Shown piece after piece: positions 1 to 32,250 of a stretch of DNA of 32,250 nt. Each line of letters begins with the position of its first letter. Within the stretch, counting starts at the first letter, position 1. The position numbers and the translations under genes are program-made. The notes under the pieces were generated by a model, which was not told the DNA's origin, ran no database searches, and saw only the letters and a program-made list of their open reading frames with translations. This DNA comes from Beijerinckiaceae bacterium (GTDB lineage Bacteria; Pseudomonadota; Alphaproteobacteria; Rhizobiales; Beijerinckiaceae): assembly GCA_947456505.1 (NCBI GenBank), contig CANGTC010000025.1, forward strand, positions 1-32,250, written 5' to 3'.

Positions 1-972
1 GGCCGCACGGACTTCGTGCGTCAGGCGGTGCAGATCGCCAAGCAGATGCCCGGCACGCCGGTCAAGCTGATCTGGACCCGCGAGGAGGATATGACGCACT
101 GCTCATATCACCCGATCACCCAGTGCAAGATGACGGCTGGCCTTGACGACAAGGGCAATGTCACGGGCATCCACATGCGGATTTCCGGCCAGTCGATCAT
201 CGCCTCGCTCATGCCCGAGCGTCTTGAGAACGGCATGGACGGGGCGACCTTCCAGGGTCTGACCGAAAAGAGCCCCGAGGGCGCTTTCGGCTACAATATC
301 CCCAACGTGCTCATTGACCATGCGATGCGCAACACCCATCTCACGGCGGGCTTCTGGCGCGGCGTGAATGCGAACCATAACGCGATCTATGTCGAGAGCT
401 TCATCGACGAGCTCGCCTACGCCACCAAGACCGATCCGCTGGAGTTCCGTCGCAAGCTGCTCAAGCCAAAGCAGTTCGCAGTGCTCAATGCGGCGGCGCA
501 GAAGGCTGGCTATGGCAAGCCTCTGCCCAAGGGTCACTTCCATGGTCTGTCCTCGATGCATACCTTCGGCAGCTATGTCGCGGCCTGCGCCGAGGTCTCC
601 GTCGAGAAGGGCGCCCTGCGCATCCATCGCATCGTCGGGGCGACCAACCCTGGCCATGCGGTGCATCCGGGCATGATCGAGCGGCAGGTCGCCGGTTCCT
701 TCGTCTATGGGCTGACCGCGCTTCTCTATGGCGAATGCACCGTGAAGAACGGCGCCGTCGAGCAGACCAACTTCGACAGCTACAACATGATGCGCATGGA
801 TGAGATGCCGAAGGTCGACGTCATCGTGATGCCGGACTTCGAGTTCTGGGGCGGCGTCGGCGAGCCGACGATCTCGGCGGCGGCGCCTGCCGTGCTCAAC
901 GCCATCTTCGCGGCGACGGGCAAGCGTATCCGCACCTTCCCGCTGATGAACCAGTCGCTCGCGGGCGCCTGA
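1..972 (+). CDS. Molybdenum hydroxylase large subunit (IorB / aldehyde oxidoreductase type), 3' part
   Basis: The frame is open from the first base, so the N-terminal part lies outside the window and 323 residues are visible. The product resembles the C-terminal half of xanthine-dehydrogenase-family molybdopterin subunits of the isoquinoline 1-oxidoreductase beta type, which hydroxylate aldehydes or N-heterocycles and are often periplasmic. The visible evidence is the family's C-terminal GGVGEP motif, whose Glu (codon 861-863) is the usual catalytic base, followed by the typical ISAAAPAVLNAI helix. A hairpin terminator follows immediately, so it is probably not cotranscribed with the Sox-like operon downstream. 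Its small 2Fe-2S partner (IorA) would be expected upstream. The substrate cannot be told from the sequence. Confidence 0.85.
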   Translation, partial: GRTDFVRQAVQIAKQMPGTPVKLIWTREEDMTHCSYHPITQCKMTAGLDDKGNVTGIHMRISGQSIIASLMPERLENGMDGATFQGLTEKSPEGAFGYNIPNVLIDHAMRNTHLTAGFWRGVNANHNAIYVESFIDELAYATKTDPLEFRRKLLKPKQFAVLNAAAQKAGYGKPLPKGHFHGLSSMHTFGSYVAACAEVSVEKGALRIHRIVGATNPGHAVHPGMIERQVAGSFVYGLTALLYGECTVKNGAVEQTNFDSYNMMRMDEMPKVDVIVMPDFEFWGGVGEPTISAAAPAVLNAIFAATGKRIRTFPLMNQSLAGA

Positions 973-978
973 TCGGAT

Positions 979-1009
979 CGGGCCGACGGTGATCCCGTCG
1001 GCCCGTTTT
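979..1009 (+). terminator. Rho-independent terminator after the molybdenum hydroxylase
   Basis: An 11-bp perfect stem (CGGGCCGACGG and its reverse complement at 995-1005) encloses a 5-nt loop and is followed by TTTT. It starts 7 bases after the stop codon at 970-972 and lies before the ribosome binding site of the next gene, so it separates the two transcription units. Confidence 0.85.
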
Positions 1010-1039
1010 CGTTGGGGAAGCAAGATTGTGGAAGCAAGA

Positions 1040-1327
1040 ATGAAGTTGCTCGCCGCCACCCTTGTGGCCCTTGTCACAGCTACCGCCGCTGCGGCGGTGG
1101 AAGCGCCTGCGGGCGCTGCGGCCTGTTCCGGGTGCCATGCCCGCTCTGCGGATGTCGATACGCCCGCTCCGCGCCTTGTCGGCATGAAGGCCGACGACAT
1201 TCTGGCTGCGATGGTGGCCTTTCGCTCGGGCGCGCGCCCCGCCGCCGTCATGGATCGTATCGCCAAGGGCTTCACCGAGCCCGAAGCGGCCGCTATCGCC
1301 AACTGGTACGCCACACAGCCCAATTGA
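1040..1327 (+). CDS. fccA: Small monohaem cytochrome c, sulfide dehydrogenase cytochrome subunit
   Basis: This 95-residue exported cytochrome has a Sec leader (residues 1-20, ending in an Ala-rich stretch) and a single CSGCH haem-binding motif. I chose the ATG at 1040 because it has a GGAAG-like ribosome site and begins directly with the signal peptide; an in-frame GTG at 989 would lie inside the upstream terminator. Its stop is 9 bases before the flavoprotein gene. Together they look like flavocytochrome c sulfide dehydrogenase (FccAB, also called SoxEF), in which the cytochrome takes electrons from the FAD subunit in the periplasm. The size fits monohaem FccA forms. A generic cytochrome c serving another partner is possible but less likely given the spacing. 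Confidence 0.8.
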   Translation: MKLLAATLVALVTATAAAAVEAPAGAAACSGCHARSADVDTPAPRLVGMKADDILAAMVAFRSGARPAAVMDRIAKGFTEPEAAAIANWYATQPN

Positions 1328-1336
1328 GGAGCGCAG

Positions 1337-2605
1337 ATGCGTATCACACGCCGGGGTCTCCTCGCTTCAGCAGCCGCAGGCGCCGCCTCTTCCCTGTCTT
1401 CGCCTGCAGTGGCGCAGGGCGCTGCGGGCCGCGTCGTCGTCATCGGCGGCGGATTTGGCGGGGCCACCTGCGCGCGCTTTTTGAAGGCGCTGGACCCACG
1501 GCTCAATGTGACCCTCGTTGAGGCCAACGCCACCTTTATCGCCTGTCCCTTCTGCAATGAGGTCATCGTCGGCCTGCGCGAGTTGACGGAGCAGGAATTC
1601 GGCTATGATGGTCTGCGCAAGGCTGGCGTCACCGTCGCCATTCAGACCGCCACCGGTGTCGACGCGTCCTCGCGCGTGGTCACGCTCGGCGACGGGGCGA
1701 AACTTCCCTATGACCGGCTGGTGCTCTCCCCTGGCATCGACATCAACTGGAGCGGCTTGCCGGGCTATACGCAGACTTCGGCCGAGCGCATGCCCCATGC
1801 CTGGAAGGCGGGCGCGCAAACTCTGCTGCTGCGTCGCCAACTGGAGGCCATGCCTGATGGCGGTACGGTGGTGATGTCGGCGCCAGGCAATCCCTTCCGA
1901 TGCCCTCCCGGTCCCTATGAGCGCGCCAGCCTCATCGCCTGGTATCTGAAGACGAAGAAGCCGAAGTCGAAGCTCATTGTCCTCGACGCCAAGGACGCCT
2001 TCTCCAAGCAGCGCCTGTTCCAGAACGCCTGGAAGGCGCTCTATCCCGACACGCTCGAATGGGTGTCCCTGTCCTCCGGCGGCAAGGTCAACGCAGTCGA
2101 GGCGGACAGCATGACTTTGGTGACTGATTTCAACCGCTTCAAGGCGGATGTCGCCAATGTGATTCCGCCGCAAAAGGCGGGCGAGATCGCGGCTATCGCG
2201 GGCGTGGCGGATCGCTCGGGCTGGTGCCCCATCGACCCCGTCAGCTTCGAGTCGAAGTTGCAGCCGGGCATGCATGTGATCGGCGACGCCGCCATCATGG
2301 GCGCCATGCCCAAGTCGGCCTTCGCCGCCAACGCCCAGGCCAAGGCCTGCGCCGCCGCCGTGGTGCGCCTGCTGGCGGGCGAAAAGCCGGTGGAGCCACG
2401 CTTGATCAATACCTGTTATTCGATCGTTCAGCCGGACTATGGAATCTCGGTGGCGGGCGTCTATCGACCCGAGAAGGATCTGTTTGTCGATATCGAGGGG
2501 GCAGGGGGCGTGAGCCCGCTCGAGGCCCCGGCCGCCACCCGCGCCATGGAAGCGCAGCTCGCCCATGGCTGGTATCGAACCATCACCCGCGAAACCTTTG
2601 GCTGA
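1337..2605 (+). CDS. fccB: Flavocytochrome c sulfide dehydrogenase, FAD subunit
   Basis: The 422-residue product begins with a twin-arginine leader (RITRRGLLAS, cleavage near residue 27). An FAD-binding GGGFGGATC segment follows at residues 38-45. Cysteines lie where FccB keeps its redox-active pair, in NPFRCPPGP (C189) and NTCYSIVQ (C360), and the C-terminal PDYGISVAGVYRP stretch is characteristic of the family. FccB oxidises sulfide or another sulfur nucleophile and passes electrons to the haem subunit. The gene sits in an operon with fccA upstream and soxX downstream. An extra pair, C70 and C73 (IACPFC), lies in the first Rossmann region. Full length, no sign of damage. Confidence 0.9.
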   Translation: MRITRRGLLASAAAGAASSLSSPAVAQGAAGRVVVIGGGFGGATCARFLKALDPRLNVTLVEANATFIACPFCNEVIVGLRELTEQEFGYDGLRKAGVTVAIQTATGVDASSRVVTLGDGAKLPYDRLVLSPGIDINWSGLPGYTQTSAERMPHAWKAGAQTLLLRRQLEAMPDGGTVVMSAPGNPFRCPPGPYERASLIAWYLKTKKPKSKLIVLDAKDAFSKQRLFQNAWKALYPDTLEWVSLSSGGKVNAVEADSMTLVTDFNRFKADVANVIPPQKAGEIAAIAGVADRSGWCPIDPVSFESKLQPGMHVIGDAAIMGAMPKSAFAANAQAKACAAAVVRLLAGEKPVEPRLINTCYSIVQPDYGISVAGVYRPEKDLFVDIEGAGGVSPLEAPAATRAMEAQLAHGWYRTITRETFG

Positions 2606-2609
2606 ACCC

Positions 2610-3059
2610 ATGGGCCCTATGGTCGTTGCAGCGGCTGTCTTTATGCTGGCGGTCAGCGGGGCGTCGGCGCAGGGCGTTCCGAAGGTGGTGGGCGATGGCG
2701 TTCCGGCCTCCCTTACGGGCGCGCCGGGCGATGCAGCCAGGGGACGCGCCATCGTGGCCAATCGGCAAGTGGGCCTCTGCCTTCTCTGCCACAGCGCCCC
2801 GGCGCCGGAGGAGCGGTTCCAGGGCAATCTGGCGCCTGATCTGACCGGGGTCGCCGACCGTTATACAGAGGCCCAGTTGCGGCTTCGGATCGTCGATCCC
2901 GGCCGCATCAACCCGCAGACCATCATGCCTTCCTATGCCAAAACCGAGGGGCTCAATCGGGTGATCGGCGCCTTCGCTGGCAAGCCGATCCTGAACCCCC
3001 AGCAGATCGAGGATGTCGTGGCCTATCTCACCAGCCTGCGCGCGGAGAAGACACCATGA
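2610..3059 (+). CDS. soxX: Cytochrome c SoxX (SoxAX complex subunit)
   Basis: The 149-residue exported monohaem cytochrome has the haem motif CLLCH at residues 57-61 and a TIMPSYA stretch that supplies the likely axial Met, followed by the C-terminal IEDVVAYLTSL helix common in SoxX. I chose the ATG at 2610, four bases after the fccB stop, because it begins directly with a Sec leader (residues 1-21); an upstream ATG at 2565 would overlap fccB and add a non-signal extension. SoxX pairs with SoxA to attach sulfur substrates oxidatively to SoxY. Its stop overlaps the soxY start (ATGA), showing translational coupling. Confidence 0.9.
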   Translation: MGPMVVAAAVFMLAVSGASAQGVPKVVGDGVPASLTGAPGDAARGRAIVANRQVGLCLLCHSAPAPEERFQGNLAPDLTGVADRYTEAQLRLRIVDPGRINPQTIMPSYAKTEGLNRVIGAFAGKPILNPQQIEDVVAYLTSLRAEKTP

Positions 3060-3532
3060 GCCAGACCAAAACGAGCCTGACGCGCCGGGGCGCGCTGGCG
3101 GGAGCCGCAGCTACGGGCGCCGGCCTGCTGGTGCTGCGCAGCGTGGAGCCCGCCTCGGCGACGCCCGAGGCCATGCGGGCGGTGATCCGCAACATCGTCG
3201 GCGACGCGCCGCTGCGCAAGGGCCGCGTGCAACTGGACCTGCCGCCGCTGGTGGAGAACGGCAATACGGTGCCCATGACGGTGACCGTCGACAGCCCCAT
3301 GACGGCGCGGGACCATGTCACGGCGATCCATGTCCTCAACGAGAAGAACCCGCAGCCCTATGTGGTCACCGTTCACATGAACCACCGCGCGGGCAAACCG
3401 AATTTCTCCACCCGCATCAAGCTGGGCGACACCCAGCACGTCGTCGCCATCGCACGAATGAGCGATGGCTCCTTCTGGAGCGGCGAACAGGAGGTCATCG
3501 TGACCATCGCCGCCTGCCTGGAGAATTTCTGA
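3056..3532 (+). CDS. soxY: SoxY-like carrier protein with AACLE C-terminal arm
   Basis: The 158-residue Tat-exported product (SLTRRGALAG leader) matches the SoxY fold throughout, for example VENGNTVPMTVTVDSPM and the FSTRIKLGDTQ region. Standard SoxY ends in a flexible GGCGG arm whose Cys carries the sulfur intermediate. Here the protein ends VTIAACLENF, keeping one Cys (C154) but none of the glycines, with three residues beyond AACLE. From memory, a SoxY-related family with an AACIE arm is recognised in NCBI family models; this copy has Leu in place of Ile. It overlaps soxX by 4 bases and soxZ by 1. SoxYZ-like carriers are also known beside quinoprotein dehydrogenases, so the cargo may not be thiosulfate sulfur. 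Confidence 0.85.
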   Translation: MSQTKTSLTRRGALAGAAATGAGLLVLRSVEPASATPEAMRAVIRNIVGDAPLRKGRVQLDLPPLVENGNTVPMTVTVDSPMTARDHVTAIHVLNEKNPQPYVVTVHMNHRAGKPNFSTRIKLGDTQHVVAIARMSDGSFWSGEQEVIVTIAACLENF

Positions 3533-3852
3533 TGGCCCGCGCCCTCATCAATGTCCCGCCCAAGGCTAAGGTTGGCGACATCATCGAGATCAAGACGCTG
3601 GTCTCCCATCCCATGGAGACTGGCTACCGGGTGGGCCTCGGCGGCGAGATGATCCCGCGAGACATCATCCAGACCTTTGTCTGCGCCTATAACGGCGAAG
3701 AGATCTACCGCGCCGATTTTTCGCCTGCGGTGGCGGCCAATCCCTATCTGTCATTCCACACCATGGCGACGGAAACAGGGACGCTGGAGTTCCGCTGGAC
3801 CGGCGATAACGACTTCCTGCTGGTGGAGACGGCCACCATTACGGTCGAATGA
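3532..3852 (+). CDS. soxZ: SoxZ, partner of the SoxY-like carrier
   Basis: The 106-residue product has no leader and matches SoxZ along its whole length, including IIEIKTLVSHPMETGYR near the start and AVAANPYLSF in the middle. SoxZ folds as an immunoglobulin-like beta sandwich and reaches the periplasm with SoxY through SoxY's Tat leader. The ATG overlaps the soxY stop (TGATG) and the stop overlaps the soxA start, so translation is coupled to both neighbours. The start is fixed by this overlap and by the family's MARxxINVP-type N-terminus. No unusual features. Confidence 0.92.
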   Translation: MARALINVPPKAKVGDIIEIKTLVSHPMETGYRVGLGGEMIPRDIIQTFVCAYNGEEIYRADFSPAVAANPYLSFHTMATETGTLEFRWTGDNDFLLVETATITVE

Positions 3853-4616
3853 TGCGGCGGATGGCGCTGGCCCTGTCGCTCCTGGCTGCGCCTGCGGCAG
3901 CGGGGGAGATTCCAGCAGCCGAACGCCGCTCGGACACCGTCACCATGAGCCCGGAACTGCGCGCCATGCAGGCCGACGACATGGCCAATCCCGCGAGCCT
4001 TTGGGCTCTCGACGGGCAGGGCCTATGGGGCGCAAGGGCAGGGTCTGCAGACAAATCCTGCGCGGACTGTCACGGGGATGCGCGCGTGTCCATGAAGGGC
4101 GTTGCGGCGCGCTATCCCGCCTTTGACGCTAACTCGGGCCGGGTGCTCGATCTGGAGGCGCGGATCAACCAGTGCCGGAGCGATCGGCAGGGCGCTGCGC
4201 CGTTGGCCATGGAAAGCCGCGAGTTGCTCAACCTGACCACCTTTGTCGCGCTGCAGTCACGGGGCGAGCCCATTGGCTCGCAGGATCTACGCCTGGCCCC
4301 CGCCATCGAGAAGGGGCGCCAACTGTTCAGCGCGCGGCAGGGGCAGCTGAACCTGTCCTGCGCCATCTGCCATGACGACAACTGGGGCCGAAAGCTCGGC
4401 AGCGCCACGGTGCCCCAGGCCCATCCCACGGGCTACCCGATCTACCGGCTCGAATGGCAGTCGGTGGGCTCGCTGCAAAGGCGCCTGCGCAATTGCATGG
4501 TTGGCATGCGGGCCGAGCCCTATGCCTTTGGCTCCGATGAATTCATCGCGCTCGAAGCCTTCTTGATGTCGCGCGCGCAGGGCCTGCCGGTGGAGGCTCC
4601 CGCCGTGCGGCCCTGA
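3849..4616 (+). CDS. soxA: Dihaem cytochrome SoxA
   Basis: The 255-residue exported protein has a short Sec leader (about 18 residues) and two haem motifs, CADCH (71-75) and CAICH (171-175), as in dihaem SoxA. RLRNCMVGMRAEP follows, whose C216 corresponds to the persulfide-modified Cys ligand that makes the disulfide to SoxY. With SoxX it forms the SoxAX enzyme. The start overlaps the soxZ stop (ATGA). It is the last gene of the operon: no soxB, soxC or soxD follows, and the next gene is convergent. The catalytic Cys and both haems are intact, so the complex should still load a thiol-type substrate onto the carrier. Confidence 0.92.
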   Translation: MMRRMALALSLLAAPAAAGEIPAAERRSDTVTMSPELRAMQADDMANPASLWALDGQGLWGARAGSADKSCADCHGDARVSMKGVAARYPAFDANSGRVLDLEARINQCRSDRQGAAPLAMESRELLNLTTFVALQSRGEPIGSQDLRLAPAIEKGRQLFSARQGQLNLSCAICHDDNWGRKLGSATVPQAHPTGYPIYRLEWQSVGSLQRRLRNCMVGMRAEPYAFGSDEFIALEAFLMSRAQGLPVEAPAVRP

Positions 4617-4629
4617 GCGCCCCAAAAAA

Positions 4630-5391
4630 TCAGGGTGTGCTGATCGTCCGCGAATACCAGGGAATGGAGTCCACGCTCAGCAGGGTCTCTGTTCCATCGA
4701 ACAGGCTCTTGTAGGCGCCGCCACCGCCCTTGAACGAATATTCGGAGACGCGGTTGACGCCCGTGGTGGCGTTGCGGGCGATGTCGAGGACCTGCTCAAC
4801 CCGGAAGGTCTGATAGGTCGAGGGCGTTTTCGGGTCGAAGAACCTGGTTTCGGAGGGGGCCGATTTTGGCGTGGGGGCGGCTTCAAGCTTCACGTGCAAT
4901 TCGAAGAACTCGCCGCTTTGCGCGGTGAATTTCCAAGTCTCGTCGCGGATCACCTTGGCGCCATCCGCTGCGACCGACCGCTGAACGCTGGCGGCGCTGG
5001 TGGCGATGTAATTGTTGAAGGGGCCGGGCGAGTCATCCGTGTTCGATGTGAGTCCGCCGATGATCATCTGCCCGGTGGCGCCCGCCGGCCCATTCACCGG
5101 GACCGCCAGATAGACAAGGCGGCTGCTTCCCTTGCCGAGGGGACGGTTCGTTTTGTCGGTTACGGCCACACGGTCGATGAAAATGAGACGGATATTCGCG
5201 TCCTTCGCGGGCCCTTGCGTCGCGATGTTGGTGGTCCAGTCGGCGGGCAGGAATTTGGCGAGGGCGGCGTCCGGCACATGGAAATCGAGTTGGAGGCGAT
5301 GCTCCGCCCCGTGTTCCACCATCTGCTGCGCGAAAACAGGGCCATGGATCAAAAGAGCCGCTGATGCGAAAAGTCCCGCCAGATGTTTCAT
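4630..5391 (-). CDS. Exported protein of unknown function (253 aa)
   Basis: The product begins with a Sec leader (residues 1-21, ending VFAQ). After it comes FHVPDAALAKFLPADW, which loosely recalls the opening of acetoacetate-decarboxylase-like or DUF2071 proteins, though I cannot confirm a match. The rest is beta-rich, with VYLAVPVNG and a Gly-rich FKGGGGAY segment, and has no cysteine, haem motif or transmembrane segment after the leader. It is downstream of the small cytochrome at 5507 on the same strand, with a 115-base gap, and converges on soxA. Its position suggests a periplasmic accessory or a substrate-binding role near the PQQ dehydrogenase. Confidence 0.75.
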   Translation of the reverse strand: MKHLAGLFASAALLIHGPVFAQQMVEHGAEHRLQLDFHVPDAALAKFLPADWTTNIATQGPAKDANIRLIFIDRVAVTDKTNRPLGKGSSRLVYLAVPVNGPAGATGQMIIGGLTSNTDDSPGPFNNYIATSAASVQRSVAADGAKVIRDETWKFTAQSGEFFELHVKLEAAPTPKSAPSETRFFDPKTPSTYQTFRVEQVLDIARNATTGVNRVSEYSFKGGGGAYKSLFDGTETLLSVDSIPWYSRTISTP

Positions 5392-5506
5392 GAGGTTTCC
5401 TGCCCTTCTTGCGCCTTATGGCTTTATGGTTCGCCCGGATATTTTCCAATGAAACCAGGCGGAAATCAAACCCGGTTCAGTGCAAGACGTCGCCTCAAGG
5501 CGCCGC

Positions 5507-5824
5507 CTATTTTTCATAGGCGTTGGCGCGGATATAGCGCCAGAGCCCTTCGATTTCGTCTTCCGAGAGCACGCCCTTCCAGGGCGGCATTTGATTTTTC
5601 CCGTTGGTGACGGAATTCTGGAAGCGGTTGCGTTCGGTCGCACGCAATTTGCGCAGATCGAAGGTCTGGCCGCTGCTTTGCAGATCGTTGCCGTGGCAGG
5701 TGGCGCAGTAGTTGTTGAAGGTGGCCGCGCCCGCAGCGATCATCGCCGCATCGTCAGCGCGCGCGCTGGAAACAGAAAGGAGCAGGCCGACAGCCATGCC
5801 CGCCATAGCGAAACCGATGTTCAT
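5507..5824 (-). CDS. Small cytochrome c associated with PQQ dehydrogenase
   Basis: This 105-residue exported monohaem cytochrome has a Sec leader (1-23), CATCH at residues 40-44 and the likely axial ligand M79 in NQMPPW. I chose the ATG at 5824 because GGAG lies 6 bases before it; a TTG 12 bases upstream would place that ribosome site inside the coding region. It is clearly related to the cytochrome at 20979: both share the pattern DLR, RFxNSVTxGKxQMPxW, VL and IExLWxY with near-identical spacing. Each sits downstream of a PQQ dehydrogenase on the same strand, so each is probably its periplasmic electron acceptor, although an unknown small gene intervenes here. Confidence 0.85.
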   Translation of the reverse strand: MNIGFAMAGMAVGLLLSVSSARADDAAMIAAGAATFNNYCATCHGNDLQSSGQTFDLRKLRATERNRFQNSVTNGKNQMPPWKGVLSEDEIEGLWRYIRANAYEK

Positions 5825-5871
5825 GTTTTTCTCCAAAAATCATCTCGAAAAGGTGTGTGTCTTGAGGAACG

Positions 5872-6216
5872 TCAATGGGCCGGGGGGAAGCCCAGCTTGA
5901 CGAGATACTCGACCGCCTCATACCGGCAGACGTCCAGTTTATGGCCCATCTCCGGGGGCGATAATTGTTCGATCACAGCGAGGGAATCCGCGCCGCTCTT
6001 CACCTCGCTGCGGAATTTCTCCGCCTGTGGGGAGCCGGCCTTAACGACGGCGTCAATCTGTGATCGCACCTCGCCGAAGACCTCGCATTTCTCCAGGGCG
6101 CGCGCGGGGGAGGCGATGAACGCGGCGGTGATCAGGCAGATGGGAAGCGCTGCAAATTTCAAAGACAAAATGGTGCGCAAGGCTGAAAGGCGGCGGCGTG
6201 ACAGTGGCGATGGCAT
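5872..6216 (-). CDS. Small exported protein of unknown function
   Basis: The product has 114 residues, and the first 40 or so form an Arg-rich then hydrophobic leader ending in SPARA. The mature part is about 74 residues, mostly charged and probably helical, with two cysteines (one in EKCEVF, one in LDVCRYE) that could form a disulfide. I chose the ATG at 6216, which has GGAG 11 bases upstream; a longer frame would run into the hairpin at 6244-6271. It sits between a PQQ dehydrogenase and a cytochrome c, all on the minus strand, so an accessory role in that electron-transfer unit is plausible. I do not recognise the family. Confidence 0.65.
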   Translation of the reverse strand: MPSPLSRRRLSALRTILSLKFAALPICLITAAFIASPARALEKCEVFGEVRSQIDAVVKAGSPQAEKFRSEVKSGADSLAVIEQLSPPEMGHKLDVCRYEAVEYLVKLGFPPAH

Positions 6217-6243
6217 AAGGCGGACAACTCCTGCGACGAATGA

Positions 6244-6271
6244 CGGGCGGAGGCTTCGCGACCTCCGCCCG
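6244..6271 (-). terminator. GC-rich hairpin downstream of PQQ dehydrogenase
   Basis: A perfect 10-bp stem (CGGGCGGAGG and its reverse complement at 6262-6271) encloses an 8-nt loop, starting 7 bases after the stop of the PQQ dehydrogenase. No clear T-tract follows in the minus direction. It may act as a partial terminator or an mRNA 3' stabiliser that lowers expression of the two small genes relative to the dehydrogenase. Confidence 0.55.
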
Positions 6272-6278
6272 CATGGCT

Positions 6279-7979
6279 TTACTTGTCGAACAGACCAAAG
6301 GTCCAAAGGGTCGCCCCCGTAGGAACCTTGACGAGGTTGGGGTCGCCCGAGCGCAGGGCGTAAACCCCGCCGATGCCGCTCATGACCGTGACATATTGCT
6401 TGCCGTCACGCTCCCAGGTCACGGGTTGGCCGACGATGCCCGAGGGGGTCTGGAAGCTCCAGAGGATCTTGCCCGTGTCGGCGTCAAGCGCCTGGAACTC
6501 GCCCGTCATGACGCCGGTGAAGACAAGATTGCTCGCCGTCACCATGGTCGAAGAGAAGTTCGGGCTTTTGTAGGGTACGGACCACTTGGCCTTGCCGGTC
6601 ATGGGGTCGACCGCTTTCAGGAAGCCCAGCACATCGGGGTCGTCGAGCACCGTGGTGCGCTTGACGGTTCCGTTGCCGGTGGGCTTGCCCATGGCCAGGT
6701 TATTCGGCGGCTCCGGTGCCTCATAGGTCATGCCGACATGGATGACGTTGATGAAGAGGTTGCCGCTCTTCGGGCTGTAGGACATGTGCTGCCAGTTGGT
6801 GGAGCCTGAGACCGATGGCCAGATCGTCACCTTCTCGCCCGCAAGCGCCTTCTTGAAGGCCTCGGTCGTCTTGGGACGGCCGGTCTTCATGTCGACGCCG
6901 TCGGCCCAGTTCATCTTGTCATAGGCGTTGGCCGCCAGCAGCTTGCCGTTCGCCGCGTCGAGCACATAGAGGAACCCGTTCCGGTTCGCCTGCATGACGA
7001 CCTTGCGCGGCTTGTTCTCCACCTTGATGGTGGCGACGACAGGCGTTTGCACCGCATCATAATCGAAGGGATCCTCGGGGCTTGTCTGATAATACCAGAC
7101 GCGTTCGCCGGTCTTCGGCCGGATGGCGAAGACCGCGTTGGTGAAGAGGTTGTCGCCCTTGCGCCCGCGCGGGTTCCACGGCGCCGGATTGCCGATACCC
7201 CAGTAGACCAGGCCCAGTTCCGGGTCATAGGAGCCCGTCACCCAGCTGCTGCCGCCGCCGACCTTGAAGGAGTCGCCAGCCCAGGTCTCGTGACCGGGCT
7301 CGCCAGCCGCCGGGACCGTGTATTGACGCCACAGATGCTTGCCGGTCGACGCGTCATAACCTTCCAGAAAGCCGCGAATGCCGAACTCGGCGCCCGCCAC
7401 ACCCGTGATCACGACACCGTCTGCGATCAGGGGCGCGCCGGTCATGGAGTAGCCGGTTTCCGCAGAGATGCCGGGCGAGGCGACGTCCCACACGGTCTTA
7501 CCGGTCATCGCGTCCATCGCGATCACATGGTTGTCGAGCGTGACGCGGATGATCTTGCCTTCGTAGAGCGCGGCGCCGCGATTGACGATGCCGCAGCAAA
7601 CGATGCGCAGGATTTCCGGCGGATAGTCATGGGTGACCTTCCAGACCTGCTTGCCGGTCAACGCGTCCACGGCGACCGTGGAATTGTGATTGGTGGTGTA
7701 GACCATGCCATTGGCGATCAGCGTGAAGGCTTCGGCGCCGTGGGTGTCGCTCATGGAATAGGACCACTTGGGCACGAGCCTCTTGACGTTGCCCTTGTTG
7801 ATCCTGGTCAGGGGGCTATAGCGCTGGCCCTGGGTCCCCATGCCATAGACGAGCACATCGCCCGGGGTATTCTGGTCCTTGTTGATGTCCGCAGTGGACT
7901 GAGCGGAGGCGCCCCCAGCGCTTGCGAGCGCTAGGGCGCCGGCAAGAAAGAATGGCGCAGAAAATATTGAAGTCTTCAT
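6279..7979 (-). CDS. PQQ-dependent alcohol dehydrogenase, lanthanide-type motif (copy 1)
   Basis: The 566-residue quinoprotein has a Sec leader (1-27) and the repeated propeller motifs DAxTGKxxW. Family active-site elements are complete: vicinal C128-C129 (IVCCGIVNRG), metal ligand E198 in AGAEFG, N264 in GNPAPWN, catalytic D306 and, two residues on, D308 in PFDYDAVQ. The second Asp is the extra lanthanide ligand in XoxF- and ExaF-type enzymes, where Ca-dependent MxaF has Ala. The protein should oxidise an alcohol or aldehyde in the periplasm. It is not a typical XoxF5: the N-terminus and cap sequence differ. The start has a GGGGGAAAC ribosome site just upstream. An intergenic region with a palindrome separates it from the divergent transport genes. 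Confidence 0.92.
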   Translation of the reverse strand: MKTSIFSAPFFLAGALALASAGGASAQSTADINKDQNTPGDVLVYGMGTQGQRYSPLTRINKGNVKRLVPKWSYSMSDTHGAEAFTLIANGMVYTTNHNSTVAVDALTGKQVWKVTHDYPPEILRIVCCGIVNRGAALYEGKIIRVTLDNHVIAMDAMTGKTVWDVASPGISAETGYSMTGAPLIADGVVITGVAGAEFGIRGFLEGYDASTGKHLWRQYTVPAAGEPGHETWAGDSFKVGGGSSWVTGSYDPELGLVYWGIGNPAPWNPRGRKGDNLFTNAVFAIRPKTGERVWYYQTSPEDPFDYDAVQTPVVATIKVENKPRKVVMQANRNGFLYVLDAANGKLLAANAYDKMNWADGVDMKTGRPKTTEAFKKALAGEKVTIWPSVSGSTNWQHMSYSPKSGNLFINVIHVGMTYEAPEPPNNLAMGKPTGNGTVKRTTVLDDPDVLGFLKAVDPMTGKAKWSVPYKSPNFSSTMVTASNLVFTGVMTGEFQALDADTGKILWSFQTPSGIVGQPVTWERDGKQYVTVMSGIGGVYALRSGDPNLVKVPTGATLWTFGLFDK

Positions 7980-8406
7980 ATGTTTCCCCCTGTTTTTTAT
8001 AAGGACCTGAATGCTCACTACGAATGGATAAAAATCGTCCGACCACCGCTGACGCCGTTGGCGAGGAATCCATAGAGAGGCACCCGACGAGTGTGCGACA
8101 GCGCACAAATCATGTAAAGTGCAGCTTTCGATAAAAAGGCCGGTTGGAGCGTGAAAGGCGCTTGCGCTCCGGGTGAGGCGGCCCCAGCGCGCTATTGCAA
8201 GCACGGGGCAAACAGGTAATCATCCGCAGATGTTCGGGAGGACGCCGCAGGGCTCAAGAGGCGCCATAAGCCTCCGGAGCAGGGCGGCATCAAGTTGCGC
8301 CAAAATTTCCCGCTGTTCGCTGTCTGGTCCCTCAAGCCGGCGCCCGCTGGCGTGATGGACCAGCGCCTGCGGGACCAGCCTGGCGCTTCAAGGGACGAGG
8401 ATTGAG
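7980..8406. other. Divergent intergenic region, 427 bp
   Basis: This region separates the PQQ dehydrogenase (minus) from the transport block (plus) and should hold promoters for both. It contains the palindrome at 8092-8107 and a looser inverted repeat, GGAGCG (8146-8151) with CGCTCC (8165-8170). No reading frame here looks like a gene. The last 60 or so codons before 8405 are open in one frame but match nothing I recognise. Confidence 0.6.
8092..8107. promoter_or_regulatory. Palindromic candidate operator TGTGCG-N4-CGCACA
   Basis: A perfect 6-bp inverted repeat, TGTGCGACAGCGCACA, lies 113 bases upstream of the PQQ dehydrogenase start. It shares the pattern TnTGCG-N4-CGCAnA with the palindrome at 28349-28364, which also sits in a divergent intergenic region. 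Such a layout suggests a dimeric regulator site; no regulator gene is present in the window. Confidence 0.4.
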
Positions 8407-9216
8407 ATGTTGCTTCACTGGCTCCGCGCCCTGCGCGCCGTCGCCTCCCGGGAGATCGTGAAATTCGCCCAGCAGCGCGGGCGTCTTTTGTCGGGGCTCG
8501 TGCGGCCCTTGCTCTGGCTCGTGGTTTTCGGCGCAGGATTCCAGAATGTTTTCGGCGTCTCGATCATTCCGCCCTACAGCACCTATATCACCTATCAGGT
8601 CTATCTCGTGCCGGGCCTTGTGGGCATTGTGCTGCTGTTCAATGGCATGCTGTCCTCGCTGGCCATGGTCTATGATCGCGAAATGGGGGTGATGCGGCTC
8701 CTGCTGACCGCGCCCCTGCCGCGCTGGTCCTTGCTGCTGTGCAAACTGATCGCCGGCGCAACGCTTTCGGTGGCTCAGGCCTATGTGTTTCTGATCGCCT
8801 GCATTCCCTTCGACGTGACCTTCGAGCCTCTGCATTGGCTGACCGCTTTCCCGGCGATCTGTGCAGGCGCCCTCATGCTGGCGGCGACCGGGTTGCTGCT
8901 GTCGGTCTATGTGCGGCAGATGGAGAATTTCGCGGGGGCGATGAACTTCGTCATTTTCCCCATGTTTTTCATCTCCTCCGCGCTCTATCCCCTATGGAAG
9001 CTGCGTGAGAGCGGGGCCGACTATGTCTGGTTCGCGGCCGTGATCAACCCTTTCACTTCCGTGGTCGAACTGATCCGCCATGCGCTTTATGGCGGGTTTG
9101 AGCCGACCTCGGCGGCGGTTGTCGTCTTCACCAGCATCCTGTTCTTTCTCCTCTCCGTGCTTGGCTATGATCCGCAAGGTCGGCTCATTCGTCAGGCCCG
9201 TCCCCAGGCAGCCTGA
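8407..9216 (+). CDS. ABC-2 type transporter permease, PedC-like
   Basis: The 269-residue integral membrane protein has about six hydrophobic segments and the ABC-2 permease arrangement: a cytoplasmic N-terminus, YLVPGLVGIVLLFNG, the EMGVMRLLLTAPLPRW coupling segment, and INPFTSVVELIRHALYG near the end. This family includes NodJ and the PedC permease found with PQQ alcohol dehydrogenase clusters; lanthanide-utilisation (lut) loci carry a comparable component. The ATG follows a GAGG site. Its stop overlaps or abuts the next gene, a binding protein of a different ABC class. No ATPase of the matching class is adjacent, which is odd; it may be encoded elsewhere. Confidence 0.85.
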   Translation: MLLHWLRALRAVASREIVKFAQQRGRLLSGLVRPLLWLVVFGAGFQNVFGVSIIPPYSTYITYQVYLVPGLVGIVLLFNGMLSSLAMVYDREMGVMRLLLTAPLPRWSLLLCKLIAGATLSVAQAYVFLIACIPFDVTFEPLHWLTAFPAICAGALMLAATGLLLSVYVRQMENFAGAMNFVIFPMFFISSALYPLWKLRESGADYVWFAAVINPFTSVVELIRHALYGGFEPTSAAVVVFTSILFFLLSVLGYDPQGRLIRQARPQAA

Positions 9217-9230
9217 TGCGGAGCGGCCCC

Positions 9231-10223
9231 ATGACGACGCCACATGCGCGCGGACTTTTTCGGTGGGCCCTCGCAGCCCTCGTGCTGGCGATGGCGCCGG
9301 GCGCGGTCCTCGCCGCCGACAAGGTGCGCATCGTGGCGCAGCGCACGGGCACCCTTGCCTGGGAGCTTGATGTCGCCCAGCATCATCGGCTGGATCAGAA
9401 GGCGGGCCTCACATTCGAAACCGTGATGCTGGCGAGCCCCATGGCCCAGAAGGTGGCGCTCAAGAGCGCCACGGCTGACGTCATTGTCGCCGACTGGATC
9501 TGGGTTGCGCGCGAGCGGGCTCTGGGCGGCAATCTGCTGTTCCATCCCTATTCCAGCACTGCTGGCGCGCTCATGGTTCCGCCGGGGTCGACGTTGAAAA
9601 CGCTGGCCGATCTCAGGGATCGCAGCATTGGCGTTGGCGGTGACGCCATCGACAAGAGCTGGATCCTCGTGCGCGCGCTGGCCGCCAGGCAGGGCGTGGT
9701 GCTGACGCGCGACGCCCGGATTTCCTATGGCGCGCCGCCGCTGATCACGGAGAAGGCCCGCCAGCGCGAATTCGACGCCGTGCTCACCTACTGGAATTTC
9801 TCCGCCAAGTTGCGGGCCGAGGGCTTCAAGGTTCTCATGGACATGGTCGATGTGGAGAAGGCCCTGGGCGCGGCGGATGCGGTGTCGATGCTGGGCTATG
9901 TCTTTGATCATTCGTGGGCGCAGGCGGATCGTGGGCGCGTGGACCGCTTTCTCAACGTGATGAAACAGGCCAAAGCCATTCTGTCCCAGTCAGATGAGGA
10001 GTGGCGGCGCATCAGCCCCCTCGTGCAGGCTGGCGACGACGCTTCCCTACAGACGCTGCGTGACGCTTATCGCGCGGGCGTTCCCCACCGAGCCATCGCC
10101 GCCGAGGCGGCTGACTCCAACGCTCTGTTCAAGATCCTGCTGGAGACGGGCGGCGCCGAGCTCGCCGGACCCGTCCGCACCTTCGATGCGGCGATGTTCT
10201 ACCAGCCGCAGGATGGGTCTTGA
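9231..10223 (+). CDS. NitT/TauT-type ABC transporter substrate-binding protein
   Basis: The product has 330 residues with a Sec leader (about 1-29, ending VLAAD). The body has the periplasmic type II binding-protein pattern: an opening beta strand RIVAQ, MAQKVALKSATADVIVADW, a hinge segment with LADLRDRSIGVGG, and a closing YWNFSAKL. It resembles NMT1/THI5-like and SsuA/TauA proteins. I chose the ATG at 9231 because GGAG lies 7 bases before it; an ATG at 9216 overlapping the permease stop is the alternative. The next gene, overlapping by one base, is the cognate permease, and the matching ATPase is probably at 15841. The ligand is unknown; in this context a metal chelate or a cofactor precursor is possible. 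Confidence 0.8.
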   Translation: MTTPHARGLFRWALAALVLAMAPGAVLAADKVRIVAQRTGTLAWELDVAQHHRLDQKAGLTFETVMLASPMAQKVALKSATADVIVADWIWVARERALGGNLLFHPYSSTAGALMVPPGSTLKTLADLRDRSIGVGGDAIDKSWILVRALAARQGVVLTRDARISYGAPPLITEKARQREFDAVLTYWNFSAKLRAEGFKVLMDMVDVEKALGAADAVSMLGYVFDHSWAQADRGRVDRFLNVMKQAKAILSQSDEEWRRISPLVQAGDDASLQTLRDAYRAGVPHRAIAAEAADSNALFKILLETGGAELAGPVRTFDAAMFYQPQDGS

Positions 10224-10963
10224 TGCTCCTGCGCTTCGTCTCACTGCTTTTGTTTCTGGCGGTCTGGTCGTTTGCTTCCATGATGGCGGGCGACCGCATC
10301 GCGCCCTCGCCGCAGACGGTCGCCGCCGCCTTCGGACGTGAATTCGCCTCCGGCGCTCTCTTGCTGAACATGGGCGTCACCTTGCTTCGGGTCGCCGCCT
10401 CCTTCTGCATCGCCATGGCGCTGGGCGTGGCCATCGGCGTCGCCATGGGCCGCTCCAGCCGCGTCGATCGACTTTTTGATCCCTGGCTCCTGATCCTTCT
10501 CAATGTTCCGGCGCTGGTCGTCATTGTGCTCGCCTTCATATGGGGCGGCTTGACGGAAACAGCCGGAATTCTGGCGGTCGCCATCAACAAGCTGCCCAAT
10601 ACGGTGGTGACCATCCGGGAGGGCGCGCGCGCCCTCGACCGGGGGCTGCAGGACATGGCGCAGGTCTTTCAAATCTCCCGGTTGGCGCGCCTGCGCCATA
10701 TCGTTCTGCCCCAACTGGCCCCCTATATCGCTGCGGGCAGCCGTTCGGGCCTGTCGCTCATCTGGAAGATCGTTCTGGTGGTGGAATTGCTGGGGCGTCC
10801 CAACGGCGTGGGCTTCGAAATCGGCTCCGCCTTCCAATTGTTCGACGTGCCGCGCATCCTCGCCTATTCCCTCGCTTTCGTGGTCGTGATGTTGGGCATC
10901 GAATTGGCGCTGGTGCAACCCTTCGAACGACGCGTCTCCCGTTGGCGCCCAGCGCGCGCCTGA
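10223..10963 (+). CDS. NitT/TauT-type ABC transporter permease
   Basis: The 246-residue product has about six membrane segments and the inner-membrane component pattern of SsuC/TauC permeases, with the EAA loop around FQISRLARLRHIVLPQLAPYI contacting the ATPase. The ATG at 10223 overlaps the stop of the binding-protein gene (TGATG), so translation is coupled. It converges on the small gene at 10966-11310, with only 2 bases between them. The partner ATPase is not next to it but is about 5 kb downstream on the same strand. Confidence 0.88.
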   Translation: MLLRFVSLLLFLAVWSFASMMAGDRIAPSPQTVAAAFGREFASGALLLNMGVTLLRVAASFCIAMALGVAIGVAMGRSSRVDRLFDPWLLILLNVPALVVIVLAFIWGGLTETAGILAVAINKLPNTVVTIREGARALDRGLQDMAQVFQISRLARLRHIVLPQLAPYIAAGSRSGLSLIWKIVLVVELLGRPNGVGFEIGSAFQLFDVPRILAYSLAFVVVMLGIELALVQPFERRVSRWRPARA

Positions 10964-10965
10964 GG

Positions 10966-11310
10966 TCAGGGCGAACAGGCCGTCAGGTCTTTTTCCTCAA
11001 GTGAGAAAATCTCACCCGGGTTGATCTGTATGTCCTTGGCCAGACAGGTTCGTCCACTGACATCGACCACCCTGGCGTCGTATTTGCCGGCCGGCGTATC
11101 GGTGATGCGCAGGCGTTCATCCACATCCACCGTGCCGTCCTTGTCGTTCTTGCATTGATTGGCGCCCCATTGGTTCAGGCCCGCCTTCGAAAGGTAGAAC
11201 TCCTTCACCGTGTTTTTGGTGAGGTTCCAGAAGCGAGGGGGGCGATTCTGGGCGAAAGCTCCAGAAGTCTGCGCCAGAAGCAAAGCCGCCACCAAAATGC
11301 GCGCCCACAT
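10966..11310 (-). CDS. Small exported protein with EF-hand-like acidic loop
   Basis: The product has 114 residues with a Sec leader (1-20). The mature part is predicted beta-rich, with cysteines at C53, in GRTCLA and near the C-terminus. Residues 54-65 read KNDKDGTVDVDE. Counted as an EF loop this gives Asp at positions 3, 5, 9 and 11, Gly at 6, Val at 8 and Glu at 12, which resembles lanmodulin loops (DPDKDGTxDxxE), but position 1 is Lys and position 2 is Asn, not Pro. The start has GGAGG 8 bases upstream. It is the only minus-strand gene inside the transport block. The scaffold (WGANQ then GKYDARVVDVSG) recalls a common small exported family, so metal binding is a hypothesis. Confidence 0.75.
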   Translation of the reverse strand: MWARILVAALLLAQTSGAFAQNRPPRFWNLTKNTVKEFYLSKAGLNQWGANQCKNDKDGTVDVDERLRITDTPAGKYDARVVDVSGRTCLAKDIQINPGEIFSLEEKDLTACSP

Positions 11311-11485
11311 GTTCCATCCCTCCGCCATTTGACGGCAAGCCTAGCGTAATTTCAGCGAGGGCGCCAAGCTGCCCGGCCTCTCCAGCTGGAGAGCCCCGGT
11401 GTGGACTTCGTCAGGCGACCTTGACAGGTTGGCTTCAGAGGTCAGAATGACACAAGCCGCAGCGAACGAAAAATAACAGGCATCG

Positions 11486-12259
11486 ATGACCACCCAGACG
11501 AGCGACCAACCCTTGCCAACGGACCGGCTTGCGCTTTTGCGGTGGCTCATTTTCACCGGGGTGACGGTCTTCGGATTTGGGATGGCTTGGTACTTCGGCT
11601 TGTTCCGATTGATGCTCGCCAGCGACAAGACCTATATCTCCGCTATCGTCTCAGTCCTCTATGTCCTCACGGCCGCCCATTGTTTCGTGCGCACGAGCGT
11701 CATCTCCCGGGAGACGGACCAGGCTTTGCGCGTGCTGGCGATTCTGAAAAATGGCGTCGATGAGTTTCGCATCCATCAGGATGAGGTTGAGACGAGTCAG
11801 GGCGTCCGGCTTCCCGCCGGGAAGGTGACGAACCATATTCGCAATCTCATCCTCAAATCAAAACTGCAGGGGCGGCATCGCCTTGACCAGACCTTGCTGC
11901 TGCGGGGCCTTGCTGACGCCTTGCGAGGCCCCAATCAACTCGGCGGTTTCGCCAGCGACAGCCTGATGAAACTTGGTCTGCTGGGCACCATCATCGGCTT
12001 CATCATGATGCTGGCGCCGATCGCAGGACTGGATGCGGCCGACAAGGTCTCTGTGCGCAACAGCATGGGAGTGATGAGCGACGGGATGGCGGTCGCCATG
12101 TACACGACGCTGAGCGGCCTCATCGGTTCGATTCTCATCAAATGCCAGTATTATCTGCTCGACGAGGCCACTGCGAAACTCTTCTCGCTCGCCACCGACC
12201 TCACTGAAGTTTTCGTCGTCTCGGTGCTCGAACGGGGTCGGGATGGACAGCTTCGGTAA
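11486..12259 (+). CDS. MotA/TolQ/ExbB-family proton channel protein
   Basis: The 257-residue product has four likely membrane segments (about 19-40, 51-68, 163-180, 200-220). The last two carry the family hallmarks: GLLGTIIGFIMML in the third and GMAVAMYTTLSGLIGSIL in the fourth, resembling the ExbB/TolQ channel helices. Proteins of this family use the proton gradient to energise an envelope partner. The next gene overlaps by 17 bases and encodes a single-span protein, as ExbD or TolR would. Because a TonB-dependent receptor is encoded downstream, a dedicated energiser is a natural idea, but no tonB gene is seen and the partners are not standard ExbD. Confidence 0.8.
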   Translation: MTTQTSDQPLPTDRLALLRWLIFTGVTVFGFGMAWYFGLFRLMLASDKTYISAIVSVLYVLTAAHCFVRTSVISRETDQALRVLAILKNGVDEFRIHQDEVETSQGVRLPAGKVTNHIRNLILKSKLQGRHRLDQTLLLRGLADALRGPNQLGGFASDSLMKLGLLGTIIGFIMMLAPIAGLDAADKVSVRNSMGVMSDGMAVAMYTTLSGLIGSILIKCQYYLLDEATAKLFSLATDLTEVFVVSVLERGRDGQLR

Positions 12260-12872
12260 TTATCCTCGCGAAGAATCCTTCGATCCTTTCGCGGTCATGT
12301 TGTTCAAAGGCCTGCAAGTCGTGGCCTTTCTGTTTTTTATCGCGCTTCTGGCCATCAATCCCGAGGACAAGAGCGGCAAGGTCGATTCAAAAGCCGAATT
12401 CATCATTTCGATGGTCTGGCCGGACAATCATCCCGACGATGTCGATCTCTATGTGGAGGATCCCGTCGGGAATATCGTCTGGTACCATGAGCGCGAGTCA
12501 GGGTTCATGGTTCTGGAACGGGATGATCGCGGCGGCGCCAATGATTTCATCGTCGCGGCGGGCAAGAAGATCGTCAATCCCATTCGCGAGGAAACAGTCA
12601 GCATTCGCGGCATTGTGGCGGGTGAATATACGGTCAACGTGAACCACTATCTGGCGGCCACCAACAGGCCGGTGCCGGTCTCGGTCAAGGTGGAAAAGCT
12701 GAACCCGAAGGTGGAAATCATCTATTACGACACCTTCAATCTTGATCACGCCGGGCATGAAAAGACCGCTGTGCGTTTCAAAATCGATAAGGATGGCGCG
12801 GTCACCGACACGAGCAGGATGGAGAAATCCCTGATTCAGTTGACACGAAACGTCCGTCGCAACGGGAAGTAG
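12243..12872 (+). CDS. Single-span membrane protein with DUF2135-like periplasmic domain
   Basis: The 209-residue product has one membrane helix (about 17-38), preceded by D14 in SFDPF, then a periplasmic domain. The segment VWPDNHPDDVDLYVEDPVG followed by an acidic Gly-rich turn (RDDRGGAND) resembles DUF2135 domains, in which similar aspartates occur. The topology, and the Asp near the membrane helix, parallel ExbD/TolR, but the periplasmic domain is different and larger. A late FKIDKDGAVTD strand faintly recalls TonB C-terminal domains, too short to claim. It overlaps the ExbB-like gene by 17 bases and is followed after 15 bases by another membrane protein, so the three form one unit. Confidence 0.7.
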   Translation: MDSFGNYPREESFDPFAVMLFKGLQVVAFLFFIALLAINPEDKSGKVDSKAEFIISMVWPDNHPDDVDLYVEDPVGNIVWYHERESGFMVLERDDRGGANDFIVAAGKKIVNPIREETVSIRGIVAGEYTVNVNHYLAATNRPVPVSVKVEKLNPKVEIIYYDTFNLDHAGHEKTAVRFKIDKDGAVTDTSRMEKSLIQLTRNVRRNGK

Positions 12873-12887
12873 GGGAGCGCGAGGGCC

Positions 12888-13499
12888 ATGCTGACAAAAG
12901 TGCTGGCTATCTCCATCGCTTATGTGGCGATGGGCGTCCTTTTGCTCCTGATGGTCATCAAGCCATCCGTCCGTTGGCGCTGGAAGGCCCTCGCCATCAT
13001 TGTCTCCACATTTTTCTTCGTCGATGTCTTTTTAGAGACGCGGGCATTGCTGGGATGGCCGGGCGTCGGGAAGTTGCCGGATCGGTTTCAGCTTCTGTGG
13101 GTGCGGGTTGTCGAACCTGACGCGCGCCTGTCTGATCCCGGCGCCATCTATATGTGGGTGGAGGAGGTGGACGAGAACAATGTTCCCGTGGGCGTTCCTC
13201 GTTCCTATCGGGTGCCCTACAAGAGGGCCTTGGCCGAACAGTCCGTCAAGGCGCGCGATCAGATCATGCAGGGCAATCCGCAGGAAGGGACTGCGGAAAG
13301 CATGACCGGTGAGGACAAGCAACAGGACCAGCGCGATTCGCAAAATCAGGTCGATAAAACCAGGACGCTGGAAGGGACGCCGATTGAGGCGGCGTCCGGC
13401 ATGCAGCGTCTCGATATTGATGCGCTGCAGCATGCGCAGCAAACCATCGAATTTCGTCCCATGCCCCCGACCTTGCTGCCTGTGAAAGGCGGGCGATAG
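12888..13499 (+). CDS. Membrane-anchored protein of unknown function, third gene of the ExbB-like unit
   Basis: The 203-residue product has two N-terminal hydrophobic helices (about 4-24 and 33-50), then a soluble part of about 150 residues. The soluble part begins with a compact region containing LLWVRVVEPDAR, AIYMWVEEVDE and PRSYRVPYKRAL, and ends with a Gln/Asp-rich, probably disordered, tail with a final Pro-rich stretch. A GAGGG ribosome site precedes the ATG by 3 bases. I do not recognise the family. Close spacing to the ExbB-like and DUF2135-like genes suggests a three-part membrane complex. The Pro- and Gln-rich tail could reach across the periplasm, but this is only a suggestion. Confidence 0.65.
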   Translation: MLTKVLAISIAYVAMGVLLLLMVIKPSVRWRWKALAIIVSTFFFVDVFLETRALLGWPGVGKLPDRFQLLWVRVVEPDARLSDPGAIYMWVEEVDENNVPVGVPRSYRVPYKRALAEQSVKARDQIMQGNPQEGTAESMTGEDKQQDQRDSQNQVDKTRTLEGTPIEAASGMQRLDIDALQHAQQTIEFRPMPPTLLPVKGGR

Positions 13500-13588
13500 G
13501 ATGCGCGCCAAGCCACATCAGTTCGCTTGCCGGGATCCGGACGTTGGGCCTAGAGTGGCCCCTGCGCAACTTCACGAACAGGCGTGAC

Positions 13589-13596
13589 AGGAGGAG
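13589..13596 (+). promoter_or_regulatory. Strong ribosome binding site deciding a TTG start
   Basis: AGGAGGAG lies 3 bases before a TTG at 13600. It is the best Shine-Dalgarno match near this gene and supports TTG as the start, with the in-frame ATG at 13633 internal to the leader. Confidence 0.6.
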
Positions 13597-13599
13597 CCC

Positions 13600-14604
13600 T
13601 TGCCATCCGTCGGCATATGCAGATTGTGGTTTATGTCGGTCTTAGCTGGCGCTTGCCTTTTCAGCGCCCTGGGTGCGACCTCTGCACGCGCTGCTGGCAC
13701 GGGGCTGATCTTCGTCAGCAATGAGAAGACCAATAATATAATCGTGCTGGATCCCAAGACCTTCGCCGTCGTCAAAGACCTCAAGGTGTCGCGGCGACCG
13801 CGTGATATGCATTTTAATGCGGATCATTCCCTGCTCTACGTGGCCTGTGGTGACGATGACGTCATCGATGTCATCGACGTCGCCAGTTTGATGGTCGTGC
13901 GGAAGATCGCGACGGGCTCCAGCCCGGAAACCTTCGCTCTCGATGAGGCGCGCCATCGCCTCTATGTCGCCAATGAGGAGGGTTCCTCTCTTTCCGTGAT
14001 CGACCTTGATCAGGGCATCGCTGTTCATGAGGTGCCAACGGGCGCGGAACCCGAGGGCGTTTTCATTCAGGAGGATGGCAAGAGCATCTATGTCACCTCC
14101 GAAGTCGGCGATCTCGTGCATCTGGTGGATCCCGAAAGCGGCGCAGTCATGAACGACGTGGTCGTTGGCACCCGGCCGAGACGTTTTGCGGCGACGCCCA
14201 ACGGCAAGGAGCTGTGGGTCACGACGGAAATGTCCGGCGAAGTCTGGATCATTGATCGCGCCACCTTCACCGCCGGTGGAAAAATAAGTTTTTTGCCGCA
14301 AGGCATGCGCAAGACGGACGTAACACCGGTTGGCATCGTCATGACCCGAGATGGCAAGACCGCCTTTGTGACGCTTGGTCATGCGGGCCATATCGCCTTT
14401 GTGGATGTGGCGACCCGCAATGTCCTCGCCTATGTGCTTGTAGGCAAGCGCGCCTGGGGCATCACCCTTTCGAAGGATGAGAAGACGCTCTATGTGGCCA
14501 ATGGGCTCGGCGACGATATCACTCTGGTCGATGTGGCGAGCCGCAAAGCGACGCGTTCCGTGCCGGTCGGGCGTATTCCCTGGGGCGTCGTCATCGATGA
14601 ATAG
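13600..14604 (+). CDS. YVTN-type beta-propeller protein of PQQ-dehydrogenase/ABC systems
   Basis: The 334-residue exported protein has a leader of about 31 residues ending ARAAG. The body is made of about seven repeats of the pattern LYVAxxxxxxVxVIDxxSxxVxxxIxVG, for example LYVANEEGSSLSVIDL and LYVANGLGDDITLVDV. This is typical of periplasmic propellers found with PQQ alcohol dehydrogenases and their ABC genes. The function is not established; a binding or scaffolding role is likely. The start is a TTG with a very good ribosome site. It overlaps the next gene, a binding protein, by 8 bases, so the two are cotranscribed. It has no PQQ-specific residues and is not itself a dehydrogenase. Confidence 0.85.
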   Translation: MPSVGICRLWFMSVLAGACLFSALGATSARAAGTGLIFVSNEKTNNIIVLDPKTFAVVKDLKVSRRPRDMHFNADHSLLYVACGDDDVIDVIDVASLMVVRKIATGSSPETFALDEARHRLYVANEEGSSLSVIDLDQGIAVHEVPTGAEPEGVFIQEDGKSIYVTSEVGDLVHLVDPESGAVMNDVVVGTRPRRFAATPNGKELWVTTEMSGEVWIIDRATFTAGGKISFLPQGMRKTDVTPVGIVMTRDGKTAFVTLGHAGHIAFVDVATRNVLAYVLVGKRAWGITLSKDEKTLYVANGLGDDITLVDVASRKATRSVPVGRIPWGVVIDE

Positions 14605-15811
14605 GCTGCTTCAACTCGTTTTTGCCTTTCTGGTGAGCGCGCCGCTCATGGCGCGGGCCCAGACGCCCGAGGGCGCTTCCTCAGGCAAGCAGAGTCCTTC
14701 TGTCCCCATCGTCTATGTCGAATTGGCGGATGATCCGCGTTATGAGCCGATCCGCGCCTATGGCCGGGTCGTGCTTGAAGCGCGCGATCACCCCTATGCA
14801 GGCGCGCAGGCCGGACTTGAGGACGCCAAGGCCCTCAGCCGCGCCATGGGGGCCGATCATCAGATGTCGCGGATCTCCGTCAAATCCCCAGAGGAGATGA
14901 GCGCCGCCGTGCTCAAAGCGGCGGACGAGGGCGTGAACTTCTTTCTGGTGGACGCGCCCGCCGAGGCTCTGCGACGCGTCGCCGCCGCCGTCAAAGGGCG
15001 AGATGTGCTGCTCTTCAATGTCAGCGCGTCGGAGGATTCCCTGCGGCGGGATCTGTGCGCGGCGGAGGTTGTGCATACAATGCCCAGCCGCGCCCAGTTG
15101 ATGGATGGGCTCACGCAATTTCTGGTGTCTCGAAAATGGCGGGACTATCTCATTTTGCGCGGACCACGCCCAAGCGATGTCGAAACCGCCGCAGCCTTTG
15201 AACGCTCAGCGAAAAAATTCGGCGCACGTATAGTCGCCATACGGGATTTCACCCCGGGCACGGACCCGCGAGAACGAGAGAAGAACAATGTCGGGCTGCT
15301 CAGCGCGATCAACCGGGATTGGGACGTCACCTTCGTTGCGGACGCGGATTTCGATTTCGCGCGCGAGGTTTCCTATCGCACCATCAGGCCACGTCCGGTG
15401 GTTGGCGCAATCGACCTTGAGCCAGTCGCCTGGCACTGGACCTGGGATCACAACGGCGCGCCGCAGCTAAACACGCGTTTCGCGCGTCTCTCCGGAGGCC
15501 GTCATATGGGCGGCGCGGACTGGGGCGCGTGGATGGCGGTCAAGATCATCGCGCAGTCTGCGCTGCGGACAAAATCGGTCGACTTCAAAACCCGCCGTTC
15601 CTTCATCTTGAAGGAGGGCTACTTCGACGGCAATAAGGGGGAGCCCATGAGCATTCGTCCATGGGATCACCAATTGCGCCAGGCGGTCCTGCTGGCGGCT
15701 CCATATTCGGTGGTCGCGGCGGCGCCCATGGAGGGATTTCTTCATCAAAGGGATGTGCTTGACTCACTCGGTGACGATGAGCCCGAGACGCCCTGCCGCC
15801 TGAACAGGTAG
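14597..15811 (+). CDS. ABC transporter substrate-binding protein of PQQ-alcohol-dehydrogenase type
   Basis: The 404-residue exported protein has a Sec leader (1-22, ending ARAQ). The body is a type I periplasmic binding fold with an early VYVELADDPRYEPIRAYG, a GLEDAKALSRAMGA helix, FFLVDAPAEAL, LLFNVSASEDSLRRDLC and a closing GGADWGAWMAVKIIAQ. This is the pattern I associate with the binding protein family found with PQQ-dependent alcohol dehydrogenase clusters, which also occurs in lut loci of methylotrophs. I chose the ATG at 14597, overlapping the propeller stop, because it starts directly with the leader. It would naturally pair with the ABC-2 permease at 8407. Ligand unknown. Confidence 0.85.
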   Translation: MNRLLQLVFAFLVSAPLMARAQTPEGASSGKQSPSVPIVYVELADDPRYEPIRAYGRVVLEARDHPYAGAQAGLEDAKALSRAMGADHQMSRISVKSPEEMSAAVLKAADEGVNFFLVDAPAEALRRVAAAVKGRDVLLFNVSASEDSLRRDLCAAEVVHTMPSRAQLMDGLTQFLVSRKWRDYLILRGPRPSDVETAAAFERSAKKFGARIVAIRDFTPGTDPREREKNNVGLLSAINRDWDVTFVADADFDFAREVSYRTIRPRPVVGAIDLEPVAWHWTWDHNGAPQLNTRFARLSGGRHMGGADWGAWMAVKIIAQSALRTKSVDFKTRRSFILKEGYFDGNKGEPMSIRPWDHQLRQAVLLAAPYSVVAAAPMEGFLHQRDVLDSLGDDEPETPCRLNR

Positions 15812-15840
15812 GCCCCAGTTCGCGTCCTTGATCATGGCCC

Positions 15841-16668
15841 TTGTTTGACCTTCCTCACAAGCCGTCTTATTTCTTTTGTCTGGCGCTCGTCTTATCGACG
15901 ATCTCAAAGTCACTGGTGCAGCCTTTGATAGACGCATCGCAGGATTGCTCTCCCGAAGCGCTTGACGTCTTCATCAGACGCAAAGCCTATAAATCCGCGT
16001 CCGGCTCCCAGATCGAGGTTTTTTCTGACCTGCGCTTTCAGGTGGCCCCCGGGGAGTCGCTCGCCATCATGGGCCCATCGGGTTGCGGCAAGTCCACGTT
16101 GCTGCGCATGATCGCGGGGCTTGATGCGGATTATGAAGGCCGCATCGGTCGCACGGGGGCAGGGCGCACCGGTATGGTGTTTCAGGAGCCTACGCTCCTC
16201 AACTGGCGGAGCGTGGAGGAGAATATCCGTCTGGTGATGCGCGACGACAGCGACGGGGCGGCGGTTCTGGACGGGATCCTCGAGCGCATGGAGATTTCAG
16301 CGCACCGCAACCATTTTCCGGGCGAGCTTTCCGTGGGGCTTGCGCGGCGCGTTGGCATCGGGCGGGCGCTGGCGGCTCTACCGGGTTTGCTATTGATGGA
16401 TGAACCCTTCGCCTCGCTGGATAGCGCCCTTGCGGCGCGCTTGCAGGAGAAGATCAAAAGCGAGCTTGCGCTTCGCCCTGTGACGACGCTGCTCGTCACC
16501 CATAGTTTTGACGAGGCCCTGAGCGTCGCCAGTCGCCTCTTGGTTTTCGCGGCCAGGCCGAGCCGCATCATCGCAGATGTCAAGCTTGATGATAATCTTC
16601 TCGATGCGCCCGCCCATATCGCCACGCTGCGGCGAGAGATCGAGGATGTGATGGCGCAGAACTGCTGA
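15841..16668 (+). CDS. NitT/TauT-type ABC transporter ATPase
   Basis: The ATPase has Walker A GPSGCGKST (78-86 in the longest reading), a Q-loop FQEP, Walker B LLLMDEP (183-189) and the H-loop histidine in VTHSFDEAL. The signature is LSVGLARRVGIGRAL, where most family members have LSGG. The sequence is closest in style to SsuB/TauB proteins, so it probably serves the binding protein at 9231 and permease at 10223, separated by seven genes. The start is uncertain: the TTG at 15841 gives an unusual hydrophobic N-terminus and has no ribosome site; a GTG at 15916 is an alternative. It converges on the TonB receptor, leaving 9 bases. Confidence 0.85.
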   Translation: MFDLPHKPSYFFCLALVLSTISKSLVQPLIDASQDCSPEALDVFIRRKAYKSASGSQIEVFSDLRFQVAPGESLAIMGPSGCGKSTLLRMIAGLDADYEGRIGRTGAGRTGMVFQEPTLLNWRSVEENIRLVMRDDSDGAAVLDGILERMEISAHRNHFPGELSVGLARRVGIGRALAALPGLLLMDEPFASLDSALAARLQEKIKSELALRPVTTLLVTHSFDEALSVASRLLVFAARPSRIIADVKLDDNLLDAPAHIATLRREIEDVMAQNC

Positions 16669-16677
16669 CGCCTGGCG

Positions 16678-19035
16678 TTAGAATGTTGCGCGCGCGCCGA
16701 GGTAAAAGGAGCGCGGCCGCGCCGGGGTGAAGGAGCCGGAATCGGTGAAATGCGCAGAGCTGATTTGCGCCATGTCAAAATAGGTTCCGAAGGTGGCGTA
16801 TCGGCGGTCAAAGAGGTTTTCGACCTTGGCGAAGACTTCGAAGGTCTTGTTTATCCGGTATGAGGCGCCGCCGTTCACTGTGAAATAGGAGGGCAGTGGT
16901 TCATTCAGATTCGCCGCATCGCCTTCCATATATTGCGCGCCCACAAGGATCATATCCGCCCGCACTTTGAAGGCCGGGCTGATGGCGTAGTCAAACCCCG
17001 CCTTCAGACGATGGCGGGGCGACATGGGGATGCGATTGCCCGCCATGACCTGGATCTGCCCATTTTGTTGATCTGCGCGCGGATTGTTCGGGGAGGAAAG
17101 CGTCATCGGATCGGTGAACGTGGCGTCAAGCCATGTATATCCCATGAAAATGTTGAGCTGCTCCCCATGCCAGGAGGCGTCGAGCTCCAGCCCCTGCCTG
17201 CGCACCCCACCCACATTGGCGAAATAGCCAAAGCCCTGGATGGCGCTAGGGATATTCAGGATCTCGTTCTGCGTGTCGGTCCGGAAGAGACCAGCCTTCC
17301 ATGTGACGGGCGAGGCGGCGTTCCATAGGGCGATGGTTCCGCGCAGTCCCGTTTCGAAGGTCGTTGCGATCACCTGCTTCAGAGGCGGGTCCGAGACAAG
17401 AAAGGTGTCGATGATGCAGGGCCGCTGCGGATTTGCGCAGCCAAGTTCCAGGGGGGTCGGCGCACGGCTGGCCTGGGACGCGCCGACATAGGCGCGCAGG
17501 TTAGGCGACAGCCTGTAGGTCAGTCCCACCATTGGATTGAAACGCTGCACATGGGTCACGCCGCTCACGTCGCCGCCCAGTTGATCGGCGAGCTTCAGGG
17601 TCGTCGTATTGAAGCGCCCGCCAAGGGTGGCGGAGAGGTCTTTGGTTAGATCCAGCGTGTCGCTGATCCAGACGCCCGCATTCAGCGAATTGGCGTTGAG
17701 AAGCACCGGACCAATGGAGGTTGGATCTCCCGACGGCCCCAATAAAATTCCGGTTCCTGCAACCCGAAAGTCCGGCCCGATGAGGCCGAGTTCGCTGCGT
17801 GCGTCGAAGCTGGTCGTCGCATAATCAAGGCTGAGACCGAATTGCAGTCTGTTGCCACGCGCCAGAAAAGGATCCGAGTTTGTCGCCTGAACGGCGGCGC
17901 CCATGGTGCGCGATTGGGTGCGGGTTCGGTCGATTTGACCGAGTTGCGCGCCGTTGAACGTGTCCGCCAGTTGAACGCCGGTGAGGCCATTCGCGGGAAC
18001 CTGATCACCACAGTCTCCGAAGTATAGATATCCGTCGCCGCAACCCCGCACCTCGGTTGTGTTGCCATCCGTGTGGTTTCGCTCAAATCCGCGCAGATAG
18101 GCGTTCGCGTCGATGGTCCAGGAAGCGCTGGGGCGCAGGCGGCTGGTGAGGTTCGCCATCACCATGCGCTGGTGGGTTGATTGTGGTGAGGTGTAGATCG
18201 CGCTCCAGTTCTTCTGAAGCAACTCGGTCGGAGCGGCGGCGCTGGCTCCGAAGCTGTTCTTGGCGGCGGAAAGGCTCAAATGCGTCTCGCCCGCATCATG
18301 CATAAAACCTATGTCGCCATAGAAGCGCTTTATGTTGGAGGTTCCACTCTGGCGAAATCCGCCATCGCGGAGAGTCTCCAGCGCCCCATAGGTCGCGGCG
18401 TTATCCACCTGCTTGCCGAATTGCAGGCCGGTGGCGAACCGTCCGTAGCTCCCCCCCTCGGCTTCGGCCTCCGCTCCGCGATAATTGAAACCATCCTTCA
18501 TTTTCAACCGCACTGCGCCACCCAGCGCATTCAGGCCAAAGGTCGGATTGTTGCCGCCCACATCCGCGCGCTCGACCGCGTTTGCCGGGATGAAATCCCA
18601 GTTGACGCTATCGCCGAAGGCTTCGTTGACGCGCACGCCGTTTTGGTAGACCGCGACGCCCTGTGGCGCCCCCGGATTGGGTGAGGCCTCAAAACCCCTG
18701 TAGTTTATGCCTGGCTGCAGATCATTCCCCGTCGTCGCCGTCAGTCCAACGCTGGGGATGCGTCGGTCCAGGGCTCCCGCCACGCCCGCCGCGCCTTGCG
18801 TGAGGTCGGCGCTATCCAGCGATTGCACATTGGCGGGCGCCCTCGACAGGGATTGAGCGCCACCCAATGGGGACGAGCCGACAATATCCAGGATGCGACC
18901 GTCTCCCCGGGGCGCGTCCGTTTCTTGCGCGGACGCCGGGTCGACGTATGCGCAGCCGAGCGCTAGCAGAAGTGAAAGCAAACGATGCCGCAAAAACGAA
19001 CCCCGGCGTCTTGCGACCACCGCTCCTGTTTCCAT
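16678..19035 (-). CDS. TonB-dependent outer membrane receptor
   Basis: The 785-residue receptor has a leader (about 1-36), a short N-terminal segment DGRILDIVGSSP that may contain the TonB box, a plug domain with LDRRIPSVGL and NPTFGLNALGGAVRLKMKDG, and a 22-strand barrel ending in the aromatic ARATF. A TonB-type C-terminal repeat FAKVENLFDRRYATFGTYFD is clear. Such receptors take up scarce metal chelates or large ligands. Its neighbours make a lanthanide or lanthanophore ligand plausible, as with LutH, but siderophore or other substrates cannot be excluded. The ATG at 19035 is preferred to a TTG at 19047. Two inverted repeats lie upstream, between it and the divergent PQQ dehydrogenase. Confidence 0.92.
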   Translation of the reverse strand: METGAVVARRRGSFLRHRLLSLLLALGCAYVDPASAQETDAPRGDGRILDIVGSSPLGGAQSLSRAPANVQSLDSADLTQGAAGVAGALDRRIPSVGLTATTGNDLQPGINYRGFEASPNPGAPQGVAVYQNGVRVNEAFGDSVNWDFIPANAVERADVGGNNPTFGLNALGGAVRLKMKDGFNYRGAEAEAEGGSYGRFATGLQFGKQVDNAATYGALETLRDGGFRQSGTSNIKRFYGDIGFMHDAGETHLSLSAAKNSFGASAAAPTELLQKNWSAIYTSPQSTHQRMVMANLTSRLRPSASWTIDANAYLRGFERNHTDGNTTEVRGCGDGYLYFGDCGDQVPANGLTGVQLADTFNGAQLGQIDRTRTQSRTMGAAVQATNSDPFLARGNRLQFGLSLDYATTSFDARSELGLIGPDFRVAGTGILLGPSGDPTSIGPVLLNANSLNAGVWISDTLDLTKDLSATLGGRFNTTTLKLADQLGGDVSGVTHVQRFNPMVGLTYRLSPNLRAYVGASQASRAPTPLELGCANPQRPCIIDTFLVSDPPLKQVIATTFETGLRGTIALWNAASPVTWKAGLFRTDTQNEILNIPSAIQGFGYFANVGGVRRQGLELDASWHGEQLNIFMGYTWLDATFTDPMTLSSPNNPRADQQNGQIQVMAGNRIPMSPRHRLKAGFDYAISPAFKVRADMILVGAQYMEGDAANLNEPLPSYFTVNGGASYRINKTFEVFAKVENLFDRRYATFGTYFDMAQISSAHFTDSGSFTPARPRSFYLGARATF

Positions 19036-19064
19036 CCCTTTTCTCAAGAATAACTTTATTGCCT

Positions 19065-19078
19065 CGCTTCAGGAAGCG
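19065..19078. promoter_or_regulatory. Inverted repeat CGCTTC-AG-GAAGCG in receptor leader
   Basis: A perfect 6-bp inverted repeat with a 2-base centre lies 30 bases upstream of the TonB receptor start. Its 2-base centre is too short for a good RNA loop, so a protein-binding site is more likely than an attenuator. Confidence 0.3.
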
Positions 19079-19110
19079 GAAAGTTTTGCTCTTGCGCCGT
19101 TGTGAAGATG

Positions 19111-19126
19111 CCTTTCCGGCGAAAGG
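19111..19126. promoter_or_regulatory. Inverted repeat CCTTTC-CGGC-GAAAGG
   Basis: A perfect 6-bp inverted repeat with a 4-base spacer lies 76 bases upstream of the TonB receptor. It has the same 6-4-6 geometry as the palindromes at 8092 and 28349 but a different sequence. It may be an operator or a leader hairpin. Confidence 0.3.
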
Positions 19127-19306
19127 GGGTAATCATTTTGCTGCAATTGCGAAAGTCTTGCGGCGTTGCGTCATCGGGTCGGCCGGCATCCTCGAAATGA
19201 GCATGCCCGCGCTGCGGTGTCTCTTGTCATTTCTCTGACTGGGGCGCATGATTTGCCAAACCGGACTAATGAACGATCTGGCCATTGGGTAAAGAGGGGG
19301 GAAGAC

Positions 19307-20974
19307 ATGAAAGCAGCGATGACAGTCGCCTTTTGCCTGTTGAGCGGCGTGGCGATGGCGCAGACGGCTCAAGAACTTATTGAAAGCGGCAAGAACACCG
19401 AAAATGTGCCGACTTTCGGCATGGGATACCGTCTCAATCAATATAGCCCACTGAAGCAGATCACCCCCAAGAACGTCAAGCGTCTGGTTCCCGTCTGGAG
19501 CGCCAGCGTGAGCAACGATCAGGGCGAGTTGGCGCAACCGACCATTTACAATGGCGTCATGTATGTGGTGAACGGCAATGGCACCTTCGCCTTTGATGTG
19601 GAGACCGGCGCCAAGATCTGGGCGACCCCCGTTGACTATGACCGGGCCGCCGCGCGCATGAGCAGCGCTGGCCTGAACATGCGCGGTGGAGCGACCATCT
19701 ATAATGGCAAGCTCTACCGCGAGACCATCGATTGCTTCGTCATCGCGCTCGACATGAAGACGGGCAAGGAAGTCTGGCGGCAAAAGTTCGCGGATTTCAA
19801 AGAGGGCTACACCGGCATCATCGCTCCCCTTGTCGCCAATGGCGTGATCATCACCGGCATGGCGGGCGGCGACCGCACCACGCGCGGCTTTCTGAAGGGT
19901 TGGGATCCTGAAACGGGCCAGAACCTCTGGACCCACTACAATATTCCCGCCCCCGGCGAACCTGGCTCCGAGACCTGGCCGAAGGATATTCCAGACGCCT
20001 GGAAATATGGTGGTGGGGCGACCTGGCAGAACGGGTCCTACGACCCTGAACTCGATCTGGTTTATTGGGGCACGGGCAACGCTGAGCCCTATAATCCGAT
20101 TTATCGCGGGGGCAATGACAGTCTCTACACCGCAAGCGTCGTGGCGATCCGTCCGAAGACAGGCGAGCGGGTTTGGCACTACCAATATATCCCCAACGAA
20201 AGCTACGATTTCGATGGAACAGCCGAGCCTGTTCTTGCCGACCTGACCGTCGCCGGGGTGAAACGCAAAGCGCTGATCAGCGCCAATAAAAACGGCTTCA
20301 TGTATGTGATTGACCGTACCAACGGAAAGCTGATCGCCGCCCATCCCTTCGTGAAGGTCAATTGGGCCAGCCATATCGACCTCAAGACGGGTCGTCCCGT
20401 GTTGACGGACGTGCTTGAGCGGGCGATGAAGGGCGAAACGGTTGAGGTTTTCCCCGCACGCGGCACAAACGCCTCGCTCACAGCCTTCAATCCCAAAACC
20501 GGCCTGATTTATGTGAATGCGTGGGAAAGTTCGCGCATCATGAAATACACCAAAGTCGATTTCAAACTGGGGGCGGGTTCAACCGGCATTGAAACCAGCT
20601 TCCGCACGCCGCCGAATGGTGAGCCGTGGGGCTATCACATGGCGTTTGACCCTGTAACAGGCAAGGCCGTCTGGAAGACGCCTGTGCGGGAAACCTACAT
20701 CTCCGCCGGCATGTTGGCCACCGATGGCGGCCTGCTTTTCACGGGTCGCCTGAATGGTGACTTCATCGCGCTGGATCAATCGAACGGCAAAGAACTCTGG
20801 AAGTTCAAGACCGGCTCCGGCATCAACGCGCCCGCCATCACCTATACGGTCAAGGGCAAGCAATATGTGACGATCATGTCCGGAACAGGCGGCGTCCTGA
20901 ATCGTGTCATGAAGGTCGCCGATGTCGCCAATACCGGTGGGTCCGTCTGGACTTTCGCCTTGATGAAAGATTGA
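19307..20974 (+). CDS. PQQ-dependent dehydrogenase without vicinal cysteines (copy 2)
   Basis: The 555-residue quinoprotein has a Sec leader (1-19, ending AMAQ) and propeller motifs such as DMKTGKEVW and DPETGQNLW. The active-site pattern includes D188 in AGGDRTTRG, where XoxF-like enzymes have Glu, N258 in WGTGNAEPYN, and D301-x-D303 in SYDFDG, the pair that in related enzymes includes the lanthanide-specific Asp. It has only one Cys in the mature protein (C143), so the usual vicinal disulfide next to PQQ is absent; Ser119-Ser120 lie near that place. The ATG at 19307 follows a GAGGGGGGAAG site. The downstream cytochrome starts 4 bases after its stop and is probably its electron acceptor. Confidence 0.9.
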   Translation: MKAAMTVAFCLLSGVAMAQTAQELIESGKNTENVPTFGMGYRLNQYSPLKQITPKNVKRLVPVWSASVSNDQGELAQPTIYNGVMYVVNGNGTFAFDVETGAKIWATPVDYDRAAARMSSAGLNMRGGATIYNGKLYRETIDCFVIALDMKTGKEVWRQKFADFKEGYTGIIAPLVANGVIITGMAGGDRTTRGFLKGWDPETGQNLWTHYNIPAPGEPGSETWPKDIPDAWKYGGGATWQNGSYDPELDLVYWGTGNAEPYNPIYRGGNDSLYTASVVAIRPKTGERVWHYQYIPNESYDFDGTAEPVLADLTVAGVKRKALISANKNGFMYVIDRTNGKLIAAHPFVKVNWASHIDLKTGRPVLTDVLERAMKGETVEVFPARGTNASLTAFNPKTGLIYVNAWESSRIMKYTKVDFKLGAGSTGIETSFRTPPNGEPWGYHMAFDPVTGKAVWKTPVRETYISAGMLATDGGLLFTGRLNGDFIALDQSNGKELWKFKTGSGINAPAITYTVKGKQYVTIMSGTGGVLNRVMKVADVANTGGSVWTFALMKD

Positions 20975-20978
20975 GGTC

Positions 20979-21311
20979 ATGCGGATCGGCGCATATCTGG
21001 CTGGTTCAGGGTTCGCAGCCCTGAGCCTGCTGTCATCAGGTGTGGCGGTGGCGCAATCAGGCGCTTCATCGCCGGAGCTCGTAGCGAAGGGCGCTGCGCT
21101 TTTCGCTGAGAATTGCCAGACCTGTCATGGCGCCCGCATGCGCAATCCCCAATGGGGGATCGACCTGCGACAATTTCCTCGGGACGGGAACACACGCTTT
21201 GTCAATTCGGTGACTTATGGCAAGCGCCAGATGCCGTCATGGGAAGATGTTTTGAGACCCGAGGATATCGAGGCCCTCTGGGCCTATGTCTCGACCGGCG
21301 ATCCGGACTAG
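20979..21311 (+). CDS. Small cytochrome c paired with PQQ dehydrogenase copy 2
   Basis: This 110-residue exported monohaem cytochrome has a Sec leader (1-26), CQTCH at residues 46-50 and likely axial ligand M85 in RQMPSW. It starts 4 bases after the PQQ dehydrogenase stop with a GAGG site inside the preceding gene's end, so it is cotranscribed and probably coupled. It is a paralogue of the cytochrome at 5507-5824, sharing the DLR, RFxNSVTxGK and LWxY pattern. The role is to take electrons from the quinoprotein to the respiratory chain, as cytochrome cL-type partners do. A bidirectional hairpin follows it. Confidence 0.88.
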   Translation: MRIGAYLAGSGFAALSLLSSGVAVAQSGASSPELVAKGAALFAENCQTCHGARMRNPQWGIDLRQFPRDGNTRFVNSVTYGKRQMPSWEDVLRPEDIEALWAYVSTGDPD

Positions 21312-21314
21312 ATG

Positions 21315-21344
21315 ATGGCGCGCGGTTATTAGCCTGCGCGCCAT
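21315..21344. terminator. Bidirectional hairpin between convergent genes
   Basis: An 11-bp stem with one G-T pair (ATGGCGCGCGG with CTGCGCGCCAT) encloses an 8-base AT-rich loop. It lies between the cytochrome (ends 21311) and the convergent PQQ dehydrogenase (ends 21357). There is no long T-tract on either side. Confidence 0.6.
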
Positions 21345-21356
21345 CCGTGACAGCCC

Positions 21357-23513
21357 TCAGTGATCGTTATGCCCGCCGGCGCCATGGCCGGGCGCCGCTG
21401 CGACGCCGGGTTTGTCAGCTGCTGGTGAGTCCACCACCACGGCAGCCGCGCCCTTGACCTCCGCTCCCGTCACCACGACTTCGCCGATCATGAAAGGGTG
21501 TGGCGAGCATGTGTAGGTATAGGTTCCCGGTTTGTTGAAGGTCACCGTCGCAGACTGACCGCCCTCCAGCATGCCGGTGTCCCATCCGCCGCCTTGGGAG
21601 GAGGTGGCGTTGTGGGGGGCTTTACCGGTATTGGCGAAGGTGATCTTCGTTCCCGCCGCCACCGTGATCCGCGCGGGGGCGAAGGAGTAGTCCACAAGGT
21701 TGACCCTGGTGGCGCGCTCAAGCGGGCCTGTCAGACCAATCAGTGTCTGGGGCGGTTTGGGCGCCTCCATGGCCTGCAACCGGTCGCCCGGAGTTCCCTT
21801 GAGCGAGAACACCCAGATCATGTCGCCATTCTGGGACGAGGTCTGGATGGAGACGCCGCCCGAGGCGATGGCGACGAATTGTTCGCCGTCGATTTCATAG
21901 GTGATGGCCGGCGCATCGGCGCCGGCGCCGGTCTGGAATTGCCAGAGCAGGTCGCCGGTCTTGTCATCATAGGCCTGGAAATGACCGTCGGGCTCGCCGT
22001 GGAAGACGAGGCCGCCAGCAGTCGCAAGAGCGCCAGAGCCCTGACCGATGGAGTAGGGCATTTTCTTTTGCCATACGATCTTGTTGGTGCGGGAATCGAC
22101 GGCGGTGAAGGTCCCGGCGTTGCGTGCGCCGATGGGCGGCCCAACGGACTTGCCGGTGCCGCGCAGGATGCGACTTTGGGGACGATCCGCCGCCGTCACA
22201 TAGAAATATCCGGTGCGGTGGCTGTAGGCCATGGGAGCCCAGTTCGGCCCGCCATTGCCGCCCGGCGACATGATCAGTGGCTCGTCATAGATCACGCCGA
22301 AGATGCATTTCGTATTCCAGCCTTCCAGCGGCTGGGGACATTGCGGCATGACCGCGTCGCCACGCGGAATGGGCTGGGTGGGAGCGGTGGCGACGCGCGC
22401 ATCCTGCTCCACCGGCTTCTCGTCGATGCCGATCAGCGGCTTCCCGGTGGCGCGGTCAAGCATGTAGAGCCAGCCTGTTTTGCAGGCCTCCACAACGCCT
22501 TTGCGCTTCTTGCCGTCATAAACCTGTTCGAACAGCACCACGGGGCTCGGGCAATCGAAATCCCAGAGATCGTGATGGACCATCTGGAAATGCCACGCGT
22601 AGGATCCATCAAGCTTCAGCGCGACAATAGAGGAGCTGAAGAGATTGTCGCCAGGGCGGTTGATGCCCATGCCGCCAGCCTCAGGGCCCGGATTGCCCGT
22701 GGAGAAATAAATCATGCCCAGTTCAGGGTCGATGGCGGGGGTGTTCCAGACATTTGATCCGCCGGTGGTCCAGGCCTTGGCCCGTTCGGCATCAGGGTCG
22801 TTGGGAGAGGGCCAGGTGTTGCTGCCGAATTCGCCGGGTGCGGGCACGGTCCACCAGGTCCAGTTGATCTTCCCGGTTTTGGCGTCCACCGCCACGACCT
22901 TGCCGCGCGCGCCGCGATCCCCGCCCGATACGCCCGTATAGAGCACGCCGTTGTGGTAGAGCGGCGCGCTGGTGATCGTATAGCTTTCCTGCCACTTGCC
23001 GATTTCGGACTTCCACAGGCGCTTGCCGGTCCTGGCGTCGAGCGCCACCATGTTGCCGTCCAGCTGACCCATGAAAATCTTGCCTTCGCCAATGGCGAGG
23101 CCGCGATTGTCCCAGCCGCAGCAGATGGTGTTGATGTTCTGCTCGATGTTGGAGCGGTATTCCCAGATCAGCGCGCCGGTTTTGGCGTCAAAGGCGAAGG
23201 CGTCATTGTTGCCGGAGGCGATATACATCACACCGTCCTTCACGATGGGCGTACCTTCGAGCGAATACTTGCCGCCTAGCCCAGACCCCAGATGAACCGC
23301 CCAGGCGGCCTTGAGGTTCTTGACGTTTTTCGTGGTGATCTTTGACAGCGTGGAATAACGGGACGCCGACCAGTCGCCCCCGATGGTCGTCCATTCCCTT
23401 GAGGCGGGTCGGGAGAGGTCGGGCGCCTTCTGGGCCGCCGCCGGTCCTGCCGTAAGTGCGAAAATCCCCATGGCGAAAAGTCGAACGAACGCCCCGATCC
23501 CCATGCGCTTCAT
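21357..23513 (-). CDS. PQQ dehydrogenase fused to a C-terminal cupredoxin domain (copy 3)
   Basis: The 718-residue exported protein has a leader (1-28) and a quinoprotein domain to about residue 580, with vicinal C131-C132 (TICCGWDNRG), D199 in SGGDRGARG, N274 in STGNPGPEAGG, and D318-x-D320 in HHDLWDFDCP. HHDLWDFD recalls glucose-dehydrogenase-type quinoproteins, where D-x-D occurs without known lanthanide use. Residues 604-683 form a blue-copper fold: H634 in KAPHNAT and C669, H672 and M675 in YTCSPHPFM make a type 1 copper site. A His-rich tail (GHGAGGHNDH) follows. The copper domain probably takes electrons directly from PQQ, replacing a separate cytochrome. An internal ATG at 23504 is an alternative start. 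Monocistronic as far as seen. Confidence 0.92.
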   Translation of the reverse strand: MKRMGIGAFVRLFAMGIFALTAGPAAAQKAPDLSRPASREWTTIGGDWSASRYSTLSKITTKNVKNLKAAWAVHLGSGLGGKYSLEGTPIVKDGVMYIASGNNDAFAFDAKTGALIWEYRSNIEQNINTICCGWDNRGLAIGEGKIFMGQLDGNMVALDARTGKRLWKSEIGKWQESYTITSAPLYHNGVLYTGVSGGDRGARGKVVAVDAKTGKINWTWWTVPAPGEFGSNTWPSPNDPDAERAKAWTTGGSNVWNTPAIDPELGMIYFSTGNPGPEAGGMGINRPGDNLFSSSIVALKLDGSYAWHFQMVHHDLWDFDCPSPVVLFEQVYDGKKRKGVVEACKTGWLYMLDRATGKPLIGIDEKPVEQDARVATAPTQPIPRGDAVMPQCPQPLEGWNTKCIFGVIYDEPLIMSPGGNGGPNWAPMAYSHRTGYFYVTAADRPQSRILRGTGKSVGPPIGARNAGTFTAVDSRTNKIVWQKKMPYSIGQGSGALATAGGLVFHGEPDGHFQAYDDKTGDLLWQFQTGAGADAPAITYEIDGEQFVAIASGGVSIQTSSQNGDMIWVFSLKGTPGDRLQAMEAPKPPQTLIGLTGPLERATRVNLVDYSFAPARITVAAGTKITFANTGKAPHNATSSQGGGWDTGMLEGGQSATVTFNKPGTYTYTCSPHPFMIGEVVVTGAEVKGAAAVVVDSPAADKPGVAAAPGHGAGGHNDH

Positions 23514-24127
23514 CCTTTTTCTTCTTTGGTCCTTCGAGGGACCGGGAGGCATGATAGCCGACAGTCGCATATCGCAAGCGCCGTGCCCTTGAATGTGGTC
23601 CCTTGACGCTCAAATTTCAAGCCTGAAATAGGCTCCGTAAGGAGCCCTCCATTGCTTGATTTGGGGCGCCAGGCATCAGCTTTAAAAATCCGGCGGGGTA
23701 TAAAACACCCTTTCAATCAGGGGGGTAACCCATGGTGGCCAAGGCTTTGAAAGCAACCGGATTGGCGGTCGACGCCCCTGTCATGGCGAGCGAGCCAGAC
23801 GCCCGCGCGGGGGATCTATGTCCGCGTCGGAATCGATGCGCCGCCCATGACCTATGAGGTCGACGGCAACCAATATGTCGCCATAGCCACGGGTTTGACG
23901 GGCGATCAGATGGCAAGGCTCGGGCGGCCCCCCGAAATGAGGGATATGGCGAAGAACACCAGAATGATCTTCGTTTTCGTCTTGCTTAGCGGCAGAACTG
24001 CCCCAGGATCGCCGACAAAACGCGCGCCGAGGGATCGGATTGGCGTCACGCCTCTTGCCGCGCCGCCTATTGCGGGTAAATTGAGGCGCCGGCCCAGACA
24101 TAAGAGACCGGATCGGAGGAGCCCATC
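23514..24127. other. Intergenic region between divergent PQQ dehydrogenases
   Basis: This 614-bp gap contains the decayed PQQ dehydrogenase 3' remnant at 23811-23990 and, before it, a short frame from an ATG at 23732 (41 codons) with a GGGGGGT ribosome-like site. I cannot assign that frame. It may be the surviving start of the same lost gene after an internal deletion. Just before 24128 is the GGAGG site of PQQ dehydrogenase copy 4. Confidence 0.55.
23811..23990 (+). pseudogene. Remnant of a PQQ dehydrogenase C-terminus
   Basis: The plus-strand frame reads GIYVRVGIDAPPMTYEVDG, then NQYVAIATGL, and later TRMIFVFVL. This matches the end of the intact copy downstream, which reads NAPPMTFEVGG, KQYLAILSGL and TMLWVFGL at similar spacing. 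The rest of the dehydrogenase is missing, and no stop follows the expected C-terminus, so it is a decayed fragment. It lies 138 bases upstream of copy 4 and in the same direction, suggesting a former tandem copy or a recombination scar. The exact left edge is uncertain. Confidence 0.7.
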
Positions 24128-25858
24128 ATGTCTCGATCCAAATTGCGATCCCTCACCCCCTCACGCGCCGCCTTGCTTGCGACTGGCGCGCTCGCTGCTG
24201 TGATGCTCGCCGCACCGGCTCTCGCCGCCGAGGTGACGCCACAACGGCTCGCCAATCCGGAGCCCGGCAACTGGCTGATGAACCATCGCACCTATGACGG
24301 CCAGCGGTTCTCGCCACTTGAAAAGATCAACAAGCAGAATGTGAAGGGCCTGAAGCTCGCTTATGCCGTGGCCATCGGCGGCGCCTCGCCCAACGAAAAC
24401 CTTCAGGCGACCCCGCTGGTCGAAGACGGCTATATGTATCTCGTTGACCAATGGGGCGTCGTCTACAAGATCGACGTGCGCTCCGGGGAGACCGGGCGCA
24501 TTCTCTGGCGCATGGATCCCGGTCAGGAGAAGCTTCCTCTTTCCAATCGTGGCGCGGCCCTTTGGGGCAATCTGGTGATCTCGGTCGCCAATAGTCCTTC
24601 GCGGGTCATCGCCACCAACAAGGACACCGGCAAGGTGGTCTGGGAGACCAATCTTCACGATCAGCCGGACCTGCAGATCACCGCAGCCCCTCTGGCGATC
24701 AAGGACAAGATCTTGATCGGCGCCGCAGGCGGCGACCGGGGCGTGCGTGACTGGATCGCCAGTCTGGACGCCGCCACCGGCAAGGAGGTCTGGCGGCGCT
24801 ACATCATCCCGGCGCCGGGCGAGCCGGGCAGCGAGACCTGGAAAGACAAGAACAACGCCTCGAAAACGGGCGGCGGCGCCATGTGGGTGACAGGCACCTA
24901 TGATGTCGCGACCAACCAGACGATCTGGGGCTCGGGCAATCCAGTTCCCATGTTCGACCCCACCTATCGCCCCGGCGACAACCTCTTCACCAACAGCGCC
25001 ATTTCCTACAATCCGGACGATGGCAAGATGAACTGGTACTTCCAGTTCACGCCCGGCGATATGTGGGACTATGATGAGGTCGGCAGCCACATCATGTTCG
25101 ACGCGACCATGAATGGGCAGAAACGGACGCTGGTGACCCATTCCGGCCGCAATGGCTTCCTCTATACCTATGAGCGCGCAAACGGCCAGTCGCTGCTCGC
25201 CAAGCCCTATCTGGACAATGTGAACTGGACCAAGGGCATTGACCAGAAAACCGGCAAGCCGCTCGACTACGATCCGACCAAGGATATCCAGACCTATGCG
25301 GGCGTCGCCAACCAGACGCCAGACAAGCCGACCCGGAAAATGTGCCCGTCCCCATCGGGCGGTAACAATTTCTGGCCCTCGAGCTACAGCCAGCGCACCA
25401 AGATGGTCTATATCCCCGCGCTGACAGTCTGCGCCGACATTACCCTGCGCCCCGAGCTCAGCAACAAGGCGGGGGACTGGAAGGGCGGCGCCTATAAGGT
25501 TGCGGAGCGCTGGGAGACCGAATTCTCCATCGCCGATCCGCTGACCGGCGACATCAAGAAGAAAGTGAAGATCCCCTATGCGGATTATTCGGGGGCGCTG
25601 TCGACCGCCGGTGGGCTGGTCTTCACCGGCTTCAACGACGGCTCCTTCATCGCCTTTGATGACGAGACGCTGGAGCAGGTCTGGAAGATCAATGTGGGAA
25701 CGGGCTTCAATGCGCCGCCCATGACATTCGAGGTCGGCGGCAAGCAATATCTCGCGATCCTCTCGGGCCTCAGCCCCATCGCTCGCGGCAAGAACGTCAA
25801 CTCGCCGGAGTTGAAAGAACAGCGCAACCAGACCATGCTATGGGTCTTCGGGCTCTGA
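24128..25858 (+). CDS. PQQ-dependent dehydrogenase without vicinal cysteines (copy 4)
   Basis: The 576-residue quinoprotein has a Sec leader (1-34, ending ALAAE) and propeller motifs such as DAATGKEVW. Active-site residues include D203 in AGGDRGVRD, N271 in WGSGNPVPM and D314-x-D316 in MWDYDEVG, the second Asp being the position used as a lanthanide ligand in XoxF and ExaF. The site of the usual Cys-Cys pair reads EKLPLSNRG, so the vicinal disulfide is absent. The ATG has a GGAGG site 8 bases upstream. A hairpin and a cytochrome c gene follow. The substrate is unknown; low similarity in the cap region to copies 1-3 suggests a different substrate. Confidence 0.92.
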   Translation: MSRSKLRSLTPSRAALLATGALAAVMLAAPALAAEVTPQRLANPEPGNWLMNHRTYDGQRFSPLEKINKQNVKGLKLAYAVAIGGASPNENLQATPLVEDGYMYLVDQWGVVYKIDVRSGETGRILWRMDPGQEKLPLSNRGAALWGNLVISVANSPSRVIATNKDTGKVVWETNLHDQPDLQITAAPLAIKDKILIGAAGGDRGVRDWIASLDAATGKEVWRRYIIPAPGEPGSETWKDKNNASKTGGGAMWVTGTYDVATNQTIWGSGNPVPMFDPTYRPGDNLFTNSAISYNPDDGKMNWYFQFTPGDMWDYDEVGSHIMFDATMNGQKRTLVTHSGRNGFLYTYERANGQSLLAKPYLDNVNWTKGIDQKTGKPLDYDPTKDIQTYAGVANQTPDKPTRKMCPSPSGGNNFWPSSYSQRTKMVYIPALTVCADITLRPELSNKAGDWKGGAYKVAERWETEFSIADPLTGDIKKKVKIPYADYSGALSTAGGLVFTGFNDGSFIAFDDETLEQVWKINVGTGFNAPPMTFEVGGKQYLAILSGLSPIARGKNVNSPELKEQRNQTMLWVFGL

Positions 25859-25867
25859 GCTCCACCC

Positions 25868-25905
25868 TCCGACGCGGGGTTGCAAATCCGTGTCCCCGCG
25901 TCGGA
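25868..25905 (+). terminator. Long hairpin between PQQ dehydrogenase copy 4 and its cytochrome
   Basis: A perfect 12-bp stem (TCCGACGCGGGG with CCCCGCGTCGGA at 25894-25905) encloses a 14-base loop. No T-tract follows, so it is more likely a partial terminator or a 3' stabiliser that sets the ratio of dehydrogenase to cytochrome. Confidence 0.65.
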
Positions 25906-25939
25906 ACAGATTTATCCATGCAAGGATTTGGTCGCTGCT

Positions 25940-26374
25940 ATGAAATCCGGACGCCTCTCATACGCCTTGCTGTCAGCCGTTTTTTGTCTGGCCAGCGTCT
26001 CCGTTTCGACCCCGACGAGCGCGCAGGACGTCTCCTTTGGGCAACGCCTGTTTCAGGACAAGGCGGACTGCAAATTCTGCCATGGCGCTGAAGGCGATGG
26101 GCGCGGCGATCCGCGCTCCCCAGGCGCCGCCGCCAACTTGCGCCAGACCATGCTCAACAAGCTACAGCTCGCCGAGGTGATCGCCTGCGGGCGCCCCGGC
26201 ACGGAAATGCCCCATTTCGACAAATACGCCTATGACGATGATACGCCCTGTTATGGCATGAAATCCGCGGATGTAGGCTCAGACCGGCCCCCCGATCCTC
26301 ATTCGACGCCTTTGACGCGTCGCGAGATAGAAGCGGTCGCTGACTATATTCTGGGCGCTTTTGCAGGCAAGTGA
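25940..26374 (+). CDS. Cytochrome c following PQQ dehydrogenase copy 4
   Basis: The 144-residue exported monohaem cytochrome has a Sec leader (about 1-28, ending TSAQ), CKFCH followed by GAEGDGRGDPRSPGAA, then VIACGRPGTEMPHFDKYAY, a DTPCYGM stretch and a closing REIEAVADYIL. This pattern is unlike the two short cytochromes at 5507 and 20979 and looks like a separate family of cytochromes beside quinoproteins. The likely axial Met is in GTEMP. I chose the ATG at 25940; an in-frame TTG at 25880 would fall inside the hairpin. AAGGA lies 13 bases upstream. Probably the electron acceptor for copy 4. Confidence 0.85.
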   Translation: MKSGRLSYALLSAVFCLASVSVSTPTSAQDVSFGQRLFQDKADCKFCHGAEGDGRGDPRSPGAAANLRQTMLNKLQLAEVIACGRPGTEMPHFDKYAYDDDTPCYGMKSADVGSDRPPDPHSTPLTRREIEAVADYILGAFAGK

Positions 26375-26381
26375 GCGCCGA

Positions 26382-26398
26382 GCGTTCGTCCTTTTTTA
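26382..26398 (+). terminator. Weak T-tract terminator candidate
   Basis: After the cytochrome stop a short inverted repeat (CGA-GCGT-TCG) is followed by TCCTTTTTT. The stem is only three bases, so this is a weak candidate. A second loose hairpin lies at 26441-26463, before the convergent FAD gene. Confidence 0.25.
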
Positions 26399-26493
26399 TG
26401 GCGCGCTTCAAGGGCTTTAGCGACATGTATGCATCGAGTAGAGAGGCTTTGTCGGCTTCTCTCCCTTAAGCGATCAGCGTAGCGCCTTCTGCT

Positions 26494-28248
26494 TCAGGCG
26501 CGCCGTGGTTCCTTGGCCGCGTTTGTTCCGGCTATGAAGCCTTGGCATGTAGCGCGCGCCAGTCCATGCAAACTGAAGCCGCCTGCGGACTCGCCACCGC
26601 AATAGAGACCGGGAATGACTTCCCCGGCCATATCGACGACCTGACATTTTGCGTTGATGCGAAGGCCAGCGCGCGTGTCATGGAGGACAGGCGTCGCCCA
26701 AGCGGCGTAAAATGGCGCTTTGGCGATTTTATAGAGTGGTTTGGGCTTGCCAAAATCATCATCCTTGCCGGAATCGACGAAGGAATTGTAACGCGCGACT
26801 TCGGCTTCCAGGTTTTCAGGCGGCATCGGCAGGCGTTGATATTTCATTTTGATTTTCTGCGCGAGCTCACCCAGCGTGTTGGCGCTGAAGAAGAAGCCAT
26901 TGGCGGGATCCGTGTTGGGAGGATTCACATCCCACTTTTCACGCGTCACCGCATCGGCGTCGAAGATGGCCCAGATTGGGCCGCCGCCATTATGACCATC
27001 GCCAATGCCCGCCATGGCGGCGTTGAGATAATTTCGCGGGTTCCATTTCAGATTCTTGGCGTTGAGATAAGAGTTCGGCACGTAATCTTTATTGACGCCA
27101 TAATTGTCCGAGGCGAATTGTGGTCCCGTTTCATCATAAAAGCGTTTTCCTAGCATATTGACGGTAATGACATCCTGCCAATCCTTCACGGGGAGGCCCG
27201 TCGCGCGGGCTTTGTCAAAGACCTCGCTACCCGGAAAGAAGCGGAGATTCACATAGCCATATTGTCCACCAATGGTTCCTGGCTTTGTGATGCCGGATCC
27301 AAATTCCCCGGTGTTGTTGGCAAGTCCCCAAAGGGCGGCGCCGATCTCCATGCCGGCTATTTCGCCGCTAGCGTCCTGGTAAGACCATGGGGTGCCAGCT
27401 ACGCCGCAATATTCCTCGGTCAGTCGCGGATCGAACATGCGCCGGAACTGGACATTGGAGGTTGACCCGCCTGTCCCCAGAATAACCGCCTTGCGCGCCC
27501 TTATATGGACAGGACGTCCATTGGCTTCAGCCATGATCCCCGTCACCGGTCCCGATTTCCCATTCTGGCGATGAATTGATTTCATCTTGTGGGAGGTGAG
27601 GATTTTAATGCCCGCTTTTCGCGCGGCTGCGATCAACGGGTGCATCAGGCCATTGCCCGTGGAAATCGTCAGCCTGTCTTCAGGTTTGGCCGGTTTGCCG
27701 GTCTGAATGAGGGGCCAGTCCACGGGGGCGCAGTGCATTTCCCTCGGCACTGAAGAGCCGACCGAATTTCCGCCACGCGTATCAGGCGCCTTGTCCACGA
27801 GGACGACGCCGTGCGAAACCAGAAAGTCATGGGTGGCGACGTTATTGTCAGCGTAGGCGCGTATGATTTCCCGGTCGTTGAAACGATAATCTGTGGAGCC
27901 ATTGGCGCTTGTCACCGACCAGTCGGTCAGATCCTGGAAGAGGAGATCCGGGGAGTCTTTCACGCCCCACTTTTTCTGGAAACTGGTCCCGCCGCCAAGG
28001 GGAAGATTGCCGCCGCTGCAGATCGCATGGCCACCCAGATGACTTTCTGCTTCGACGAGGATGACCTTCGACCCGGCCTCGTGCGCGACGAGCGCAGCCG
28101 GCAGGCCTGTGGCGCCCGCGCCGATCACGACTATATCCGCGTCATAATCCCATTTTACAGTGCGTTTCGTTTGCGCTTGAGCGGGCGCGGCGGTCAGCGC
28201 CGCTACGCCAGCGCCGCCAGCGAGCAATTTACGTCGGTCGATGGTCAT
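26494..28248 (-). CDS. Tat-exported FAD-dependent oxidoreductase (fumarate reductase / flavocytochrome c family)
   Basis: The 584-residue product begins with a twin-arginine leader (IDRRKLLAGG, cleavage near residue 26). An FAD-binding motif GAGATG (43-48), the VEAESHLGGHAICSGGN segment, GTGGSTSNVQFRRMF in the middle and the closing GLYCGGESAGGFSLHG follow, as in FAD-binding-2 proteins such as fumarate reductase flavoproteins and ketosteroid dehydrogenases. It lacks a haem motif. I chose the ATG at 28248 because AGGAGGA lies 7 bases before it. The substrate is not determinable. It is divergent from the peptide-binding lipoprotein gene, sharing a 361-bp regulatory region with a palindrome. Confidence 0.88.
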   Translation of the reverse strand: MTIDRRKLLAGGAGVAALTAAPAQAQTKRTVKWDYDADIVVIGAGATGLPAALVAHEAGSKVILVEAESHLGGHAICSGGNLPLGGGTSFQKKWGVKDSPDLLFQDLTDWSVTSANGSTDYRFNDREIIRAYADNNVATHDFLVSHGVVLVDKAPDTRGGNSVGSSVPREMHCAPVDWPLIQTGKPAKPEDRLTISTGNGLMHPLIAAARKAGIKILTSHKMKSIHRQNGKSGPVTGIMAEANGRPVHIRARKAVILGTGGSTSNVQFRRMFDPRLTEEYCGVAGTPWSYQDASGEIAGMEIGAALWGLANNTGEFGSGITKPGTIGGQYGYVNLRFFPGSEVFDKARATGLPVKDWQDVITVNMLGKRFYDETGPQFASDNYGVNKDYVPNSYLNAKNLKWNPRNYLNAAMAGIGDGHNGGGPIWAIFDADAVTREKWDVNPPNTDPANGFFFSANTLGELAQKIKMKYQRLPMPPENLEAEVARYNSFVDSGKDDDFGKPKPLYKIAKAPFYAAWATPVLHDTRAGLRINAKCQVVDMAGEVIPGLYCGGESAGGFSLHGLARATCQGFIAGTNAAKEPRRA

Positions 28249-28609
28249 CCCGTGTCCTCCTGACATCTTGCGCACTTTTTCTCGGGGCGCTGCTTTGGAG
28301 TATAGGGACCGTTATCGCCTGCGATCAAGCGTTTGCTGGGGGCTTTGTTTTGCGCCGGCGCAAATCGGCTCGCCGCCCGGGTCGCTTCCCGAAGCCTGCG
28401 GTAGATGTTGAAACGTCGATGCGCGAGGGGCCCCGGTAAAGAACACGGGAGTTAAAAACAAGGGAATTCAAACAAGAAGATTTCATAAGCTCTTTCTGCG
28501 CGCATCAGCTTGATATAAACTTGAATACGCCTTCAAAAACCCGACGCGCAGCCTATGCGTCACCGTTTTCAATGGAAGGGGGCGATAGGTCAGCGAGGTT
28601 GTCGACATC
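28249..28609. other. Divergent intergenic region, 361 bp
   Basis: This region separates the FAD oxidoreductase (minus) and the peptide-type binding lipoprotein (plus). It contains the palindrome at 28349-28364. The right half is less GC-rich than its surroundings and probably holds the plus-strand promoter, but I could not assign -35/-10 boxes with confidence. No gene is seen. Confidence 0.55.
28349..28364. promoter_or_regulatory. Palindromic candidate operator TTTGCGCCGGCGCAAA
   Basis: A perfect 16-bp palindrome lies 101 bases upstream of the FAD oxidoreductase start and 246 bases upstream of the lipoprotein start. It fits the same TnTGCG-N4-CGCAnA pattern as the site at 8092-8107. Confidence 0.45.
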
Positions 28610-30292
28610 ATGTCTTGCACAGCTATCTTTCGTTCCGCCTTCGCAGCTCTGGCCTGCGTCATCCTTGTGGCCTGCAATCAGAGCGATACGAAAACCGCGT
28701 CACCCAAGCAGGCGTCGTCCGCGCCGCCAGTCGTGGCAGGCGGCTCCAAAAGCAAGTTGAGCATTGGTTTGCCTTCGCTGGGCACTGCGGAAAATTACTT
28801 GCCGTGGCTGGAAGCAGGAAGAGAAGGCTGGGTTGTCCTTGGCGCTATATATGAATCGCTCATCGATTCAGATCCGATCACGGGTGAGTATCGCCCTTTG
28901 TTGGCTGATCGTTACGAAGTGGAGGATGCTGGAAAGCGTTGGCGCTTTTTTCTTCATAAGGGCGCCAGATTCCATGATGGAAGCGAGGTGACCGCAGAGG
29001 ACGTTAAATATTCATTTGAGATGTATGTCACCGATCGGTCGGTGAATTCTTCGAAACCAGTGTTTGCGGCGCTCGTCGACGCCGTGCAGATCGTCAATCC
29101 CTATGAAATCGTTTTCAATCTCAAGCAAAGCGATGTCACTTTCCTCGGCCGTTTCGGCAATTCCGCATTCGGCGTCGTCTCGAAGTCCTATGTCGAGCGC
29201 ATTGGCGAAAAGGAGGCCGCCGCCAAACCCATGGGGTCTGGTCCCTATAAATTTGTCGAACATAAGCGTCAGGTTTCCGTAACCTTTGAGGCTGTGCCTG
29301 ACCATTGGAAGGAAAGCGCTCGTTTCAAGACGCTGGAGTTGCGCCGTATCCCTGACCAATCCGCGCGGCTCGCCATGCTGCGGGCAGGAGAAATCAATGT
29401 TACGGAAGTCCCCTTCAAGTTAAAGCGTGAGGCGGAAGCCTCCGGCATGAAATTTATCAAATTGCCTTTCGCCTCCATTTATCATGTGCAACTGGGCGGA
29501 CAGTTGTTGGCGAACCGGGATACATTTGACGCCAATGTGCCTTGGGTCGGTGACTACAATGATCCCCTGAGCCAGAAAAAGGCCCTTCTGGTGCGCCGCG
29601 CGCTCAATCTTGCGGTGGACAAACAGGCGATCATCGAGGGCGTATTTGAAGGGGAGGGGGTCCCGGCGGTGACGCCCTTTTTCGTTCCGGGCTCGGACTT
29701 TGTCGCCGCAGACATGCAACCCTATCCCTATGATCCGGCAGAGGCCAAACGCCTGATGGCGGAAGCCGGCTATGGGAATGGGTTTGCGCGGGAATTCGAG
29801 ATGCTTTTAATGCCCTGGGTCGGACGTTCTGAAATGGTCGACGTCAGCGAAGTCGTAGCCGGTTTTTGGGAGCGTAATCTCGGACTTAAAATCAAGCGGC
29901 GGCCCATCGATTTCGGCAACTATGCCGCCAATGTCGGGGGCCCGCGAAAGACGCCCTGGGTCACCTGGGCGCAGGGTTTTGGTCCTCGCCCCATGCATGA
30001 ACCGATCGGCGCGATGGACACCTGGCTCATGACGACGGCGCGCTACAACTCAGTCGCCGAGAAAAAGGAAATCGATGAGTTGGCGAATTCCATAAGAGCC
30101 GAGGTGGATCAGGGGCAGCGCGCAGAGCAATACCGCGCTCTCGCAAGATTGTTTTATGATCAGTATTACGCCGTCCCCATCGCAGGCGTGCCGTCGCTTT
30201 ATGCTTATGATCCCCAAGTTGTGGCGGGATGGCAGTCTCAACCCGGAGATAGTTATATGGGGGGCTATCATCGGGCTATTCCTGCTCAATGA
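28610..30292 (+). CDS. Peptide/nickel-type ABC substrate-binding lipoprotein (family 5)
   Basis: The 560-residue product has a lipoprotein leader with lipobox LVAC (C22), then a Ser/Pro-rich linker and a solute-binding family 5 domain: WVVLGAIYESLIDSD, YRPLLADRYEVEDAGKRW, FHDGSEVTAEDVKYSFE and RRALNLAVDKQAI. These proteins bind oligopeptides, glycosides or metal chelates for Dpp/Opp-type importers. The permease and ATPase genes are not next to it in the window, unless they lie beyond the right edge. The ATG has a GAGG 13 bases upstream, so the start is reasonable. Codon use seems slightly more AT-rich than the PQQ genes. Confidence 0.9.
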   Translation: MSCTAIFRSAFAALACVILVACNQSDTKTASPKQASSAPPVVAGGSKSKLSIGLPSLGTAENYLPWLEAGREGWVVLGAIYESLIDSDPITGEYRPLLADRYEVEDAGKRWRFFLHKGARFHDGSEVTAEDVKYSFEMYVTDRSVNSSKPVFAALVDAVQIVNPYEIVFNLKQSDVTFLGRFGNSAFGVVSKSYVERIGEKEAAAKPMGSGPYKFVEHKRQVSVTFEAVPDHWKESARFKTLELRRIPDQSARLAMLRAGEINVTEVPFKLKREAEASGMKFIKLPFASIYHVQLGGQLLANRDTFDANVPWVGDYNDPLSQKKALLVRRALNLAVDKQAIIEGVFEGEGVPAVTPFFVPGSDFVAADMQPYPYDPAEAKRLMAEAGYGNGFAREFEMLLMPWVGRSEMVDVSEVVAGFWERNLGLKIKRRPIDFGNYAANVGGPRKTPWVTWAQGFGPRPMHEPIGAMDTWLMTTARYNSVAEKKEIDELANSIRAEVDQGQRAEQYRALARLFYDQYYAVPIAGVPSLYAYDPQVVAGWQSQPGDSYMGGYHRAIPAQ

Positions 30293-30589
30293 TCGGGAGA
30301 AGGCAGGGGTAATTCCAGGCGAGCCTCTGTGGTCGGATTGTTAAGGTTGCGTTTCATGGCCCCGCGCTCTGGGGGTTAAGCTAGATGCCGGCTTCGAGTG
30401 GTTTCTGTCGCCAAGCTTGCAAGACTGGCGTCTGCGATGAGGCAATTTGCATGAATCGCTTCCGTGAAGGTAGACCTGATTCCGGGCCCTATAAGGCTAA
30501 TGGCGCTTACTTGAGGCGGCGGCGTTTCGGCAATAGGGCCCTGCTGGCAGTCAAGGTTTGCCGACAGTGCCATAATTCCGGGAGGAAGC
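30293..30589. other. Intergenic region, 297 bp
   Basis: No gene is supported here. A short CCCC/GGGG pair at about 30360-30374 could be a weak hairpin. The right end holds the GGAGG ribosome site (30581-30585) of the monooxygenase. Confidence 0.5.
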
Positions 30590-31828
30590 ATGAAAGCGCT
30601 CATCATCGGGGGAGGGATCGGCGGGCTTGTGACCGCGATGGAACTCGCGCGGATCGGCGTCGAGCCTGTGGTGTTCGAGAGCGTTCGTGAGATCAAGCCT
30701 CTTGGCGTGGGCATCAATGTTCAACCCCATAGCGTTCGGCGCCTGGATGAACTCGGACTTATGGAAGCCCTGCTTGATCTTGGCGTGGCGACCAGCGAGC
30801 AGGCCTTCTTCAATCATCTTGGACAACACATCTGCACGGAGCCGCGTGGCCTGGCTGCAGGCGCCAAGTGGCCACAGATCAGCATTCATCGCGGTCAGAT
30901 GCAGTTGGCCCTGCTGGAAATCGCGCGGGAGCGGATTGGCGCAAGCAATATTCGTCTTGGTCATCACCTCCAGAATTTTGAGAGCGCTGCGGGCGAGGGC
31001 GTTATCGCCCACTTTATAGATCGCAATTCGGGCGCCGCCTTGGGCGCTGAGCGTGGTGACTTGCTGATTGGCGCCGATGGCATCCATTCACGGGTTCGCG
31101 AGACCTTCTATCCCGACGAGGGGCCTGCAGTTTGGAATGGCGCAATCATATTCCGGGCTTCGACCGATACCCCGCAATTTCTGGGAGGCCGCGCCCAGTT
31201 CATGGTGGGCGGTCGCCAAACGGTCATTGGCTATCCCATGTCCAAATCCTATTTCGACCGGGGACGTTCGTTGACCAATTGGGCGGCCCGCTTCTTCGTT
31301 GACGCCTCCCAGGGATTTCCCCGCGAAGACTGGAACAAACGAGGCGATCTGGAGGACTTTCTGCCGCGTTACGCCAAATGGCGGTTCGACTGGATGGATT
31401 TCCCCGCCCTGTTCAAAGGCGCTGAGGCGGTCTTCGAGTTCCCGATGGTTGACCGCGATCCCCTGCCACGCTGGACCCATGGACGCGCCACGCTGCTGGG
31501 TGACGCCGCTCATCCCATGTATCCCCTGGGCTCCAATGGCGCATCGCAGGCGATCCTCGACGCGGGCGAACTCGCCATTCGCCTTGGCGCATCGGCTGAT
31601 ATAGATGAGGCCTTGCGCGCCTATGATGAGGAGCGGCGGCCAAAGACTGCGGAGATCGTTCGGCAGAACAGGGCGGGTGGCCCGGAGCGGATCGTCACCA
31701 TGGTTGAGCAGAGGGCGCCCGATGGGTTCGCCTCCATCGAGGAGGTCATGCCGCGCGCTGAGATTCGCGCTATCATGGACTCGTACAAGGCGATTACAAG
31801 TTTTGACCTCGCGCGGTCGCCAGGCTGA
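30590..31828 (+). CDS. FAD-dependent aromatic-ring-type monooxygenase
   Basis: The 412-residue product has no leader and is cytoplasmic. It shows the three family signatures in order: GGGIGG dinucleotide motif (7-12), the GADGIHSRVR (DG) motif, and ATLLGDAAHPMYPLGSNGASQA (the GD motif binding FAD ribityl). This places it in the group A flavoprotein monooxygenases, such as salicylate hydroxylase and the phenazine enzyme PhzS, which use NAD(P)H and O2. The substrate is not determinable. The ATG has GGAGG 4 bases upstream. It is followed after 35 bases by a truncated binding-protein gene. Confidence 0.92.
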   Translation: MKALIIGGGIGGLVTAMELARIGVEPVVFESVREIKPLGVGINVQPHSVRRLDELGLMEALLDLGVATSEQAFFNHLGQHICTEPRGLAAGAKWPQISIHRGQMQLALLEIARERIGASNIRLGHHLQNFESAAGEGVIAHFIDRNSGAALGAERGDLLIGADGIHSRVRETFYPDEGPAVWNGAIIFRASTDTPQFLGGRAQFMVGGRQTVIGYPMSKSYFDRGRSLTNWAARFFVDASQGFPREDWNKRGDLEDFLPRYAKWRFDWMDFPALFKGAEAVFEFPMVDRDPLPRWTHGRATLLGDAAHPMYPLGSNGASQAILDAGELAIRLGASADIDEALRAYDEERRPKTAEIVRQNRAGGPERIVTMVEQRAPDGFASIEEVMPRAEIRAIMDSYKAITSFDLARSPG

Positions 31829-31863
31829 CCTTGTGGCGTAAAAAACAAATGCGGGGAGAGATC

Positions 31864-32175
31864 ATGAATATAAGGCTGATAACGCTCAGTGCGCTTGGCT
31901 TGGCCTTTGGCGCTCTCGCTTACGCGTTCCTGCGTCCGCAGATGATCGCTCCAACTCCGGCAGCCTCCGTAACCCGGGAAGTATCCTACGCATCGCTTGG
32001 CGGCGCCACGGATGCCGGCATTTATCTCGCCGACGCCTATGGTTTCTTCAAGGAGGCGGGCTTCGGCGTCAACGCCCGTGTGATGACTTCTATTCCCTCG
32101 CAAGTTGCGGAGGCCGCGACGAATGCTGTGGACGTTTCGGGTGGGCTGGAGCACGGTTTTCTGAGACATCGTTGA
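31864..32175 (+). pseudogene. Truncated NitT/TauT-type substrate-binding protein
   Basis: The 103-residue product starts with a leader or membrane anchor, then reads YASLGGATDAGIYLADAYGFFKEAGFGV and SQVAEAATNAVDVSGGLEHGF. This is the beginning of an NMT1/TauA-like binding protein, normally about 330 residues, but it stops at 32173-32175. The next gene begins 31 bases later. The first third of a binding protein with a sudden end looks like a decayed or deleted gene, though a stand-alone short form cannot be excluded. A GGGGAGAG site precedes the ATG. Confidence 0.6.
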
Positions 32176-32206
32176 GCGCTACTTTCTGATCAATTGGAGG
32201 TAGAGC

Positions 32207-32250
32207 ATGAACGACAAGAACATCGAGAAGTCAGGCGCAATGGAGGCCCC
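32207..32250 (+). CDS. Start of a gene cut by the window edge
   Basis: An ATG with GGAGG 6 bases upstream opens a frame beginning MNDKNIEKSGAMEA that continues past the end. Only 14 codons are visible, so no function can be named. It follows the monooxygenase and truncated binding-protein genes on the same strand. Confidence 0.5.
   Translation, partial: MNDKNIEKSGAMEA

Follow-up and report, generated by a model that had tools for sequence, protein, structure and literature searches.

Copy 3, one of the four PQQ-type dehydrogenases encoded in the window (the whole 32,250-nucleotide stretch of DNA analyzed here), is very likely a PQQ-dependent dehydrogenase that is exported and carries its own one-electron acceptor, a cupredoxin in place of heme c. 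Discussion of how electrons leave PQQ enzymes has mostly centered on hemes. We also consider it likely that copy 3 represents a "quinocuproprotein" type of dehydrogenase, with type 1 copper as the internal acceptor, and that its lineage switched between copper and heme at one linker while the propeller stayed nearly unchanged. The main interest of the system lies in this exchange of copper and heme on one propeller. An initial sequence-only reading had proposed a PQQ propeller followed by a fused C-terminal cupredoxin, and this architecture was borne out by profiles, PDB sequences, a structural model and conservation. The features of copy 3 are as follows, with residues counted from the ATG at 23570 (the earlier reading counted from M20, an offset of 19):

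21357-23570, minus strand: copy 3, 737 aa from the ATG at 23570, PQQ propeller and C-terminal cupredoxin
23513, minus strand: alternative start of copy 3 at M20
23433-23513, minus strand: putative export signal, residues 20-46, read by eye from the translation
21771-23423, minus strand: PQQ-dependent dehydrogenase propeller, residues 50-600 (Pfam PF01011, 2.3e-97; Foldseek 1kv9, PedH, XoxF)
23118-23123, minus strand: adjacent Cys150-Cys151, kept in 13 of 13 aligned sequences
22554-22562, minus strand: putative catalytic Asp337 and Asp339 (HHDLWDFD motif), kept in 13 of 13, from alignment to PedH
21705-21770, minus strand: proline-rich linker, residues 601-622, point of module exchange in sister genes
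21465-21704, minus strand: cupredoxin domain with amicyanin-type CxxHxxM loop, residues 623-702 (profiles, PDB sequences, model)
21612-21614, minus strand: predicted copper ligand His653, from alignment
21507-21509, minus strand: predicted copper ligand Cys688, from alignment
21498-21500, minus strand: predicted copper ligand His691, from alignment
21489-21491, minus strand: predicted copper ligand Met694, from alignment
21360-21464, minus strand: variable His-containing tail, residues 703-737, with dN above that of the domains

Copy 3 matched the Pfam profile PF01011 with 327.6 bits (cut-off 26.7). Its score against TIGR03075, the methanol/ethanol subfamily, was 413.8 bits and fell under the curated cut-off of 480.05; we class it as a relative of that subfamily and not as a member. 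The full-length model had a pLDDT of 80.0 and a pTM of 0.81, with block pLDDT values of 54-85 in the cupredoxin part. Its best Foldseek matches were the quinohemoprotein alcohol dehydrogenase 1kv9 and PedH, with XoxF also among the matches. The heme c motif CxxCH is absent from copy 3.

Residues of the PQQ site were compared in 13 sequences, namely 12 complete copper-type sequences and one cytochrome-bearing ortholog (L128). The C-C pair, Asp, DxD, Lys and Asn-Trp residues were retained in all of them. We take Cys150-Cys151 to be the disulfide found beside PQQ in quinoprotein alcohol dehydrogenases, and the catalytic role of Asp337 and Asp339 is assumed alongside the alignment to PedH. An active-site Asn is changed to Gln in 2 of the 13 sequences, and where PedH has GGE, every one of them, copy 3 included, has GGD. 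Both substitutions would fit a reading in which the copper domain is an electron inlet or a copper store and the propeller no active dehydrogenase; so would the His and Met residues in the C-terminal tails and the PQQ synthesis genes, none of which scored over cut-off. This reading appears highly improbable to us given the catalytic Asp, C-C pair and DxD motif kept throughout, the ped-like gene cluster nearby, and copy 2, which also carries GGD and scores above the NCBIfam threshold set for PQQ alcohol dehydrogenases. Copy 3 is predicted to load PQQ and to be active as a dehydrogenase.

Regarding the C-terminal domain, the complete type 1 copper ligand set named by the sequence-only reading was recovered as His653, Cys688, His691 and Met694 (its own numbers plus 19), and the span that it gave for the domain, 21465-21704, corresponds to residues 623-702 and is the same as that of the domain match. 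Pfam Copper-bind (PF00127) matched residues 626-700 with 53.3 bits (cut-off 21.2) and Cupredoxin_1 scored 42 bits (cut-off 27). The closest solved sequences are amicyanins (1id2, 3.2e-10), and six of seven residues of the ligand loop are the same (CSPHPFM in copy 3, CTPHPFM in 1id2). On the amicyanin equivalog TIGR02657 the domain reached 54.3 bits, under the cut-off of 110.2, and we regard it as amicyanin-like and not as an amicyanin proper. Modelling of the domain from seven rows returned the expected cupredoxin fold with a pLDDT of 89.8. Foldseek placed 9cck (1.9e-8) and 6hbe (8.3e-8), two copper enzymes with fused cupredoxins, at the top, followed by amicyanins. The four ligands were intact in all 12 complete cupredoxin-bearing homologs aligned, and the ligand set of copy 3 is therefore no chance match. 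The domain is predicted to load copper.

The earlier description of a His-rich tail after this domain held in part: every one of the 12 tails contains at least one His, but the sequence is variable, with no fixed motif. When the 12 copper-type sequences were read by eye, at least two His were counted in 8 of the tails, and Met-rich stretches in several. The tail drifts faster than both domains (dN 0.186 and dS 1.183 between the window and its ortholog L118). A conserved metal site in the tail found no support, the 12 tails sharing no fixed motif. A role of the His- and Met-containing tail in copper loading is possible.

The best evidence for the function of the cupredoxin as an electron acceptor comes, at the level of sequence, from its replacement by a cytochrome c. 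In the L128 protein (genome G689), the propeller and the proline-rich linker of the copper orthologs lead into a cytochrome c domain (CSPCH; Cytochrome_CBB3 38.1 bits, cut-off 27). The ortholog of genome G670 is split over two contigs, which agree across an overlap of 47 residues, and the second of them (L140) shows a cytochrome c end (CATCH; Cytochrome_CBB3 33.2 bits, cut-off 27). The contig of the relative L014 ends short of the C-terminus, and it is the G670 contig L140 that matches it and shows the cytochrome c. Between them, the cytochrome domains of L128 and L140 share 45-46% identity, and their resemblance to nine other cytochromes is weak (best E 3e-4). The propellers of L128 and of the copper-bearing L120 are 90% identical, and in a propeller-only tree L120, L128 and L129 (the latter a partial row from G670) form a clade with 100/99 support within the copper clade.

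Copper and heme modules share one slot behind the linker. Two assemblies show the swap, which is therefore not the product of a single chimeric contig. Constraining all copper rows to one clade lowered the log-likelihood by 18.7 with a p-AU of 0.064; since this constraint stands unrejected, there may have been one swap or two. Because the cupredoxin is replaced at the same place by another one-electron carrier, it would itself serve as an electron acceptor, and one electron acceptor seems to have been exchanged for another on the same enzyme in evolution. The internal wire from PQQ to copper suggested by the sequence-only reading thus gains independent support from two orthologs within the genus that carry cytochrome c at this position, the transfer itself being a prediction.

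To assess the distribution of the fusion, genomes of the genus, order and phylum and a plasmid collection were searched. Propeller and cupredoxin are fused in 11 of the 51 genomes of the window's genus (its own and ten others), and two further genomes carry the same propeller with another C-terminus. No ortholog was seen in the remaining 38, many of which are incomplete; 10 of these 38 have other PQQ dehydrogenases (E <= 1e-60). A peptide-pattern scan (six patterns, one genome per species) returned at least 594 relatives. Among the best 80 of these were five complete fusions (L009-L013), besides L014, cut by its contig end, and L017, which belongs to a clade lacking the copper ligands; the closest named carriers among the same 80 were two Beijerinckiaceae metagenome bins. 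Four of the ten other carriers of the genus are L009-L012 again. Adding L013, whose bin is assigned no further than Alphaproteobacteria, to the 11 from the genus gives the 12 complete copper-type sequences. In the order, 1 of 297 genomes matched at E <= 1e-100, and this was the window's own. In the phylum, a match was found in 32 of 398 genomes (E <= 1e-80), and among the 20 loci examined for an in-frame cupredoxin the window's own genome was the only one of copper type, while G636 and G476 were of the ligandless clade. The plasmid collection gave 634 records with matches, 22 of them spanning at least 80% of the query; among 20 of these 22, four reached residue 686 or beyond, all of the ligandless kind.

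Both domains are under constraint. Between the window and L118, the closest ortholog, dN and dS were 0.034 and 0.892 for the cupredoxin and 0.048 and 0.731 for the propeller. Across six orthologs, the cupredoxin had a lower dN than the propeller in three cases and a higher one in the other three, and its dN was always well under dS; purifying selection acts on both domains. This selection bears on the notion that assembly or annotation joined two genes in a metagenome bin, to which we give next to no weight. All of the named carriers L009-L013 come from MAGs, and completeness and contamination of the window's own bin are 88% and 6%, but 12 separate genomes share the reading frame and the junction, which rules out a gene-fusion artefact of one bin, and the frame has no internal stop. 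On the sequences compared, we conclude that the PQQ-cupredoxin fusion is a real conserved family.

The next relatives after the copper family, among the best 80 of the at least 594, were an Actinomycetes bin sequence (L016, 43% identical) with a C-terminal cytochrome c and a Gemmatimonadetes bin sequence (L015, 49% identical) without a C-terminal domain. Six cytochrome-bearing relatives from the searches formed a clade separate from that of copy 3, in a tree from which the PDB quinohemoprotein sequences were left out. Remote cupredoxin-like quinoproteins without the ligand loop occur in beta-proteobacteria and actinobacteria. The clade comprises seven sequences, from Rhodoferax (L017), Streptomyces (L089), Variovorax (L090 and L091) and Nonomuraea (L092), together with L098 and L099. 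All seven have a cupredoxin-like C-terminus lacking the C-x2-H-x2-M loop, as judged by alignment for L017 and by eye for the other six. A Cys shifted by one place persists in five, and these sequences could hold some other metal site. Of the five that were scanned with Pfam Cupredoxin_1, two gave matches below cut-off and three gave no match. One tree places the copper and ligandless clades as sisters with 88/83 support, and a quick tree leaves them unresolved; both remote groups served as outgroup in the 20-row propeller tree. One ancestral fusion with later loss of the copper site would be the simplest story.

As the remote clade shows, a cupredoxin-like domain can be retained where the ligand loop, and with it the type 1 site, is missing. 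Such a domain would then serve in some other way, and this, together with the two cytochrome c genes in the locus of copy 3, would suit a scheme in which the copper-binding cupredoxin serves mainly for partner docking or protein stability, PQQ electrons going directly to a separate cytochrome c. We think this unlikely: it sits poorly with the four ligands found intact in 12 of 12 homologs, and it does not predict a redox domain, the cytochrome c, in the slot of two orthologs. The reading of the cupredoxin as internal acceptor is accordingly preferred in what follows.

Copy 3 can be compared with several known systems. Type II quinohemoprotein alcohol dehydrogenases (1kv9, 1kb0, 1yiq) likewise join a PQQ propeller to a one-electron domain on a C-terminal linker, but this domain holds heme c where copy 3 has a cupredoxin. 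Of the hallmarks of these enzymes, copy 3 thus shows the C-terminal module on a linker and lacks the heme c motif CxxCH; the module behind its linker is presumed to be redox-active. The lanthanide-dependent PedH and XoxF (6zcv, 6dam) are the closest solved propeller sequences and share the DxD motif. Unlike copy 3, they have no fused redox domain, and a Glu of PedH is Asp in copy 3. The DxD motif is also found in membrane glucose dehydrogenase and therefore does not fix the metal choice of copy 3. Amicyanin is the acceptor of a TTQ quinoprotein, and its complex with methylamine dehydrogenase (1mda) has the same CxxHxxM copper loop as copy 3; there the two are separate proteins and the cofactor is TTQ, whereas copy 3 is fused and of PQQ type. 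Partner-fused copper nitrite reductases are known with azurin (HdNiR) and with cytochrome c (RpNiR), in addition to TsNirK (6hbe), and PMC9358711 describes the copper nitrite reductase core as occurring fused to azurin in some enzymes and to cytochrome c in others. In structure, the copper domain of copy 3 comes closest to the cupredoxin-fused multicopper oxidase 9cck and to 6hbe. In contrast to copy 3, the nitrite reductases and 9cck are reductases or oxidases that take electrons in, and they have no PQQ.

Copper as the acceptor of a PQQ enzyme is an older idea, because a proposal for the thaumarchaeal PQQ enzymes has their electrons delivered to the quinone pool or to blue copper proteins acting as separate partners (PMC7300363). 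Within the open-access PMC literature searched, no description of a PQQ-cupredoxin fusion or of a copper/heme swap was found, nor any set of described enzymes with this architecture, for which the sequence-only reading had asked to look.

The preferred mechanism would run as follows. Copy 3, presumably exported, would oxidize a substrate, probably an alcohol or a sugar, in its propeller, at PQQ beside Asp337 and Cys150-Cys151. The two electrons would leave PQQ singly for the type 1 copper of the amicyanin-like domain, which the flexible linker would allow to reach the PQQ face. The next carrier after the copper domain could be a soluble cytochrome c or an oxidase. In this scheme, the cupredoxin would play the role of the heme c domain in quinohemoprotein alcohol dehydrogenases. 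We infer the PQQ-to-copper transfer, the substrate, the partner and the distance between the domains. The orthologs offer a natural matched set, with nearly the same propeller on a copper or a heme acceptor. Comparing its copper and heme members would show what the kind of acceptor, its potential and the supply of metal (copper versus iron) mean for a quinoprotein. The copper form is also a possible template for heme-free direct-electron-transfer enzymes in biosensors and fuel cells.

Analysis of the gene environment gave the other dehydrogenases and cytochromes of the window:

6279-8204, minus strand: copy 1, PQQ-type dehydrogenase
19307-20974, plus strand (ORF listed from 19166): copy 2, PQQ dehydrogenase that lacks a redox domain at its C-terminus
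20979-21311, plus strand: cytochrome c directly behind copy 2 (Cytochrome_CBB3, 1.8e-14)
24128-25858, plus strand: copy 4, PQQ dehydrogenase divergently oriented to copy 3
25880-26374, plus strand: cytochrome c directly behind copy 4 (Cytochrome_CBB3, 8.5e-07)

The remark in the first reading that no cytochrome gene adjoins copy 3 is correct for its own strand, but the convergent cytochrome c at 20979-21311 lies about 45 bases away. Copy 1 has no cytochrome c gene behind it either, so that the missing neighbor is a weak argument for an internal wire. In the other carriers, L009 has a divergent ortholog of copy 4 with its cytochrome gene, as in the window, and in L011 a CxxCH protein with no Pfam cytochrome match is encoded on the same strand, about 1 kb further along and past a gene of opposite orientation. 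Rough gene lists showed no CxxCH protein near L010, L012 and L013, the contigs of L010 and L012 being short. Searches of the host genome with PF00127 found copy 3 and one other protein of cupredoxin type, in a frame of 211 aa on contig 217, and those with PF00115 one oxidase fragment at a contig end; neither search tied an electron partner to copy 3.

A ped-like cluster occupies 8407-16668 on the plus strand. It contains a PedC-type permease (TIGR03861) and a PQQ-associated propeller (TIGR03866), both over cut-off, a binding protein near TIGR03863 (PQQ-system) that scored below cut-off, and an ABC ATPase, an NMT1-type binding protein and a permease. The surroundings of copy 3 suit a PQQ system. 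The host itself seems to be without PQQ synthesis. The pqqC search of its genome gave no match, and its control was silent as well; over cut-off, pqqC was found in none of 25 genus genomes, the window's own included, versus 4 of the 16 genomes sampled from the order's other families, and two weak matches of 47-48 bits occurred in the genus. The pqqE match in the window's own genome, at 38 bits, was below cut-off, as were all 14 controls. With neither gene over cut-off, PQQ import would be needed, unless the genes are missing from an incomplete genome (88%).

A TonB-dependent receptor (16678-19047, minus strand) adjoins the quinoprotein genes and has a counterpart in L009 (10335-12644, plus strand). 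It is a candidate importer of PQQ or metal, and it scored 85 bits against PqqU (cut-off 1200). According to PMC12124388, PqqU is largely missing from Alphaproteobacteria.

Sulfur oxidation genes adjoin the PQQ island at 1337-4616 (plus strand), encoding a flavocytochrome c sulfide dehydrogenase flavoprotein, a SoxZ-containing protein and a SoxA-type cytochrome. Downstream from copy 4, at 26494-31828, are genes for a flavocytochrome-c-like FAD protein, a family 5 solute-binding protein and an FAD monooxygenase. The number of PQQ dehydrogenases (E <= 1e-60) varies widely in the genus, with 10-11 matches each in genomes G665, G686 and G689 and none in 28 of the 51, which is a strong expansion of PQQ dehydrogenases inside one genus.
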